Assembly: GCA_019310535.1 (NCBI GenBank)
Contig: JAFDED010000019.1
Coordinates: forward strand, 1 to 64,000
Length of the DNA stretch: 64,000 bases
DNA from: Deltaproteobacteria bacterium
Lineage (GTDB): Bacteria > Desulfobacterota > JAFDED01
Direction of reading: 5' to 3'
Position 1 is the first letter of the stretch, and every line of letters begins with the position of its first letter. Shown piece after piece: positions 1 to 64,000 of the stretch. The position numbers and the translations under genes were made by a program. The notes below the pieces were generated by a model. The model worked only from the letters and a program-made list of their open reading frames with translations, was not told where the DNA came from and did no database searches.

Positions 1-286
1 TAGGACCCACAAACCCAAACATGATAGATGGCTGTCGCGGCACAAGAACGTCCATTTTTATTACACGCCCACCCATGCCAGCTGGTTGAATCAGATTGAA
101 TGTTGGTTCAGCATTTTAAGCAGGCGTGCGCTGAAAGATGCAAGTCTTACCTCGACCAAGCAAGTTCGTGATGCTATTGAGCGCTTCATCGATGCGTATA
201 ACCAGGAGACCGCTCCTTTCGAGTGGCGCAAGAAAAATGTTCGTGCTGTACCACTCAAAAAATGTTACTCTGATTTATACAAGTAA
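1..286 (+). pseudogene. IS630-family transposase, C-terminal part (continues left of window)
   Basis: The reading frame is open from base 2 to the stop at 284-286 and enters from outside the window. It contains the HASWLNQIECWFSILSRR block typical of the last catalytic region of IS630/Tc1-like DDE transposases (DDE_3 family), followed by a short basic tail. No start codon for the full protein lies inside the window, so whether the element is complete cannot be judged here. The following bases (about 287-320) show no coding continuation and may hold the right end of the element. An ATG at 86 exists but would remove catalytic sequence and is not the true start. Confidence 0.8.
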
Positions 287-891
287 GTAGTAGTTTTTAC
301 AAGTCAACACTAGCCTTTGCTTCGTTTCAGTAAGGTGCGTGCGAAACACAGGAAGATGCAGGTAATCTATGTGATATTACTTCTGTATCTAAGGAATCAC
401 TTATTACTAAAAATATGATTTCATTGAAACGATTAACTCTATCGTTCCGATAATACAAAAGAAACTCCGTTTGAGAAAATTTAGGAAAAGGAATAAAAGT
501 CAAAATATGGAATCGGGGTTCGACCTTTATGTAGACTTCTCTGCTTCAAAGTCAGACGATGGAATTTCGTCTGACAGAAGCTTTTTTAAACATTTGAAAC
601 CAGGAAAATCCAAAAATGAGGTGCAATAGTACCGATAGTTATGGTATAAAATTTTTAATTACATTAAGATTTTTTCTCGCAAGGATGAACCGTGAACGTT
701 TCTCTTGGCATGTAATCACTTATCGCTTTTTTAGACTATATGAGTAATACAGTTCTAATTTGTATGTGTTTCAAATAGTTTCTTTTGCATACAATTGCTG
801 AACTCGCCATGGAAAACAACCTTGACAAATTCGATGAAATCCACTGCACGGCGGCGAACAAAACTAAAGAACCTTAGGAGGTAAGGTATTA
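287..891. other. AT-rich intergenic region, no recognised gene
   Basis: About 600 bases between the transposase fragment and the ABC exporter. The sequence is visibly richer in A/T than the genes to its right. Only very short open frames occur, none with a convincing ribosome binding site. It contains one strong intrinsic terminator (543-587) whose upstream gene is not apparent, and the AGGAGG Shine-Dalgarno (876-881) for the exporter that starts at 892. A good promoter was not identified. Confidence 0.6.
543..587 (+). terminator. strong rho-independent terminator
   Basis: A perfect 9-bp inner stem (GTCAGACGA 551-559 with TCGTCTGAC 567-575, 7-nt loop) is extended by an outer GCTTC/GAAGC stem (543-547, 577-581) and followed directly by six T residues (582-587). 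This is textbook intrinsic terminator geometry for + strand transcription. No intact gene ends just upstream, so it terminates either transcripts from the transposase side or a short unrecognised RNA. Confidence 0.85.
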
Positions 892-3420
892 ATGAAACGG
901 TTATTGCTTGGATTCGTCCTCCGTAAGGAATTAAAGACACAAGTGTGCCTTCTTGTGATGATTGCTGTATCCGTCGCTTTTAAAGTGGTTCCGCTGGAGA
1001 TGCAAAAGCGGATCATCAATCAGGCCATCAAGTTTTCCAACGTCGATCTGCTCTTTCAGCTTTGCGGGCTATACATTATTGCGGTGCTGGTCTCCAGCGT
1101 ATTAAAATACTGGATAAATATGCTCCGCGGCAGGCTTGGCGAGAAAATTCTGAGAGACCTGCGATGTGATCTTATCGCTCATATAGTCAAATTTCCACTT
1201 TCCTATTTTCGCAAACATTCTCACGGATCGATCAATACTGTCATCACCGGAGAAGTCAATACCATTGGGGAGTTCTTTGCCGATGCCCTTTCCGTGCCAG
1301 CAATCAACCTGGTGACCTACCTTGCCTTCGTCGGGTACATGTTCTCTCTCAACGTAACCATGGCCCTTATTACCCTGATGGTCTATCCAATGGAGATCAT
1401 TTTCATCCCCAGGCTTCAGAATAAACTGAACGTATGGGTGAATCGGCGCATTAAGCTCACCATGTCCATGGGAAATGCCATCCAGGAATCCCTGGCAGGG
1501 GTCCAGGAGATTCACGCCAATGCAACATTTGATTTTGAACGCTTCAAATTCGCCCACTGGGCAGATAAAGTTTACGAAGCCAAGGTACAGGTGTACCGAT
1601 ATAAATTCCTGATCAAACTCATTAATAACCTTTTTTCTTACCTGGGGCCATTTTTATTGTTCCTGGTGGGAGGGTATATGGTCATCCAGGGTTCATTCGA
1701 TTTGGGCGCACTGGTCGCGTTTCTTTCCGCTTACGGCCAACTATACGATCCCTGGAAAGAGCTTGTCTCGTATTATCAAAACCTCGAAACCAATAGCATA
1801 AAATTCAAAACAGTAATGCGGTACTTCGACATCAAGCCGGAGTTCGAACTGGAGCCCAAAGGAAGGCCAGTACACACGTTGAAAGGAATGATCCAGGCGG
1901 AGAACCTCTCCTACGTGGTGGACCCCGACATTCGCCTGCTCGATAACGTCGAATTAACTGTCCAATCCGGTGAGCATCTGGCGCTCGTCGGGCTTTCCGG
2001 CAGCGGCAAAAGCACGCTTGCTCTGGTCCTTGGGCACCTGCTGCCATACCGGAACGGCCATGTCCGCATGGACGGACTAGAGTTGGCCCATCTCACCAAA
2101 AAGGACGCCAGCTACAACATAGGCTTTGTCTCGCAAACCCCTTATGTGTTCGAGGGGACGATTGCCGACAACCTGCTGTACAGCCTCAAGCGAAAAACTA
2201 ACAATACTGGTGATTCGGACTGGGTGGACATGGAATCGATCGGAATTACGAATCACGAAAGACTCACTGACCTGATGATCAGCACAGCCCGACAGGTGGG
2301 ACTAGAGGCTGATCTGTTCCAGTTTGGCTTGAATTCCAAGATTCCGGAGGATTTTCTGGACAGCCAAACGCTGCGAGATTGCATTGTCCGGGCACGGGAG
2401 GTCTTTTCACGACAGATTAAGGAGCAAAAACCGAACTATGTTGAATTTTTTAATCCTGACCGGTACCTGAAATACCTGACCGTCAAGGAAAACATCCTCT
2501 TTGGAGAGACCACGTTGCCGGAGTTCCAAAATGGGAAGTTATTATCCCAGCCGTACTTTCTCAAGACTATTAGCAGCACAGGGCTTGAACATGACCTGCT
2601 GGCCCTGGGTCTTGAGATCGCGCGCGAGTTGCTGGATATCTTCGGGGGCTTAACGGAAGGGACATCCTTTTTCTTCCAGTTCAGCCCCATTAGCGAATCG
2701 GAGTTCCCTGTATATCGGACCCTGGTAGAGACCCTGGAGCGAAAGTCCTTTAACCTCTCAAAGGTTACGAAAAAACAACGCAGGCTCCTGCTGGGGCTTG
2801 CGCTGAGATTCATCCCGGGTGTACACAAAGTGGGGCAACTCTCCAATGAGACCAAAGAAAAGATCCTGCTGACCCGGAGAAATTTCCGTCAGAATCTGCC
2901 CCACCAGTATCAAAAAGACTTTAACTTCCTGGATCCGGCAGCGTACGTGTCCGGCCAGACTGTATTGGAGAACCTTATCTTCGGTAAGGTTGTGACCATC
3001 AAGCATCCTGCGCAAGCGTTTGTTCGCGATTTGGCCATCAGGATTATTCACGAGGTCGGGGTCTACGAGTCAATTCTGGCGCTGGGCCTGGAGCACAAGG
3101 TCGGCGCCGCCGGAGGCAACCTCTCCGGCGGGCAGAAACAGAAGATCACCATCGCAAGGACGCTTCTGAAACGACCCAACATTCTTATCCTGGACGAGGC
3201 CACCGCCAGCCTGGATAACGCTTCCCAGGCGAAAATTCAGGACCTTATCGACCACGATTTGCACGATAAGACGTTGATCGCAGTGGCGCACAGGCTCGCG
3301 ACGGTGAAAAATTTCGATAAAATTGCTGTTCTCAAGAATGGAAAAATAGAAGAATCCGGCAGCTTCGATCAGTTGATGTCCAAGAAAGGATACTTTTACC
3401 ATATCGCCCGGGGGAGTTGA
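892..3420 (+). CDS. ABC exporter (permease-ATPase fusion) with large insertion in the ATPase domain
   Basis: An 842-residue half-transporter of the type I exporter fold. Residues about 1-310 form the six-helix membrane domain and the ATPase domain starts near 335. Walker A GLSGSGKS is at 367-374, the Q-loop glutamine at 415, signature LSGGQ at 744-748, Walker B ending D768-E769 and the H-loop histidine at 800. The Q-loop to signature distance is about 330 residues, against roughly 60-90 in ordinary exporters, so about 250 or more residues are inserted where the helical subdomain sits. The insertion repeats a Q-loop-following block (aromatic/ENL-type motifs at 424-432, 531-538 and 691-698). 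Proteins of this architecture exist in proteobacteria, but I know of no described role for the insertion. The start follows AGGAGG at 876-881. Its substrate is unknown. A cyclic-nucleotide-binding protein follows 26 bp later, suggesting regulation by cNMP. Confidence 0.85.
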   Translation: MKRLLLGFVLRKELKTQVCLLVMIAVSVAFKVVPLEMQKRIINQAIKFSNVDLLFQLCGLYIIAVLVSSVLKYWINMLRGRLGEKILRDLRCDLIAHIVKFPLSYFRKHSHGSINTVITGEVNTIGEFFADALSVPAINLVTYLAFVGYMFSLNVTMALITLMVYPMEIIFIPRLQNKLNVWVNRRIKLTMSMGNAIQESLAGVQEIHANATFDFERFKFAHWADKVYEAKVQVYRYKFLIKLINNLFSYLGPFLLFLVGGYMVIQGSFDLGALVAFLSAYGQLYDPWKELVSYYQNLETNSIKFKTVMRYFDIKPEFELEPKGRPVHTLKGMIQAENLSYVVDPDIRLLDNVELTVQSGEHLALVGLSGSGKSTLALVLGHLLPYRNGHVRMDGLELAHLTKKDASYNIGFVSQTPYVFEGTIADNLLYSLKRKTNNTGDSDWVDMESIGITNHERLTDLMISTARQVGLEADLFQFGLNSKIPEDFLDSQTLRDCIVRAREVFSRQIKEQKPNYVEFFNPDRYLKYLTVKENILFGETTLPEFQNGKLLSQPYFLKTISSTGLEHDLLALGLEIARELLDIFGGLTEGTSFFFQFSPISESEFPVYRTLVETLERKSFNLSKVTKKQRRLLLGLALRFIPGVHKVGQLSNETKEKILLTRRNFRQNLPHQYQKDFNFLDPAAYVSGQTVLENLIFGKVVTIKHPAQAFVRDLAIRIIHEVGVYESILALGLEHKVGAAGGNLSGGQKQKITIARTLLKRPNILILDEATASLDNASQAKIQDLIDHDLHDKTLIAVAHRLATVKNFDKIAVLKNGKIEESGSFDQLMSKKGYFYHIARGS

Positions 3421-3446
3421 CGATGGAGTAAAGGGGGAAGAACGAC

Positions 3447-3929
3447 ATGAAAATTCTGGAAGAAGATCTCCAGTTGTTGAAATGCATTTCCATGCTGGCC
3501 AAGATAAGCGATGAACACTTGAAACTCCTGGCCTATGTATCCCAGCGGATAATATTCGAGAAGGAAGAGACCATATTACGCGAGGGGGAGCAAGGCGACG
3601 ACGCTTACATCATCTGCCAGGGGACGGCCCGCGTATTTAAAAATATCAGGGGCGAATCTGTTCTGATCAATACCCTCGCCGAGGGAGATGTGTTTGGAGA
3701 ACTTGCCATTATCAGCAATTGCCCCCGCAGCGCCACCGTTGTGGCGGAGACGGACATGGTGGTCCTCCGCATCGAAAAAGACGTTTTCCTGAACCTGATG
3801 GCACAGTATCCCCGAGAGGTGGGTTTGCAGGTTATGCACGCCATCGTTAACCGCCTGTTTCAGGCCGAAAAGAAGCTTTACGGGGGCAACCAGTCTTTTG
3901 GAGGAAACGAATATGAGGGTGAACGATAA
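3447..3929 (+). CDS. cyclic nucleotide-binding (Crp/Fnr-type effector domain) protein
   Basis: A 160-residue stand-alone cNMP-binding domain without a DNA-binding helix-turn-helix. The phosphate-binding cassette is visible at about 82-98 (GELAIIS then NCPRSATV), with the canonical Glu (85) and Arg (94) that contact the ribose and phosphate of cAMP/cGMP. It lies between the ABC exporter and a histidine kinase, and its 3' end overlaps the kinase start by 17 bp, implying an operon. Its likely job is to couple cyclic nucleotide levels to the exporter or to the kinase cascade by protein contact. This is inferred from position; binding itself is well supported by the motif. The nucleotide could be made by the cyclase at 6157-7284. 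Confidence 0.8.
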   Translation: MKILEEDLQLLKCISMLAKISDEHLKLLAYVSQRIIFEKEETILREGEQGDDAYIICQGTARVFKNIRGESVLINTLAEGDVFGELAIISNCPRSATVVAETDMVVLRIEKDVFLNLMAQYPREVGLQVMHAIVNRLFQAEKKLYGGNQSFGGNEYEGER

Positions 3930-5769
3930 ATCAATAACGTCCCGGACGTCGGGTGAGGATGCTATGGGAAGCCCTCCTTTGAAAAACCAACAGAATGACC
4001 CCCCCACATCCCCATTCCCCTCGGCCTGTGCCTTGCCCTCTCCAGATGCCAGTCCCAATGTCTGTGCCTTGCCCTCTCCAGATGCCAGAGGCAAAACCAT
4101 AAAGCTGCAAACTTACATGATCTATCTTATTTTGCCCATGATCTTGATTCCTGTCCTGCTGATGGCGTTCATGGGTATCTGGCTCTCTTATCGCAGCGCT
4201 CAGAGCGTCAATCAGTGGTTCCATAATTTCCGGGAGAGCGAACTGATTATGATCGCAGAGCGCCCCGTTTTTTTCCGGTACGCCAAGGCCATGGAAGAAA
4301 TGCGCATGAGTTCAGCTCATATGTACAGGAGTTATTTTCACCAGTGGCTCAAGCAATTCATTGATCGAAGCAACAAGTACGAAACCGTGTACCTGTGGAT
4401 ACAGGTGGTGAATTCGAAGGGCAGGGAAATCCTCAGGGTACTGGCGGATGTATCGAAATTACCGGAAAATATAAAAAATGAAGCCTTCCTCCACATACCG
4501 GAGGCCTCGGAGATCGTTGCCCGGACTAAAACCGCAAAGGATACTTTGCACTGGCATTTCGACCAGGGATCTATCCATATCCTTTCAGTCCCCATCTGGT
4601 TCGACCGGGACGAGAACGGCAACCTCTCCCCCGATGAGTACCTGGGAGCTCTGACCGCGGGGTTTCAATATCCCCGGTCTTACATTATGTACATCGTGAA
4701 GCGGAGCTTGATCTTCACGGGCTGCATCATTGCCTTGGCGCTGCTGGTTTCTTATATGACCGTGTACCGCAGATTTCGGCGCCTTGTTGAGCCCATCCGT
4801 CATCTGGCCACCATTTCCCGCAGATTCGCTACCGGAGATCTCTCCGCCCGGGCGGAAATCCATGTGAATGTCTCGGAGGTCCAGGACATGTGCGATGCCT
4901 TCAATTCCATGGCCTGCGATATTGAATGTATCCTGGAAGAGAGGAATCGATACGCCCAAGATTTATGCAAACTCAATGAAGACCTGGAGAAGAAAGTTCT
5001 GGAGCGCACCAGGGAACTCCGACGCCTTAATAAAGAGCTCCAGTCTGCTACCCGACATAAATCCGAATTCCTGGCCAATATGTCTCACGAACTGAGGACC
5101 CCCATGAATGCCATCCTGGGTTTCACGGAGCTCATCCAGGACGGCATTTACGGCCAGATCCCGCCCAAAATGACGGAGATCATCGAGAAGGTACAGCACA
5201 ACGGCACGCATTTATTGAACCTCATAAACGACGTGTTGGACCTGAGCAAGATCGAGGCGGGCCGCATCGAACTGAGCAAGACCGACTTCCGTGCCGCCGC
5301 CTGCATTGAGAGCGTGGTTTCCAATGCGACCTCTCTGGCAGCCCGGAAAGGGTTGAAAGTTAAAACAGAGATCCCGGATAGATTGCCCATTGGTTATGGC
5401 GACGAAAAGCGTGTCAATCAGATCCTCTGGAATCTCGTAAGCAACGCCATCAAATTCACCCAGGAGGGAGAGGTGACCGTCGGCGTCAAGGGGGAAGATG
5501 GTTGGCTGCATTTCTTTGTGGAGGACACGGGAATGGGGATTCCCGCCGATCGCATTGGGGAACTCTTCCAGGAGTTCCGGCAGTTGGACAGCAGCAACAC
5601 CAAGAAGTTTGGTGGGACGGGGCTGGGGCTCTCTATATCAAAGAAGCTGGCCGAGATGCACGGAGGAAGGATATGGGTGGAAAGCGAGGAGGGCAAGGGC
5701 TCCGTTTTTCACTTCTCCCTCCCGTTCAAAGACCAGGCCGATCCCGGCTCCTCGGCCTCAGAAGAATAA
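3913..5769 (+). CDS. membrane sensor histidine kinase with EF-hand-like loop in the sensor domain
   Basis: About 618 residues. After a low-complexity N-terminus come a first membrane segment (about 68-93), an extracytoplasmic domain (about 94-265), a second membrane segment (about 266-286), a HAMP linker and coiled coil, a HisKA domain with phospho-acceptor H392 in SHELRTP, and a HATPase domain with N, G1 (DTGMGIP) and G2 (GGTGLGLSI) boxes. In the sensor domain residues 231-242 read DRDENGNLSPDE, matching the 12-residue calcium-binding EF-hand loop at every ligand position. The N-terminal cytoplasmic tail contains a 12-residue tandem repeat encoded by two identical 27-bp units. The start at ATG 3913 is chosen over TTG 3898 because GGAGGAA at 3900-3906 precedes it. 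It probably phosphorylates the response regulators at 5790 and 6157. Confidence 0.87.
   Translation: MRVNDKSITSRTSGEDAMGSPPLKNQQNDPPTSPFPSACALPSPDASPNVCALPSPDARGKTIKLQTYMIYLILPMILIPVLLMAFMGIWLSYRSAQSVNQWFHNFRESELIMIAERPVFFRYAKAMEEMRMSSAHMYRSYFHQWLKQFIDRSNKYETVYLWIQVVNSKGREILRVLADVSKLPENIKNEAFLHIPEASEIVARTKTAKDTLHWHFDQGSIHILSVPIWFDRDENGNLSPDEYLGALTAGFQYPRSYIMYIVKRSLIFTGCIIALALLVSYMTVYRRFRRLVEPIRHLATISRRFATGDLSARAEIHVNVSEVQDMCDAFNSMACDIECILEERNRYAQDLCKLNEDLEKKVLERTRELRRLNKELQSATRHKSEFLANMSHELRTPMNAILGFTELIQDGIYGQIPPKMTEIIEKVQHNGTHLLNLINDVLDLSKIEAGRIELSKTDFRAAACIESVVSNATSLAARKGLKVKTEIPDRLPIGYGDEKRVNQILWNLVSNAIKFTQEGEVTVGVKGEDGWLHFFVEDTGMGIPADRIGELFQEFRQLDSSNTKKFGGTGLGLSISKKLAEMHGGRIWVESEEGKGSVFHFSLPFKDQADPGSSASEE
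4026..4088 (+). repeat. in-frame direct repeat, 27 bp x 2, period 36 bp
   Basis: Bases 4026-4052 and 4062-4088 are identical over 27 positions and are separated by 9 bp. The period of 36 bp equals 12 codons, so the reading frame of the kinase is preserved and CALPSPDA appears twice in the N-terminal tail. Such repeats can change copy number by slippage. Confidence 0.9.
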
Positions 5770-5789
5770 GACTCCTGACAGGAGGATGG

Positions 5790-6188
5790 ATGATGGCGCC
5801 CACCATTTTACATGTAGAGGATAATGCAGATAATCGGCAGATAGTGCGGGACCTCTTTTCCGCCCGGGGATACCGGATCATCGAAGCAGAGGACGGGGTT
5901 TCGGGAGTCGAATTGGCCTCACGGATGGCCAACGAACTGGATATCATCTTGATGGACATCCAGTTGCCGAAAATGAGCGGTTACGACGCAGTCCGGGCCA
6001 TTAAAAGCAATCGAAAACTTCGTGATATTCCCATCATAGTTGTAACTTCTTATGCCCTCTCGGGGGACGATCGGAAGGCTTTCGAGGCAGGAGCTGATGA
6101 TTATATAGCCAAGCCTTATAAGCCTAGTGAACTGCGAATTAAAGTGGAGACTTGGATTGCCGGGCGAAAGGGCAATACAAAGGAATAA
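5790..6188 (+). CDS. single-domain response regulator (CheY-like)
   Basis: A 132-residue receiver domain with no output domain. Acidic pocket E10-D11, phospho-acceptor D56 in LMDIQLP, the conserved Thr in VVTSYA and Lys in AKPYKP are all present. The start at ATG 5790 follows GGAGG at 5781-5785; the frame is open further upstream but that part is out of frame with the kinase and not homologous to receivers. It lies 20 bp after the histidine kinase and overlaps the next gene. It is probably phosphorylated by that kinase and passes the signal on by protein contact or as a phosphorelay intermediate. Confidence 0.88.
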   Translation: MMAPTILHVEDNADNRQIVRDLFSARGYRIIEAEDGVSGVELASRMANELDIILMDIQLPKMSGYDAVRAIKSNRKLRDIPIIVVTSYALSGDDRKAFEAGADDYIAKPYKPSELRIKVETWIAGRKGNTKE

Positions 6189-7284
6189 GCGGCGAATTCT
6201 TGTGGTGGATGACATTCACGAGAATGTTGAAATCCTCCAGGCCCGTCTTGAGGCTCAAGGTTACGAGGTAGTGACAGCCTATGACGGGGAGGAGGCCCTG
6301 AGAAAGGTGTCGGAGACCAGCCCCGATCTGGTGCTTCTTGATGTGATGATGCCAAAGATGGACGGATTCCAGGTCTGCCGGGCCATCAAGTCATCGCCGC
6401 AGACGGAGATGCTCCCGGTGATTATGGTCACCGCACGGACAGATACCAGCGATATCGTCAAAGGGTTCGAGGTGGGGGCCGATGATTATCTCACCAAACC
6501 ATATAACCAGCAAGAGCTCCAGGCACGGGTTCGGTCCATGTTGCGCATTCGCGATGCCCATCTCCAGTTGGAAGAGTTCAATCGCTCCCTTGAAGAGCGG
6601 GTCCGGCAACAGGTCAAAGAGATCGAACGTATGGGGCGGCTGCGGCGATATTTTTCCCCCCAGTTGGCCCAGAGACTGCTGGACGACACCAGGAAGGACA
6701 TCATGCAAAGCCACCGCCGGGAGATCACGGTGGTTTTTCTTGACCTCCGTGGCTTCACCTCATTTTCCGATTCCGCAGAACCGGAAGAAATTATGGAGGT
6801 GCTCCGGGAATTCCACAGGACAGTGGGTCCCATCATTTTCCAGTACCATGGGACCCTGGAGCGGTTTGCCGGGGATGGGATCATGGTCTTTCTGGGCGAT
6901 CCGGACCCCATGGACGAACACCCCAAACAGGCGGGTCGTATGGCACTTGAGCTGCAACATGCCATGGAATCCATAAGCCGGCGCTGGGAGAAAATGGGCT
7001 ATCATCTGCGGCTGGGAGTGGGCATGGCGACCGGATATGCCACCCTGGGAGGTATAGGTTTCGAGGGACGCATGGATTATGCTGCTATCGGAACCGTTAC
7101 AAACCTGGCGGCCCGCCTTTGTAAGAGGGCTGCCGGGGGACAGATTCTGGCCCCTCAAAAAACGGTCGCTCGTTTCGATGATCAATTAAAGGTGCGCTAT
7201 ATTGAGGACATGGAGATTGAAGGCCTTTCACGGTCCGTGCCCGTCTATGAGGTGCTGGGGTTAAACAATGATGATAACGGGTAG
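6157..7284 (+). CDS. response regulator with class III adenylate/guanylate cyclase output domain
   Basis: About 375 residues: a receiver domain (phospho-acceptor D62 in LLDVMMP), a charged coiled-coil linker (about 135-175), and a class III nucleotidyl cyclase domain (about 188-370). Both metal aspartates are present (D196 in FLDLRGFT, D240 in GDG), as are the transition-state residues N316 and R320 in TNLAARL, so the enzyme should be active. Whether it makes cAMP or cGMP cannot be settled by eye. The start is uncertain: TTG 6157 has a GTGGAG-like site upstream, and GTG 6127 is the alternative; both overlap the previous gene, indicating translational coupling. The neighbouring cNMP-binding protein (3447-3929) is an obvious candidate receptor for its product. 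Confidence 0.85.
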   Translation: MPGERAIQRNKRRILVVDDIHENVEILQARLEAQGYEVVTAYDGEEALRKVSETSPDLVLLDVMMPKMDGFQVCRAIKSSPQTEMLPVIMVTARTDTSDIVKGFEVGADDYLTKPYNQQELQARVRSMLRIRDAHLQLEEFNRSLEERVRQQVKEIERMGRLRRYFSPQLAQRLLDDTRKDIMQSHRREITVVFLDLRGFTSFSDSAEPEEIMEVLREFHRTVGPIIFQYHGTLERFAGDGIMVFLGDPDPMDEHPKQAGRMALELQHAMESISRRWEKMGYHLRLGVGMATGYATLGGIGFEGRMDYAAIGTVTNLAARLCKRAAGGQILAPQKTVARFDDQLKVRYIEDMEIEGLSRSVPVYEVLGLNNDDNG

Positions 7285-7317
7285 ATTGCCGGGAGCGTCG
7301 TTATAGGAGGGTTTTCA

Positions 7318-7416
7318 ATGAAAAGTTCAAGAATCAGCAATATCCTTTTCCGGAATTCCCAGGTCAGGTATGCCCACGGGACAGCGGGAGCAAATGGGTA
7401 TGGTCCTCATGGCTGA
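7318..7416 (+). CDS. possible 32-residue small protein with strong Shine-Dalgarno, antisense to the radical SAM 3' end
   Basis: ATG 7318 is preceded by AGGAGGG (7305-7311) at ideal spacing, 33 bp after the cyclase stop. The peptide starts MKSSRISNILF and ends in a Gly/His/Tyr-rich tail (YAHGTAG, NGYGPHG). Apart from its first three codons it lies antisense to the last codons of the radical SAM gene, so the tail composition could simply mirror Pro/Cys-rich codons there. The ribosome binding site lies outside that gene, which is why I list it. No homology is recognised and a translated product is unproven. Confidence 0.3.
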   Translation: MKSSRISNILFRNSQVRYAHGTAGANGYGPHG

Positions 7417-8268
7417 TCGCACCCTCCTCCGAAACGCCTTACGCTCGGGCGTGGCCCACCAAGACCGGAATCGCTCATTTGAAACAGTGCCCAGCCGGTA
7501 CTCTCCATTGAAATCATAGCAGCAAGGCACAATTGTCCCATCGGCGATGACAACCAGGCAATCCCACGGCCATGTGCAATGCGGAAGCACATACTCAGCG
7601 CGGATATTTGTTGCATCCCCGTCTGTGTAACGCTGGAGCCGGAAGTCTCCAGGGATCATGGAGCGTCCCTCCGAGGAGCCTTTCTCTCCCGAGAGCAATG
7701 CATTGAAGGTCTTGAACTTGATTTGGTCGGCGCCGATGCGCTTGGCAAATACCTCGAACTCGCTGATCCGCTCCTCATTGTGCCGCATCACAATGTATTG
7801 GGCCTGGATAATGGGCCGGCTCATTCCGAGCCGTTCCCTGATTTCTCGCAACCGGGAGATGTTTTGAATAAGCGTATTGAAATCGCCCCCTCGACGGTAT
7901 TGTTCGTATGTTGCTTGGTCTAAACCGTCCAGAGAGACCTTCAGTTTGTCCAGCCCTGCCCGCACCAGCCCCGCGGCTATAGCGGGGGACAGGAGCAGAC
8001 CGTTGGTATGCATCTTGATCTGCTTAATACCTTTTTCTTTGGCGTAAGCGATGCATTCGACAATCTGGGGATGGAGGAGGGGCTCTCCGAAGTTGTGGAC
8101 CAACAGTTCCTGAACAAACGTGCCGGCTTGATCAATGATGTGGCGGAAAAGCTCAAAGGGCATGGGCGGATACATCCGGGCGCTCCCGTTACCCACAGGG
8201 CACACCGGACACCGTAAATTGCAGGCTCTGGAGAGTTCGATCATGGCCTTGGCCGGGTACTGTATCAT
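7327..8268 (-). CDS. radical SAM / SPASM-domain enzyme
   Basis: A 313-residue enzyme. The radical SAM cluster motif CNLRCPVC gives C16, C20 and C23, and the GEPLLHP and MHTNG segments typical of the TIM barrel follow. The C-terminal region has cysteines at 231, 237, 249, 250, 293 and 296, consistent with a SPASM/twitch auxiliary Fe-S cluster domain. Such enzymes modify ribosomal peptides (thioether, C-C crosslinks) or mature enzyme cofactors. The gene is divergent from a PqqD-like gene, a frequent partner of peptide-modifying radical SAM enzymes. A GGGAG site precedes ATG 8268. A good sigma-70 promoter is visible at 8386-8415. The substrate peptide is not identified. Confidence 0.88.
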   Translation of the reverse strand: MIQYPAKAMIELSRACNLRCPVCPVGNGSARMYPPMPFELFRHIIDQAGTFVQELLVHNFGEPLLHPQIVECIAYAKEKGIKQIKMHTNGLLLSPAIAAGLVRAGLDKLKVSLDGLDQATYEQYRRGGDFNTLIQNISRLREIRERLGMSRPIIQAQYIVMRHNEERISEFEVFAKRIGADQIKFKTFNALLSGEKGSSEGRSMIPGDFRLQRYTDGDATNIRAEYVLPHCTWPWDCLVVIADGTIVPCCYDFNGEYRLGTVSNERFRSWWATPERKAFRRRVRSAMRTIPICSRCPVGIPDLGIPEKDIADS

Positions 8269-8385
8269 GTAAAACTCCCATTGGTGTCGAAAAAGAGGGG
8301 TGTGCTACAAATGAGAAAAATTCGCCATACGAAGATGGGACTACCCTATGAGGGCTAATTTCAAACCTGAAATATTTTATTTTTT

Positions 8386-8415
8386 ATTATATCCTTTTCA
8401 TGAATAATTGGGCAA
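8386..8415 (-). promoter_or_regulatory. sigma-70 promoter for the radical SAM gene
   Basis: On the minus strand a -35 TTGCCC (8410-8415) is separated by 18 bp from a perfect -10 TATAAT (8386-8391). This directs transcription leftward into the radical SAM gene, which starts about 110 nt downstream. Confidence 0.6.
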
Positions 8416-8555
8416 GGTTGTTGTTAACAGGTGTTACCCCAAAATTCTTTTTTTACGTACTGATGAATGCAAGGGATTAACATTCAAAGCATTTTGATAA
8501 ATCTGTGTGAATTATTGGGGAAACTCCTGTGTTGTTACCATGCGCAGAGATTATG

Positions 8556-8584
8556 TTGACTAAATTACTGTAAATTGGTACATT
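8556..8584 (+). promoter_or_regulatory. sigma-70 promoter for the PqqD-like operon
   Basis: TTGACT (8556-8561), 17-bp spacer, TACATT (8579-8584). The expected start of transcription is about 20 nt before ATG 8615. It is divergent from the radical SAM promoter in the same 346-bp intergenic region, which otherwise holds only tiny open frames (for example 15 codons from 8315 and 26 codons from 8401) with no clear ribosome binding site. Confidence 0.5.
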
Positions 8585-8614
8585 ATATCCAATCTAACGG
8601 TATTCAAAAAATGG

Positions 8615-9058
8615 ATGCCAGCTTTGAGCAGAAAAAATACCTCTACATCCAATGAAAACATAATCCTGTCGGAAGTTACGAGCGATTCGTTCACTCGGGA
8701 GCAGGCTCTCAATGCCGTGCCCGTCAGGAACGAAGCGGTCAATACCCAATACGGAGATAATGAGGAGGCGATTCTTACGTTCTACGTGCAGCAAAGGGGA
8801 TGGCTTGTTTCAATGCTGCGTTTTCTCGGGAAACCGGATACCATTTCCATGCAGAAAAGGCTCCAGTTAGACGAGATCGGTACCTTGATCTGGCAGCTCT
8901 CTGACGGGAAAACCAGCGTACTCGATATGATTGATCTTCTTTGCGATCGCTACCGTCTCCACAGAAAAGAAGCGGAGAAATCGTTGCTTGCATTTTTACG
9001 AATGCTTGGTGAACGCGGGTTGATAGCAATGGAGCTGAAATCTTTACACGGTTCTTAA
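8615..9058 (+). CDS. PqqD-like (RiPP recognition element) protein
   Basis: 147 residues. The C-terminal part (about 83-139), beginning RLQLDEIGTLIWQL and followed by a helical segment, matches the PqqD winged-helix fold that binds leader peptides of ribosomally made peptides or recruits substrates to radical SAM enzymes. The first 50 residues are unrelated and polar. Residues about 50-80 match the linker seen in PqqD proteins encoded beside FtsX permeases. It starts the + strand operon, with the FtsX permease only 3 bp downstream. A role in handing a peptide to the exporter encoded next, or to the divergent radical SAM enzyme, is inference. Confidence 0.75.
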   Translation: MPALSRKNTSTSNENIILSEVTSDSFTREQALNAVPVRNEAVNTQYGDNEEAILTFYVQQRGWLVSMLRFLGKPDTISMQKRLQLDEIGTLIWQLSDGKTSVLDMIDLLCDRYRLHRKEAEKSLLAFLRMLGERGLIAMELKSLHGS

Positions 9059-9061
9059 AAA

Positions 9062-9748
9062 ATGCCCGAAACCTCCCCACTGACCAGACAGCAGATTCGA
9101 ACTCGTATGCGACTCCCGTGGAGTATGGTGCTGAAAATCGCCATGGCCTCATTTCAGCATCGACGAATGCGCACCCTCATCACCATTCTCTCCCTCAGCC
9201 TGGCCATTGCGTTCCTTTCGTACACCCTGGTTTGCGCTGAGCTGGCCCGCTGCCTTCGGGAAACCGGCAACAAGCAGGTCATCTCAAAACTGGATCGAAT
9301 GGGATACGAAGTCGAGTCCGCCCCCGAAGGTCAGCCAGTTCTTCTGTCTAAAAAGATATGGATTGTGGCGCTCTCCCTGCTGGTCTGTGTTGTCGGCATC
9401 ATCAACACTCAACTCATGTCTGTCATGGAACAGTACCATGTGATAGGCACCATGAAGTGCCTGGGCGCATTGGATTCTATAATTTTCCGCATTCTCACCA
9501 TGGAGGCATTGATTCAGGGTCTGATGGGGTCAGTCAGTGGAGTCATCGTCGGTGTAGCGCTGGCTTTTGTTAACTTCTCCGTACCTTTCGGTTCATACCT
9601 CTATCAAAATTTAGACATACTATCTCTGACAATGTGGTTTAGTGTGTCAGTGCTGGTTGGTTGTGCGCTTTCGTTCATCGGGGTTGCCTATCCGGCGATT
9701 ATCGTGGCTCGTATGCAGCCCACGGAAGCCTTGCGTGTTGACCGCTGA
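9062..9748 (+). CDS. short FtsX/MacB-type permease
   Basis: 228 residues with four membrane segments (about 38-58, 97-120, 143-168, 187-215) in the FtsX arrangement, ending with the family's PTEALRVDR-like coupling tail. The extracytoplasmic region between helices 1 and 2 is only about 38 residues, against around 200 in MacB or LolC, so the periplasmic substrate-handling domain is missing and this is a minimal subunit. It probably pairs with the ATPase at 9790 and the giant permease at 10588 as an asymmetric complex like LolCDE. It starts 3 bp after the PqqD-like gene. Confidence 0.8.
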   Translation: MPETSPLTRQQIRTRMRLPWSMVLKIAMASFQHRRMRTLITILSLSLAIAFLSYTLVCAELARCLRETGNKQVISKLDRMGYEVESAPEGQPVLLSKKIWIVALSLLVCVVGIINTQLMSVMEQYHVIGTMKCLGALDSIIFRILTMEALIQGLMGSVSGVIVGVALAFVNFSVPFGSYLYQNLDILSLTMWFSVSVLVGCALSFIGVAYPAIIVARMQPTEALRVDR

Positions 9749-9789
9749 CCCCATTCCACCCTAACGTGCATATGAAAGGTAGTCCATGT

Positions 9790-10545
9790 ATGGAAACGGA
9801 TCACATTGTCATCCGCGTGAGTAATCTGGCCAAGGAGTATATCATGGGCAAGACGGTTCTCCATGCCCTTCGGGGGATCGACCTTGTTGTAAGGAGTGGA
9901 GAATACATTTCTATTATGGGGCCATCCGGTTCGGGCAAGTCCACCCTTTTTAATATGATCGGGGGGCTTGATCGGCCCACAAGAGGTCAGGTTTTTATTG
10001 ACGAGGTGGACATTTCACAACTGGACGCGTATGAACTGGCTTGGCTTCGATGCCGTAAGGTCGGGTACATCTTTCAAACCTTTAACCTGATTCCCGTGAT
10101 GACGGCTCTTGAAAACGTCACCCTCCCAATGATCTTCGGCGGTGCCCAGTTGCAAGAGGCCAACTCCAGGGGGATAGAACTGCTTGAACGGGTAGGGTTG
10201 GGTGATCGGATCCACCATAAACCCTCTGAACTCTCTGGAGGCCAGCAGCAGAGGGTGGCCATAGCGCGGGCTCTGGCCAACTCACCATCTATCGTCCTGG
10301 CCGACGAACCGACCGGAAACTTAGACCTCTCAACAGGAGAAGAAATCATCAACCTCCTCAAGGCGATGAGCATGGACACAGGGGTCACCATTGTTTCCGC
10401 AACCCATGACATGAAAATGCTGGCTGTTTCTGATCGGGTGATCTGGATCCGTGATGGGAAAATCGAGAATATAGAGAAACGCGAGAAACTCAGCATCTCC
10501 GTGGGACAAGTTCAGCCCAGGCCTGATTGGCCTGGTCATGCATGA
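9790..10545 (+). CDS. ABC transporter ATPase, LolD/MacB type
   Basis: 251 residues from ATG 9790, with Walker A GPSGSGKST at 44-52, a Q-loop in IFQTFNL, signature LSGGQQQR, Walker B IVLADEPTGNLD and an H-loop histidine in SATHD. The DEPTGNLD sequence and the overall length are typical of ATPases that drive FtsX-fold mechanotransmission complexes (LolCDE, MacAB, FtsEX) rather than importers. GTG 9766 and ATG 9772 are possible earlier starts, but only ATG 9790 has a plausible AAAGGTAG site. It sits between its two likely permease partners. Confidence 0.88.
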   Translation: METDHIVIRVSNLAKEYIMGKTVLHALRGIDLVVRSGEYISIMGPSGSGKSTLFNMIGGLDRPTRGQVFIDEVDISQLDAYELAWLRCRKVGYIFQTFNLIPVMTALENVTLPMIFGGAQLQEANSRGIELLERVGLGDRIHHKPSELSGGQQQRVAIARALANSPSIVLADEPTGNLDLSTGEEIINLLKAMSMDTGVTIVSATHDMKMLAVSDRVIWIRDGKIENIEKREKLSISVGQVQPRPDWPGHA

Positions 10546-10587
10546 TAGATTGAATTTTTTCCGGCAGCCTGGTGAGGACATTCCACC

Positions 10588-13500
10588 GTGAAAGCAGCTA
10601 GAGTTATGACCGCTTGCCCGCGAATTATGTGGGCAGCACCAATGGCCTTTGGAGCCTTGCTGCTTACAACCATTTTCTTTTGTAATTCCAGGCCCGCCGT
10701 TGCCTCTTATGAGGGATCGATAGAAAGGCCTCCCATCGCGTCGATTCCGGACCGGGTGACCGGCACCCAGGGGGCGGATAAAGCCGCCCGGCTCATTGGC
10801 GAGGAGTTTGAGGCAGCCGGTCTTCAGGATGTGGACGTCCATGAATACATCCCTCCTATTCCTGTGGACGAGGGCAGCGAGATAAGCCTTCGTGGCGATG
10901 GGCAATCTGTTACCTTATTTCCGCTCTTTCCCAACCTTGTAACCACTTCCACCACGCCTCCCGGTGGGGTTGAAGGGCCGTTGATTTACGCCGGGGAAGG
11001 GCGGCTGGCTGATTTTAATGGAAAAGGAGTGGAGGGGACTGTTGTCCTCATAGACGCCGGCGCAGGGTCCAATTGGACAAATGTACCCATGCTGGGTGGG
11101 AAGGGCGCCATATTTATCGGAGACCCGGGCAGCCGCCTCCGCCTTGAAGACGCCATCGATCCCACGCCGCTCACTTTTCCGCGATTCTGGATGGATGCAA
11201 AACAGGCTCAACAGTTGTATCCGCAAGCTTTCGACTCCCGATCCGAGACTGTGCCGCTCCGTGTTCAAATTCGCTCCAAGGTGACCTGGCGAAACAGGAT
11301 CGGCCGCAATGTTTACGGCCTTTTACCCGGGGTTAATCCCCACCATGAAAATGAACTGGTAATCGTAGATGCTTTTTATGATGCAACGCCCCTGGTGCTG
11401 GGCCGCACGCCGGGGGCCGATGAAGCCGCCAGTGCGGAAGCGCTGCTGAGCATAATGCAGCATCTCGTGAAAAAACCTCCCGGTCGATCAGTCCTCTTTT
11501 TGGCCACCTCCGGCCATGCCCAGGCCCTCCACGGCATGCGTGAATTTGTCTGGGCTGTCATCACTAAGCCCAAGCAATTCCATAATGATAAAAAGCGTTT
11601 GGTCAAAAAGATCCAAGAGATGAAGAATCTGCTCAAAGCTATCCGGTCCGGTAAAATCAGCTTTAATCAACAAGATGCATTGGGACAGTCATACCGGACT
11701 TACATGGGCCAAGCCATCAAAAATCGTGCGGATGACCTATCCAACCAGATCAGACACCTTCGCATGGTTTCAGGGAATGCACCCAACGATGAGCGGCTTC
11801 GCTCTCTCCTGGAACAGCATCAGATACTGCGGCGGATCAGCTTGGTGGGGGGCTCGCGACCGATATCTGATGAATCACGTGCGGCGCTTTCACGGATCGA
11901 GAAAGAAGTGGAGGTCAGCCTTGAATCCATGCTTGAAGAAGCCCGCCTTCAGTTGAAAGCACTTGAGTCCACCCTGAGATTGAAGGAAAAGCTGAAATCT
12001 TACAAAATAAAGGCTGTTCTTTCCCTGCATCTCTCCTCCGGCAGCAGGGGGCTGGGAGCTTTTTCACACGGATGGTTCTATAACAGGCGGGACACCGCGG
12101 CGGACCGGGAAGCCTTTACCAGCCTGTCAAATTTGCTGGATAAACTCATTCAGAAGATCGATGGTAAACAGGCAGCCCTGGTGAACGCCTTGCAGCCTGC
12201 GGCCCGCCGCAATTGGAGGAGCTATCTGGGCGGAGAACCGTTTTTTAACAGTGAGGTGGCTGTATTGGGTGGATTGCTGGGGGTCACCTTCGCGACCACC
12301 GATGATGTGCGGCTTCGATGGGGAACGCCTTCAGACGGAATTTCCAGCGTGAGATACGATTACCTGGAACCTCAGGTCAGATTGCTTAAGGTCATCCTTC
12401 CCCGCATTATCGACGCGGACTCCAGGGTCTTTAAATCAAAACCCCGCAAGGCCTTTTCCGTGTTGGAAGGGACCGCAAAATTTATCCGGGCGGGGGAACT
12501 TTTCCCTGATCGGCCAGGAAGGGGTGCAATTGTCACAGCCTCCCACGGAAAACCAATCATGAAGACCGCAGTGGACTGGGAAGGGGAGTTTAAGATAAAA
12601 GGCGTGGCCAGTAAAAAAGTGGTCTATGAGAAGGTCCTTATAGAACTGTTTGGCCTCAATGAGGAGGACGGACGGATCCACTGGGCCGTCATCAAGGAAA
12701 GGACCGGAAAAAGCAACTACCGGGTGAAGGTCAAAAAACGCAGGCAGAGGATTTCCTTGATCCTCTTTCCAACGCGGGCGTCCACATCTTTTTCCGCCCT
12801 GAGCCCTCGGGATTTCAGCTATCTGCGCAAAATGCACCTCCTGGATGCCCGACGTGAATCCCGTCCTCTGCGGAATTGGTATAGCCGCGTGGATACTCTT
12901 CGATCAACGTATATTACCACCTATCTGGAGGAAGGAACCCCTTACAAGGTCATCCTTTCGGACAATTTCCTGTCAAAAAAGCTGCTCCTTCTTAATGGGA
13001 GTCCAGAGCATCCTGAGGGAGATGGTTTCATAATTGATAAGTTTCCCACCATACCGTTCACTCCGTACCAGGTGGCCTCAGACATGTGGAAACTGGGGCA
13101 GTTGCGGCTTAGGAATCTGGAGGAGAAAGGGATCAAGAACCCGCGGGTGGAGAAATTGCACACTGAGGCCGGCAGGAAGCTGGAACGATCCAGATATCTC
13201 CTGGCCCAGAGGATTTACAGCGGTTTTATAGAGGCAGCGCGATCCGCCTGGGCTTTTGAGATCCAGGTTTACAACGAATTGATGAGAATTCAGCAGGATG
13301 TTCTTGTGGGTGTCCTGTTTTATATAGCTTTATTTTTTCCTTTCGCATACTGCATCGAACGGCTTCTTTTTGGCTTTTCAGATATTAGGAAGCGCATAAT
13401 CGCATTTGTGTGCATCCTTTTGGCCACCATCTGGATTGTTAAGAGCGTGCACCCCGCTTTTGAAATGACATACAGCCCGGCGATGGTGATCCTCGCCTTT

Positions 13501-15423
13501 TTTGTAATGGCTCTGTCATTGATTGTATCGCTTATTATCTTCATTCGTATGGAAGACGAGGTAGCCGATCTGCATCGGCAGGCCCTGCACATAAAAGTGT
13601 CAGAAGTGAAAAAAAGCAAAGCATTTGCAGCGGCTTTTTCACTGGGCGTCTCCAACCTCAAACGGCACAAGGCGCGTACCGCTCTGACTTGTCTTACACT
13701 GGTGATCCTCACCTTTACGATTATGTCGTTCACTAACATTAAGACACTCAAGAAGAACTGGAAAGTAGAGGTCTCTTCTGATGCTCCATACAAGGGGATG
13801 CTGGTGAGGTCATTCCTGTGGAACCCCTTTCCTGAGAAAAGCTTCCAGGACATTGGAGACGCTCTGGGTGAGAAAGGGCGCGTGTTCGCCCGGGCCTGGT
13901 TGGGCCAGGGGAATTTAAACTGGATTGTGCGCGTGAATATCCACAATCCGCGCAATGGCGGGACTTTCACCGCCGAGGGGCTTCTGGGCATGGAGGCGGC
14001 CGATGCAGCGGCCTCTCATCTGGAAAAAATCGTCCAAAAAGGTCAGTGGTTTGGGGGTGACACACCCCATTCCCTATTGTTGCCTCGGACCGCTGCCGAA
14101 AAGCTCGGAATAGATGCCAATAATTTGCCGGGTGCAACGGTATCCATATTGGGCACGGAATTTCGTGTGGCCGGGATTTTTGACGAGTCGGAACTGGATG
14201 CCTGGTTCGACCTCGATGGTGAACCCTTGACACCCGTTGTTTATCCTGTGCAGCGGAAGGAAGAACTGACCCCGGTTGAAGTGGAGGCCATGCAGGAAGG
14301 AGAAGACATCGGCTATGTCCGGGGACGATACCAGCATGTTCCCGGATCCAAGACGGTGATAATGCCCTTCTCCACCCTGCTGGGATTGGGAGGACAAATC
14401 CGGTCAGTTGTTTTTCATCCCCACAGATCCGACATGCTGGATGCAATGAGCGATTATTTGTTGGATAGGTTCTCTCTGCCTTTATTCATCGGCAGCGAGC
14501 AAGGATCGCAACTTGTGTATGCGTCCGATTCCATGCGATACCTGGGTGCGCCAAACGTTCTGATCCCGCTTCTTATCTCGGCTTTGATCGTTTTAAACAC
14601 CATGATCGGAGCTGTTTTCGGCCGCAGGCGTGAGATAGCGGTATATACGTCCGTTGGCCTGGCGCCCAATCATATTGGCTTTTTATTCGTCACCGAAGCG
14701 TTGGCGTTGGGCATAATCAGCGTTACCGCGGGATATTTGCTGGCCCAGGGGATAGCGGGTTTTCTGACGAACATGGGGATGCTTGGGGGTATTACATTGA
14801 ATTATTCGTCCAAGGCGGGAGTGGCTTCCATGGTGCTTGTTTTGTCCACAGCAGTCCTTTCAACCCTGTACCCGGCCAGGATGGCTTCGCAAATTGCCAT
14901 ACAGGATGTCAGCGCCCGTACTGAACTTCCTCCGCCCACAGGAGACCGTATCCATATCCTGATGCCCTTTATCATGCACCAGTGGGAGTGGGTTGGGCTG
15001 GCTGGATATCTGGAAGACTTTTTTCTGTCCCGCAAGGATCTGTCTCATGGCGTGTTCTCGGTCGAAGATGCACGCTTCGTTTCCCTGTGTCAGTTTCCGT
15101 GTGGAACGGGCTGTAACCGCGAAGCCTGCTTCCAGTTGCTCGGTCGGGTCTGGCTGGCTCCTTTCGATTTCGGGGTCAAACAAAATGTAACGGTCGTCCT
15201 TTGTCCCTCGAAAACCGAATCGGGCTTTCTTGAGGTCAAGATCGATCTTGAGCGTTTGTCCGGTGAGAAACAAACCTGGATTCGCACAAATCAAGTTTTC
15301 TTATACATGATTCGCAAGCATCTCCTGATCTGGAGGTCCGTGGATGATGAGGCAAAACGGGAATACGCAAACCGGTTGACGGCCGCCCTGGCTGATGCAA
15401 AAAGATTCGGGGTCAAATGTTAA
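10588..15423 (+). CDS. giant fusion: degenerate M28 peptidase-like domain + FtsX permease
   Basis: 1611 residues. An N-terminal signal/anchor (about 14-40) precedes an M28-like peptidase region with a PA-like insert (about 130-185) and core (about 252-320). The zinc-site motifs are altered: the usual H-x-D is AFYDA (F263 where His is expected), D278 of GADEA is kept, and the catalytic Glu pair is SGHAQ (H310-A311-Q312). It is therefore probably a pseudopeptidase that binds peptide. A coiled-coil-rich region (about 330-480) and a long extracytoplasmic region follow, then membrane helices near 905-985, a second FtsX module with one helix near 1035 and three at about 1325-1432, and a soluble C-terminal domain (about 1450-1611). 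M28-FtsX fusions occur in related operons; the family function is not established. It ends in a terminator-like inverted repeat. Confidence 0.75.
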   Translation: MKAARVMTACPRIMWAAPMAFGALLLTTIFFCNSRPAVASYEGSIERPPIASIPDRVTGTQGADKAARLIGEEFEAAGLQDVDVHEYIPPIPVDEGSEISLRGDGQSVTLFPLFPNLVTTSTTPPGGVEGPLIYAGEGRLADFNGKGVEGTVVLIDAGAGSNWTNVPMLGGKGAIFIGDPGSRLRLEDAIDPTPLTFPRFWMDAKQAQQLYPQAFDSRSETVPLRVQIRSKVTWRNRIGRNVYGLLPGVNPHHENELVIVDAFYDATPLVLGRTPGADEAASAEALLSIMQHLVKKPPGRSVLFLATSGHAQALHGMREFVWAVITKPKQFHNDKKRLVKKIQEMKNLLKAIRSGKISFNQQDALGQSYRTYMGQAIKNRADDLSNQIRHLRMVSGNAPNDERLRSLLEQHQILRRISLVGGSRPISDESRAALSRIEKEVEVSLESMLEEARLQLKALESTLRLKEKLKSYKIKAVLSLHLSSGSRGLGAFSHGWFYNRRDTAADREAFTSLSNLLDKLIQKIDGKQAALVNALQPAARRNWRSYLGGEPFFNSEVAVLGGLLGVTFATTDDVRLRWGTPSDGISSVRYDYLEPQVRLLKVILPRIIDADSRVFKSKPRKAFSVLEGTAKFIRAGELFPDRPGRGAIVTASHGKPIMKTAVDWEGEFKIKGVASKKVVYEKVLIELFGLNEEDGRIHWAVIKERTGKSNYRVKVKKRRQRISLILFPTRASTSFSALSPRDFSYLRKMHLLDARRESRPLRNWYSRVDTLRSTYITTYLEEGTPYKVILSDNFLSKKLLLLNGSPEHPEGDGFIIDKFPTIPFTPYQVASDMWKLGQLRLRNLEEKGIKNPRVEKLHTEAGRKLERSRYLLAQRIYSGFIEAARSAWAFEIQVYNELMRIQQDVLVGVLFYIALFFPFAYCIERLLFGFSDIRKRIIAFVCILLATIWIVKSVHPAFEMTYSPAMVILAFFVMALSLIVSLIIFIRMEDEVADLHRQALHIKVSEVKKSKAFAAAFSLGVSNLKRHKARTALTCLTLVILTFTIMSFTNIKTLKKNWKVEVSSDAPYKGMLVRSFLWNPFPEKSFQDIGDALGEKGRVFARAWLGQGNLNWIVRVNIHNPRNGGTFTAEGLLGMEAADAAASHLEKIVQKGQWFGGDTPHSLLLPRTAAEKLGIDANNLPGATVSILGTEFRVAGIFDESELDAWFDLDGEPLTPVVYPVQRKEELTPVEVEAMQEGEDIGYVRGRYQHVPGSKTVIMPFSTLLGLGGQIRSVVFHPHRSDMLDAMSDYLLDRFSLPLFIGSEQGSQLVYASDSMRYLGAPNVLIPLLISALIVLNTMIGAVFGRRREIAVYTSVGLAPNHIGFLFVTEALALGIISVTAGYLLAQGIAGFLTNMGMLGGITLNYSSKAGVASMVLVLSTAVLSTLYPARMASQIAIQDVSARTELPPPTGDRIHILMPFIMHQWEWVGLAGYLEDFFLSRKDLSHGVFSVEDARFVSLCQFPCGTGCNREACFQLLGRVWLAPFDFGVKQNVTVVLCPSKTESGFLEVKIDLERLSGEKQTWIRTNQVFLYMIRKHLLIWRSVDDEAKREYANRLTAALADAKRFGVKC

Positions 15424-15503
15424 AGGTTCAAGGAAATTGCATAGAAGGGAGTCATGGAGAGCATATTCAAGCTTCCTTTCTCCTTAAACCTTGAACATTT
15501 TTC
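15416..15503 (+). terminator. long imperfect inverted repeat after the giant permease gene
   Basis: The arms 15417-15434 and about 15482-15500 are complementary at most positions (GGTTCAAGG at 15425-15433 pairs with the CCTTGAAC region), and the right arm runs into a short T tract (ATTTTTC). It overlaps the stop codon of the 1611-residue gene. It could act as a partial terminator that lowers expression of the two membrane proteins downstream, or be an interspersed repeat. Confidence 0.45.
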
Positions 15504-15551
15504 TCCTGCCCATCAGGTAGTCGCAGTGCAAGGGGGAGAGAGAAGGATGTT

Positions 15552-17525
15552 ATGGAAAAAGTGACAATGCGCTCTGTGGTACTGGGCGCGGCAATGGTGG
15601 TGGTGCTGTGCTGGTTTACACCTGAGAACAATATCCGACTGGAAAACACCCCGCTGGGGGGAGGGTACTTTCCCCTGGCACCTTTTGTGCTTTTGCTTTT
15701 TCTTGCAGTGATTTACAACCCCCTGTTCGGCCGTTTGCTACCGCGGTTGCAGCTGAATTCCGCTGAGTTGTTGATTATATGGATCATGACTACTCTGGCT
15801 TCCGGAATCCCTTACCGGGGGCTGCTACGGAACTTTTATCTCAATATTACCACACCTTTTTATTATGCGACGGGGTCCAATATGTGGGCCGAAAAGATTC
15901 AGCCCTTTGTGCCCACAAGTCTGGTCCCTCGAGATCCACAAACGATCCAGGGACTTTACAGAGGCCTTGAGATGGATCCCTCCACCGGCCTGCTGCTGCG
16001 CCTCCAGGCCATTCCCTGGAGTCAATGGCTGGTCCCTCTTGCCGTGTGGAGCTTGTTTGTGCTGTTGTGCTACGGCATGTTCCTATGCATGGTCGCTCTC
16101 CTGAGCCAACAGTGGGTGGTGAATGAAAACCTCAACTTTCCATTGCTCCAGATACCGATGGATGTGGCCGATTCCAGCCGGGAAGGAAAGCTGCTCGGTT
16201 TTCTGACCAACCGGTTTTTGCTTGCAGGTGTGGCCATACCCGTATTTCTCCATCTTATTAATGGACTTTACGTTTACTTTCCCGTTATTCCACAGATTCC
16301 CACCCTGGTGCTGATGAAGCCGTATTTCCCCAGAACCGGACTGCTGGAAGGCTTTAGCACATTGCGGGTCTATTTTTTTCCCGCGTTCATTGGATTTGCG
16401 TTTCTGACACCGCGCCAATTGTCCCTCTCCTTTTGGTTTTTTTACCTGCTCGGCAAGTTATTGCAGGGGCTGCTGCCTTTGGTGGGTCTGGAGGCGCCGC
16501 CGGCTGTCATGGGTCCCACCTTTGACCCGGAACTGGAGCGCCCCGAGGCTTTCCAGACAATAGGCGCATTAATAGTTACTTTTGGATTTCTGCTTTACCT
16601 TGCGCGTGATCACCTGAGGCGGGTGGGAGCGTCCATTCTGGGGCGAAACAATGTTGAATCACAGGTCGTTTCGCTGATATCACCCCGGTTGTCGGCTCTG
16701 GGTCTTTTGATCTGCTTCAGTGGGCTGGTCGCCTGGTGCCTGAAGTTCGGGATGTCGGTCTGGATCGCGGTCATGCTACTGGCCCTCTTTTTCGTCATAC
16801 ATCTGGTAGTGGCGCGGGTGATCTGCCAGGGCGGGCTTGCCCTGTTTACCCTGACCGTGGCCCCCCTGGATGGTATCCTGGGTTTCCTGGGCTCCAAAAT
16901 ATTTGCGGCCAGGGAATTTGTGCTCACGGTAATGATCCAGAAAATCCTGTTCATGGATTTTCGCGAAGCCCTGATGCCTTCCATGATGCACGCCGCCAAA
17001 CTGGCGGAACGGATACGCGGACGCCGCATCCTCTTGCTGGGAGTAACCCTGAGCATCGCACTTGGCCTGGTGGTGTCTTACGCCTCCGTGCTTACTCTTT
17101 TTTACACCCACGGTATCAACCAGTTACGGGACCAGGAGGCTGTACAAAGCACGCTGTTGGTGTATGACACCATGGATCGAGTCGTGTCTGATCCGCAGCC
17201 TCCCAGGAAATGGCCATTTGTCTTTGGCCTGTCCGGGGCCTGCGCGGCTCTGGTAAATATACTTTTTTATCACCGATTTTATTGGTGGCCGTTGCATCCC
17301 CTGGGATACTTGACTATGTATAGTTGGGCCATGAAGAGATTGTGGTTCAGCTATTTGCTGGGGTGGTTCTTTAACACGCTTACCCTCCGATACGGGGGAG
17401 CCATGTTTTTTAGAAAAGTTCGCTTCTTTTTTATCGGACTGATAATCGGAGATTTCCTGATGGGCGGGATATGGGGGTTGATCAGTATGTGGACTCGTGT
17501 ACAGTATATGGTTCTGCCGGGGTAG
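15552..17525 (+). CDS. polytopic membrane protein, OPT-like (DUF6785-type), first of a pair
   Basis: 657 residues with roughly twelve to fourteen hydrophobic segments and few charged loops. The N-terminal block with LNSAELLIIWIMTTLASGIPYRG is characteristic of a family (DUF6785/DUF6784) distantly related to oligopeptide (OPT) transporters. The start ATG 15552 follows a GAGAGAGAAGGA purine tract. The neighbour that starts 6 bp later has the same length and class, so the two probably form a heterodimer. With the peptide-linked genes upstream, a peptide or modified-peptide transport role is plausible but unproven. Confidence 0.72.
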   Translation: MEKVTMRSVVLGAAMVVVLCWFTPENNIRLENTPLGGGYFPLAPFVLLLFLAVIYNPLFGRLLPRLQLNSAELLIIWIMTTLASGIPYRGLLRNFYLNITTPFYYATGSNMWAEKIQPFVPTSLVPRDPQTIQGLYRGLEMDPSTGLLLRLQAIPWSQWLVPLAVWSLFVLLCYGMFLCMVALLSQQWVVNENLNFPLLQIPMDVADSSREGKLLGFLTNRFLLAGVAIPVFLHLINGLYVYFPVIPQIPTLVLMKPYFPRTGLLEGFSTLRVYFFPAFIGFAFLTPRQLSLSFWFFYLLGKLLQGLLPLVGLEAPPAVMGPTFDPELERPEAFQTIGALIVTFGFLLYLARDHLRRVGASILGRNNVESQVVSLISPRLSALGLLICFSGLVAWCLKFGMSVWIAVMLLALFFVIHLVVARVICQGGLALFTLTVAPLDGILGFLGSKIFAAREFVLTVMIQKILFMDFREALMPSMMHAAKLAERIRGRRILLLGVTLSIALGLVVSYASVLTLFYTHGINQLRDQEAVQSTLLVYDTMDRVVSDPQPPRKWPFVFGLSGACAALVNILFYHRFYWWPLHPLGYLTMYSWAMKRLWFSYLLGWFFNTLTLRYGGAMFFRKVRFFFIGLIIGDFLMGGIWGLISMWTRVQYMVLPG

Positions 17526-17531
17526 GGGACG

Positions 17532-19505
17532 ATGCAGGAAGACCGAGAACTCCAAGAATACCGCGACTTGATGGTTCCTCCGGAGAAGTTTGAAGAGGGA
17601 TTCGACCTCAAGACGGTGATCGGCGCGATCTTGATCGGGTTTTTGATGATGCCCGGCTCCATGTACCTCAGTCTTGTCATCGGGCAGGGCATGGGACCGG
17701 CGGCACGGTGGGTCACCATCATTCTGGTTGCAGAGGTGGCCAAGCGGTCATACACCCACCTGAAACAACAGGAAATTTTTTTGCTGTATTACATGGCGGG
17801 TGCTGCCATGGCCTCCCCTTTTCAGGGACTTTTATGGAACCAGTATCTGGTGCAATCAGACGCAGCAAGGATGCTGGGGCTCACCGAGCTGATTCCCACA
17901 TGGGTGGCGCCCCAGTTGGGCTCAGAGTCGCTTCTGAAGCGCACCTTCTTTCACCGGGACTGGTTGATTCCCATTCTGCTGATAGGCGGGGTACAGCTCA
18001 TCCAGCGAGTGGATCACTTCGGCCTGGGGTACATCATGTACAGGCTGACCTCGGACGTGGAGCGGCTTCCTTTCCCCATGGCGCCCGTGGCGGCACTGGG
18101 CACCATTGCCCTGGCAGAGTCGGGTGAAGAGCAGAATGGGAAAAAGCAGTGGAAGTGGCGAGTATTCAGCATCGGCGGTGCCATTGGGCTGGGATTCGGC
18201 GCGGTGTACGTGTTGCTGCCGGCTATGACTGGTGTCCTGCTGAATCAACCCATCCGCCTCATACCCATGCCGTGGCTTGAACTCACGCAAAGCACGGAAT
18301 CATTCCTGCCCGCCGTGGCCACCGGCATACAATTGGATATGGGACTGATTTTCATTGGAATGGTGCTGCCATTCTGGGCTGTGATAGGGAGCTTCCTGGG
18401 CGTGGTCATCACTTTCATCCTCAACCCGGTCCTGCACCATCACGGGTTTCTGGTGCGGTGGCACCCGGGCATGGGGACCGTAGACACAATGTTCGCCAAC
18501 AATTTCGATTTTTACATGAGCTTCGGCATCGGGCTGGGCCTGGCCATCGCCCTGATCGGGTTTTATCATCTTTTCCGGGGAGGGGCTCGAGGCCCCGGCG
18601 GGCAAAGGAGGAATCGAAACCTGCGGGCGCTTTTTCATCCCCCTCCGGGCCGCGGGGATTTCAATTTCTGGATCGCTGTTGGAATTTATGTGTGTGCTAC
18701 GCTGGCTTACACCCTGCTCTCCGTGATCCTGGTCCCTGATTTTCCGTGGATATTCTTTATTGGGTACGGCTTTATTTACACTCCCATCATCTCATACGTT
18801 TCAGCCCGTATGGAAGGTATCGCGGGGCAGTTTGTCAGTCTGCCCCTGATGCGGGAAGCAAGCTTCATAGCGGGGTCTCAGCTCTTCGGCTACCAGGGCA
18901 TAGGAATCTGGTATGCGCCCATTCCCATCCACAATTATGGTAAAGCCACCCTGGAATTTCGGAAAATCGAACTGACGGGCACCAACCTTCGCGGTATCAT
19001 CAAATCCGAACTGGTGATCTTCCCCATTGTATTCGTCGGCAGTTTGCTCTTCTCACAGTATATCTGGCGCCTGGCTCCATTGCCCTCCAACATGTATCCT
19101 TATGCCCAGCAAATGTGGCACCTGGAGGCCATGAACCTCCTGCTGATACAGAGCTCGACCCTTGGTGGCGAGAGCGCTTTTTATGAGGCGCTTAAGCTTG
19201 TCCCGGCTGTCTCCGGCCTCGTGTTCGGCGTTTTAACGTACACGGTGCTCAGCATACTGGGCCTGCCGATACTTCTTATATACGGGGTGACTCGGGGACT
19301 TGGCCAGAGCATGCCCCACGGAGCAATCCTTGAACTGACAGGTGCTCTGCTGGGACGCTTTTACTTCCTTAAGCGTTTCGGGACATCCTGGAGGCAATAT
19401 GCTCCGGTACTCCTGGCAGGTTTTTCCTGCGGGATGGGGCTGATCGGCATGTTTGCCATGGGCTGGACATTGATACTGAGCTCCCTGGAAAGGCTCCCTT
19501 ATTGA
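17532..19505 (+). CDS. polytopic membrane protein, OPT-like (DUF6784-type), second of a pair
   Basis: 657 residues, polytopic. The N-terminus MQEDRELQEYRDLMVPPEKFEEGF is cytoplasmic and is followed by helices including the MPGSMYLSLVIGQGMGPAARW block typical of peptide/OPT-like transporter halves. It starts 6 bp after the preceding membrane protein and its stop overlaps the start of the next gene, so all three are co-translated. Sequence similarity to the partner is low, arguing for an old heterodimeric pair rather than recent duplication. Substrate unknown. Confidence 0.7.
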   Translation: MQEDRELQEYRDLMVPPEKFEEGFDLKTVIGAILIGFLMMPGSMYLSLVIGQGMGPAARWVTIILVAEVAKRSYTHLKQQEIFLLYYMAGAAMASPFQGLLWNQYLVQSDAARMLGLTELIPTWVAPQLGSESLLKRTFFHRDWLIPILLIGGVQLIQRVDHFGLGYIMYRLTSDVERLPFPMAPVAALGTIALAESGEEQNGKKQWKWRVFSIGGAIGLGFGAVYVLLPAMTGVLLNQPIRLIPMPWLELTQSTESFLPAVATGIQLDMGLIFIGMVLPFWAVIGSFLGVVITFILNPVLHHHGFLVRWHPGMGTVDTMFANNFDFYMSFGIGLGLAIALIGFYHLFRGGARGPGGQRRNRNLRALFHPPPGRGDFNFWIAVGIYVCATLAYTLLSVILVPDFPWIFFIGYGFIYTPIISYVSARMEGIAGQFVSLPLMREASFIAGSQLFGYQGIGIWYAPIPIHNYGKATLEFRKIELTGTNLRGIIKSELVIFPIVFVGSLLFSQYIWRLAPLPSNMYPYAQQMWHLEAMNLLLIQSSTLGGESAFYEALKLVPAVSGLVFGVLTYTVLSILGLPILLIYGVTRGLGQSMPHGAILELTGALLGRFYFLKRFGTSWRQYAPVLLAGFSCGMGLIGMFAMGWTLILSSLERLPY

Positions 19506-20449
19506 TAAGGAATATTTCACCGCACTTTCCGCCGCTGAGCGCCGGTGAACGCTGGTTTGCCTGGGAAGGCATGACCATGGTTGTCCCCAGGGGTTGGAAC
19601 CCCGCTGTCCTGCAAAAGGACTACCTCAGACTCGAAGACGCCCGGCGGCCAACCCTGGAGCTGCGCTGGAGGTTTTCGGCGAGGAAGGCATCAATACAGG
19701 AGGTAGCTCGTGCTTACGTCTCCCGGCTTGAGGAGGGCCTTGGAGGGCGGCCGGTTGCCGGCTTCGAGGAGGTGGATCTAGCCCCGGTTACAGATAATTA
19801 CGAGGTGGCACCGTTCTCCGTGGAGGCCGGGGAGATGATTTTCCGGGGGGCTGCCATCCTCTGCCCGCGCTGCGGGCGAATTGTTTTCCTCCAGGCGGGG
19901 ATGCCTCGCACAGAGGGCACAATCTCCCTCCCCGTCCGGATCATCTCTTCCTTTCGAGACTTCCATTCATCGGATTGGGTTCCTTGGACTCTTTTCGACA
20001 TAGGGGCGGATGTCCCAGGAGACTTTCGCCTGCATTCGCACAGCTTCCAGCCGGGTTACTTCCGCATGACCTTCCGGGAGGGCTCCCGGTGGATGACGCT
20101 CCATCGATGGGCACCGGCCGACGTCATTCTCCGCAGGACAAGCCTGGAAGAGTGGGCAGCCGCGCAATACAGAAAAGAGATCAAAAGGCGCGGGAGAACC
20201 CTGGTGCAGCGGGTTTTTGCCGGTTTCCCGGCGGTGGAGGTGATCCCGGGGCAGGGCGGGACGCTCATTCGGCGGCTTGGAAGAACCTTGCTCAGCGCAG
20301 GTCGATTTCGGGCACTCCTCTGGCACAACACAGAGGCCAACAGGGTATTCGGGGTGGAAACGGAAGGGCGAGGCTCAGCTATGAATCCGTTGCTTTACGA
20401 GGTGGCAGGGCGGTTCAAAGCTTTACATGAGCATGAGCGGCAGAAATAA
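19502..20449 (+). CDS. uncharacterised cytoplasmic protein with zinc-ribbon-like CxxC
   Basis: 315 residues from a TTG start that overlaps the preceding stop by 4 nt (ATTGA). No signal peptide or membrane helix. One CPRCGR knuckle lies near residue 121, giving a single CxxC rather than a full zinc ribbon. The first 30 residues (ERWFAWEGMTMVVPRGWNP) suggest a beta-sandwich or lipocalin-like opening, and a similar Trp-rich block recurs near 190. I do not recognise a family. Its translational coupling to the two OPT-like proteins suggests that it works with them. Confidence 0.65.
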   Translation: MIRNISPHFPPLSAGERWFAWEGMTMVVPRGWNPAVLQKDYLRLEDARRPTLELRWRFSARKASIQEVARAYVSRLEEGLGGRPVAGFEEVDLAPVTDNYEVAPFSVEAGEMIFRGAAILCPRCGRIVFLQAGMPRTEGTISLPVRIISSFRDFHSSDWVPWTLFDIGADVPGDFRLHSHSFQPGYFRMTFREGSRWMTLHRWAPADVILRRTSLEEWAAAQYRKEIKRRGRTLVQRVFAGFPAVEVIPGQGGTLIRRLGRTLLSAGRFRALLWHNTEANRVFGVETEGRGSAMNPLLYEVAGRFKALHEHERQK

Positions 20450-20543
20450 TCCTTTTAGAGGTATCTTTTTAGAGATATAGTGGAACGATTGATAATTTGG
20501 AAATATAGCTCTAAGGTTTAAAGAAAGAGGATGAGTCAATCAC

Positions 20544-21923
20544 ATGAATGAGTATGAGGTAATCGTTATCGGTGCGGGAACCGCGGGATTGGGAATCTCC
20601 GCTTTATTGGCGCGCAGAGGCTACCGGGTCGCGCTTATTGAAAAAGAACCCCGGGTTGGAGGACGCGCATCCACTTTCACCTATCGCGGTTACTGTGTAG
20701 ATGTCGGACTTCATGCGCTGGCCAGTTGCAGTTCGTCGGGAATCGAAGCCCTGTTGAAGGATGTCGGGGCAGAGATGGATCTTGTCCCCATCCGTCCATC
20801 GTTAATGCACTTTGACCTCAATACCCGAAGATATCACAGGGCGACCTCTCAAGAAGCTCTAGGGGAGGATGTCTATAAAGCGTTCAAGGAATTGGTACAA
20901 GTCGTCACAAACATGCCTCAGGAACAGATTGATAGCTTGCATGATATTTCGTCGACCCAGTGGCTTATGGGCCGTATCGGACGGCGGGAGCTTTTGGGCT
21001 TTTTTAAGAAAATTACGGGATTTGCGGGTCAACCTCTCGATGCGATCTCCGCCGGCGCATTTTTGGAAACCTTAAAGGATGCCTTCATGTCGGAGGTAAC
21101 CATAAGCTATCCATCTAAAGGAGGAATCAAAGGATTTTCCGAGGCCCTTGCACACTCCTTTATAAAGCGGGGAGGAACACTGATTACTGAGCTTTGCTGC
21201 CAGAGGGTGAAAATAGACAACAACACTGTGAGGGGTATCTCCGGTAAAAAAATTCATCCCGGCTTAGCCGCCGATGTGGAAATCGAGGCCCCTATCGTCG
21301 TGTGCACGAACCCGGTATATCAACTTCCCTCTCTGGTGGATTCTTCATTCATTAATGCTCAGACCCTGTCCAAGATCAAATCCATCACTCAGGATAGATA
21401 TTGGTACACAGGAATTATTGCCGGCGTTGAGGCATCACTGTTTCAACCATTCGGCGAGAATCAATTCTTTCAGTTCGCCGTGGACCGGCTGGGTGAGGAC
21501 CGGCATCTGCTGGTAACTGTCCCGTCATATGCAGATCCGGCGCTGGCTCCACCGGGACGCCATCTGGTCTTTGCAGACGACCACGGCCCAATCCCGCTGG
21601 GAGACGATGCAGAGGCCTGCAATCGGCTGGACTGGGTAATGGATATGACCGAAGAGGCGTTGCCCGGATTTAGAAATCACATTGATTGGATTATGCGGGT
21701 TCGATATAATGACATTTTATTCACTCCCCGAACCGGAGCCACAGGACCTCAATATCGGATTGGATCCTCAGTGATCGGCGTGCGAGGGCTGTATCTGGCA
21801 GGCGATGCGTGCTATTTAAGCGGTTCCGGTATCGGAAGTGCCATCAAGAGCGCCTGGGAATGCTTGCGCGAGATTGAGCGGGATAACCTCCTGAACAAAT
21901 CACAGGCCGGAGATAGAAAATGA
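20544..21923 (+). CDS. FAD-dependent oxidoreductase, phytoene desaturase/CrtI-like
   Basis: 459 residues. The N-terminal dinucleotide-binding motif GAGTAGLG (about 10-17) and the RVGGRASTF motif after the ADP-ribose-binding Glu are typical of the amine-oxidase/phytoene-desaturase superfamily, and the C-terminal LYLAGDACYLSGSGIGSAIKSAW segment is the second FAD-binding motif. It probably oxidises or isomerises a hydrophobic or acyl substrate. It is coupled by a 4-bp ATGA overlap to an acyl-CoA ligase, suggesting that the pair acts on the same acid. RBS AAGAAAGAGGATG lies upstream. Confidence 0.8.
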   Translation: MNEYEVIVIGAGTAGLGISALLARRGYRVALIEKEPRVGGRASTFTYRGYCVDVGLHALASCSSSGIEALLKDVGAEMDLVPIRPSLMHFDLNTRRYHRATSQEALGEDVYKAFKELVQVVTNMPQEQIDSLHDISSTQWLMGRIGRRELLGFFKKITGFAGQPLDAISAGAFLETLKDAFMSEVTISYPSKGGIKGFSEALAHSFIKRGGTLITELCCQRVKIDNNTVRGISGKKIHPGLAADVEIEAPIVVCTNPVYQLPSLVDSSFINAQTLSKIKSITQDRYWYTGIIAGVEASLFQPFGENQFFQFAVDRLGEDRHLLVTVPSYADPALAPPGRHLVFADDHGPIPLGDDAEACNRLDWVMDMTEEALPGFRNHIDWIMRVRYNDILFTPRTGATGPQYRIGSSVIGVRGLYLAGDACYLSGSGIGSAIKSAWECLREIERDNLLNKSQAGDRK

Positions 21924-23497
21924 CCAACGTTCGCAAAATCCTGGAGGACAGAGCCCGAAGAGATGCGGATAAGGCTTTCTTGCGCTTTGCGAACCGGTCT
22001 TTCAATTACACGGAATTTGATGAGCAGGTCAATCGCGTGGCCAATGCGCTTTACGAATTGGGCGTCCGAAAGGGCGAGCACATCGGCGGCTTGATGCACA
22101 ACTGTCTCGAATGGTTCATTCTTTACTTTGCCGCGATCAAGCTGGGTGCAATCACCGTGTTCGTCAACACCCAGTATGATTCAGAGCTGCTTCAGCACTC
22201 GCTTGGCTTCTCCGACTGCCGGGTTATCATTCTTTCAGCAAGTCTTGCCCGGAAGTACCAAAGCATTCGTGCGGGTCTTAAAGGAATCAGACTGGAGATT
22301 GTTCATCAGGATGATCCTTCCATAGATCCCGGAATCGTGGAAGGTATGATTCCTTTCGGTCAACTATACACCGGCTCATCGAAACCTCCGCCCGACGCCG
22401 GTATCGAAGCGAAAGATCCTGTTCATTTTTTCTATACCTCCGGAACCACTGGTCTCCCCAAACCCTGCATTGTAAGCCATCATTATATGATCGCATTATG
22501 CGATCATATTGCCGGAGAAGCCGGGATGACCGAAAAAGACACACTTTTCGCTTTGCTGCCCAATTATCATATCAATGTATACATAGGCGTGATGACCGCC
22601 CTCATTGTCGGCTCTCGCCTCGCACTGGAAGCTCGATTCAGTGCCTCCCGTTATTGGGACTGGGTGAGGCACTATGGAGCCAGTGTCTTGATGCTGCATA
22701 TCACTCCCATGAATATACTCTTGAAACAGCCGCCAAAGCCGGATGACGCCGTCAATCCAGCCAGAGTAGGGATTTTTTTGGTTGGCGCAGGCGGAAGAAA
22801 GTTTCTCAGGAGGTTTGGTCTCCAGCGGGGATTGGCCATGTACGGCTCAACGGAAGCCGGTGGCTTCTGCACCATGAGTTCCTATCCCCCTGATTCCACC
22901 CACGATCCCAGGTTCGCTGGAAAGGCTCGGGATGATATGGAGGTGAAGATATTCGATGAGCATGACCGGGAAGTTCCCTATGGGCAACCCGGGGAAATCG
23001 TTATCCGGGATCGGCTTCCCCATGCAATGTTCGATGGATATTACAAAATGCCGGAGAAGACAGCCGACGCCTGCAGGTGCTTTTGGTTCCGATCCGGGGA
23101 TCGCGGCTACATGGATGAACGGGGAAATCTTTTCTTCATGGAGCGTCTGGGAGAAAGTATCCGCGTAAAGGGCGATTTTGTTCCCGTAGACAGGTTAGAG
23201 GAATGTGTGCGCGCCCATCCCAAAGTATTTCAATGTGCGGCAGTAGGCGTCCCGTCAGACCTCGGAGAAGAAGATATTAAACTGTACGTTCAGGTGCATC
23301 CCGGGGTTAAAGCACTGCCGGAAGAAATCGTACATCATTGCCGGCAGCATCTGGCCCCCTTCATGGTTCCAAGGTATCTGGAGTTCGTGGAGGAATTCCC
23401 CTTGGCTACCGGAGTCATGAAAATCCAGAAGGCCAAGCTCAAGAAAAAGGGGATAGGCAATGCATGGGATCGGCTTAAATCCCAACAAGCACCTTAA
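21920..23497 (+). CDS. AMP-forming acyl-CoA ligase
   Basis: 525 residues of the adenylate-forming (ANL) superfamily. The P-loop motif YTSGTTGLPKP starts near residue 172, MYGSTEAGG lies in the A5 region, and WFRSGDRGY and the C-terminal MKIQKAKLKKKG with the catalytic Lys are present. It activates a carboxylic acid to its CoA thioester through an acyl-AMP. Residues around the acid pocket do not allow the substrate to be named by eye; crotonobetaine/carnitine-CoA ligase-like enzymes are the closest impression. Coupled to the oxidoreductase upstream. Confidence 0.85.
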   Translation: MTNVRKILEDRARRDADKAFLRFANRSFNYTEFDEQVNRVANALYELGVRKGEHIGGLMHNCLEWFILYFAAIKLGAITVFVNTQYDSELLQHSLGFSDCRVIILSASLARKYQSIRAGLKGIRLEIVHQDDPSIDPGIVEGMIPFGQLYTGSSKPPPDAGIEAKDPVHFFYTSGTTGLPKPCIVSHHYMIALCDHIAGEAGMTEKDTLFALLPNYHINVYIGVMTALIVGSRLALEARFSASRYWDWVRHYGASVLMLHITPMNILLKQPPKPDDAVNPARVGIFLVGAGGRKFLRRFGLQRGLAMYGSTEAGGFCTMSSYPPDSTHDPRFAGKARDDMEVKIFDEHDREVPYGQPGEIVIRDRLPHAMFDGYYKMPEKTADACRCFWFRSGDRGYMDERGNLFFMERLGESIRVKGDFVPVDRLEECVRAHPKVFQCAAVGVPSDLGEEDIKLYVQVHPGVKALPEEIVHHCRQHLAPFMVPRYLEFVEEFPLATGVMKIQKAKLKKKGIGNAWDRLKSQQAP

Positions 23498-23528
23498 GTC
23501 GGAAGATGGCCATCTGTCTGATGAAGTT

Positions 23529-23579
23529 ATTAAAGTTATAGGATTATCCTATCAGGTCAGCAAATAAAACTTTAATGGC
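23529..23579. repeat. palindromic element sharing 35/38 bp with 40586-40623
   Basis: Bases 23542-23579 match 40586-40623 at 35 of 38 positions. The element also carries an inverted repeat, ATTAAAGTT (23529-23537) with AACTTTAAT (23568-23576), and a nested near-palindrome ATAGGA-TTA-TCCTAT (23538-23552). It directly precedes the truncated SAF-domain sequence. This looks like a mobile or recombinogenic repeat. Confidence 0.8.
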
Positions 23580-23786
23580 ATTCAGGTTCCATTCGAGCAT
23601 AAGATCGCCCTGGTTGATCTTGCGCACGGCGAAAAGATTATTAAGTGCGGCCGCCCCATCGGGGTGGCCGTCAGGGATATCAGCGTGGGGGATCATGTAC
23701 ACGTGCATAATGTGGGAGGCCTTCGTGCCATGGCAGATACAAGTGAGAGAGGAGAAGATCAGCCATGCGGTTCCTCGGCTATCTGA
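23577..23786 (+). pseudogene. truncated SAF-domain small subunit of a UxaA-family dehydratase
   Basis: The frame reads GIQVPFEHKIALVDLAHGEK, then IGVAVRDISVGDHVHVHNV, the conserved core of UxaA/altronate dehydratase small subunits, and ends at TGA 23784-23786 inside the large-subunit gene (22-bp overlap). There is no start codon: a TAA stop (23565-23567) lies four codons upstream, within the 38-bp repeat. About 30-35 N-terminal residues expected for the family are missing. The repeat appears to have replaced the 5' end of the gene. The shorter open frame at 23575 in another phase is not the real one. Confidence 0.75.
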
Positions 23787-24967
23787 GACCTGACGGTTCG
23801 GTTGGTATCAGAAATTATGTGCTTGTCCTGCCGGCGACCAGGTTGTGCTACCTGATGGCCCACCGCATCGGGCAGGCGGTTACCAATACAAAAACGTTCA
23901 TAACTACCGGAGAATACGGCCGCCATAAAAGGGATCGACAAAGCCTGATGAGGATGCTGGTGGGCCTTGCCAGAAACCCCAATGTAGCCGCTACTGTGTT
24001 GCTGGGCGTTAGGGAGGGGTATGGATATCCGGAGTTCCAGTTCTCTTCTCTTATCCCCCGGATCGCCTCCACCGGCAAACCTCTGGTGGCCATCAGTGCG
24101 GATGATGAGGGTGGCTTGCATCGGGCCGTTGAAAAGGGCATCATCGAGGCCCGCCGCCTGGTGCATGAAGCATCGGCTTTGCGACGCGAGCCTTTTCCGC
24201 TGGAAAAGCTGACCGTCGGCGTGAAGTGCGGAAGCTCCGATCCCACTTCCGGCATTTCCGGGAATCCCTCCTTTGGGAATCTTGTTGATCGCCTGGTAGG
24301 AATGGGAGGTACGGCCATATTTTCTGAAACCGTTGAAATTATCGGAGCAGAGGATGTGCTGGCCCAGAGGGCGGTGAACCAGCGGGTTGCAGATGACCTG
24401 TACCGAGTGGTCCGCCGGGCCGAGGAGAGGGCTGCGGGCATCGGGGAAGACATACGCACCATCAACCCCATTCCCGAAAACATTGCAGCGGGTATTACCA
24501 CCCTTGAAGAGAAATCCCTGGGGGCCATCGCTAAAAGCGGCACCTCTCCCCTGCAGGGAGTGCTGGAGTACTGCCGGCAACCTTCGGGGAAAGGACTCTA
24601 TTTTATGGATGGCTGGATGTCTTCGTTATCCCTGCCCGTCAGCCTGGCCGCCGCTGGCTGCCAGATGGTGTTTTATCAATTGGGAGGACAGGATCTATCG
24701 AATGTGGATCCTCCGTTATATGCATATAATTCGGGCTTGGTAGCGCCGCTGGTGTTAATTACGGGCAATCCCCTTACTTATCAAAAGGCAGGAAAAGATA
24801 TTGATATGTGTACCGTCGGGGTCTTGTCGGGTAAACAGAGCATTGAGGAAGCCGGAGAAGATCTTCTCAAGCTCGCCGCGGACATAGCGTCAGGCACCAT
24901 GGCCAAAGGGGAGACAGTAAACTTTGCAGATCCGCTGGAAGTATTTTTTGAAGGTCCAGTTCTCTGA
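23765..24967 (+). CDS. UxaA-family hydrolyase (altronate/galactarate dehydratase-like), large subunit
   Basis: 400 residues. The opening FLGYLRPDGSVGIRNYVLVLPA and the internal KCGSSDPTSGISGNPS are family hallmarks of the SAF-linked sugar-acid dehydratases. These enzymes dehydrate 2-hydroxy acids using iron. The family's small SAF domain is normally supplied by a separate subunit or the N-terminus; here the small subunit just upstream is broken (23577-23786), so function may be impaired or depend on another copy. The ATG 23765 start is preceded by GAGAGAGGAGAAG. Confidence 0.82.
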   Translation: MRFLGYLRPDGSVGIRNYVLVLPATRLCYLMAHRIGQAVTNTKTFITTGEYGRHKRDRQSLMRMLVGLARNPNVAATVLLGVREGYGYPEFQFSSLIPRIASTGKPLVAISADDEGGLHRAVEKGIIEARRLVHEASALRREPFPLEKLTVGVKCGSSDPTSGISGNPSFGNLVDRLVGMGGTAIFSETVEIIGAEDVLAQRAVNQRVADDLYRVVRRAEERAAGIGEDIRTINPIPENIAAGITTLEEKSLGAIAKSGTSPLQGVLEYCRQPSGKGLYFMDGWMSSLSLPVSLAAAGCQMVFYQLGGQDLSNVDPPLYAYNSGLVAPLVLITGNPLTYQKAGKDIDMCTVGVLSGKQSIEEAGEDLLKLAADIASGTMAKGETVNFADPLEVFFEGPVL

Positions 24968-25027
24968 ACATGAAAGAGACTTACGAATATGGATGTCCTT
25001 GAAACGTAAAGGGAGTCCTGTAGACTT

Positions 25028-25564
25028 TCAATCAATTCGGCTTGAAGTGAGAAGGTTCTTCGTCCTGAGAAGCTCCAGCACTTCATCCCTTTGGGTGGAT
25101 ACGGTTTTTCCTTTATCTGTTGCATAGATGATATCAGCGAAATTGAAATAGAGGCCCTTATGCTCATCCCATATTTTTTTAAGGTCCTCTTCCAGGGCTG
25201 TCCCGGGGTTGACTCTGGGTCTGTCATTCATTCTGACGCGATCTGCCAGAACATTTAGGTCGGCGATCAGAAGAATCCTGACACCGGTCCCTTTCAGAAT
25301 GTCTCTGTTCCATTCGTACCTGACAGTACCTCCGCCCAGAGCGATAACTGATCGATCCATTACGGCAAAGCATTTACAGATGTTATATTCTCTCTGGCGA
25401 AATCCCAACCACCCTTCCTCGGCCACTACCTCATGGAAAGGTTTTCCTGCCTCAGATTCCATAGTCCGGTCCAGGTCCCTGAAAGGCCACCCAAGACGAT
25501 CGGCTATGGCTTTCCCAAGAGTGGTTTTACCTGATCCAATCATACCTGAAAGATAAATGTTCAT
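25028..25564 (-). CDS. aroK: shikimate kinase-like protein
   Basis: 178 residues. Walker A GMIGSGKTT at about 7-15, DLDR with the shikimate-binding Asp, the FRQRE motif with the substrate Arg and the ALGGGTV glycine motif all match shikimate kinase, which phosphorylates shikimate at the 3-hydroxyl in aromatic amino-acid synthesis. No other aro gene is close, so a related sugar-acid kinase activity in the context of the UxaA dehydratase cannot be excluded. Confidence 0.8.
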   Translation of the reverse strand: MNIYLSGMIGSGKTTLGKAIADRLGWPFRDLDRTMESEAGKPFHEVVAEEGWLGFRQREYNICKCFAVMDRSVIALGGGTVRYEWNRDILKGTGVRILLIADLNVLADRVRMNDRPRVNPGTALEEDLKKIWDEHKGLYFNFADIIYATDKGKTVSTQRDEVLELLRTKNLLTSSRID

Positions 25565-25987
25565 GATGCCTTGGAATGCTTCTCAACGCTCCCCGGCGTC
25601 CGGAGTTCTTATACCGATCCCACTTTCGTTTACATCATTGTCAACACTATAATGTGTCCATTCATTCCAGGGATGGTCCCCTCTTTGTATGGGACGATCA
25701 TTGCCCTTTTGTGGGATTCACGCGGTGGTCAATAGATATGCAGACGGCGCATCCCATTAATTATCATTTTTTCTATTGACATTAGTTTGACATTACAATA
25801 AGTTTCGCATAATATCAAACAGTATCCTGAACTTAGACCTCGCCTGATTTCAACTGAATCCTGGAATGTCTTGCAACGCTTGCAACGAATATAATTTGCT
25901 TGTAGAATTCATGAACAAAAGGTGATAGGTGATAATCGAGAGGATGGTTTAGTCTTAAAGTTAACCACAAGACAAGGAGGTAGAGAT
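25565..25987. other. intergenic region between shikimate kinase and the TctCBA operon
   Basis: About 420 bp. It holds the promoter at 25787-25815, the AAGGAGG Shine-Dalgarno (25975-25981) and, near 25636-25660, a stretch with ATTGTCAAC and AATGTGTCC that resembles the IS-end-like sequence at 40627. No coding frame is supported. Confidence 0.5.
25787..25815 (+). promoter_or_regulatory. sigma-70 promoter for the TctCBA operon
   Basis: A perfect -35 TTGACA (25787-25792), a 17-bp spacer and -10 TAATAT (25810-25815). Transcription would start near 25822, leaving a leader of about 165 nt before ATG 25988. A second TTGACA lies 11 bp upstream but has no -10 at suitable spacing. Confidence 0.6.
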
Positions 25988-27019
25988 ATGAAGCGAGAGA
26001 ATAAAAAAGGCGGGATGGAATTCGACGTCACACGGCGCTTATTCCTCAAAGGCGCCGCAGCGTTGAGCGGTGCCATGGTACTGGACCCACTGTTGGCATA
26101 CAGTGCGATGAAACCTAAAGATTTCCCGACCAAGCCTCTGAACCACATCATACCGGCCCGCGCCGGCGGCGGATTTGACCGCAGCTCCCGCGTTGCTGCA
26201 ATGGCGTGGGAGAAGAATCTGGGGGTTCCTATAAAATTTTCCTATCTGCCGGGAGGTTCCACGCTGATCGGGTTCAACAAGATGCTCACCATCACCGATG
26301 GCTACGCCACGTCCATAACCTCCATTTCTATGCTTTACCTGGCCATGGAAATTCAGAAACCGAAGTTCGGGTGGAAGGACCTTGCTTTTGTTGGTACCTT
26401 GATCGTTGACCCCAACCAGATTATGGTACACAAAGATGCGCCTTGGAAGGACGCGAGGGAGTTTATCGAAGCCGGCCGCAAGGCAAAGACTCCGCTGAAA
26501 ATTTCCACCTCTCATCCCAATGCTAACAATACCCTGGCTGCTGTGATCTTCATCAAGCTCTCCAAGATTAACGCCGAGGTTGTTGCCTTTGACGGTGGCT
26601 CTGCTGCACGCAACGCTCTGGCCGGCAAGCACGTGGATGCTTGCTGCGGCCCCATGTTCAGTGCTTTGAATGTGGCTGGGATAGTGAGGGGTCTGGTTGT
26701 ATTCCAGGATAACAATCCAGTTCCTCACCTCTGGAAGGGCGTCCAGCCTGCTAAGGAAGCCCTGGACTTCGATATGCCCGAATCGCAGGATGCCTTTGCG
26801 TTCTTCTGCCCCAGGGCTGTGGTCAAGCGCTACCCTGACCGCTATAAGTTCCTTGTGGACACGTTCCGCGAGACCGTTGAATCAGAGGAAATCAAGAAGC
26901 TGGGCCAAAAATCGGGAATGACTCCTTTCCTGGAGTACTGGTCGCCGGAGAAGTGCGAAAAGTTCGTAGAGGACTACGATGCGGTCTTCAAGAAATATGG
27001 TTACTTGATGAAGAAGTGA
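25988..27019 (+). CDS. tripartite tricarboxylate transporter, periplasmic binding protein (TctC type)
   Basis: 343 residues. The N-terminus has a twin-arginine signal (TRRLFLKGAAAL), so it is exported folded by Tat. The mature part matches Bug/TctC binding proteins, which capture carboxylates. The aspartates and backbone loops that bind the carboxylate cannot be used to name the ligand. The start at ATG 25988 follows AAGGAGG at 25975-25981; an earlier in-frame start at 25922 is not supported. It is followed by TctB and TctA genes. Confidence 0.85.
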   Translation: MKRENKKGGMEFDVTRRLFLKGAAALSGAMVLDPLLAYSAMKPKDFPTKPLNHIIPARAGGGFDRSSRVAAMAWEKNLGVPIKFSYLPGGSTLIGFNKMLTITDGYATSITSISMLYLAMEIQKPKFGWKDLAFVGTLIVDPNQIMVHKDAPWKDAREFIEAGRKAKTPLKISTSHPNANNTLAAVIFIKLSKINAEVVAFDGGSAARNALAGKHVDACCGPMFSALNVAGIVRGLVVFQDNNPVPHLWKGVQPAKEALDFDMPESQDAFAFFCPRAVVKRYPDRYKFLVDTFRETVESEEIKKLGQKSGMTPFLEYWSPEKCEKFVEDYDAVFKKYGYLMKK

Positions 27020-27149
27020 AAGTGTTCGGCCCGGGGGGTGATCATATCATAGAAGCTTGCCTGAAGGAGCGCTGAAACGCGGGGCTTTGATCATTGAACT
27101 GTTTTGCGCTCCTGTCACTCCCCGGGTATTGGTGAAAGGGCGCAATCAA

Positions 27150-27662
27150 ATGCGCGGCACCGGAAAAAAGAAAAAATCGCTGGAGGGGCTCAGGCGGGAG
27201 GAATTCTTTGTTCCCATTGTTGTGATTCTTTCCTCTATTTCTTACATCAGTCAGGTGTGGGGCGCTCCGCGGGTGGTGATCTTATGGCCATACATCGTTA
27301 TGGTGTTGCTGCTTGTCTGCACTGCGGTTGTTGTGGGGGAAAGTCTGGCGGGCGGTTGGCGACGAGTCCAAAAAAAAGATTCTTCCAGTGCAGGAATTTT
27401 GGCATGGCTGCGAAAGGGTGAGAAGCCCCTCCTCATAACCGGGATTACCATATGTTACCTTGTGGCCATTGAACACCTGGGATTCACGCTCTCCAATTTC
27501 CTGTACCTGATGATACTCCTCCGGGTGCTGGGGACCCGCAGCGTAATGGTTATCACGTGCATTTCTCTGCTTATCACTGCCGTTTTACACCTGGTGATGA
27601 TCAACTTTCTTCAAATGCCCATTCCCAGGCTTCACCTTCCTTTCACAAGCTGGGAATTGTAG
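27150..27662 (+). CDS. tripartite tricarboxylate transporter, small membrane subunit (TctB type)
   Basis: About 170 residues with four hydrophobic segments (first: FFVPIVVILSSISYI), the usual TctB size and topology. The frame is open back to 27057, but ATG 27150 gives the normal length; AAAGGGCG upstream is a modest ribosome site. TctB is the poorly conserved partner of TctA in secondary, ion-driven import. It lies 9 bp before the TctA gene. Confidence 0.8.
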   Translation: MRGTGKKKKSLEGLRREEFFVPIVVILSSISYISQVWGAPRVVILWPYIVMVLLLVCTAVVVGESLAGGWRRVQKKDSSSAGILAWLRKGEKPLLITGITICYLVAIEHLGFTLSNFLYLMILLRVLGTRSVMVITCISLLITAVLHLVMINFLQMPIPRLHLPFTSWEL

Positions 27663-27671
27663 GTCAAATCC

Positions 27672-29198
27672 ATGGAATTCATCCCCAACGCTGATATGCT
27701 TAACGGAGCTCTCTCCTTGCTGTTTCAGCCAAAGGTTCTGATATGGCTGGTGGTGGGGTTGATATCGGGCTTCATCGTGGGGGCTATCCCGGGATTCAAC
27801 GATACCAATTTCCTGGCCATGGTTCTTCCCTTTACGGTTTACCTGGGGCCAATGCAGGCTGTCATATTTATGATGGCGGTTTTTTGCGGATCGCAAACTG
27901 CGGGATCCATCCCCGCCATACTTGTCAATATCCCGGGAACACCTTCCAACGCTCCCACCACGCTGGAAGGATTCGCTCTGACCAGGCAGGGTAGGGCGGG
28001 CGAGGCGCTGGGATGCTCTCTTTTTTCATCCACCATGGGTGGGTTGTCGGGCTCTATCATATGCCTTTTGCTGGCGCCCATCATCGGTATCTACGCGCTG
28101 AAGTTCGGACCTGCCGAGATCTGTGCCATGGCCATCTTCGGGATGTCAGCCGTGGGATCCCTGACGGGCAGGAGCATTTCCAAAGGTCTGGTCTCATCCC
28201 TTCTAGGGCTTCTTCTGGCCACCATCGGAACCGAGATGGAGCTGGGCAGGATGCGCTCCACTTTCGGATTTTATGAGCTTGCCGAAGGGTTTCCGCTGAT
28301 TCCCGTGCTATTGGGGGCCTTCGGGTTTTCCGAGGTTCTCTCCCTGGTTCAGGAAGAGTATATCATTTCCGATCGCGCAGTTTTTCGCTTCAGGGGCTAC
28401 GCGTCGCTGTTCCAGGGAATGCGGGAATCCTTGCGCTACAAGCTGTCGATGCTCCGATCAGCCATCATAGGCGTTTTGGTGGGGTTGGTGCCCGGCGTGG
28501 GGGCGGCCGTGGCAACCTGGATCAGCTATGGACAGGCCAGGGCGTGGTCCAAGACACCGGAGAAGTTCGGCACGGGACATTACGAGGGGCTGGTCGCAAC
28601 CGATACGTGCAACAACGGCGTTACAGGCGGGGCGTTGATTCCCACCATGACACTGGGCATCCCCGGCAGCGGGACCACGGTGGTGGTCATGGCCGCCCTG
28701 ATGATCAACGGTATCCAGCCAGGGCCCAGCCTCTTCATGAACTTTCAACAGGAGGCGTATGCCATCTTTTTCTCACTGTTTCTGAGTAATGTGCTGATGT
28801 TCCTGGTGGGACTGGTGGTGATGCGTTTCCTTCCGCTGGTCACGTATGTTCCAACGCGCATCCTGGCTCCCATCATGGCGTTGTTCTGCCTTGTGGGCGG
28901 GCTTGCATGGCGAGGATTTGTTTTCGATATGATCCTGGTTTTTTTCTTCGGCCTGCTGGGTCTCGTGATGAAGCGCAACGGGTATTCGACCCCGGCCTTG
29001 GTCCTGGCCGTCATTCTTGGTCCCATCGCAGAGAAGAACCTGATCTGGAGCCTCAAGATCGGTGGGCCGGCCATATTTCTTCGACCCATTAGTTTGGGAA
29101 TTTTGTTGGCCACAGTGGGAGCAATCTTTGTGCCCGTTTTCATCAGGAAGATCGCCAGAAGCGGGGTGGCGGATCGTGTAACCGGTTCGGGTGAATAA
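27672..29198 (+). CDS. tripartite tricarboxylate transporter, large membrane subunit (TctA type)
   Basis: 508 residues, about 10-12 membrane helices. Conserved TctA stretches are visible: GAIPGFNDTNFLAMVLPFT, SIPAILVNIPGTPSNAPTT and the repeated GIPGSGTT signature. It forms the translocation channel of a sodium- or proton-coupled carboxylate importer with the TctB and TctC proteins encoded just upstream. Confidence 0.92.
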   Translation: MEFIPNADMLNGALSLLFQPKVLIWLVVGLISGFIVGAIPGFNDTNFLAMVLPFTVYLGPMQAVIFMMAVFCGSQTAGSIPAILVNIPGTPSNAPTTLEGFALTRQGRAGEALGCSLFSSTMGGLSGSIICLLLAPIIGIYALKFGPAEICAMAIFGMSAVGSLTGRSISKGLVSSLLGLLLATIGTEMELGRMRSTFGFYELAEGFPLIPVLLGAFGFSEVLSLVQEEYIISDRAVFRFRGYASLFQGMRESLRYKLSMLRSAIIGVLVGLVPGVGAAVATWISYGQARAWSKTPEKFGTGHYEGLVATDTCNNGVTGGALIPTMTLGIPGSGTTVVVMAALMINGIQPGPSLFMNFQQEAYAIFFSLFLSNVLMFLVGLVVMRFLPLVTYVPTRILAPIMALFCLVGGLAWRGFVFDMILVFFFGLLGLVMKRNGYSTPALVLAVILGPIAEKNLIWSLKIGGPAIFLRPISLGILLATVGAIFVPVFIRKIARSGVADRVTGSGE

Positions 29199-29304
29199 AG
29201 GGACTGCGCACCGTGCCTTCGGTATTCAATGGGCGATATGATTTCCGCTCGCTTCTCCGTGGCAGACCATGCTTTGAAAGTTCCTTTGAAAAAGGAGGCT
29301 TCGC

Positions 29305-30060
29305 ATGGCACTGGAAATTACCTGGTATGATAACACCGCCTTTCGGGTGGCTACCGATGAGCACGTGATCTGGTTTGATCCTTCGGTCAACAAGAATCCG
29401 GGATCGCCCATCAGGACCGAGGATATCCGGGAAAAAGCTGATTTTGTCTTTACAACCCACGGAGACCCGGGACATTTCACCAACAGCGTTGAGATCACAC
29501 GGCGGACGGGCGCCCGCTTTGTGGGTCCCGAGGATCTGTGCAATTTCATTTTGGATAATAAGCAACTGTCTCCGGACCTCGTCGTTCCCTTGAAATTCGA
29601 GGTGACGCAATATATCGATGGCCTGGAGGTCTACCTTTTCAAAGCCGTTCACCCGGAATTGACGCCAAGACTCATCGAGCACGTCCGGGAGTGGGGCGGT
29701 GGTGTGAAGACGCGTAATGGTGGCTTTGTGGTGCGCGGAAAGGGCTATTGCCTCTGCCTGGTGGGCGACTGCATCCATTCGGAAGTCTTCAAGAAAGCCG
29801 GGCTTAAGTTCGAGATTGACATTGGCATGATCCCGGTGCAGGGAAGGATGCACCAGGACTCATCCCATGAGGAGGCGGCGGAACACGGGGCGCGCATCGT
29901 TCGCGACCTCAACCTCAAAGTGCTCTTCCCAGCCATCCAGTATACTTTCGAGATGGGCAGAATTGATCCTTTGAAAAGACGACTCAAGGAGATGGGCATT
30001 TACCCGCGAATCATTATGGAGAAACCTGGAACGGTCCATCGGTTGGAAGCGTTCGGATAA
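29305..30060 (+). CDS. MBL-fold (UlaG-like) metal-dependent hydrolase
   Basis: 251 residues of the metallo-beta-lactamase fold. The usual THxHxDH metal motif reads THGDPGH, so the second metal-site His is Asp and the Asp is Gly; other ligands (VGDCIHS and the IQYTFEMG region) are recognisable. It is probably a lactonase or amide hydrolase with a changed metal site, as seen in some UlaG relatives. A GGAGG precedes ATG 29305. It lies between the transporter and an amidohydrolase, suggesting processing of the imported substrate. Confidence 0.75.
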   Translation: MALEITWYDNTAFRVATDEHVIWFDPSVNKNPGSPIRTEDIREKADFVFTTHGDPGHFTNSVEITRRTGARFVGPEDLCNFILDNKQLSPDLVVPLKFEVTQYIDGLEVYLFKAVHPELTPRLIEHVREWGGGVKTRNGGFVVRGKGYCLCLVGDCIHSEVFKKAGLKFEIDIGMIPVQGRMHQDSSHEEAAEHGARIVRDLNLKVLFPAIQYTFEMGRIDPLKRRLKEMGIYPRIIMEKPGTVHRLEAFG

Positions 30061-30070
30061 TGGAGGCGAT

Positions 30071-31207
30071 ATGAAATACAATCTGCTCCTTAAAGGAGGG
30101 AAAATCGTTGATGCGGCCGCGGGTCTGGATGGTCGCATGGATGTGGGTGTGTGCGGGGAGTTCATTGCAGAGGTGGCTCCAGACTTGAATCCCGCCGAAG
30201 CAAGGCGGGTGATGGATATCAGCGGGTTGATCGTGGCGCCCGGCCTGATCGATTTACATGCCCATGCATTTATTGCGGCGGGGCATCTGGGGCTGGAGAC
30301 GGATATCACGTGCCGCTCTACTGGGGTTACCACACTAGTGGATGCCGGAAGCTGTGGTGCGGCTACGTTCCAGGGGTTCAAGGAGATTCTGATGGATCGG
30401 GCCGAGACCCGCTTGCGTGCATTCCTGCATATTTCCTCCACTGGACTGGCGGATCTGACAGTGGGGGAATCGATCCATCTGAACTTTCACGATCCTGAGC
30501 GCGCGGCTGAGACGGCCGTGGACCACTCGGAGCTGATCCTGGGCATCAAGGTGCGACAGCAGATCGAGGCGGTGGGCGATAATGGCCTCGAGCCGCTGCG
30601 GCTGGCCAAGCGGGCTGCATCCCTGGCGGGGGGGCTCCCCACCATGGTCCATGTGACCCATCCGCCGGTGCCTCTGAGCCGGATGCTCGATTTGCTGGAG
30701 CCAGGGGACATCGTCACACACTTTCTGCATGGCCGGGGAATGGGAATTCTGGATGATGACGGAAAAATCTCAGACCCCGTGAAAGAAGCACGGCGGAGGG
30801 GGATCGTCCTCGACGTCGGCCATGGAAGAAACCATCTGAACTTCCCTGTTGCACGGGTCGCCCTGGGGGAGGGTCTCCTGCCCGACACCATCTCTTCCGA
30901 CTTGACCCGGTACGGGAGGGAAGGCGTGGTTAAAAACCTCCTTCATGTCCTCTCCAAATTTTTGAACCTGGGGATGGGTCTTGCGCCGGTTCTGGCTTGT
31001 GCCACCGCAAATCCCGCCCATCTGCTGGGTATGGAGGGCAAGATCGGTACACTCCGGAAGGGGGCTGTTGCCGATATAGCGGTCTTGGCACTGGAATCGG
31101 GCGATTTTGTCTTCGAGGACTGCGATGGAAACACCATGCAAGGGAAATATCGACTTGCACCCAGATATACCATCCGTCAGGGCAAACTGACATGGCAGTG
31201 GAAATGA
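30071..31207 (+). CDS. amidohydrolase/deacetylase-type metallohydrolase
   Basis: 378 residues with the amidohydrolase TIM barrel. The HAH metal motif is in LIDLHAHAF (about 63-65), a candidate bridging Lys lies in GIKVRQQ, further His ligands are in MVHVTHPP and FLHG, and the final Asp is in SSDL. The fold is closest to the dihydroorotase/deacetylase group (COG3964) that opens cyclic amides or removes acyl groups. It follows the MBL protein by 10 bp and ends convergently with the acyl-CoA synthetase. Substrate unknown. Confidence 0.82.
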   Translation: MKYNLLLKGGKIVDAAAGLDGRMDVGVCGEFIAEVAPDLNPAEARRVMDISGLIVAPGLIDLHAHAFIAAGHLGLETDITCRSTGVTTLVDAGSCGAATFQGFKEILMDRAETRLRAFLHISSTGLADLTVGESIHLNFHDPERAAETAVDHSELILGIKVRQQIEAVGDNGLEPLRLAKRAASLAGGLPTMVHVTHPPVPLSRMLDLLEPGDIVTHFLHGRGMGILDDDGKISDPVKEARRRGIVLDVGHGRNHLNFPVARVALGEGLLPDTISSDLTRYGREGVVKNLLHVLSKFLNLGMGLAPVLACATANPAHLLGMEGKIGTLRKGAVADIAVLALESGDFVFEDCDGNTMQGKYRLAPRYTIRQGKLTWQWK

Positions 31208-31221
31208 CCTAATACTTTTTC

Positions 31222-33354
31222 TTATTCGCCTTTTCGCTTGATCACCAGCGCATCCACGGCCACGGCCCCCTCTCCTTCTGGGTATACCATAAGGGGGTTG
31301 ATATCCACAGCCTCGATTTCGTCGCCCAGGTCCCCGGCAAGTTGCGACAGGCGAAGAAGCACATCGACGATGGCTCCCCTGTCGGCGGCGGGAAGGCCGC
31401 GAAAGCCTCTGAGCAGGGCAGCGCTGCGGATTTCATCCAGCATTTCCTCCGCGTCAGTAGGTCCGATCGGAGCCAGCCGCATGGAGACATCCCGGAGAAC
31501 TTCCACGAGGATTCCGCCCAGCCCGAACACCAGGACGGGGCCGAACTGGGGATCACGGGAAATCCCGGCGATAACCTCCAGGCCCTCCTGCGCCATTTTC
31601 TGTACCAGAACACCCTGGATCTCGGCCTCCGGGTCATGAGACCGCACCGCTTCCAGAATTTCTCCGTAAGATTTCCGGACCTCTACACAGGAGGAGAGAT
31701 TCAGCCGAATAGCTCCCGCCTCACTCTTGTGGAGGATTGAAGGGGAAAGGACTTTAAGAGCCACTGGAAAGCCCAGCACTTCCGCCTGTTCGGCTGCCTC
31801 CCGGGTTGTGTGGGCCACTTTCTCCTGGATCACGGGGATGCCGTACAGGCTCAGCAGTTGTTTGCTCTGATTCTCCGTAAGGTGTTGGCCGGCAGAACCC
31901 AGTATCCCCCTGGCTTTATCAGTATCTGCTGAAAGTCCGGGCAGGGCCCTTTTTCGCTGTGCATGCTTGCCTACGAATCGGGCATGGTGCACAAGGGCTC
32001 GTAGCGCGTGGGCACAGGATTCCGGCGTCCGAAACGCAGGGACACCGCCTGCCTCCAGGAGGCGGGCGGCCTCATCCGCCAAGGGGTTCAGATAGGCCAA
32101 CAACGGCCGATCAGATCCTGCTGCCTCCAGAACCGGTCTCACTCCCAGCTCTGGGTAAAATTGTGCGGAGGTGCCCACCACAGCCACCACGATATCGAAG
32201 TTTTCGTCCTCCAAAAACAATCTCAGGCTCTTGCGGAACCCGTCCCCAACCCCCGACATGGTTACATCCAGGGGATTGGCAGTGGAAGCAAAGGAAGGAA
32301 GCCCCAGGGCTTCTGTTCGCGCTGTATCCGCCTTGGGCGATGGAAACTTCAGACCGAGAAATCCGCCTTCATCCGCCAGCAGCAGTGCCCCCCCTCCCGT
32401 GGTGGTCAGCACTCCGACCCGGTCGCCGGCCGGAAGGGGGGTTTTGCTGAACATAGAGGCGGTCTCGAATAACTCCTCCAGTGCGTGCACGCGCACGACG
32501 CCCATCTGCCTGAACATGGCGCTGTAAACTTCATCTGAACCGGTAAGGGCGCCCGTGTGAGACGCGGCCGCCTTGCGGCCCACCTCGGCCTTGCCCACCT
32601 TGAGGACCACTATGGGCTTGCCCTTCTCCATGGCCGTTCGGGCGGCTTTCAGAAACGGCTGAATATCTGTATCCCTTAGGCCTTCCATGAAGATGGCCAC
32701 CGCCGAGGTGTGGGGGTCCTCCAGCATGAACCGGACATAGTCCGAGCACTTGAGGTCCATCTCGTTGCCGGTGGAGACCACATGGCTGAACCCTATACCG
32801 CGGCTGTAAGCACGCGTGATGAGCGCCCCGGTCATGCCGCCGCTCTGGGAGACAAGACCTACCTTCCCGGGTTTGAGATCATCCAGCTCCATGGCCACCA
32901 CCGGGGTCAGCACGACCCTATCCACCAGGTTGACCATCCCCCCGGAGTTGGGGCCGCAGATGACCATCCCGCTGGCGTGCGCTAATGCCAGGAGTTCCTG
33001 CTCGGCCCTCTTGCCTTCCTCGCTCGTTTCTCCCATGCCCGCGGTGTGCAGCAGTACAGCCCGCACGCCACGCTCAGCGCACTGCCGCACCGCATCCAGC
33101 GTCAGCCTGGCCGGAATCTGCACGAACGCCATGTCCGGCACCTCTGGCAGGTCCCTCACGCTCCCGAAGCAGGGGATACCCGATATCTCCTGATATTTAG
33201 GGTTGATCGGGTATATCCGTCCCGGGTAGCCGTGCTTTATTAAATATTTCAAGGTCCGGCCGGTGAACTTGGTCATGTCCGAGGAGACGCCGATGACGGC
33301 CACAGATGCAGGGTTAAAAAACGCTTCCAGGTTTTTCATTCGCTGGATTGTCAT
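31222..33354 (-). CDS. NDP-forming acyl-CoA synthetase (acetate--CoA ligase family)
   Basis: 710 residues: an N-terminal CoA-binding domain (about 8-130, SVAVIGVSSD), a succinyl-CoA-synthetase-like domain (about 150-460) containing the phospho-His loop near SHTGALTG, and a C-terminal ATP-grasp domain (about 490-710). It converts a carboxylic acid to its CoA thioester with ATP to ADP and phosphate, or makes ATP in reverse, typical of anaerobes. It leads to no obvious thiolase here, but is the natural entry step for acids taken up by the neighbouring transporter. Confidence 0.85.
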   Translation of the reverse strand: MTIQRMKNLEAFFNPASVAVIGVSSDMTKFTGRTLKYLIKHGYPGRIYPINPKYQEISGIPCFGSVRDLPEVPDMAFVQIPARLTLDAVRQCAERGVRAVLLHTAGMGETSEEGKRAEQELLALAHASGMVICGPNSGGMVNLVDRVVLTPVVAMELDDLKPGKVGLVSQSGGMTGALITRAYSRGIGFSHVVSTGNEMDLKCSDYVRFMLEDPHTSAVAIFMEGLRDTDIQPFLKAARTAMEKGKPIVVLKVGKAEVGRKAAASHTGALTGSDEVYSAMFRQMGVVRVHALEELFETASMFSKTPLPAGDRVGVLTTTGGGALLLADEGGFLGLKFPSPKADTARTEALGLPSFASTANPLDVTMSGVGDGFRKSLRLFLEDENFDIVVAVVGTSAQFYPELGVRPVLEAAGSDRPLLAYLNPLADEAARLLEAGGVPAFRTPESCAHALRALVHHARFVGKHAQRKRALPGLSADTDKARGILGSAGQHLTENQSKQLLSLYGIPVIQEKVAHTTREAAEQAEVLGFPVALKVLSPSILHKSEAGAIRLNLSSCVEVRKSYGEILEAVRSHDPEAEIQGVLVQKMAQEGLEVIAGISRDPQFGPVLVFGLGGILVEVLRDVSMRLAPIGPTDAEEMLDEIRSAALLRGFRGLPAADRGAIVDVLLRLSQLAGDLGDEIEAVDINPLMVYPEGEGAVAVDALVIKRKGE

Positions 33355-33455
33355 GCCTTCACCCGTTTCCTATCTTTCTTGCAGCCCCTTTAGATGAGCG
33401 CATAGTATTCGCAAAAAATAGTTATTATTAACGGTCGAGGCTCTGATGAAGCCTT

Positions 33456-34811
33456 TTAGAGCATCTCCATCAACCGGGAGGGTGGAACATCCTCGAGGTT
33501 CATTACAGCGTCCATTATTGCCCGTGCATGGTTGTGGGGCACAACGAGGGATGCGTTGGCCATGAATTTCCCCTGGATTTCTTCCTGGGTGGCGGGATAC
33601 TCAGGCTCACCGTGCGGCAGATCGATGCGATGCCTGTATTGACGACCGTCATTAAGGGTCACAACCATGCCGGCGCCCCGGAGACGGGGGTAGGATTGCT
33701 CCCACTCTTTCTTTGTGCTCACCTCCACCCGTCCGGCCAATTCGTGGATAGCACTGTGGCGAATGTTCTCCTCGGAGTACTTGTCGGTAAAGGCGTCGCC
33801 GAGGTACATGGCCATGGCCACGGAAAAGGGGAGGCTGAACTTGGCTGCGGAGACTGTGTCGGGATGGATCGTATCGCCGCAAAACTGGACGGCCACCGGG
33901 TACGTTTCGACGGAAATCTTTTGTATCTGTGATGGCTTCACGTTTTGAGCGGCACGGATATTCAGGGCGCAATCGATTGCCGGGTGGATGTGGCGGCAGG
34001 CAGCATGCAGCTTGATGTAGGTGCGCAGGATCTCCCATTCACTTCCCAGGCCCGCCACCATGGCGTCCCTATCCGCGGCATCGGTCATAGCCCTCAGGAA
34101 ACCCTTGGGACCTTCGAAAATGGTCCTGGGCCCCTGTGCATCCCGACGAGCCAGTTCGGCGGCCAGGATGCCCGCCGAGCACGCATGACCGGGGTGTATG
34201 GGCTTGGCCATTGCGCCGTCATGGAGAATTTCCAGCAGGCCCGCTGACTGCAACCCTGCCAGCCCAAGCGCGTGCGTCATCCTGCCGGCGTCCAGTCCGA
34301 TGATATTTCCCACGGACGCGGCCGCGCCGAACGTCCCCACCGTCCCGGTCGTGTGGAAGCCCCTGGACAGGTGGGAGGGATTGATTCCGCGGGAGATCCG
34401 GATGATGACCTCGTATCCTGTCACAATCCCCGCGATTAGCCGCGCTCCGTCCGCACCAATTGCCTCCGCCGCGGCCAGCGCCGCCGGGATGACGGGCACA
34501 CCTGGATGCAGGGCGCCGAAACGGTGCCCGTCGTCCATGTCCAGGGCATGACCGCAGATACCGTTGGCCAGAGCGGCCGAGGGGGCGGGGAATTTCCGGC
34601 CCCCCGTGCGAGTCATGGTCGCCTCGTGCTTTCCTCCCAGGCTGGAGAGGTAATCCCGCACCGCTCGTGGAAACGGCATGTCGGAACCCGCCAGCATCAC
34701 ACCCACAAGATCCAGAACGCTCACCTTGGCCCGGTGAACCACCTCCACCGGAAGGTCCCCGAACCTGAGCCCAGCGGCAAAGCGTGCATATGTCTCAGCA
34801 ATAGTCCCCAT
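33456..34811 (-). CDS. MmgE/PrpD family protein (first of two)
   Basis: About 451 residues of the MmgE/PrpD fold, which includes 2-methylcitrate dehydratase, iminodisuccinate epimerase and cis-aconitate decarboxylase. The conserved LDLVGVMLAGSD, ALANGICGHALDMDDGH and RHIHPAIDC segments are present, with the Asp and His residues of the active site. ATG 34811 is preferred to TTG 34820 because of the position of GGGAGAA. It lies beside a second member (34899-36290); paired copies suggest a heteromer or successive steps. Confidence 0.82.
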   Translation of the reverse strand: MGTIAETYARFAAGLRFGDLPVEVVHRAKVSVLDLVGVMLAGSDMPFPRAVRDYLSSLGGKHEATMTRTGGRKFPAPSAALANGICGHALDMDDGHRFGALHPGVPVIPAALAAAEAIGADGARLIAGIVTGYEVIIRISRGINPSHLSRGFHTTGTVGTFGAAASVGNIIGLDAGRMTHALGLAGLQSAGLLEILHDGAMAKPIHPGHACSAGILAAELARRDAQGPRTIFEGPKGFLRAMTDAADRDAMVAGLGSEWEILRTYIKLHAACRHIHPAIDCALNIRAAQNVKPSQIQKISVETYPVAVQFCGDTIHPDTVSAAKFSLPFSVAMAMYLGDAFTDKYSEENIRHSAIHELAGRVEVSTKKEWEQSYPRLRGAGMVVTLNDGRQYRHRIDLPHGEPEYPATQEEIQGKFMANASLVVPHNHARAIMDAVMNLEDVPPSRLMEML

Positions 34812-34898
34812 GACTACCAATTCTCCCTCACCATGTCATACTTTAGATTCAGAGAAGTTCAATAGTTCGAAAAATGCTAAACTTCTTCCCATGCCCCT

Positions 34899-36290
34899 TC
34901 ACGGAGCCATCAGCCTTGCTACTTCCCCCGCGTCCTGGAGGCTGTCCAGGGCCATGACCTTATGAGAGATTTCCTCAAGACGCGTGGCCGGAAAGGGATG
35001 AACGGAATATTCGGCACACTGAACGAACTTCTCTCTGCATTCCTCCACACTCAAGGGGTTGCGCGGATGCCCCTTGAATTCATTCACCGTCTCGCTGTGT
35101 CGTTGACCGCCGCAGGTGGTGAACTCCACGGTCACGGGACCCATTGAGGCAGGATCCACAATATCCTGGTCTATATGGACGAAAACCCGTTGTGCCATCT
35201 CTGCATAGCGGGGCTGCTGGACCCGTTCCGGCTCGAAGCTGTCCAGGAAGACCCGGCCATCCAGGATGGCGGCCGCCACAGTGTAAGGGGTGGAGAACTG
35301 CGCGTCCACTGTGGGATTACCCCGTATCTCAAAGGGACGGCTTACCACGTCGAAGAAGTGGTGTTTGACAAGGTGGACATCCACGCGCTTTACATCCCCT
35401 GGCTTCAGGCCGTTGCGCTTGACGCACCTCAAGGTCGCATCGATGGCACCATGGGTGTATCTGCAGCAGGGATAGGGCTTGAAGCTGAGCCCGTCCACCT
35501 CAAAATGCTTCCCAAGCCCCTCGGTAAGCTCTTCCCTGCGGTACTGCCCATCCCAGTAAAGCCTGAAAAACCCGTAAGGCCCCTCGAATACTTCCCGGCA
35601 TCCGGTTACACCCCGCCTGGCGAGGTGCACGGCCTGGAGCGCCGCCTGGGCCATGAAGCCCGGCTGCATGCGCTTGGTAAGGGCCGAATCAATGACCACC
35701 TGGCGGGTCCCTGCCGTCGTACTCAACAAAATCCCCATGGCGTTGACCAGTGATTCAACGTCCAGTCCCATTATCCGCCCCGACGCAGCGGCAGCTCCGA
35801 ACGCACCGCAGACAGCCGTTCTCATCCACTTGATCTCCGAGCCTGCGCGTTCCTGGGCCTTGCCCACTGCAAGCCCAAGTCGGCATGCAAGGTCGATCCC
35901 CGTGCACATTGACGACAAAAACTCCCGCCCTGTGCATCCCCCAATCTTTTCGACTGCAGCCAGTGCAGCCGGAAGGATAGGGGCGTTGGCATGAACCACG
36001 GCCCCGTCGTGAGTGTCGTCGAAGTCCCTGGCGTGGAACATGACACTGTTGGCCAGCGCAGCCATGGGTGCGGGAACCCGGCCGCCTCGTACCAGGATGG
36101 TGCTCTCCTCCCTGCCACCCCACTCCTTCACCTGATCAATCACCTGGGCCGCGCCTTCCGCGCTGGATCCGGCCATGCCAACGCCCAGGGTATCAAGAAT
36201 GAACTTCTTGGTCGTTTCAACTGTTGTCAGGGAAAGCCGCTCAAAGTTTGTCTCAAGGACGTTGCGGGCCAGCTCGACAACAATGTCCAT
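34899..36290 (-). CDS. MmgE/PrpD family protein (second of two)
   Basis: 463 residues, same family: the MFHARDFDDTHD block corresponds to the ALDMDDGH region of its neighbour, and the YPCCRYTHGAIDAT block replaces the RHIHPAIDC region, with an extra Cys pair. The two copies have diverged, so they are not a recent duplication. ATG 36290 follows GAGAGGAGAC; the longer frame to 36308 is unsupported. Probable role in isomerising, hydrating or decarboxylating a tricarboxylate-like intermediate. Confidence 0.82.
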   Translation of the reverse strand: MDIVVELARNVLETNFERLSLTTVETTKKFILDTLGVGMAGSSAEGAAQVIDQVKEWGGREESTILVRGGRVPAPMAALANSVMFHARDFDDTHDGAVVHANAPILPAALAAVEKIGGCTGREFLSSMCTGIDLACRLGLAVGKAQERAGSEIKWMRTAVCGAFGAAAASGRIMGLDVESLVNAMGILLSTTAGTRQVVIDSALTKRMQPGFMAQAALQAVHLARRGVTGCREVFEGPYGFFRLYWDGQYRREELTEGLGKHFEVDGLSFKPYPCCRYTHGAIDATLRCVKRNGLKPGDVKRVDVHLVKHHFFDVVSRPFEIRGNPTVDAQFSTPYTVAAAILDGRVFLDSFEPERVQQPRYAEMAQRVFVHIDQDIVDPASMGPVTVEFTTCGGQRHSETVNEFKGHPRNPLSVEECREKFVQCAEYSVHPFPATRLEEISHKVMALDSLQDAGEVARLMAP

Positions 36291-36370
36291 GTCTCCTCTC
36301 CCGAACAAGGGTCTGTGTTATTATATCTTTGCCTGGCCTTAAAATTTCACCCACCAATTGATAGTTCTAT

Positions 36371-37465
36371 TTACCACTCGCCGTACACAGGACATGTGAG
36401 ATGGGGCTGGCCACTGATCCAGTAGTAGCATGTGTTGCATTTATTGCAGGGATTGATGGCATCGAACTCACCTCTCAAGGATTTTTTGATAAGCCGGGGA
36501 TCGGCGATGAGGGCTCGTCCAATGGCGATCATATCAGAGGTGTTTTCCTGAAGGATCTCTTCCGCGGTGCGCAGATCTGTGATCATGCCGACGCAGCTCA
36601 CGGGCACGCCCGCCGCTTCGCGAACGCTGCGGGCCAGTCGGCGAAAGTCGCCAGTGGCCATGGCCTCATCCCGCACCCGCTCCGCGCCTCTCACGCCGCC
36701 ACTGACATCAAGGAATTGTATACCCTCTTTGGCCAAGGCCCGCGCAATTTGTCGTGCATCATCAAGGGTCAGCCCTCCCTCCTGGTAGTCCTGCCCGTTG
36801 ATCCTGCAGCTAAGAGGGAAATCGGGCCCCACTCTCTGGCGGCTTTTTCTCACAATATTGAGTAAAAACAGCATCCGGTTCTCCAGGCTGCCGCCATATA
36901 TATCGGTTCTCTGGTTGGACAGGGGGCTCAGGAACTGATGGATCAGGTATCCATGGGCGCCGTGGATCTGAACCATGTCCACACCGGCGTCCCGGACGCG
37001 GGCGGTTGCTTCGGCGAACTGATTCTCGATGGCCTCGATCTCGTCGACGCTCAATGCTCGCGGCACAATCTTTAAATCCGGACAGGGGATGGGGGAGGGC
37101 GCCACAATGGGCATGCCTTCCAGTCCGGTCCTGTTTTGGCGGCCTGCATAGGCAATCTGGACGGCGGCCACAGAGCCATGATCATGGATAGCCCGGAATA
37201 CTTCGGCCAGCCCTTCCACCACACGGTCATCGTCGAGGCAGGGCGTCTCGGGACAGAACTTCCCCTGAGCTGAAACTGCAGTAAAGCCCACAATGCTCAG
37301 GCCAACGCCTCCGCGAGCCAGCTCACTGTGAAAGTGCTTCATCTTGGGGCTGATGCGGCCATCGGGCTCGGTATAACCCGTATGTATGGCCGGAAACACA
37401 ATGCGATTGGGAATCGTTAGACCGTCAATGGTGATCTGCGACATAAGTCGTTCAAATTTCGGCAT
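36371..37465 (-). CDS. NADH:flavin oxidoreductase, Old Yellow Enzyme family, short form with Fe-S cysteines
   Basis: 364 residues from ATG 37465 (AAGGAG upstream). The FMN-binding TIM barrel is intact, including IPNRIVFPAIHTGY, VDMVQIHGAHGYLIHQFLSP and SCRINGQDY. The C-terminus ends with CNKCNTC followed by a further Cys in LTCPVYGEW, matching the 4Fe-4S motif of 2,4-dienoyl-CoA reductase relatives, but the large FAD/NADPH domain of those enzymes is absent. Similar short forms occur in anaerobes. It probably reduces an enoyl double bond with a separate electron donor. Confidence 0.82.
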   Translation of the reverse strand: MPKFERLMSQITIDGLTIPNRIVFPAIHTGYTEPDGRISPKMKHFHSELARGGVGLSIVGFTAVSAQGKFCPETPCLDDDRVVEGLAEVFRAIHDHGSVAAVQIAYAGRQNRTGLEGMPIVAPSPIPCPDLKIVPRALSVDEIEAIENQFAEATARVRDAGVDMVQIHGAHGYLIHQFLSPLSNQRTDIYGGSLENRMLFLLNIVRKSRQRVGPDFPLSCRINGQDYQEGGLTLDDARQIARALAKEGIQFLDVSGGVRGAERVRDEAMATGDFRRLARSVREAAGVPVSCVGMITDLRTAEEILQENTSDMIAIGRALIADPRLIKKSLRGEFDAINPCNKCNTCYYWISGQPHLTCPVYGEW

Positions 37466-37963
37466 CTTATTCTCCTTGTAATTTCTGGGGTTCATTATTC
37501 ACCCTGACCTCTCCCTGCTCCCGATCGGATGAGATAGTTTTGGTAATTTGGTAAGAAGGACGGCTCCTTCCATCAAACGGTCGTCATCCACAAAAGCATG
37601 AATATACGTCAAGCCTTACCAGAGCACAAGCTCATAATCCAGACAAGAATAAGCATTGGAATGCTCGGTGACATTTGCAGAGGCCGACAGGGAAGAAAAG
37701 CTTCATACTCAACAGTTACGCACTCTTAGCATGGGAGGGGAGTAATTGCAAGATTTTTTTATCCACAATTTGATATACATTATGGCTAATGGCTGATGAT
37801 CCGATGGATTTATTTTAAGAAAAAGATTAATATACTGATTAAAGGGAAGCCATTCAGAAAGTGGATCAAAGAATCTTTTCCATGAAGATCTTCAGTTCAA
37901 GGGATCAGGAAAGATCCATGTACTCGCTTTCACACTTCTGATAACTGAATAGGAGGAAGACGC
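37466..37963. other. intergenic region between divergent OYE and racemase operons
   Basis: About 500 bp, A/T-rich in its right half. It must contain promoters for both directions. I could not identify a convincing -35/-10 pair; the best -10-like sequence on + is TATACT near 37830. The racemase ribosome site (TAGGAGGAAGACGC) lies at 37950-37963. No coding frame is supported. Confidence 0.45.
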
Positions 37964-38677
37964 ATGAAAATTCGTGTAATCCACGCCATTACGGGCTTAT
38001 CGGCTTCATGGCTGGAGCGGGAAGAGAAAATTCTTCGCTCATACGCTAAGCCCGACACGCAGTTCGAGATCGTATCCATCCAGCGGGGGGCTGCATCCAT
38101 CGAATCCTATTTCGACATTTACATCGGTTCCTTAAATACTCTGCGCCTGGTGAAGGAAGCGGAGGAGAAAGGATGCGACGGCGTTATCATCACGTGTTTC
38201 GGAAATGCCAGCTTAGATCCCGCTCGGGAAATCGTCAACATCCCCGTGGTGGGTTCTGGGCAGGCTTCAATGCTTTTGGCTGCCGGACTGGGGCACCGGT
38301 TCTCCGTGATCGGGACTGTCCGATCCGCAGCCGACCGGCACCGGATGGAGGTCATGAAGCTGGGTCTGGAAACCAAGTTAGCATCTGTCCGCTGCATCGA
38401 ATCGCGCGTGTTGAGCCTTCATGACGATCTTGAAGCCACGTTGAATGCCATGGTGGTGGCGGGCGGAAAGGCAATAGAGGAGGACGGCGCCCAGGTGCTC
38501 ATTCCGGGATGCTTCGGGATGATCGGTCTTGCAGAAAACATGCAGCAAAAATTGGGCGTGCCGGTGGTGGATCCAGCAGGCGCCTCGGTCAAGCTGGCGG
38601 AAACATTGGTGGACCTGAAGCTCTCGCAAAGCAAGCTGGCATTCCCCATACCGCCGCCGAAAAAACGTGATTTTTAG
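37964..38677 (+). CDS. Asp/Glu/hydantoin racemase family protein
   Basis: 237 residues. The two catalytic cysteine regions of the family are visible: GVIITCFGNAS near residue 76 and VLIPGCFGMIG near residue 187. Members racemise aspartate, glutamate or hydantoins without cofactor, and maleate isomerase and AroM proteins share the fold. The adjoining amidohydrolase and MBL-fold genes make a hydantoin or cyclic imide substrate conceivable, but this is inference. Confidence 0.82.
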   Translation: MKIRVIHAITGLSASWLEREEKILRSYAKPDTQFEIVSIQRGAASIESYFDIYIGSLNTLRLVKEAEEKGCDGVIITCFGNASLDPAREIVNIPVVGSGQASMLLAAGLGHRFSVIGTVRSAADRHRMEVMKLGLETKLASVRCIESRVLSLHDDLEATLNAMVVAGGKAIEEDGAQVLIPGCFGMIGLAENMQQKLGVPVVDPAGASVKLAETLVDLKLSQSKLAFPIPPPKKRDF

Positions 38678-38809
38678 GCCGCCGCAACCATTGCATCCAA
38701 ATAAAACGAGGATGAGCAAGGGGACAACATCCACTGCACAGAATCTCTTACATCGTAAAGTTCAAGGAGAAATGACAGGGGTAAAAAGAACCAGATGGAG
38801 GACTATGTA

Positions 38810-40585
38810 ATGAGAGAGGAGATACTGAGCGAGTTATCCGTGGACAACGTCATGAAACACACCCGGTATCTGGCCGAGGAACTTCCGGACAGGTACTCCG
38901 GCAACGCCAATGAGCGGAAGGCTGCCGCGTACCTTGAAGAAACCTTACAGGCAGAGGGAATTCCGGTGAGCATGTACGAGTTCACCGGGTACGTGAGCCT
39001 TCCCGTGGATTCTCGCTTACATGTCATAGCACCGGAACACATGGAGATACCATCCATCCCTTTCATGAACATCCCCAATACGCCATCTGAAGGGATTGAG
39101 GCCGAACTGGTGGACGCGGGGCCGGGCGGTGAGGATGAGCTAGAGTCAAAGGACGTATACGGAAAAGTGATTATGGCCGAGTCTTCCTATTCTCCGCCGC
39201 GCCAGGAAAAAATTCGTCTGGCCACGGCCAGAGGTGCCATCGGTGCGCTCATCGCCCACTGGGGCCTGGAAGAACCCCGGCTCATGGTACGGGGCAATGC
39301 CAAAGCCGTCTGGGGGAACCCAGCCCCTGAGACAAGAGAGCAGATGCCAAAAATCCCCGTCCTGGGGATAACGAAGGCTGATTTAGGCCGGCTGCGCCAC
39401 TTTATGTCCCGGGGGTCGGTGCGGGTGCGCCTTACTGCGCAGGTGGACTGCGGGTGGAAAAAGATACTCCTTCCCGTAGGCAGGATCGCAGGCTCAGGAG
39501 AAGATGCCCAACAGTTTATTATACTCGGCGGTCATTACGACGCATGGGGCAACGGCGCCACCGACAATGCCAATGGAAACGGACTGCTTCTCGAAATGGC
39601 CCGAGTGTTCAATAAATATCGGCACCGGCTGAACCGTGGTATTTGGGTCTGTTTTTGGAGCGGCCACGAAACCGGCACGATGGCCGCCTCCTCGTGGCTG
39701 GTGGATAATTTCTGGGACGAGCTGCGAGACCGTTGCCTGGCCTATTTCAACGTAGATTCTCCCGGCATGACCGGGACTGAGAGATACACCATGTACATTT
39801 CGCCTGAACTGGCCGACTTTGGTGCCGAAGCTGCAATGGATGTCCTGGACGAAGAGCCGGATATTCAAAGACTCCCTCGTACCGGCGATCAATCCTTTTT
39901 CGGTATCGGCATTCCCTCTATGAACGCCCGCACTATGTTCAGCCCAGAGGAGATCCGGAGAATGGCCAACGCCACCTTAGGATGGTGGAACCACGGCTAT
40001 CCCTGCCATGATACCATGGACAAGGTGGACCCCCGGATGATGGCAAAGAACATGAAAGCGGTGGCGGCCGCTGCCTACGAGATATGCTCAAGGCCCGTGT
40101 TGCCTTTGAACTTCATACGTATGGCCGATGAAATGGTTGCCCGACTGGAGACGTTGAACGCCGTTGTGGGAGATCTGCTGCATCTGGCTCCTTTGAGCAA
40201 AGCGGCGCATACGTTTCATTCTCGAACACAAGCGCTGGAATCGATGCGCCGGGACCTTGAGGAACGAATCACCGCGGGTGGGCTGCTTGTCGGTCAGGAT
40301 GATAAAGGAAAGGTGCGTCGGGTAAACCGTCTCCTCATGCGCCTCTCACGCGTCCTTACACACGCTTTTGCTTCCGTTGCCGGCCGATACGGCCATGATC
40401 ATTACGGCTTGAGCCACCTTAAAACGCGATTTCCCGGACTCTATTATGCGCCCCGGCTGGCCAAATTGGACCCGGATAGCGAGGCATATCATTTGATTCT
40501 CACCGGCTGCATTCGGGAACGAAACCGCGCAGCCGATGCCCTCGAAGAAGCCCTCCACAGATTAGCGGAGGTAATTGAGGAGTAA
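38810..40585 (+). CDS. M28-family peptidase-like protein
   Basis: 591 residues. PA-type insert about 95-195. The zinc ligands H242 (GGHYDA) and D252 (ATDNANG), the Asp in FNVDSPG and the last His (CHDTMDKVD) are present. At the catalytic pair the sequence is SGHETG: H286 occupies the general-base Glu position and E287 the metal-ligand Glu. Relatives with WPGH at this place exist, so a changed or lost peptidase activity is likely. The start ATG 38810 follows GGAGG at 38797-38801. A C-terminal helical domain (about 430-590) resembles the dimerisation domain of the PSMA-like group. No signal peptide is seen. Confidence 0.8.
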   Translation: MREEILSELSVDNVMKHTRYLAEELPDRYSGNANERKAAAYLEETLQAEGIPVSMYEFTGYVSLPVDSRLHVIAPEHMEIPSIPFMNIPNTPSEGIEAELVDAGPGGEDELESKDVYGKVIMAESSYSPPRQEKIRLATARGAIGALIAHWGLEEPRLMVRGNAKAVWGNPAPETREQMPKIPVLGITKADLGRLRHFMSRGSVRVRLTAQVDCGWKKILLPVGRIAGSGEDAQQFIILGGHYDAWGNGATDNANGNGLLLEMARVFNKYRHRLNRGIWVCFWSGHETGTMAASSWLVDNFWDELRDRCLAYFNVDSPGMTGTERYTMYISPELADFGAEAAMDVLDEEPDIQRLPRTGDQSFFGIGIPSMNARTMFSPEEIRRMANATLGWWNHGYPCHDTMDKVDPRMMAKNMKAVAAAAYEICSRPVLPLNFIRMADEMVARLETLNAVVGDLLHLAPLSKAAHTFHSRTQALESMRRDLEERITAGGLLVGQDDKGKVRRVNRLLMRLSRVLTHAFASVAGRYGHDHYGLSHLKTRFPGLYYAPRLAKLDPDSEAYHLILTGCIRERNRAADALEEALHRLAEVIEE

Positions 40586-40623
40586 GATTATCCTATTAGG
40601 TCGGCAAATAAAACTTTAATTGC
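40586..40623. repeat. 38-bp repeat, second copy
   Basis: 35 of 38 bases match 23542-23579. It begins immediately after the stop codon of the M28 peptidase gene. The left inverted-repeat half found in the 23.5-kb copy is absent here. Confidence 0.8.
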
Positions 40624-40872
40624 TTGATTATTGTCAACAACCACCCCTAAAGTGTGTGTTAATGCAATATGATTATGTCACCCTTAAAGTGGATGACATT
40701 ACCAAAGTGTAGACGCACGCCGATTTTTCTCTATCCCCCTAAATGCGCGTCACAAGACCCTTTTCACCGATCCGTTAACTTACCGACCCCAAACTCAGGT
40801 TGGGGATCATAACTATCAAACGTAATTTTCTCTGGTAGTGAGGGAAAGCGTCTATTCCGGGATGGTCATATT
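40624..40872. other. intergenic region with repeated CACCCYTAAAGTG motifs and a hairpin
   Basis: CACCCCTAAAGTG (about 40642-40654) and CACCCTTAAAGTG (about 40679-40691) are two copies of one motif, with a weaker third near 40700. An ATGTCA/TGACAT pair flanks the second. A hairpin CCCCAA/TTGGGG occurs at 40787-40805. Repeated terminal motifs like these are typical of IS ends, but no transposase is present. No gene is supported. Confidence 0.5.
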
Positions 40873-41586
40873 TCAGTCGTCAAAGCGGACGACATATCGC
40901 TGCTGCCGGGACTGACGATGACGGCGCATGCGGGTGATCAGGAGGATCCCCAGCACGAATCCCCCCACGTGAGCCCACCAGGCCACTCCGCCCGCATCGC
41001 CCGAACTTGCCGCAATGGACATGGTGCCGCTGAGAAACTGCAATATAAACCAGAAAGCAAGGAAGAAGTAAGCGGGGATCTCAATGGTTGTAATAAAGAT
41101 GAAAATGAAGACCAGGGTCAGGACACGGGCTTTGGGGAAGCTGAACATGTAAGCCCCGAGCACTCCCGCCACCGCCCCACTGGCGCCCACTACTGGCATG
41201 CCCGAGTTGATGTTGAACAATACGTGCGTCAGTGCCGCTCCCAACCCGCAGATGATATAAAAAAGAAAGTACCGGGCGTGCCCAAGGCGGTCCTCCACAT
41301 TGTCCCCGAATATCCAGAGATACCACATGTTGCCGATAACGTGCAGCCAGCCTCCGTGCAGGAACATAGAGGTGAAAAAGGGCAAGAAAACATCGGCCAT
41401 CCCGATCTCCTGCACAGCGAAGAAATAGCGGACCTTGAGCGGAACCAGCCCCCACGTCATAAGAAAGCGTTCCAGCCGGTATCCCATGCCCAACTCGTAG
41501 ATAAACAACACCATGTTGGCCACGATGATGAGCAGGGTGACAACAGGAAAGCTTCCCGAAGGGTTCCGGTCGCGCAACGGGATCAT
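40873..41586 (-). CDS. rhomboid-family intramembrane serine protease
   Basis: 237 residues, six to seven membrane helices. The catalytic Ser is in GASGAVAGVLGAY, the catalytic His in AWWAHVGGFVLG, and the HGGWLHVIGNMWYLWIFG loop is the conserved L1/TM2 region. It cleaves membrane proteins within the bilayer. It lies just downstream of the transketolase-like gene on the same strand. Its substrate is unknown. Confidence 0.9.
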   Translation of the reverse strand: MIPLRDRNPSGSFPVVTLLIIVANMVLFIYELGMGYRLERFLMTWGLVPLKVRYFFAVQEIGMADVFLPFFTSMFLHGGWLHVIGNMWYLWIFGDNVEDRLGHARYFLFYIICGLGAALTHVLFNINSGMPVVGASGAVAGVLGAYMFSFPKARVLTLVFIFIFITTIEIPAYFFLAFWFILQFLSGTMSIAASSGDAGGVAWWAHVGGFVLGILLITRMRRHRQSRQQRYVVRFDD

Positions 41587-41650
41587 GATGAATCTCCGGG
41601 ATGGATTATTGATCTTCTCACGGGTATGCCCTTACCTATAGGAGTTGGCT

Positions 41651-43969
41651 CTACACCAGATCAAACTCTCTTTTTATCCGTTCCAACCGGCTTTTCCGCT
41701 CCAGGGCGAACCGGCGGATGCCCTCCAGGATGTGATCCTCCGAGAGCTGGGCCTCGGCCAATACCTCAGTTACCGTGCCACCCGTCCGCCAGCGGTTGTC
41801 CCTGTCCGCGCACAGGGCGTATTCCTCGTTAAGAGGGTTGAACCATGCGCTCATGAGCTTCCTGGAAGCATTGGTGATGATCATGGAGTCGAGCCGATCC
41901 CCCTGTGAATAAATCCGCTGACGGTAATCCTCGTCCTGGAGCATGAAGAGCTCGGCGCTGACGGCCGCCACGATCTTGACGTTCAGCCCCTCATCGCGGA
42001 GCCGGGGGAGTATGCGCAGCAGATTGTCTGTGGTGCTTGTTCCCTGAACCACCACCACACCCATTTTCGGAGCGTTCTCATCGTAAGGCCTGATGAGGTA
42101 GGCGCCTTTGCGCGCCTCCATGTGGGAGGCGACCCCCAGAGCCCCCCGGTCGGGGATGGTAATGGCCGGCCGTGTGAGGTGCAGCGCGATAATGGGCGCA
42201 CGCTGCTGTAGCGCCTCTGAGAGGACCACGGGCACTTCGTTGAATTCCCAGGGGACCAAATTAATTATTTGCCCTTCCGGGAAAAGCTGGGTTACTCCCG
42301 GGGAGAATATCCCGAAGTGGGTCCGAGAGTCATCGGCGGTCTCGGGCCCCGAATGCCCGGCAAGGTAAATCACCTTGCCCACGCGGATGGGACTGTCCTG
42401 CGCCATCTGACTGAACACTCTCATGGGGCCGTATCCCAGGTACACGAAGGAGCCGTACGTGCCGTGAATGGCATAAAACCCGCTGAACGACTTCTCCGGG
42501 TTTTCTGCGAAATTGGTGGAAGCAATGCCGGCCGAGGCTCCGGAGTTGAAGAACTCGGTTATCACGGACGGAAATTCCGTCCCTGTTCGGTTGTTGGTGT
42601 TGTAAATTCCGAAGTCAGCACTTATGGGGCGGATGTTGAGCGATCCTGACAGATCGGCGGCGAAGCTGATAAGCTTTCCCCCTGTCACCCGGTTGACGTA
42701 TTGGCCCCACAGTCCCAGGGCCTCGCGGTTGGCCCTTTTTTCTCCCGGCATGGCGAACAGGTGGGAGGGGAGGTGTTCCACTCGCAGCCTCTCGTCCTCG
42801 AAGGCGTTGACCTTCCTATCAACGCGCAGGGCCGCCGCCTTGGGCACCTGCATGGCCGCTGCCAGCAGGCTGTGGCAAATGAAGTCCACCAACTCCTGGT
42901 TGCGCTCAAGAACGCCCATGACCACGTTCACGTTCTCTGTAAATTGCCGTCGGATGGCCTTTTCGTCGCTGGCATCAATCCCCTCCCCGAAGCCGCTGAA
43001 CCTGATTCCGTACTTTTTCTGGAACTCCTTCTTGGTCTCCCAGAACTCGGGTGAGTTCAAGTTATGGGGCTTCCCGTGGGAGGGTGGCCCTATCACACCA
43101 TACTCCCTCCCTTTAAGGGTATGAAAAACGCCTATTTTGGGCGCTTCGCTCTCATCTTCATCAAGCTGCTTGAGCACCTCCAGGATACTCTTGAGCTCCA
43201 TCCCTTCCACAGCTTCCCGGACCGTCCACCCGTGGGCCTCCCACTGGATGGTAGGCGGGCAGGGGATGACCTCGCTTACGATCCGGTCAATGCAGGCATC
43301 GTTGAAATCCTCAAGCACGATGAACTTTTTACCCAACTGGGCCGCCCAGAGGGCGTTCTCGGTCTCGTGGGTGCCTCCCGGCGTGAAACCGCCTTCTCCC
43401 TCCAGGAACCAGACCCTCGCCGGGCACTGGGCCAGATCCAGTGCAAGGGCAATCCCGACGGCGATGGGAAACCCGTGGCCCGAGGGGCCGGTGTTGGCAT
43501 GGATCACGCCGGTGGTGGTTTCAGCATGCCCGGGCAGCTTGCTGCCATGTCGCCGAAACCCGACAAGGTCTTCCTTAAGGATTGCGAGATGGGGATCGAA
43601 CCGATAGGCCTCATCGCCTGTTTGCCGGTGTTTGAGCCGCAGGGCTTCGTACAGGATGGACACAAGAGCGTATATGCTGGGGATGGTGTGGCCGGCACCC
43701 AGGACGAACCTGTCGTTGAAGGAGAACTTGGGTCTCCGAATGTCGTATCGCATGCGGCCGCTGAGGAAGAGAGCCGTCAGTATTCTGATCTTGGAGCGGG
43801 AGCCACCGGGATGTCCGCTCTGTCGATAGTTCAGCATGATGTCGATGAGCTGGTCCGCCATGTCGGAAACAACTTGCATGTGAGTAATAGTCTCTTCCAG
43901 AGAATACCTGGCATTCAGCTCCAGGGTCGTAGAGCCGGATGAAACGGATGAAGAAGAGCCGGATTCCAT
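41651..43969 (-). CDS. divergent transketolase-like thiamine-diphosphate enzyme
   Basis: 772 residues. The N-terminal TPP domain has GHPGGSRSKI and NTGPSGHGFPIAVG, matching transketolase. The TPP/metal motif normally reading GDG...N is EGEGGFTPGG... EDFNDAC, so the metal Asp is Glu while the Asn is kept. The middle pyrimidine-binding domain (about 410-610) and the C-terminal domain (about 620-770) are present. It corresponds to the transketolase-like TK C-terminal-containing group, whose physiological reaction is unclear. It belongs with the catabolic genes by position only. Confidence 0.75.
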   Translation of the reverse strand: MESGSSSSVSSGSTTLELNARYSLEETITHMQVVSDMADQLIDIMLNYRQSGHPGGSRSKIRILTALFLSGRMRYDIRRPKFSFNDRFVLGAGHTIPSIYALVSILYEALRLKHRQTGDEAYRFDPHLAILKEDLVGFRRHGSKLPGHAETTTGVIHANTGPSGHGFPIAVGIALALDLAQCPARVWFLEGEGGFTPGGTHETENALWAAQLGKKFIVLEDFNDACIDRIVSEVIPCPPTIQWEAHGWTVREAVEGMELKSILEVLKQLDEDESEAPKIGVFHTLKGREYGVIGPPSHGKPHNLNSPEFWETKKEFQKKYGIRFSGFGEGIDASDEKAIRRQFTENVNVVMGVLERNQELVDFICHSLLAAAMQVPKAAALRVDRKVNAFEDERLRVEHLPSHLFAMPGEKRANREALGLWGQYVNRVTGGKLISFAADLSGSLNIRPISADFGIYNTNNRTGTEFPSVITEFFNSGASAGIASTNFAENPEKSFSGFYAIHGTYGSFVYLGYGPMRVFSQMAQDSPIRVGKVIYLAGHSGPETADDSRTHFGIFSPGVTQLFPEGQIINLVPWEFNEVPVVLSEALQQRAPIIALHLTRPAITIPDRGALGVASHMEARKGAYLIRPYDENAPKMGVVVVQGTSTTDNLLRILPRLRDEGLNVKIVAAVSAELFMLQDEDYRQRIYSQGDRLDSMIITNASRKLMSAWFNPLNEEYALCADRDNRWRTGGTVTEVLAEAQLSEDHILEGIRRFALERKSRLERIKREFDLV

Positions 43970-44153
43970 ATTTTCTTGACCTCCTTATGGTGATAACTTT
44001 GGGCTTTATGGCTCGCCTCAGGGTAAGAGATGGCTTTTCCCCTTTGAACAATAACATGGGAGGAAGAAGCAGCGAGCGGCACCTGGGCTGCTAATCATCT
44101 TTCGTCTTTGCAAAGTTTTTCTGTCCTGCGGTAAAAACCTTTTTAAAAATTCG

Positions 44154-45602
44154 TTATGTAAAAAAACTATTCTCGGGGGCATTACTATTGTTAAAGATAT
44201 TACTGCTGATATTAACAATACATTCATTTCCATGAATGTCAAAAACTATTAAAAAAATATCTTTTTTAGCATCGCTTTTATGGATCGATACGCTGTAATT
44301 ACCATTTTTATAATCGATGGTTTCATTGTGAATTAGATAACTATCATCCTGTTTGAAAGCGGAAAAAATTAATCCCGGATTGTTGAACTGATATTTTTTA
44401 GCGGTTTTTATTTCAGTGATATGGACTTCTATAATATCTTTTTGTTTATCAAACAAATTCTTCCGCGGTTCCACTTTGTTAATACAGTGAAGCGTTATGA
44501 CAAGATCTGATGAAGCCGCGGATAACTCGGGATAATATATTTGAAAACGTGAAGAGACCCTATTTGAAAAAAGGTTTTTCAATGTGGCAAATAAAGCAAC
44601 TCTTGAATTATCTATGCCGATCCATCTTCTTCCGTGTTTTTCGGATGATAACAATGTTGTCCCGCATCCGGCAAAGCAATCAAGTACAGTATCTCCTTCA
44701 TTGGAAGACTGTAAAATGATCTGATCCAGCATTTCCCGATTTTTTTCTGTGGGATACATTGAATTTTCAAAGCCCTTATCCTTAAATACCCAAACGTCCT
44801 GAATTTTTTTCCCCGCATTTTCATCCGCATAAATAATCTTTCGGGGGTTGCAGGTAGCAGACCACTCAATTAATCCGGCCTCATCCAGCCGGGTAAGCTC
44901 TTCCGGCGGATATCTCCAGTGTCTTCCTTTTGGCGGTTTACGGCCTTTCCAGGGTTGGCCTGTGGGCCCTTTAATGGTTTCGCCTTTTGCATGAAGAGGA
45001 GTTGTCGCATAGCGGCGACCATTCTTATCTATTTTCGGGAATTGTTTTGCTATCTCAATATCTGTAAGAGGTCTCCTGTAATCATTCCAGACCATTGGGT
45101 CATTGCCGCTCGGCTTGGTCTTGGAGTAAAAGAAAATAACATCTTTAACATTTCCATAGGCTTTTCTGAAGAAATTTTTAGGATTGCATTTAATACGCGT
45201 GATCTCGTTTCTATAATTCTCTTTTCCAAAGATTTTATCCATCAATATTTTTGCATAATGACCGATCTTTGTGTCTATGTGGAGATAAATACTTCCATCA
45301 AAAGCGAGCAGCTCATGCAATAAAACAAGCCTTTTTTCGAGAAAATCTAAAAACTCTTCATCATTCTTGAATCTATCCATATACGCATTTTCGTAATTAC
45401 TTCCAATAAAGGCTTGGCCTGTTGAGTACGGTGGATCAATATAAATCAGCTTAACTTTGCCTTTAATAGCCGGATCTAGGCACAGCTCTTTAAGTGCCGC
45501 CACATTATCGCCGTAGTAAAATCGATTAAAATCATTTTCAGTTTCAGGATTTAACCCGGATTGATATCTGGGATAAAATATCGGTACTTGACTCATACTC
45601 AA
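44154..45602 (-). CDS. site-specific DNA methyltransferase, beta-type, orphan
   Basis: 482 residues. The catalytic motif DPPY (56-59, in KLIYIDPPYS) precedes the AdoMet-binding motif DCFAGCGTTLL, the beta-class order seen in type III Mod and some solitary N6-adenine or N4-cytosine enzymes. A C-terminal extension of about 140 residues is unrecognised. No restriction subunit is adjacent. The gene is visibly A/T-rich against its neighbours and has a spacer on both sides, suggesting horizontal acquisition. Its target sequence cannot be predicted. Confidence 0.85.
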   Translation of the reverse strand: MSMSQVPIFYPRYQSGLNPETENDFNRFYYGDNVAALKELCLDPAIKGKVKLIYIDPPYSTGQAFIGSNYENAYMDRFKNDEEFLDFLEKRLVLLHELLAFDGSIYLHIDTKIGHYAKILMDKIFGKENYRNEITRIKCNPKNFFRKAYGNVKDVIFFYSKTKPSGNDPMVWNDYRRPLTDIEIAKQFPKIDKNGRRYATTPLHAKGETIKGPTGQPWKGRKPPKGRHWRYPPEELTRLDEAGLIEWSATCNPRKIIYADENAGKKIQDVWVFKDKGFENSMYPTEKNREMLDQIILQSSNEGDTVLDCFAGCGTTLLSSEKHGRRWIGIDNSRVALFATLKNLFSNRVSSRFQIYYPELSAASSDLVITLHCINKVEPRKNLFDKQKDIIEVHITEIKTAKKYQFNNPGLIFSAFKQDDSYLIHNETIDYKNGNYSVSIHKSDAKKDIFLIVFDIHGNECIVNISSNIFNNSNAPENSFFT

Positions 45603-45656
45603 GTATCCAGAAATGGAAATTGCAGAAGGAATGTATATCCCACCGTCTGACGAACC

Positions 45657-46952
45657 TCACCGCTCCGGCATGCGGCTGAAGAAATCCGCAAAGCCCTCGG
45701 AGTCCCGTGATGCATTTTTCAGGCGGTTGATCCCCTCTTTGAGTGTGTCCGGGTCGGCCGCAATGGAGAGGCGCAAAAAGTGCCTTCCTTCCGATCCAAC
45801 CACGCCGAATGAACGCCTGTCGAGGGTGGCGACACCGTGTCGGTAGAGGGCGAAGAGCTGGAACAGGGTTGACGGCGAGGACCGCTTTTTCTGCTGTGCG
45901 GGAAGGCCTTCGTAAGCCCTGAGTATTCCGAGCTTGTCACAAACTCCGGCGATATTGGGGAAGACGTAAAATGCCCCGCCGGGCCTGGCGCAGGTTATGC
46001 CGTCGATGGCATTGAGCGCGTCCACAACCATATCGCGCCTCAACTGGAATTGCCGGGACATCTCGGCGATAATGGCCGGGTTGGCCGGATTCCGGAGGGC
46101 CTCCACGCCGGCCTCCTGGATGAAGGGCGGGACGCATGAAACAATATTGATGTTGAGCTGCTTGAAGGCGTTCGCCTCCTCCACCGTGGGCAATACCGCG
46201 TAGCCCAGACGCCAGCCCGTCATCGCATACGTCTTGGAATGACCGCTGACCAGTATGGTGCGCTCTCGCATCCCCGGCAATGATGTAATGCTCCGGTGCA
46301 CATTGCCGTCGAAGAGAATCTGTTCGTATATCTCGTCGGAGTAAATCCGAAAGTTTTCGTCGGTGCGCGCGCGTACCACCTCCGCAATTTCCTCCAGGTC
46401 ACGCTGTGAGAGCACGCCGCCAGTGGGGTTGGATGGGGAGTTGATGATCAGAACCCGGGTTCGGGGCGTAAGAAGCTTGTCCAGATCCTCTGCGGTGAAA
46501 GCGAATCCTCTGCTCTCCTCCAGATGCAAAGGTACAGGCCGGGCCCCCACGTAAATCACCCACGACTCGTAAATGGGGAATCCGGGGCTGGGGTATATGA
46601 CCTCGTCATCAGGATTCACGTACGTGAGCAAGGTGTAAGCGATGGATGGCTTGGCTCCCGGAAAGACCGCCACCTGCTCCGGGATCACGGAAAAGCCGCG
46701 GGTGCGGCCTACTTGCTCGGCGATGGCCTCCCTGAGCGCAGGGATACCGGCAGGGTCGGTGTAGTGGGAATTGCCCCTGTCAATCTCCTGTTTGGCCTTA
46801 AGGTTGATGTTGTCCGCTGAGTTGAAATCCGGCTCTCCCAGGTTAAGTCGGATAACATCCCGCCCCGAGGCCTCCACGCGGCGAATATCCTCGCCTACTT
46901 TGAACGCGTTTTCCGTGCCGAGTAACTCCGATCTTTTCGCGAATAACACCAT
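45657..46952 (-). CDS. PLP-dependent aminotransferase, class I/II
   Basis: 431 residues. The PLP-binding Lys lies in SGHSKTYAMTGWRLGYA, and the NSPSNPTGGVLS and fold-type I features are conserved. It is closest to the aspartate/aromatic aminotransferase group. ATG 46952 follows AAAGGAGGAAGC. The first promoter upstream is unusually good (47118-47146). The substrate is not evident, but transamination of a keto acid is compatible with the catabolic surroundings. Confidence 0.85.
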   Translation of the reverse strand: MVLFAKRSELLGTENAFKVGEDIRRVEASGRDVIRLNLGEPDFNSADNINLKAKQEIDRGNSHYTDPAGIPALREAIAEQVGRTRGFSVIPEQVAVFPGAKPSIAYTLLTYVNPDDEVIYPSPGFPIYESWVIYVGARPVPLHLEESRGFAFTAEDLDKLLTPRTRVLIINSPSNPTGGVLSQRDLEEIAEVVRARTDENFRIYSDEIYEQILFDGNVHRSITSLPGMRERTILVSGHSKTYAMTGWRLGYAVLPTVEEANAFKQLNINIVSCVPPFIQEAGVEALRNPANPAIIAEMSRQFQLRRDMVVDALNAIDGITCARPGGAFYVFPNIAGVCDKLGILRAYEGLPAQQKKRSSPSTLFQLFALYRHGVATLDRRSFGVVGSEGRHFLRLSIAADPDTLKEGINRLKNASRDSEGFADFFSRMPER

Positions 46953-47117
46953 GCTTCCTCCTTTGTGTGAATCAAAACACCATATAGCTCTTCAGTGCAA
47001 AAGGGCCTCTCCTTTGAGGAGGTAATACCCTTCATGTCGGGCATCCGGGCAACCGCATCTTCCCTGATCGCCCTCATCCGCCGCCGTCGGCAGACATCGG
47101 GTTTTCAATATAAAAAA

Positions 47118-47146
47118 ATCATATCCCAAGTGTTCACGCGTGTCAA
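47118..47146 (-). promoter_or_regulatory. sigma-70 promoter for the aminotransferase gene
   Basis: On the minus strand: perfect -35 TTGACA (47141-47146), 17-bp spacer, -10 TATGAT (47118-47123, five of six consensus bases). The expected 5' leader is about 160 nt. Confidence 0.7.
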
Positions 47147-47248
47147 TTTTAAGTTGACCCGCCATTAAAATTTTTTGACTTCAGAGGAGAAGAGATAATG
47201 TCTGACCATCCTGATCCATAACATAATGAAGGGAATTGACGCATTATT

Positions 47249-47276
47249 TTGCTTACAGACGCGAGGATGGTATAAA
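47249..47276 (+). promoter_or_regulatory. candidate promoter upstream of the alcohol dehydrogenase
   Basis: TTGCTT (47249-47254), 16-bp spacer, TATAAA (47271-47276). A second candidate is TTGACA (47288-47293), 18-bp spacer, TACTAA (47312-47317). Which is used cannot be decided from sequence. Confidence 0.4.
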
Positions 47277-47318
47277 TGCTTTTTTCCTTGACAGGCCGAC
47301 TCACCAGAGAGTACTAAA

Positions 47319-47468
47319 ATGGAATTCTTGCTGTTGGATGAGATTTCCTGGCTGATTCTGTTCCCGTTTTGTGCATTTGAGGAAAAGCCGGGGCTTGCGA
47401 CAGGAATTATTGGATTCCATTGTCATCAAGTGTTATCACTGTCATTCAGAGTGGGGGGTAGCAATTAA
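47319..47468 (+). CDS. possible 49-residue small protein coupled to the dehydrogenase
   Basis: ATG 47319 to TAA 47466-47468; the stop overlaps the dehydrogenase start in TAATG. The peptide (MEFLLLDEISWLILFPFCAF...) has a hydrophobic first half. No good ribosome site is present, which argues against it. It may be a translated leader or a chance open frame. Confidence 0.2.
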   Translation: MEFLLLDEISWLILFPFCAFEEKPGLATGIIGFHCHQVLSLSFRVGGSN

Positions 47469-48562
47469 TGGATAGCATCTATATGTCACCTCAGCAATAC
47501 ATCCAGGAGGAAGGAGTGCTGGACCGCGCCGGAGAGCTGATAGCTCCCCTGGGAGAAAAGCCTCTGGTCCTGGGCGATGAGTTGGTGGCCGGGCTCATTA
47601 ACGCGCGCTTGGAGAGGAGCTTCAGCCAGTGCGGCGTTCAACCCAGCTTTGTCCGCTTCGGCGGCGAATGTACGGAGGCCGAGGTTGCTCGCCTGATGGC
47701 CATAGTGGACCGCGAAGGCTTGGACGCCGTCGTGGGAACCGGAGGGGGCAAAGCCATTGATACCAGCCGATTCGTGGCCGAACGTACACGCCGTCCCCTG
47801 ATCACCATCCCCACGAGCGCTGCCACCTGTTCCTGTGCTTCTGCGGCGGCGGTTCTGTACGATGAGAAGGGAGTGCGTTTGACAACTGTGGATGGGACCG
47901 GGTCGAGGCTCTGCCTGGTAGATAGCCGCATAATCGCCGAGGCGCCTGCCCGTTTGCTTTCATCGGGCATGGGAGATGCGCTGTCCAAGTGGTACGAAGG
48001 TCGCATAACGGCCTCCAGGATAAAGATGGATCCCAGGGTGGACGGCTCGGTCCATCTGGCTCGACATCTTCGCGAGGAGATTTTCCAGTACGGAAGAGAA
48101 GCCTGCGCAGACGTGGAGCAAAAGCGTTTGACGCCCGCTGTGGAGAAAATGATCGGGGTCAACCTCCTCCTGACGGCAGTTGCTGGAGGAATAGGCGGTG
48201 TACGTGTCCGCCAGGTGGGTGCCCATGTGTTTCTTTACGCCATGACCATCATCGAGGGTGTCCACGAACTGCTTCATGGCGAGGTAGTCTCCTTCGGCAT
48301 GCTGGTGCAACTCGCCCTGGAACAGGAGGATGCCGAACTGCGAAACCTGATGGCCTTTCTCCGCGACATTCGCCTTCCGCTGACCCTGGAGGCGCTGGGC
48401 ATGGGACACGCCCCGGAGGCCCAATTGGCCCAGGGTACACGGCGCATGACCGTCGAGGGCAGCCCCATCCACAATCTCCCATTCCCCGTCTCGTCGGAAG
48501 ATGTCCTTCAGGCCATTTACCGTGTGGACGAAATGGCAAGATCCCTGAATCGGAGGAAGTGA
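47468..48562 (+). CDS. iron-containing alcohol dehydrogenase, glycerol-dehydrogenase type
   Basis: 364 residues. The nucleotide motif GTGGGKAIDTSRF (about 92-104) and the ITIPTSAATCS segment are typical of the GldA branch of metal-dependent alcohol dehydrogenases. Metal ligands: Asp in GDALSKWYE, His in GVHELLHGE and the following His. It oxidises glycerol-like polyols with NAD, or reduces the corresponding ketone. It starts in TAATG with the small frame upstream; the GGGGGGT purine run is its ribosome site. Confidence 0.85.
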   Translation: MDSIYMSPQQYIQEEGVLDRAGELIAPLGEKPLVLGDELVAGLINARLERSFSQCGVQPSFVRFGGECTEAEVARLMAIVDREGLDAVVGTGGGKAIDTSRFVAERTRRPLITIPTSAATCSCASAAAVLYDEKGVRLTTVDGTGSRLCLVDSRIIAEAPARLLSSGMGDALSKWYEGRITASRIKMDPRVDGSVHLARHLREEIFQYGREACADVEQKRLTPAVEKMIGVNLLLTAVAGGIGGVRVRQVGAHVFLYAMTIIEGVHELLHGEVVSFGMLVQLALEQEDAELRNLMAFLRDIRLPLTLEALGMGHAPEAQLAQGTRRMTVEGSPIHNLPFPVSSEDVLQAIYRVDEMARSLNRRK

Positions 48563-48933
48563 CTGAACAGGAATATCCCGGTGAGGTTCCCAGGTGGTTG
48601 CGGAGAATTTAGCTGCTTAAAGCAGAGAATGACAGTCATGAAGATCACTTTTTACGCGTTCAGGTGTTCAATAGGATATACGATTCTCAGGGGTATAAAG
48701 AGCAACTCTAAAAAACGCGGACAATTTCGTGAAAACGCAGCCCGGCAGGACCCTGAACTGGATGACCGGTATCGTCCTGTTATACGTATAAAGAGGAATC
48801 AGGGGAGGCAATGGTTACCTTGCTTTCAAACAATCCCGGGAGATACAACTGGCTCAGGGAATGGTCGAGCCTTTAGATCTGTCTTCGAATCTTAAAATCC
48901 TGTGTCCTATTCCGTTGTCCCCGGGGTGAAGCC
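48563..48933. other. intergenic region, 371 bp
   Basis: A 104-codon frame (48581-48895) has no homology or codon logic and is not supported. A 21-codon frame (48811-48876) with an AGGGGAGG ribosome site is the only other candidate and is too short to trust. Confidence 0.5.
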
Positions 48934-49512
48934 GTGAGTCTCAAAAAAAAGCTTTTCATACTTTTCCTGGCATTTGCTGTCGTTGGTTTCAGTTATTTTT
49001 TCTTCGCCTCCGTGCGTCGAGACAGGGAAGGCGGCCCGATGTTGTCGATCAAAAACTTGATGTTCGGCAACCCCCCCGAGGTGGGCCAACCTGCCCCCGA
49101 TTTTGAGCTGCGGGATTTGGCGGGGAGACTGATTCGTCTTTCTGATCTCCGGGGAAAGGTTGTCTTCCTCAACATCTGGGCCACTTGGTGCCCACCGTGT
49201 GTTTATGAAATGCCTATGATCGAAAAACTTCATTGGATCATGCGCGGCCGGTCGTTCATCGTGCTGGCGGCAAGCCAGGATACAGGAGGCGACAGCGAAG
49301 AGAAGGTAAGGAAATTCGTGAGAGAAAATGGACTCACCTTTACAATCCTGCTTGATCCCGACAATCAGCTTAGCTGGTTGTACCGCGTGATAGGCTTACC
49401 CGAGACCTTTATAATTGACAAGGACGGGATTCTCGTTCAAAGGATCATCGGGCCGAAGGACTGGACATCACCGGAGTGGGTGGCCGCGATGACACAACTG
49501 GCCGAACGTTGA
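48934..49512 (+). CDS. TlpA-like thioredoxin-fold redox protein, membrane-anchored
   Basis: 192 residues with an N-terminal anchor (about 6-25) and an AhpC-TSA/thioredoxin domain (about 45-190). The active site CPPC is in WATWCPPC, near residue 87, and the cis-Pro loop is in GLPETFIID. It faces the periplasm and reduces disulfides, for example in cytochrome c maturation. The GTG 48934 start is weakly supported; ATG codons downstream would remove the anchor. Confidence 0.85.
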   Translation: MSLKKKLFILFLAFAVVGFSYFFFASVRRDREGGPMLSIKNLMFGNPPEVGQPAPDFELRDLAGRLIRLSDLRGKVVFLNIWATWCPPCVYEMPMIEKLHWIMRGRSFIVLAASQDTGGDSEEKVRKFVRENGLTFTILLDPDNQLSWLYRVIGLPETFIIDKDGILVQRIIGPKDWTSPEWVAAMTQLAER

Positions 49513-50284
49513 GGCCTAAGAATCCAAAAGAACCTCCTTCGAAAACCTGCCTTTTATTTGGCAACATCAAAATATATTTGATAACAATAAAAATATTCTT
49601 AACAACCCAACAGCCTCCCGGGTAACATATATAAGAAAAAACAAGGGCTTAAGGGTGGAGAAGCGTACAATCGATGAGCCGGGACATCAAGACGGAGGTC
49701 AAGGATCTCAACGTCGGCGGGAGGATCAAGGAACTTCGCACCAAAAGGGGATTGACATTCATTACAGAACGTGACCGAGATGACAGGTCGCAGTGATAGC
49801 CTCCAAGATCCTGGCAGCTGTTTACTTCCTGGAGGGGAAGTACGGCAGGCATTTCCAGCTTTCGGGGGGGGGTGCCGGTGGCTGCCTTTACCCGTGTGGA
49901 TGATGTTCCCATTCGGCTGCGCAATTAATTTATGCGCAGGATCACATCGTTGTTTTGGGCCCGACCTTGCTGGAGATGGTCAATATTACAGATGGGATCA
50001 AGAAAAGGGGCTGATTCTGATCAACATCGATGAGTCTCCTGGCCCTTGTGTGCCTGTGATCGTTCTATTCGCGCAAATCCCTGCGAATGCCCGGGGCGAG
50101 AGTCTCCGAGAGAGCCGGATGCGGGAAATCCGTACGTCCGGTTCGATGAGAGGGGAGGAGGGCGCAATGAACGGCATGCGGATAGTAAGCCGCAACGGGG
50201 AAACCCTGGAACAGAGGTGGGCCGAAGCCTGATCATTGTCTCCTGCTCCTCTCCTCAAAAGCTCTTGCTCGTTTTACCGATCAA
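49513..50284. other. gene-poor region, 772 bp, mostly pseudogene
   Basis: Apart from the decayed genes at 49677-50076 it holds an A/T-rich leader (49555-49640) and no intact gene; short frames in it are fragments of the pseudogenes. Confidence 0.55.
49677..50076 (+). pseudogene. decayed XRE-type regulator 5' end joined to a porG-like (ferredoxin oxidoreductase gamma) remnant
   Basis: Reading across frames, about 49677-49756 gives SRDIKTEVKDLNVGGRIKEL then RTKRGLT, the N-terminus of an XRE-cupin regulator. After a frameshift comes LQNVTEMTG (about 49763-49789), continuing that regulator. The next stretch gives ASKILAAVYFLEGKYGRHF (about 49798-49854), then VAAFTRVDDVPIRL (about 49877-49918), then DHIVVLGPTLLEMVNIT and GLILINIDESPG (about 49941-50043), the successive blocks of the gamma subunit of pyruvate/2-oxoacid:ferredoxin oxidoreductase. 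Frames shift between blocks and stops interrupt them. Both genes are dead, and a deletion has fused them. Confidence 0.75.
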
Positions 50285-51250
50285 CTATTGAACATACAGG
50301 GTCCAGCTATAGGTGCCGGATGCTCCGGGCGCAATGACAGGACCCGATATTGTGTGGCCGTTTATCACGGGAAATGTCAGATTGTGCGTGACATTCACTG
50401 TCGGCTGGTTCTCAGAGAAAACAGCCCCCGGGCAGACCCATGTTACAATGGTATTCTGGTACCATATTTCATTAAACGTAATATTCAGCATGGGGGCGCA
50501 AGTCTCGTCGAATGACAACTGACCGCTGATGGTAACATGTACGGTACCGGTGCCGCTGAATGTGCACTCATCAGCCTGGCCACTTATTGATACCTGGATA
50601 GTGCCTTCGCCCGTCAGGGTGCCATCTGCTTGCAGGGTGAAAGGGACACTGCCTATTGTCCTTATTTGCTCATGAAAACTCTCCACATCAACATTAGCAG
50701 TATGATCAAATGACATGGAAAACTGACGGCTTCCTGTATAGTCCCCGCATCCGTTCGCCGGACCTGGCCCCTGAATTTCGAAATACGTTTCCCACGCATA
50801 GAATCTTTCCAGGCTGCCGGGAGACGCCGCTGCGCAATAGAGGAAGTATGTCCCGGGGGGCAACGCCGAGGTGGGAACATCACCGAACAGGTTCTCATCT
50901 ATGGGGCCGGTTGTGTTCGATTTCAATGGCTCGATTTCTCCTGAGAACGGTTGAAATGTCCCGTCTGATCGTAAATAGAACATTCCCACCGGAGAAGCGA
51001 TAAGAAAGTAGATATCCACCGGGCCTGAAAATTGAAGAAAACTGATTCGCAACGTGAGAGTGAGGCCGCCTGCCGCAACGGAACCGACGCCCACAGGCCG
51101 CGCCGCGGCGGGGTCCGCGTCAAGCACTGGGTCGGCGGTAGGAGGGTATGAAAACATCTGCTGCGAGGTCGGCACGGGAATGGTTTGAGCGAAAGCAGTA
51201 CCCGACATCATAAGCAATGCCGCAACAAAAAATGCTGTCTTTCTCATCAT
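50285..51250 (-). CDS. secreted protein of unknown function
   Basis: About 321 residues. A clear signal peptide ends near residue 21 (GTAFA then QTIPV). The mature part is rich in Gly, Thr, Ser and beta-structure-forming residues. A short internal repeat, GTIQVSISGQ and GTVHVTISGQ, lies near 220-250. Several Cys occur, possibly disulfide-linked. The start ATG 51250 follows AAAGGAGG; the frame to 51292 is unsupported. No family is recognised; an extracellular beta-sandwich protein is likely. Confidence 0.7.
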   Translation of the reverse strand: MMRKTAFFVAALLMMSGTAFAQTIPVPTSQQMFSYPPTADPVLDADPAAARPVGVGSVAAGGLTLTLRISFLQFSGPVDIYFLIASPVGMFYLRSDGTFQPFSGEIEPLKSNTTGPIDENLFGDVPTSALPPGTYFLYCAAASPGSLERFYAWETYFEIQGPGPANGCGDYTGSRQFSMSFDHTANVDVESFHEQIRTIGSVPFTLQADGTLTGEGTIQVSISGQADECTFSGTGTVHVTISGQLSFDETCAPMLNITFNEIWYQNTIVTWVCPGAVFSENQPTVNVTHNLTFPVINGHTISGPVIAPGASGTYSWTLYVQ

Positions 51251-51326
51251 TGTATTCCTCCTTTCCCCGGAAGGCCGGGAAATATCAGGCAAGGATGCAC
51301 CACGTGGCCGGTGTGGTTGAGGAGAA

Positions 51327-51854
51327 TCAGTCTGCCGGCCTCAGATCACAATAATAAAACCTGTTATCCCTCAATATTACTTCCCCTTTTTTGAATTTCA
51401 CCGGTTGCTTGAAAAGGGGGCCGTCAAACACGAATGAATGGAATTCTCCATTCTCACCGCAAGGGTCGACATCAGGGTGAAGACCGGACAGAAAGCGCAG
51501 GTCAATCACCTTTCCGGCGAACTCCTCATCCAGAACGTGTGAATCCACGCAGGTAACAACCGCCTTGAAACCCCGGTCTATAAAGTTTTTGGCGAGATCG
51601 GCGGTATTTCTCATCCATAGAGGGAAAACCGCCTTCATGTTTATTGCAGACAGGTTCCCTTCTCGTCCAATGGATTCGGCCTGTCTTTGCAACAAAACCC
51701 GCCGCACCCCGTGCATGCTTATTCTATCAAAATCTTTCGTTATGGTTGTAAGAAGGGCAAAAACGGTATAGTTTTGATTTTGTTGAATTTCATACAGTGC
51801 TAGTGCACTGTCCTTGCCGCCGCTCCATGAAAAGATCACTGTTTCTGTCATCAT
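51327..51854 (-). CDS. Dph6-like ATP-pyrophosphatase (adenine nucleotide alpha hydrolase), internally shortened
   Basis: 175 residues. The PP-loop SWSGGKDSALAL (about 9-20) and the C-terminal DPCGENGEFHSFVFDGP motif identify the diphthine--ammonia ligase/MJ0570 family. Members are usually 215-230 residues. Here AESIG is followed directly by REGNLSAINMKAVFPLW, so about 45 residues, including the conserved FGDLFLEDIRxYRE block that completes the nucleotide site, are missing. The frame is preserved. Either a sub-functional deletion or a distinct short form. Bacteria lack diphthamide, so the role was unclear to start with. Confidence 0.75.
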   Translation of the reverse strand: MMTETVIFSWSGGKDSALALYEIQQNQNYTVFALLTTITKDFDRISMHGVRRVLLQRQAESIGREGNLSAINMKAVFPLWMRNTADLAKNFIDRGFKAVVTCVDSHVLDEEFAGKVIDLRFLSGLHPDVDPCGENGEFHSFVFDGPLFKQPVKFKKGEVILRDNRFYYCDLRPAD

Positions 51855-52696
51855 CGAATCACAATATCTTTAGAAAATCTTTAGGGCATGGCCGTCCCGG
51901 CCATGATTCCTCATAGGCGAGACACTTATGCCACAGGTGGAGTTCATCATAATTATCATTCAGGGGCTGCACCAGCAGTGATAGTGGCGAATCGCGCCGC
52001 GCCCTGCGTTGTTTTCTTCTCCCCCGCAAGCGGGGGCGAGAGGGCAAGAATTAATTGGCATTTTGGACACAGCTATATCACAATCCGGAGATATTTTCTA
52101 CCTGGTGTTCATCCGGAAACCCTGCTTTTTCCCTCTTCATTTGGGGAAAGAAAGATTCTTTTATAATATAGCTTGCTGATAGTATTAGCTTTCTTATACA
52201 TATTCAATTTTTTATCAATCATTCATATCATAAGGGGTGAGAATAAATTTTTATAGTTTCCAGATGGACATTGATTAATCGGAAATATGGTTCGCAGGAA
52301 TCCGGGCGATGCGAAACGATATGCGCACTTTCATCGCGGCCATCCTTCAAAAATTATTTTTTTCCTTTAAAATTTTTTGTTATTTTAAGACGTTGGCAGC
52401 TTTCCGTTATTTTCGGAATACGCAATGACCATGGCACTGATTTTGCTTGCTGTATGAGGCAAATGGAGTTATCTTTTTTTGGCGAAAGTGTAAAGCTCGC
52501 AATACAATTGCCGGATATCAGGACTGGAATTGTTCGGCAGGATGCATTTTTATGTGTCATGTGGTAAATAAGCTTGATGTAAAGGTAAATATCGGGGAAC
52601 GAATCATGTGTAAAGGATTGCGGTCACCCCCCATAGAGACCGTCGGAGTGTGTAAATCGCTGTCAACTAAATTTAATAAGTAGAAAAGGAGAGGCA
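51855..52696. other. intergenic region, 842 bp, AT-rich in its middle
   Basis: It contains a perfect hairpin CCCCCGC-AA-GCGGGGG (52021-52036) and a strongly A/T-rich stretch (about 52150-52560). Short frames (for example 39 codons from 52309 and 34 codons from 52459) lack homology and clear ribosome sites. It includes the upstream region of the acyl carrier protein gene. Nothing else is recognised. Confidence 0.5.
52021..52036. repeat. perfect GC-rich hairpin
   Basis: A 7-bp stem CCCCCGC/GCGGGGG with a two-base loop. There is no T tract, so it is not a standard terminator. Such palindromes are often repetitive extragenic elements. Confidence 0.6.
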
Positions 52697-52936
52697 ATGA
52701 GCAGCAACGATGTGGAAAAAAAGGTCATTGATATCATCATGAGGGAACTGGGAGTGAATGTGGAAGATGTCAAAATGGACTCCACTTTCGTGGAGGATTT
52801 GGGAGCCGATTCACTGGATATCGTGGAACTGGTGATGAAATTTGAAGACGAGTTTAACCTTGAAATTCCCGACGAGGATGCGGAAAAGATCCAGACGGTC
52901 CAGGATGCCGTCAATTACTTGCAATCCCACACGTAA
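52697..52936 (+). CDS. acyl carrier protein
   Basis: 79 residues, with the phosphopantetheine attachment Ser in [10 protein letters not shown] (near residue 39), the acidic helix II that follows, and the standard four-helix length. It carries acyl chains for fatty-acid or related synthesis. No fab or polyketide genes adjoin it, so it is a solitary copy and may serve a specialised pathway. AAAGGAGAGGC precedes ATG 52697. Confidence 0.92.
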
Positions 52937-53233
52937 AAGGAAATCTGATTTAATATGCAAAAGATTTTTAATGGGATAACAGGATTATCCGGATTTTCTT
53001 GATCCTGTTTTTCTATCAAGAACTTTTCCTTTTGTAATAATTTTCGTAGTGCCCGAGAGGGCATGGTTGTTCTTGAGGACATAATCGATGTCGCTCCCGT
53101 GAAGAAAAGGGCTTATCCTCACAGAGGGAGAGTACTATACTCACGGCCACGAAATTCGAGATGGCCCTTTCTGGATACATGCAAATGATGGATAAGGGCC
53201 TTAACCGAATTTGCTGCGGGAAGTCATTTTGCC
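52937..53233. other. intergenic region after the acyl carrier protein
   Basis: It holds the hairpin 52978-53013 and the repeat motif at 52971-52994. About 53040-53233 shows no recognised feature apart from the upstream region of the kinase gene at 53234. Confidence 0.45.
52971..53013 (+). terminator. hairpin with T-run after the acyl carrier protein gene; shares a repeat motif with 55374-55493
   Basis: AACAGGAT (52978-52985) pairs perfectly with ATCCTGTT (53002-53009), followed by TTTC. It likely ends acyl carrier protein transcription, though with a 16-nt loop it is not strong. The ATGGGATAACAGGATTAT part also occurs, inverted, at 55478-55497. Confidence 0.5.
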
Positions 53234-55363
53234 GTGAATATCCAGATACAGAGCGCCCTGATCGCGGCCATCGTATTTTTGACTCTGTGTATCACACTGT
53301 TTCTGAAAAACCGTAGAGACAGTATTTACAGGTCGTTTGCGGTGGTATGCGCCAGTCTTTTCATCTGGAAGATATCGCTGTTTTTGCACCTTGTATCGGG
53401 CTTCTCTTTCTTGAGCTATATTGAGAATCTGGGATTCTATCTGTCAATTCCCGCGGCAATTCGCTTTATTTTTAGAGCGTTTCATCAATACGGCCGGGGT
53501 TCTGATCGTATTTTCAAATGTGCATTAATTGTTAGCTGCGCCTCTTTTGTCCTCAAGCTTATCTCCTTCGGCCCGCCTGAAGCATGGAAACTCTGGGGCC
53601 TGGCCTATCCCATGCTGGCTGCATTTGTATGCTTGAGGCTGGTTTTTCCCGCCGTATATGCGTCCGGCAACGCTCTTGAAAAGGCGCGCCTGAACTATCT
53701 TACCATCGGGGTTGTTGTTGCCATGATAGTGGGCGTAACGGATTTTTTCTCCGGGTGGGGACTTTCCGTTCCACCACTGGCTAACACGGCGCTGACCCTT
53801 TACATTTACTTCGTTTTCCTCACCATCATTAACTACCGCCTGCTTGACCTTCAGGAAATAATGGGCAAGGCTCTGGTCTTACTGCTCCTGGTAGTAGCCA
53901 TTGCAGGTGTTTACGGCATCCTCGTGTTCTGGGTGGGTCAAAAGGGACAACTATCCATTTTCAACACATTGGTAGCATCCTTTGTCATCCTGATCCTTCT
54001 GGAACCGCTGCGGACATTTATCGAACGGCTGACTAACGCCATGTTCTTCAAGTATAAAAAGGAATTCATGGCACGGCTCAAAGAATTGAGCAACAGCATT
54101 CGAAGTGCTTTTGAGCTTGATGCGTTGGTACACATCTTATTGGAAGGGTTCCGGCGTACCAATCGCACTGCACGCTGTTCCCTCTACCTTCTGCGAAACG
54201 GACAGAGCGGCGTGTATACCCTCATGGGGGAATTCGCCCTGGAGAGTGATGCACCACCCCTTCCCAAGTGGCTTAACGGGTCTCTCCTGATTCGATACTT
54301 CCAGGAGCGCAACGCCCCTGTCCTGCTGGAAGAACTTCGCCAGCAGATAACCTATGCCTGGGCCGCCGGCCCTGAGAAAGAACTGGAGCGCATCCTGCAC
54401 AGTTTGGACGCAGAAGTTTGCGTCCCGCTGATGGGTAAAGATAATGTGCAGGGGTTCTTGAACTTCAAAAGCGTAAACCCCATGGAAAGCTTTTCTCACG
54501 ATGAAATGGCCATGCTGGGTACAGTGGTCAATCAGGTGGCCGATCGTGTTCAGAACATAGCAATGTATGAGAGAATGAAGCGGAATGAGCAGATGGCGGT
54601 TCTGGGAGAGATGGCCACCGGCCTGGCTCATGAGATTAAGAACCCGCTGGGATCCATCAAGGGGGCTGTTCAAGTTCTCAAGGGAGAAAACGACGACGCC
54701 AGTCAAACGGACATGCTGGAGGTCATCGGAGATGAAGTGGGGCGGCTGGATGCTGTTTTGACCCGTTTTATGAAGTTCGCACGGCCTTTCGAGATTCATT
54801 TCCAGCCTCTCGATATCAACCAGGCGGTTGAAAAGACCGTACGAATGTTCGGGATTCAGTTTGCCTCTCGCGGAATCAATGTGGAGATGGTCTTGGGGCA
54901 CAACATTCCCATCATCCGGGCTGATAGCGATGCACTGCATCAAATCATCGTCAATCTCGTACTTAACGCCGCTGAGGCAATGCCCACGGGCGGGACCATT
55001 CGAGTCTGCACTGGCCGAACAGATATTCTGACGGCCGAAGCCCAGGCCGATGCCGTTACTCTCAGCGTCGAGGACACGGGACACGGGATTCCCGAGGAGG
55101 ACCTGGAGCGGATATTTCAGCCCTTTTTTACCACAAAGGAGAGGGGTATCGGACTAGGGTTGGCCATCACTCAGCGCATCGCCGAAAGACACGGCGGAGA
55201 GATCCGCGCCATCAGCCGCCTGGGCGAGGGAAGCCGTTTCGAAGTAATTCTACCCATCGGCAAGGCTCCTTCGGAATCTAAAACAACCGGGGAACCCACA
55301 CCGGCCGAAGAGCCTTCTCACCTGCCGCGGGCCCAAATCCCGGCCCATGATCTGCCTCGTTGA
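53234..55363 (+). CDS. multi-pass membrane histidine kinase with GAF domain
   Basis: 709 residues. The N-terminal half (about 1-245) has seven or eight hydrophobic segments, a multi-pass sensor module. A GAF-like region follows (about 285-440). The kinase core has phospho-acceptor H466 in GLAHEIKNPLG, the N-box NLVLNAAEAMP, DTGHGIP and ERGIGLGLAIT. A disordered Pro/Glu tail ends the protein. No response regulator is adjacent, so its partner is elsewhere. The layout resembles PrsK-type kinases that control exopolysaccharide genes in some proteobacteria. The start is GTG 53234, with a weak ribosome site. Confidence 0.83.
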   Translation: MNIQIQSALIAAIVFLTLCITLFLKNRRDSIYRSFAVVCASLFIWKISLFLHLVSGFSFLSYIENLGFYLSIPAAIRFIFRAFHQYGRGSDRIFKCALIVSCASFVLKLISFGPPEAWKLWGLAYPMLAAFVCLRLVFPAVYASGNALEKARLNYLTIGVVVAMIVGVTDFFSGWGLSVPPLANTALTLYIYFVFLTIINYRLLDLQEIMGKALVLLLLVVAIAGVYGILVFWVGQKGQLSIFNTLVASFVILILLEPLRTFIERLTNAMFFKYKKEFMARLKELSNSIRSAFELDALVHILLEGFRRTNRTARCSLYLLRNGQSGVYTLMGEFALESDAPPLPKWLNGSLLIRYFQERNAPVLLEELRQQITYAWAAGPEKELERILHSLDAEVCVPLMGKDNVQGFLNFKSVNPMESFSHDEMAMLGTVVNQVADRVQNIAMYERMKRNEQMAVLGEMATGLAHEIKNPLGSIKGAVQVLKGENDDASQTDMLEVIGDEVGRLDAVLTRFMKFARPFEIHFQPLDINQAVEKTVRMFGIQFASRGINVEMVLGHNIPIIRADSDALHQIIVNLVLNAAEAMPTGGTIRVCTGRTDILTAEAQADAVTLSVEDTGHGIPEEDLERIFQPFFTTKERGIGLGLAITQRIAERHGGEIRAISRLGEGSRFEVILPIGKAPSESKTTGEPTPAEEPSHLPRAQIPAHDLPR

Positions 55364-55373
55364 AGAATGTGAC

Positions 55374-55493
55374 GGGATAACGGGATGAAGATTTATTGCA
55401 AAATGCAAATTTAGCAATTAGCATCTCTAATTTATTGAATTGATAGTGTTGAAATGGTCATCGATAATTTTGCAATGATGATCCTGTTATCCC
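55374..55493. mobile_element. 120-bp palindromic element (MITE-like)
   Basis: The two ends are inverted copies: GGGATAAC (55374-55381) with GTTATCCC (55486-55493), then GGAT/ATCC, then ATTGCAAAAT (from about 55395) with ATTTTGCAAT (about 55467-55476). The interior is A/T-rich and non-coding. It separates the histidine kinase from the dehydrogenase. A related end sequence occurs at 52971. The structure is typical of a miniature inverted-repeat element; no transposase is encoded. Confidence 0.65.
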
Positions 55494-55520
55494 ATCAAAT
55501 ATCTCTTTGAAGGAGTTCCC

Positions 55521-56462
55521 ATGGACGTTCTTGTTGTTGGGGCAGGTACGATGGGCCACTCGCTGGCCCAGGTCTTCGCAACCGCAGGGCACCAGGTACG
55601 ACTGACCGATCAGGATCCCGAATGCCTGGAGAGGGCACTGCGCTTCATCCGGGCCAACCTCCAGACCCTTCGTGAAGCAGGGATTGACCCGGGAGAGGAT
55701 GCGGTTGTGCTGGGCCGTATCCGAACATCGACCAGCATCGAGGAGGCCGCTGCGGACGTGGCGCTGGCCATCGAGGCCGTGTTCGAAGATGCGACCGTGA
55801 AGCGGGAAGTCTTCACACTGCTGGATCGCCACTGCCCTCCACACGCCATCCTGGCCAGCAACACCTCTTACCTGAATATCTTCGAAATTGTCGCCACCTC
55901 CCGGCCGGACAAGGTCATCATCGCCCACTGGTATGCCCCGCCCCACATCATCCCTCTGGTGGATGTGGTCAAGGGGCCCGGCACCTCGCGGGATACGGTG
56001 CACCGGGTGGTGGGCTGGCTCAGGGAGATGGGGAAGCACCCGGTGGTTCTCAAAAAGTTTATCCCCGGCTTCATCGTCAACCGGATCCAGCGCGCCATTG
56101 GCAGGGAAGTGCTGTCCCTGCTGGCCAGGGGCGTGTTTGATCCGGAGGAGATCGACGAGGCCGTGCGCTGGAGCCTGGGGATCCGTCTGCCCGTCCTGGG
56201 CGTGGTCCGCCGCATAGACTATGCGGGCGTGGACCTGGCGCGCAATGTCTTGAGGAACCCATCTATCCATCTGGCCGATACCGATGATGATGCGAGAAAT
56301 CTTCTGGAGGAAATGATTGCCGAGGGTCGGCTGGGCGTCAAAAGCGGCCGGGGATTTTTTGACTACTGTGGCCGCGCCCCAGAGGAACTCATGAAAGAGC
56401 GGGACCTGGAGTTATTGAAATGGCTGAGGGTGATGGATGGAGGTGAGAATGATCCAGGATAA
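55521..56462 (+). CDS. 3-hydroxyacyl-CoA dehydrogenase family protein (NAD-dependent)
   Basis: 313 residues, two domains: NAD-binding Rossmann domain (about 1-185, GAGTMG at 7-12) and C-terminal domain (about 186-313). The catalytic His is in IIAHWYAPPH and the SNTS motif is conserved. It oxidises a 3-hydroxyacyl-CoA or a related hydroxy acid. The length without a fused hydratase is typical of the short form. An AAGGAG site precedes ATG 55521. Confidence 0.88.
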   Translation: MDVLVVGAGTMGHSLAQVFATAGHQVRLTDQDPECLERALRFIRANLQTLREAGIDPGEDAVVLGRIRTSTSIEEAAADVALAIEAVFEDATVKREVFTLLDRHCPPHAILASNTSYLNIFEIVATSRPDKVIIAHWYAPPHIIPLVDVVKGPGTSRDTVHRVVGWLREMGKHPVVLKKFIPGFIVNRIQRAIGREVLSLLARGVFDPEEIDEAVRWSLGIRLPVLGVVRRIDYAGVDLARNVLRNPSIHLADTDDDARNLLEEMIAEGRLGVKSGRGFFDYCGRAPEELMKERDLELLKWLRVMDGGENDPG

Positions 56463-56530
56463 TTCATTGCTTCCTTTGTGAATAGAACGCAGAATGAATT
56501 AAATGTTCTCAAAAAGTTTTAAACACAAAG

Positions 56531-57244
56531 TTATTTTTCACAGGCCCCTGCTGTGGCGATTATGATTCGCACGATATCACCTTTTACATCTATCACCCGC
56601 CGGATTCGGAGCCCGGCACTCTGCACATTCTCCAGGGTTTTCCGGTTGATGTTGTCGCCCAGGATCCGAATCACCAGGGGATTCAAGAAATCGAAGAGCT
56701 TCCCCAGCCATAGGCTTTGTGGTTGCATGTGCTCCAGCATAACAATGACGCCGCCGGGCCGCACGACGCGTCCCACCTCACATAATCCCTGTACAGGGTC
56801 GGGGACCGAGCAGAACGTGAAGGTAGCCAATGCCTGGTCAAACGTGCCCGAGGCGAAGGGAAGCGCCTGCACATCGGCCATCATCAACTGTATTTCGCCA
56901 TGATGGTGCCGGTCGACTCTCCGCCTGGCCCGTAGCAGCATTTTCCGGCTGATATCAACAGCAGACACTGTAGTTCCCGGAGGATACAGCGGCATGTTTT
57001 TCCCCGTACCCACGCCCACTTCCAGCAGCCGCCCATTACCCAGCTCGGAAAGTGCCCGCTTTCTCCATGCACCCATGAACAACCGTTCCATGGGCCACTC
57101 CATGAGATCAAAGATCGGGGCGATCCGGTCGAACCGCTGTCGGGTTTTCCTGTTAAGGGAGGGCATGTAATTCTTCATGTCATTCAACTTTGACACATCC
57201 CGCACAACATTTGGAAAAGCACCCGTTCTCCTTCCTGCGGACAT
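56531..57244 (-). CDS. class I SAM-dependent methyltransferase, UbiE/PmtA-like
   Basis: 237 residues. The AdoMet motif LEVGVGTGKN and the downstream DVQALPFASGTFD and VVRPGG motifs place it in the Methyltransf_11/UbiE group, which methylates quinone or phospholipid head groups. It starts 16 bp after the P-type ATPase gene and is probably co-transcribed with it, although no functional link is evident. An alternative start lies at 57178. Confidence 0.83.
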   Translation of the reverse strand: MSAGRRTGAFPNVVRDVSKLNDMKNYMPSLNRKTRQRFDRIAPIFDLMEWPMERLFMGAWRKRALSELGNGRLLEVGVGTGKNMPLYPPGTTVSAVDISRKMLLRARRRVDRHHHGEIQLMMADVQALPFASGTFDQALATFTFCSVPDPVQGLCEVGRVVRPGGVIVMLEHMQPQSLWLGKLFDFLNPLVIRILGDNINRKTLENVQSAGLRIRRVIDVKGDIVRIIIATAGACEK

Positions 57245-57260
57245 TCATGTTTATTGAGAA

Positions 57261-59612
57261 TTAACCGGAAGAAGTGGGGTGTTCTCTAAAAAGCCTCAGA
57301 CCATTGAAAATGACCAGCAGGGATGTGCCCATGTCCGCTGCAACAGCCATCCACAACGTGGCCAAACCACCCACCGCCATTATAAGGAAGATCAGTTTGA
57401 TTCCAATTGCAACGGTGATGTTTGCCTTGATTGTCCGAAGCGCCCGTCGCCCCAAAAGGATGGCCCATGCCAGTAGAGAAAGGTCGTCTCCCATCAGGGC
57501 CACATCCGCTGTCTCCAGCGCCTGATCCGTTCCTGCAGCGCCCATGGCAATCCCTATAGTGGCCGAAGCCAGGGCCGGCGCGTCATTCACACCATCACCA
57601 ACCATAGCCACCACTGGATATCGGGTGCGAAGAGCCTGAATGGCCTCCATTTTTTTCTGAGGGAGCAACTCCGAACTCACCTCGTCCACTCCAACCTTTT
57701 CAGCAACGACCTGGGCGGTGATGCGGTTATCCCCGGTGAGCATTATTACCATCTCCACCCCCACCTCTCTGAGAGCCGTTATTGCTGTCCGGCTCTGGCT
57801 CCGAATGGCGTCAGCCATGGTGATGATGCCAGTGATGCCATGTTCACACCCCACCACAACAACCTGCTGTCCTTGCTTTTCCAGGGACTCGATGACCTGT
57901 TCCGCTTGTGGCGTACAAAATTTCATTTCATCGAAAAACCGATGCGAACCGACGGCGTACTCATGGCCATTGATTTTTGCTATCGCTCCTTTTCCGGGGA
58001 TCGATCGAAAGTCCAGCACCTCCAGGGAGGGCAATCCTTCTTCACAGGCCTTCTCAACTATAGCGGCTGCCAGGGGGTGCTCTGACCGACTTTCAATTGC
58101 GGCAGCTATAGTTAATAGTTCATTTTTACTCCTCTGATTCAGGGATATCACGTCCACAACACGGGGCTTGCCAAGGGTAAGCGTCCCTGTCTTATCCAGG
58201 GCGACGGCCCGTACCTTTCCAAGATTCTCCAGATGAACACCTCCCTTGATCAGCACCCCCCTGCTGGCAGCCGCGGCCAACCCCGAAACAACGGTAACGG
58301 GAGTGGAAATCACCAGTGCACAGGGGCAAGAGATCACCAAAAGCACCAGTGCCCGATAAAACCAATCCACAAAGGGCTGGCCCAGAAGAAGGGGCGGCAA
58401 TACCATCACCAGCCCGGCAAGCACGATAACAGTCGGCGTGTAAACCAGGGCGAATCGATCCACAAAGGAATGGCTGGGGGCTTTTTGCGACTGCGCTTCT
58501 TCAACCATGTGAATGATTCGCGCAAGGGTTGTGTCAGACGCTCTGTGGGTCGTCTTGACCTCCAGGGCGCCGTTTCCGTTTATGGAGCCTGCGAAGACCT
58601 CATCACCGGCAGACTTCTCCACCAGGGCCGATTCTCCCGTGATGGGGGATTGATCCACGAATGATCTACCGGAAGTGATAATACCGTCCAGCGAAATGCG
58701 TTCACCCGGGCGAACGATGATAAGCTCGTCGATTCCTACCTCATCAACGGGCACTATGTTTTCCTTCCCATCCCTTCGCACCATTGCCTGGCTTGGACTT
58801 AATTGCATCAGGGTACGTATGGAGCGACGTGCTCGATCAAGGCTGTAGGACTCCAGAAGCTGTGCCACGGAAAAAAGAAAGACCACCATGGCCCCTTCAA
58901 GCCATTCCCCGATGATGGCAGCCCCGATGACCGCCACTGTCATCAGGGCGTTCATATCCAGACGCATGTTGACGATGGCGATTAAACCTCTTCTGGCAAG
59001 GGCTGCTCCACCGACCGCCATGGCAGCTACATATAAAGGCATTGCACCGGATTCGCCCATCCCTGCCAGCCACTGAAGCCCCATACCGGTGACCAGCAGT
59101 ACGCCCGACAAGGCTGCACTGAAGAAACCTTTATGTCGCATCCAGAGGCTCTTGGCGTCGGCCGGCTCTTTTCCGCGGACACTGACTTTCATCCCGGTGG
59201 ATTCGATGGCCCGAATGAGCCGGGAAATGACAACCAATCCGGGGTCGAACACAATCCGGACATCCTGGGAGACAAGTCGGAAGGACACCTCTCGGACCCC
59301 CTCGATTCCGGCCAACGCCTTTTTAACTATCGTGGACTCATCACCGCAGCACATACCCTCCACATGGAAAAGGACCGATGCATAATCTTCAGGGATAATT
59401 CTATAGCCAATGTCATTGACTTTGTTCCCGATGACTTTTTCGGATGTACGCTCAGGATCGAATTCCACACGTATTTTTTGCCCCAGAAAATCCACATGAA
59501 CGTTGCGTACACCATCGACCTCAGCCACCGCTTTTTCAACTTTCGATGCGCAATCGGGGCAATCCATAGCGTTGAGGTTCAGTGTGCAAACGTTCGCTTT
59601 CTCCTTGCTCAT
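57261..59612 (-). CDS. zntA: heavy-metal P-type ATPase, Zn/Cd/Pb type
   Basis: 783 residues. Two N-terminal heavy-metal-associated domains: the first has MDCPDC, the second reads GMCCGDES and lacks the CxxC spacing. The membrane metal-site motif CPC is in VISCPCALVIST, the phosphorylation motif is DKTGTLTLG, the HP motif is SEHPLAAA, and the hinge is MVGDGVNDAPAL. The Asp in the last helix (ADMGTSLLV) points to the zinc/cadmium/lead group rather than copper. It pumps divalent metal out of the cytoplasm. It is co-transcribed with the ArsR-type repressor upstream. Confidence 0.88.
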   Translation of the reverse strand: MSKEKANVCTLNLNAMDCPDCASKVEKAVAEVDGVRNVHVDFLGQKIRVEFDPERTSEKVIGNKVNDIGYRIIPEDYASVLFHVEGMCCGDESTIVKKALAGIEGVREVSFRLVSQDVRIVFDPGLVVISRLIRAIESTGMKVSVRGKEPADAKSLWMRHKGFFSAALSGVLLVTGMGLQWLAGMGESGAMPLYVAAMAVGGAALARRGLIAIVNMRLDMNALMTVAVIGAAIIGEWLEGAMVVFLFSVAQLLESYSLDRARRSIRTLMQLSPSQAMVRRDGKENIVPVDEVGIDELIIVRPGERISLDGIITSGRSFVDQSPITGESALVEKSAGDEVFAGSINGNGALEVKTTHRASDTTLARIIHMVEEAQSQKAPSHSFVDRFALVYTPTVIVLAGLVMVLPPLLLGQPFVDWFYRALVLLVISCPCALVISTPVTVVSGLAAAASRGVLIKGGVHLENLGKVRAVALDKTGTLTLGKPRVVDVISLNQRSKNELLTIAAAIESRSEHPLAAAIVEKACEEGLPSLEVLDFRSIPGKGAIAKINGHEYAVGSHRFFDEMKFCTPQAEQVIESLEKQGQQVVVVGCEHGITGIITMADAIRSQSRTAITALREVGVEMVIMLTGDNRITAQVVAEKVGVDEVSSELLPQKKMEAIQALRTRYPVVAMVGDGVNDAPALASATIGIAMGAAGTDQALETADVALMGDDLSLLAWAILLGRRALRTIKANITVAIGIKLIFLIMAVGGLATLWMAVAADMGTSLLVIFNGLRLFREHPTSSG

Positions 59613-59687
59613 CTTTCACCACCCTTGAAAGTTCAAAAAACTAAACGCCATGACCAGACATGCGCGACCTGTATCCGAATCGGATGA

Positions 59688-60047
59688 TCATTCCATTACG
59701 TGCTCGAGACTTTCGCTGAAAAGCCTCCTTATATGCTCATCGACAAGGGAATAGAACACCTTTCTCCCTCTTTTTATCCCTTTGACGATCTTGAGATTGC
59801 GCAGCACCCTGAGTTGATGGGATACGGCCGATTGTGAGATGTCCAGCTTAGAAGAAAGATCACAAACACACAGATCTTCCCGGCTCAGGGTGTGCACCAC
59901 CTTTACACGCGTTGGGTCGCCTAAAACCTTGAAAGTTTCGGCCAGTTCCTGTGCAATCCTGTCCGATAATATGCCATGTACAAACGGGTTCACCTCTGTA
60001 TCAGTATGCAAGAGCTTTTCGTGGACGTCAGGTTGAAATGTCATCAT
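59688..60047 (-). CDS. ArsR/SmtB-family metal-responsive repressor
   Basis: 119 residues with a winged helix-turn-helix (about 62-90). Two metal sites of the family are visible: CVC (C60, C62) in DLCVCDL for the alpha-3 site, and D103-H105-H116-E119 (DxHx10HxxE) for the alpha-5 site used by SmtB and CzrA. Both sites are complete at motif level, which would suit zinc with lead or cadmium. It represses its own operon and the ATPase until metal binds. Its operator overlaps the promoter at 60086-60114. Confidence 0.9.
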   Translation of the reverse strand: MMTFQPDVHEKLLHTDTEVNPFVHGILSDRIAQELAETFKVLGDPTRVKVVHTLSREDLCVCDLSSKLDISQSAVSHQLRVLRNLKIVKGIKRGRKVFYSLVDEHIRRLFSESLEHVME

Positions 60048-60071
60048 AGTCTCTTTTTAAAAAATCATCTG

Positions 60072-60097
60072 AATATATGAACATGTATTTAAATATT
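60072..60097 (-). promoter_or_regulatory. SmtB/ArsR-type operator, 12-2-12 imperfect inverted repeat
   Basis: AATATATGAACA (60072-60083), a TG spacer (60084-60085) and TATTTAAATATT (60086-60097). The second arm matches the reverse complement of the first at 9 of 12 positions. The 12-2-12 layout and the TATGAACA half-site are typical of SmtB, CadC and CzrA operators. It overlaps the -10 hexamer. Confidence 0.7.
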
Positions 60098-60114
60098 AAT
60101 TCTACAATTGTCAA
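60086..60114 (-). promoter_or_regulatory. sigma-70 promoter for the ArsR-ATPase operon
   Basis: On the minus strand: perfect -35 TTGACA (60109-60114), 17-bp spacer, -10 TAAATA (60086-60091). The leader to ATG 60047 is about 30 nt. Repressor bound at 60072-60097 would cover the -10 and the transcription start. Confidence 0.6.
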
Positions 60115-60384
60115 GATGGGATTACCGCTTTCCATCAATCTGACAGTGGAAAATTTAATGGACAGGAGAGGGGCGGATGAGGGGCAATGAATCGGGGTGC
60201 TGCCGGTTGTTGCATCCGGCAAAGGTTCAACCCCATTCTCGGACAGTGAACTGTTCATGATCGAGGATGGGAAAGGATGATACGTCTTATCAAATGCTTG
60301 GGATTGGGAACATGGGGAAAGAAATGTGCCGGGAAAAGGCATGTGAAATTAAGTGAAGCATTATTCAAACATATGGATAGTAGA

Positions 60385-60852
60385 TTAAACAATAACTTTC
60401 ACGCGCTCTCCCAACTGGCGCAACCTTCTGCTCAGGATCCACGCGATTTCTTTCAGCAGTTTTGCGCCAATGGCCGGATGGCTCCGAATGATCTCCTCCA
60501 GTTGGTCCTTTTTCAATATGAGCAATTCAGTATTTTCCATGGTATAAACCGAGGACGAGCGGTGCTGCTCTTCAATTACTGCCATCTCTCCGATCACGGA
60601 ACCCTTGCTCATGTAAGCCATGATAAGGTGTTTGCCAGGAAAGGTGGTGGATTTTTGAACCTCTAATTTCCCGGATATGATGATGCCCATCCAGTCCCCG
60701 AACTCTCCTTCCTGGAAAATGTAAGTGCCCGCTGGAAAGGACAACAGATCGAAATACGGGCAGACGAGCCCAAATTCCTCATCGGTCATTGTGTGGAATA
60801 ATCTAATCCGGGGACTTAGATTACAGATGACATCCTTGATTGTTTGTTCCAT
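60385..60852 (-). CDS. cyclic nucleotide-binding domain protein (second)
   Basis: 155 residues, a stand-alone cNMP-binding domain with the phosphate-binding cassette IGEMAVIEEQHRSSSV containing the expected Glu and Arg. No HTH is present. Like 3447-3929 it lacks an output domain and would act by protein contact. It lies on the same strand as, and after, the Mla genes. It shares the likely second messenger with the cyclase at 6157-7284, but position alone does not prove a link. Confidence 0.8.
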   Translation of the reverse strand: MEQTIKDVICNLSPRIRLFHTMTDEEFGLVCPYFDLLSFPAGTYIFQEGEFGDWMGIIISGKLEVQKSTTFPGKHLIMAYMSKGSVIGEMAVIEEQHRSSSVYTMENTELLILKKDQLEEIIRSHPAIGAKLLKEIAWILSRRLRQLGERVKVIV

Positions 60853-60904
60853 CCCCTAATGATCCTTAATTCACCGGAAACTTAAAACCCGTGAGGCCCA
60901 TGAG

Positions 60905-61528
60905 TTATCGAGCTGCATTCATTTTTTTAATTTTGGTCTTCAACCGGGCTCTGAGCCCTTTATAGGATTCTTTGAGCATTATCTGTTTGAACTGAGAGCG
61001 ATAATTATTAACCAGGCTCACACCCTCAATCACCACGTCATAGACCTTCCAGTCTTTCCCCACACTCATGCATCGATAATAGATCGGAATTTCGGCGCTG
61101 GGAGTGACGATGATGGTGCGCACTTCCGCCCGCCCCGGCCCGATGGACCCTTCAGGTTTATAAACGACCTTTTCATTTTTGTATTTTTCAATCCTCTTGA
61201 TGTATGTGTTTTGTAGAAACTGGGCGAAAAGATCTGTGAACTCGTCCCTTTCTCCTTCCTTTAGCTCTCTCCAATGGCGACCCAGTGATCTTCTGGCCAT
61301 CTCGGCAAAGTCGAAGCGCGTCTGAATAATCTTCATGATCTCCGACCGCCGTTTCTCTTTGTTTTCGCTTTTTTTCAACGTTGGATCTTTCAGCACGTTC
61401 AGTAATTGCGTGATCGACTGGCGGGCGGCCTGTGTTGCGGCGCCCTGTTGGGCGGCAAGGGCCGATGCGACCCAGACCATTCCCACTACCATGGATATGC
61501 GCAAAGAAAAACATCTGCTGTTTATCAT
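60905..61528 (-). CDS. mlaC: MlaC-type periplasmic phospholipid shuttle
   Basis: 207 residues. The signal peptide ends near residue 26 (ASALA then AQQG). The Ttg2/MlaC domain is recognised from the FDFAEMARRSLGRHWRELK and DWKVYDVVIEGVSLV segments. It carries phospholipids between the outer-membrane MlaA complex and the inner-membrane MlaFED complex to preserve lipid asymmetry. It follows mlaA by 42 bp. Confidence 0.88.
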   Translation of the reverse strand: MINSRCFSLRISMVVGMVWVASALAAQQGAATQAARQSITQLLNVLKDPTLKKSENKEKRRSEIMKIIQTRFDFAEMARRSLGRHWRELKEGERDEFTDLFAQFLQNTYIKRIEKYKNEKVVYKPEGSIGPGRAEVRTIIVTPSAEIPIYYRCMSVGKDWKVYDVVIEGVSLVNNYRSQFKQIMLKESYKGLRARLKTKIKKMNAAR

Positions 61529-61570
61529 CAGTTCCTCCCGCCGATGGCATTTAATTTTTGCTCTTCCGCT

Positions 61571-62293
61571 TTACTCCTTGATTTTGTTCTTGCGGTATTG
61601 GTGATAGGCGTCCCTTAGGGCTATGTAAGGATCGATGGCGGCATCCTTGAAATCTTCATAATCTCCCAGAGTAAGGGAGGTTTCGTTGACTCGATCGTAG
61701 GATCTAACGCCGATATTGGCCGGAATGGAAGCGACCAGATAGTTTAATGGGTCGAGAAAAAGATCGCCGACAAAGCCGACAGTGTCGCGGAGGCTGGATG
61801 GCCCTAAAATGGGCCAATTGATATAAAAGGCCGGCCCTGCGCCGTAGAATCCCAGGGTTTGTCCAAAATCCTCCTCCTGTTTCTCAATGTTCAATCCTTC
61901 TTTTGCCGGATCAAAAAGACCTCCCATGCCAAGGGTTGTATTCATCACAAGACGCACTATCTCGGTTCCGACGCCCTTGAAGTTGGCCTGAAGCAGGCAA
62001 TTGACCAGCCGAATAGGGGTGGCCAAATTAGAAAAAAAGTTACGCACACCAATCCTTGCAGGCTGAGGAACGATCGTCTTATAGCCGGTTGCCACAGGTT
62101 TGAGGACCCAGAAATAGAGCTTGTCGTTAAAATCAAAAAAAGCTCGATTCATTGACTCCAGAGGGTCTGCTATGGCTTCTTCAACCTCTCCCGGTGCTGG
62201 AAGCTCAGCAAATCTTGTCTCGGCAGAGCAGATCCCGGGGAAAGCTGCGAGCATAAACGCAAAAAGTATAGATATCCCTCGCGTGCTCCTCAT
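61571..62293 (-). CDS. mlaA: MlaA/VacJ-type outer-membrane phospholipid transport protein
   Basis: 241 residues from ATG 62293 (AAAGGAG upstream); the longer frame to 62386 is unsupported. The VacJ domain is evident (DPLESMNRAFFDFNDK, GLFDPA, GPSSLRDTVGFVGD). The signal peptide ends ICSA then E, and the only Cys near the end is preceded by PGI, which is not a normal lipobox, so this copy may be a soluble or non-lipidated MlaA rather than a lipoprotein as in E. coli. It moves surface-exposed phospholipid to MlaC. Confidence 0.88.
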   Translation of the reverse strand: MRSTRGISILFAFMLAAFPGICSAETRFAELPAPGEVEEAIADPLESMNRAFFDFNDKLYFWVLKPVATGYKTIVPQPARIGVRNFFSNLATPIRLVNCLLQANFKGVGTEIVRLVMNTTLGMGGLFDPAKEGLNIEKQEEDFGQTLGFYGAGPAFYINWPILGPSSLRDTVGFVGDLFLDPLNYLVASIPANIGVRSYDRVNETSLTLGDYEDFKDAAIDPYIALRDAYHQYRKNKIKE

Positions 62294-62518
62294 GACCTGA
62301 TCTCCTTTCTGTTTATTGCCTTTATTGCCGATTCTTAACTGCATCTTCTTTCTAACTCGTGAATTGCTTGCTCTGCACCATGTCATGAATCAGTTGGTCA
62401 ATCAATGCATCGAAAGATTTGGGTTCAGGCGACCATGTCGCTCATTTTCCCCTCGCTGATCTCAAATTGATATCGTTATCTTCATTGCCCCTTATCGACT
62501 CGTTTAATCGGAGGGCTA

Positions 62519-62959
62519 TTATATTTTCCCGAATATGTATTTGCTTACCAGCTCCTCGAGGTCAATGGCTGATTCGGTCTCAGTAATCATGCCTCCTGGC
62601 TGGATATAGCGATCCGACCCCCCAAGGCTGATCTTGATATACTTGTCGCCAATAATTCCCATGGTGCGGATTGAGGCGACAGAATCATCAGGAAGCTTCG
62701 CCCCTGAATAAATCCGTAACTCCACCACGGCTCTATCGTCATCCAGGCGTATCCGCTTTACCTTGCCTATCTGCACTCCAGCGATCTCGACTATTGCATC
62801 AGTCTTCAAGCCCGTGACCGATGTAAAACGGGCGTTGATACTATAATCACCCGTTCTTAAAATGTCCACTTCCCCCAGTTTGACGGCAAGGTAAATAAAG
62901 GCCAGAAAGCCTATAATCAAAAAGATACCCACAATCAACTCTAAGCTAAATCGTTTCAT
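62519..62959 (-). CDS. mlaD: MlaD-type MCE-domain protein
   Basis: 146 residues: one membrane anchor (about 8-28) and an MCE domain (about 38-115) whose hexamer forms the lipid channel on the MlaFEDB complex. Its 5' end overlaps mlaF by 14 bp. The C-terminal tail after the MCE domain is short. A gap of about 225 bp with no recognised gene separates it from mlaA. Confidence 0.92.
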   Translation of the reverse strand: MKRFSLELIVGIFLIIGFLAFIYLAVKLGEVDILRTGDYSINARFTSVTGLKTDAIVEIAGVQIGKVKRIRLDDDRAVVELRIYSGAKLPDDSVASIRTMGIIGDKYIKISLGGSDRYIQPGGMITETESAIDLEELVSKYIFGKI

Positions 62960-63734
62960 CCCTCTTCTCTGCCTCTTCGCTCAGGTAGACCGGTCCCATG
63001 GTGGAATCCAGCAATTGCCGGACAATAGGATTTTGGCTCCGTTGAATATCATCAGGGGAAGCACACTCCTGTATCCGGCCATCGTGCAACACCACGACCT
63101 GGTCAGCGAGGTTAAAAATTTTTGGAATATCATGGCTTACTATGACAGCGGTATAATGCAATCTTTCATGAGTAAGGTAAAACATGTTATAAATCTCATT
63201 GCTTGTTGACGGATCGAGCCCTGTGGTAGGTTCATCAAACAGCACGATTTCCGGATCCAGTTGAATTGCCCGGGCCAATGAAACTCGCTTTTGCATGCCA
63301 CCGCTGATCTGTGCGGGATACTTCCATCGACTTTCTTCGATCCCCAACAATTCCAAATGTTCCATGACTTTCTTCTCTATTTCCGTTTCCGACAGCTTGG
63401 TCCTCTCTCGCAGGGGCAGGGCCACGTTGTCGTAAACCGTCATGGAATCGAAAAGGGCTCCGCCCTGAAAAAGCACTCCGAATCGCAGCCGGATATCGGT
63501 GAGGTCCCTTGTCTTTAACCGGGTGATATCCCTGTTCATAACCAGGATTTGACCGCCTTCGGGCTTGAGAAGGCCCAACATAAGTTTCAGAAGGACGCTC
63601 TTTCCCTGTCCGCTTTTGCCAACGACGACCGTCGTTTGGCCTGGATAAATCTCTATGTTGATTTGGTTCAATACGGTCTGTTTGCCGAATGATTTAGTCG
63701 CATTGATTAACTGAATCACTGGGTCTTGTGTCAT
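62946..63734 (-). CDS. mlaF: MlaF-type ABC ATPase
   Basis: 262 residues from ATG 63734. Walker A GKSGQGKS, signature ISGGMQKR and Walker B IVLFDEPTTGLDP are present, with the ISGGMQ and TTGLDPST features of the MlaF/Mkl branch. It powers phospholipid transport with MlaE and MlaD. The start overlaps the mlaE stop by 4 bp (ATGA); the frame upstream to 63878 lies over mlaE and is not part of the gene. Confidence 0.93.
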   Translation of the reverse strand: MTQDPVIQLINATKSFGKQTVLNQINIEIYPGQTTVVVGKSGQGKSVLLKLMLGLLKPEGGQILVMNRDITRLKTRDLTDIRLRFGVLFQGGALFDSMTVYDNVALPLRERTKLSETEIEKKVMEHLELLGIEESRWKYPAQISGGMQKRVSLARAIQLDPEIVLFDEPTTGLDPSTSNEIYNMFYLTHERLHYTAVIVSHDIPKIFNLADQVVVLHDGRIQECASPDDIQRSQNPIVRQLLDSTMGPVYLSEEAEKRDETI

Positions 63735-64000
63735 AGAAGCACCGCCGTCAGCAAATAGTCCCATGCCAGGATAAACACCGAGGATAACACCACCGCAGTG
63801 GTGGTAGCTCGGCTGACACCCTCGGCCCCGAAGACCGGCCTTCTTCTTAATTCTACCGTGTACCCCGTAAAGGCGCAAATCCAGACGATCTGAAGCCCAA
63901 AGAAAATGGATTTGATCAGGCCCATGGTAATATCTTTGAAAACAATGCTTCGCTGCATGCTGTCAAAATACGCACCGGGACTAAGACCTAGGAGTTTAAC
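63731..64000 (-). CDS. mlaE: MlaE-type permease, C-terminal part (continues right of window)
   Basis: The frame is open from the window edge and ends at 63731 (TGA overlapping the mlaF start). Segments such as GLIKSIFFGLQIV, the Gly-rich GAEGVSRATTTAVV and the closing DYLLTAVLL are typical of the MlaE family. The N-terminal part lies outside the window. Confidence 0.88.
   Translation of the reverse strand, partial: VKLLGLSPGAYFDSMQRSIVFKDITMGLIKSIFFGLQIVWICAFTGYTVELRRRPVFGAEGVSRATTTAVVLSSVFILAWDYLLTAVLL

Follow-up and report, generated by a model that had tools for sequence, protein, structure and literature searches.

The protein encoded at 10588-15423 (+ strand; P0001) of the window, the 64,000-nucleotide stretch of DNA that was analysed, raises the question of whether a peptidase fold built into a permease is still a peptidase and, if not, what it does there. 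The first-pass annotation had read this open reading frame as a 1611-residue fusion of a degenerate M28 peptidase with an FtsX permease, and an open reading frame check, profile comparisons and a structure model bore out both its extent and the fusion. The frame has a GTG start and an in-frame ATG at 10606, and it is intact in the window.

Domain layout of the M28-FtsX protein

Pfam searches with the single protein detected the FtsX domain only, so the M28 assignment depends on the family profile and the structure model. Across 21 aligned members, Pfam detected FtsX in all 21, Peptidase_M28 in 18, MacB_PCD in seven, PA in three and Nicastrin in one. Compared with the PDB, the family profile matched the aminopeptidases 2ek8 (2.6e-16) and 6hc6 (5e-14), MacB (4e-10) and the transferrin receptor (1.7e-6). 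An AlphaFold model of residues 36-910 had a pLDDT of 89.6 and a pTM of 0.90. Foldseek comparison of this model with the PDB, the kind of structural check proposed in the first-pass annotation, confirmed the M28 fold: PA-M28 aminopeptidases were the best matches (6e-18 and weaker), followed by the transferrin receptor and GCPII. The TM-scores were modest (0.58 by target for 6hc6), a probable effect of the inserts and additional domains of this multi-domain protein. A chance motif was ruled out, as profile and fold agree and homologues share the architecture.

The domain boundaries given here are approximate and were drawn from profile alignment, the AlphaFold model and hydropathy; all lie on the + strand. 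An N-terminal signal peptide or signal anchor (10624-10695; residues 13-36, hydropathy peak 13-32) precedes the N-terminal M28 segment, DRVTGTQGADKAA (10735-10851; residues ~50-88), which aligned to 2ek8 and 6hc6 in the profile comparison. A PA (protease-associated/apical) domain (10852-11283; residues ~89-232), covered by the 2ek8, 6hc6 and transferrin receptor alignments and by Foldseek, is inserted in the M28 domain. The first half of the M28 core follows (11284-11568; residues ~233-327); it keeps D265 and D278 and has lost a His (F263) and a Glu pair (H310-A311). It is separated by a helical insert seen in the model (11569-11994; residues ~328-469; conservation 0.42, the lowest of the protein) from the second half (11995-12420; residues ~470-611), in which LHLSS has lost an Asp (H481) and WGTPSD a His (G579). 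The first-pass annotation had placed an M28 core at residues 50-330; the M28 identity held, but the PA domain sits within that span.

The model continues with a beta-rich periplasmic region (12421-13047; residues ~612-820), for which Pfam and PDB searches gave no match, and a helical stalk toward the membrane (13060-13287; residues ~825-900). Members of the GCPII/transferrin receptor group (M28B) have a C-terminal helical dimerisation domain; Pfam detected no TFR_dimer domain in the protein or its family, and the stretch that follows M28 is mostly beta structure in the model. Three extra transmembrane (TM) helices (13288-13566; residues ~901-993; conservation 0.77) stand ahead of FtsX. Much of what the first-pass annotation left unassigned between the core and the membrane domain is thus the helical insert and second M28 half, together with the stalk and the three helices; its beta-rich part does lack a known family. 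The permease comprises FtsX TM1 (13630-13749; residues ~1015-1054; conservation 0.85), a MacB-like periplasmic core or Porter region (13750-14535; residues ~1055-1316; the region of the seven MacB_PCD matches) and the FtsX C-terminal domain with TM2-4 (14536-14907; residues ~1317-1440; PF02687, 1.8e-11; conservation 0.81). In the profile alignment both FtsX halves of the family aligned to MacB (5lil), and the order of TM1, periplasmic core and TM2-4 is that of a type VII ABC permease. The protein ends in a presumably cytoplasmic domain of no known family (14908-15420; residues 1441-1611, containing WLAPFDFG), which also was without a match in Pfam and PDB searches.

Profile and model gave the same fold and domain order, M28-PA-M28, as in the PA-M28 aminopeptidases of Aneurinibacillus (AP, 2ek8) and Bacillus subtilis (YwaD/BSAP, 6hc6). 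The protein of the window differs from them in the replacement of the catalytic Glu and four of the five metal ligands, in its long helical insert and in its fusion to a permease.

Family-wide loss of metal-ligand and catalytic residues

M28 peptidases hold their metal with five ligands, His-Asp-Glu-Asp-His, and have a catalytic Glu. In the profile alignment to 2ek8, the ligand His of SHHDS falls at F263 and the first Asp of NDDAS at D278. The two Glu residues of AEENGL, the catalytic one and the ligand, fall at H310 and A311, respectively, and the last ligand His at G579 (WGTPSD vs. YHTPND). The Asp of the NLD motif probably corresponds to H481, judging from the motif and the end of model strand 473-481. 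The bridging Asp, D278, is then the only ligand kept, and F263, A311, H481 and G579 take the places of the others. The residues singled out in the first-pass annotation (F263 in AFYDA, the PGADEAAS signature and H310-A311-Q312) were all present as described.

The same positions were counted in 105 correctly framed homologues; the loci L078 and L084, which had been translated out of frame, were excluded. Position 263 was Phe in 84, Pro in nine, Ala in four, Ser in four and Arg in two, and was never His. Position 310 was His, Asn, Tyr, Arg, Gln, Lys, Ser or Gly and never Glu, while position 579 was never His, HTPxD having become GTPxD family-wide. Asp was found at position 481 in one sequence, and D278 was kept in 101 of the 105. 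The phylogenetic check suggested by the first-pass annotation therefore has a clear outcome, as the catalytic residues were lost in every member seen. Losses common to the whole family indicate an old pseudoenzyme rather than local decay. Decay into a pseudogene in this genome was excluded, as homologues carry the same losses and the reading frame is intact. Judged by its residues, the family has the M28 fold but is not an M28 peptidase: the five-ligand set and the catalytic Glu are absent throughout. Automatic annotation would label most members peptidases, since they match the Pfam model of M28, but these residues contradict that label.

An active hydrolase with a rebuilt metal site, in which D278, H310, H481 and H485 would have taken over from the canonical ligands, is very improbable. 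His was common at these positions, which lie at or near those of the active site (position 310 in 70, 481 in 83 and 485 in 86 of the 105 sequences), and D265 and D278 were nearly invariant. However, on a tree computed from the rest of the protein, without the M28 domain (and still including L078 and L084), H310, H481 and H485 changed 13, 7 and 8 times, respectively, without coupled loss; comparisons of independent pairs were all non-significant, with few informative pairs. Position 485 is Gly in the protein of the window itself, and whole clades have Gln, Tyr, Asn, Arg or Ser at 310 and 481. Alternative metal ligands, which the first-pass annotation had named as the finding that would overturn its reading, were thus set aside at the level of sequence: none of the candidate replacement His residues occurs throughout the family, and their changes showed no detectable coupling among the few informative pairs.

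Nicastrin is an M28-fold pseudoenzyme whose inactive fold serves binding in a membrane protein. The transferrin receptor is likewise a membrane protein in which an inactive M28 fold serves binding (PMC10794815). The transferrin receptor was matched by both the family profile and Foldseek, and nicastrin by the single Pfam match noted above. Both are eukaryotic and not coupled to an ABC transporter, unlike the protein described here, which was probably inactivated independently of them. In bacteria, the M28-FtsX family appears to put a dead M28 fold to new use in a comparable way, in this case probably with coupling to ATP.

Other M28-like proteins of the same genome show a different change. In a PA-M28 protein encoded at 38795-40585 (+ strand; P0002), the metal ligands appear to be retained and the catalytic-Glu position is His (WSGHETG); two more (L002 and L003) have WPGHSHG and WSCHETG. 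A His-for-Glu M28 subfamily thus seems common in this genome.

Candidate ABC partners, gene neighbours and distribution

Two genes immediately upstream encode candidate partners of the M28-FtsX protein. The first is a small FtsX subunit of 228 amino acids (9062-9748, + strand; P0003; PF02687, 2.4e-12). In its family (57 members, median 230 amino acids) TM1 and TM2 are separated by only ~40 residues, which leaves the M28-FtsX subunit to supply nearly all of the periplasmic mass; the Porter-like domain is present in the large subunit and near-absent in the small one. The second is an ABC ATPase of the LolD/MacB type (9766-10545, + strand; P0004) with intact Walker A, signature and Walker B motifs, which adjoins the M28-FtsX gene and is mostly 64-74% identical in related loci. 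Neither partner reached the equivalog cutoffs of the LolCDE lipoprotein exporter: the ATPase scored 235.9 against LolD (cutoff 307.75) and the small FtsX protein 37.2 against LolCE (cutoff 362.45). Gene order and family precedent suggest that the three proteins form one complex. The first-pass proposal of a pseudoenzyme built into an ABC complex thereby gains support as probable, since the ATPase and second FtsX subunit are adjacent and conserved.

MacB, LolCDE, YbbAP and FtsEX have the same FtsX fold, MacB-like periplasmic core and separate LolD-like ATPase. The system described here differs in that one subunit carries three additional TM helices and, at its N-terminus, a giant pseudo-M28 ectodomain, the other has a near-absent periplasmic domain, and the C-terminal domain belongs to no known family. 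The Porter domain has been described as a conserved feature of type VII systems (PMC7668044), from which the small FtsX subunit departs. YbbAP-TesA (PMC12646458) also pairs a type VII ABC transporter with a periplasmic module of hydrolase fold, but TesA is a separate, active esterase, whereas the pseudo-M28 module is covalently fused and predicted to be inactive.

Within the phylum, 26 homologues of the M28-FtsX protein were found (34-42% identical, most over ~1545 residues). Loci from named genomes were the best 80 of 237 candidate loci and came partly from the same genomes as the 26. All 80 were labelled as Desulfobacterota-type, as 'Deltaproteobacteria' or, once, as plain 'Proteobacteria'. 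The proposed heteromeric M28-FtsX ABC machine is, as far as seen, specific to Desulfobacterota. Cultured carriers include Desulfatibacillum alkenivorans and Solidesulfovibrio alcoholivorans.

Linkage was evaluated at the 41 loci with sufficient upstream and the 45 with sufficient downstream sequence. Upstream, the small FtsX and ATPase genes were present in 40 of 41 loci. A gene for a GT28-type glycosyltransferase stood upstream in 32 of the 41, and genes for a histidine phosphatase and a polysaccharide-deacetylase-like protein in 30 and 27, respectively. Downstream, 43 of 45 loci had both a DUF6785 gene and a homologue of P0006; in the window these encode a DUF6785/DUF6784 polytopic membrane protein identified by Pfam (15552-17525, + strand; P0005) and a 657-amino-acid polytopic membrane protein of no family (P0006; 17532-19505, + strand). 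Of 395 genomes from the phylum, 27 contained the M28-FtsX family, and P0006 occurred in exactly these 27; six additional genomes, outside the 27, matched the FtsX domain only. The deacetylase was found in 24 of the 27 M28-FtsX genomes and in one of the 368 others, and three genomes of one genus had the M28-FtsX gene without it. These linkages and co-occurrences are given as counts without p-values because shared ancestry inflates them. In the window the glycosyltransferase genes are not adjacent to the M28-FtsX gene; most of this genome's glycosyltransferase and deacetylase set is found on another contig (C68), in the order GT28, GT1, GT1, GT28, deacetylase, as elsewhere, and no phosphatase was found.

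P0006 was 65-75% identical across the phylum, with a mean column identity of 84% across Desulfobacterota. It is unusually conserved for a membrane protein of no assigned family and is without a convincing Pfam, NCBIfam or PDB match. Fold prediction gave no usable model (pLDDT 38.9), the alignment being too uniform, and a relationship to OPT transporters was rejected as insufficiently supported by a match of one of 26 members at 0.0035.

The next gene encodes a 315-amino-acid protein with no known domain (19502-20449, + strand; P0007), and PDB searches with the P0006, DUF6785 and P0007 families gave no useful match. In many Desulfobacterota the P0007 family adjoins a gene for a PqqD-like winged-helix protein; in the window the two are apart, and the PqqD-like gene (8615-9058, + strand; P0008; PF05402, 3.4e-12) lies upstream of the small FtsX gene. 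Each was found downstream in 28 of the 45 loci. A radical SAM-SPASM gene (7327-8268, - strand) adjoins the PqqD-like gene, and a second lies inside the glycosyltransferase cluster on C68 (L138:11563-12531).

Proposed function and alternatives

The reading we favour, by a modest balance of probability, is that the M28-FtsX protein is the large subunit of a type VII ABC machine and acts as an energised pseudo-M28 scaffold for an envelope glycan, a glycolipid or a partner protein. The targets of type VII systems are membrane lipids or partners in the periplasm (PMC7668044, PMC12646458). The LolD-like ATPase would drive the FtsX pair from the cytoplasm, one subunit being almost all membrane and the other bearing the Porter-like domain, the beta-rich stalk and the PA-M28 domain. 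By analogy with MacB, FtsEX and YbbAP-TesA, ATP binding may move the ectodomain by mechanotransmission. The pseudo-M28 cleft or the PA face would serve as the binding or scaffold module for a membrane-anchored glycan, glycolipid or partner protein, and the bound client, tied to the glycosyltransferase and deacetylase genes, could be passed on for envelope assembly together with both polytopic membrane proteins.

The conserved neighbours (glycosyltransferases, phosphatase, polysaccharide deacetylase and both polytopic membrane proteins) favour a glycan or glycolipid over peptides, although a PqqD-like fold of the peptide-chaperone kind also is linked. Judged by the linked enzymes, the cargo or client is most likely a glycan or glycolipid associated with the membrane, with about an even chance of this being so. 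More tentatively, and with less than an even chance, the genes may encode an undescribed Desulfobacterota system for assembly or export of an envelope glycan or glycolipid, in which a lopsided type VII ABC transporter carries the dead peptidase module and P0006 is a second core component. No account of the system turned up in the open-licence literature on DUF6785, on M28 with FtsX or on the Desulfobacterota gene cluster. The exact co-occurrence with P0006 marks a conserved, probably envelope-related role in sulfate reducers.

The PqqD-like and radical SAM genes near the window's copy speak against a glycan and suggest a peptide. A peptide or lipoprotein exporter or processor, like LolCDE or an exporter of RiPPs, whose pseudo-M28 cleft would bind peptides with the aid of a PqqD-like chaperone, nevertheless seems fairly unlikely. 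The peptide binding put forward in the first-pass annotation, and its suggestion that the protein may be the specificity module of the complex, are conjectural. The PqqD-like gene beside the small FtsX gene and its presence downstream at the other loci are consistent with it, as are the two radical SAM-SPASM genes, an ATPase nearest to LolD and the peptide substrates of M28 relatives. However, of 100 related loci only one had a detectable relative of the radical SAM gene at 7327-8268, sugars are what the most frequently linked enzymes act on, and the ATPase falls below the LolD equivalog cutoff. It is also unlikely that the complex is an FtsEX-like signalling device without transport, in which ATP cycling would move the ectodomain and thereby turn a separate enzyme of the periplasm or membrane on or off. 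FtsEX and YbbAP provide precedents for an FtsX fold with a periplasmic effector, and a dead enzyme domain would suit protein docking, as in the transferrin receptor, which is among the nearest structural neighbours. Yet the neighbours that are strictly conserved include no periplasmic enzyme, and the linked deacetylase of one locus (L058), inspected by eye, has no evident signal peptide.

A search of plasmid records led to nothing useful. Elsewhere in the window, a response regulator fused to an adenylate/guanylate cyclase catalytic domain (6127-7284, + strand) adjoins a histidine kinase gene (3898-5769).
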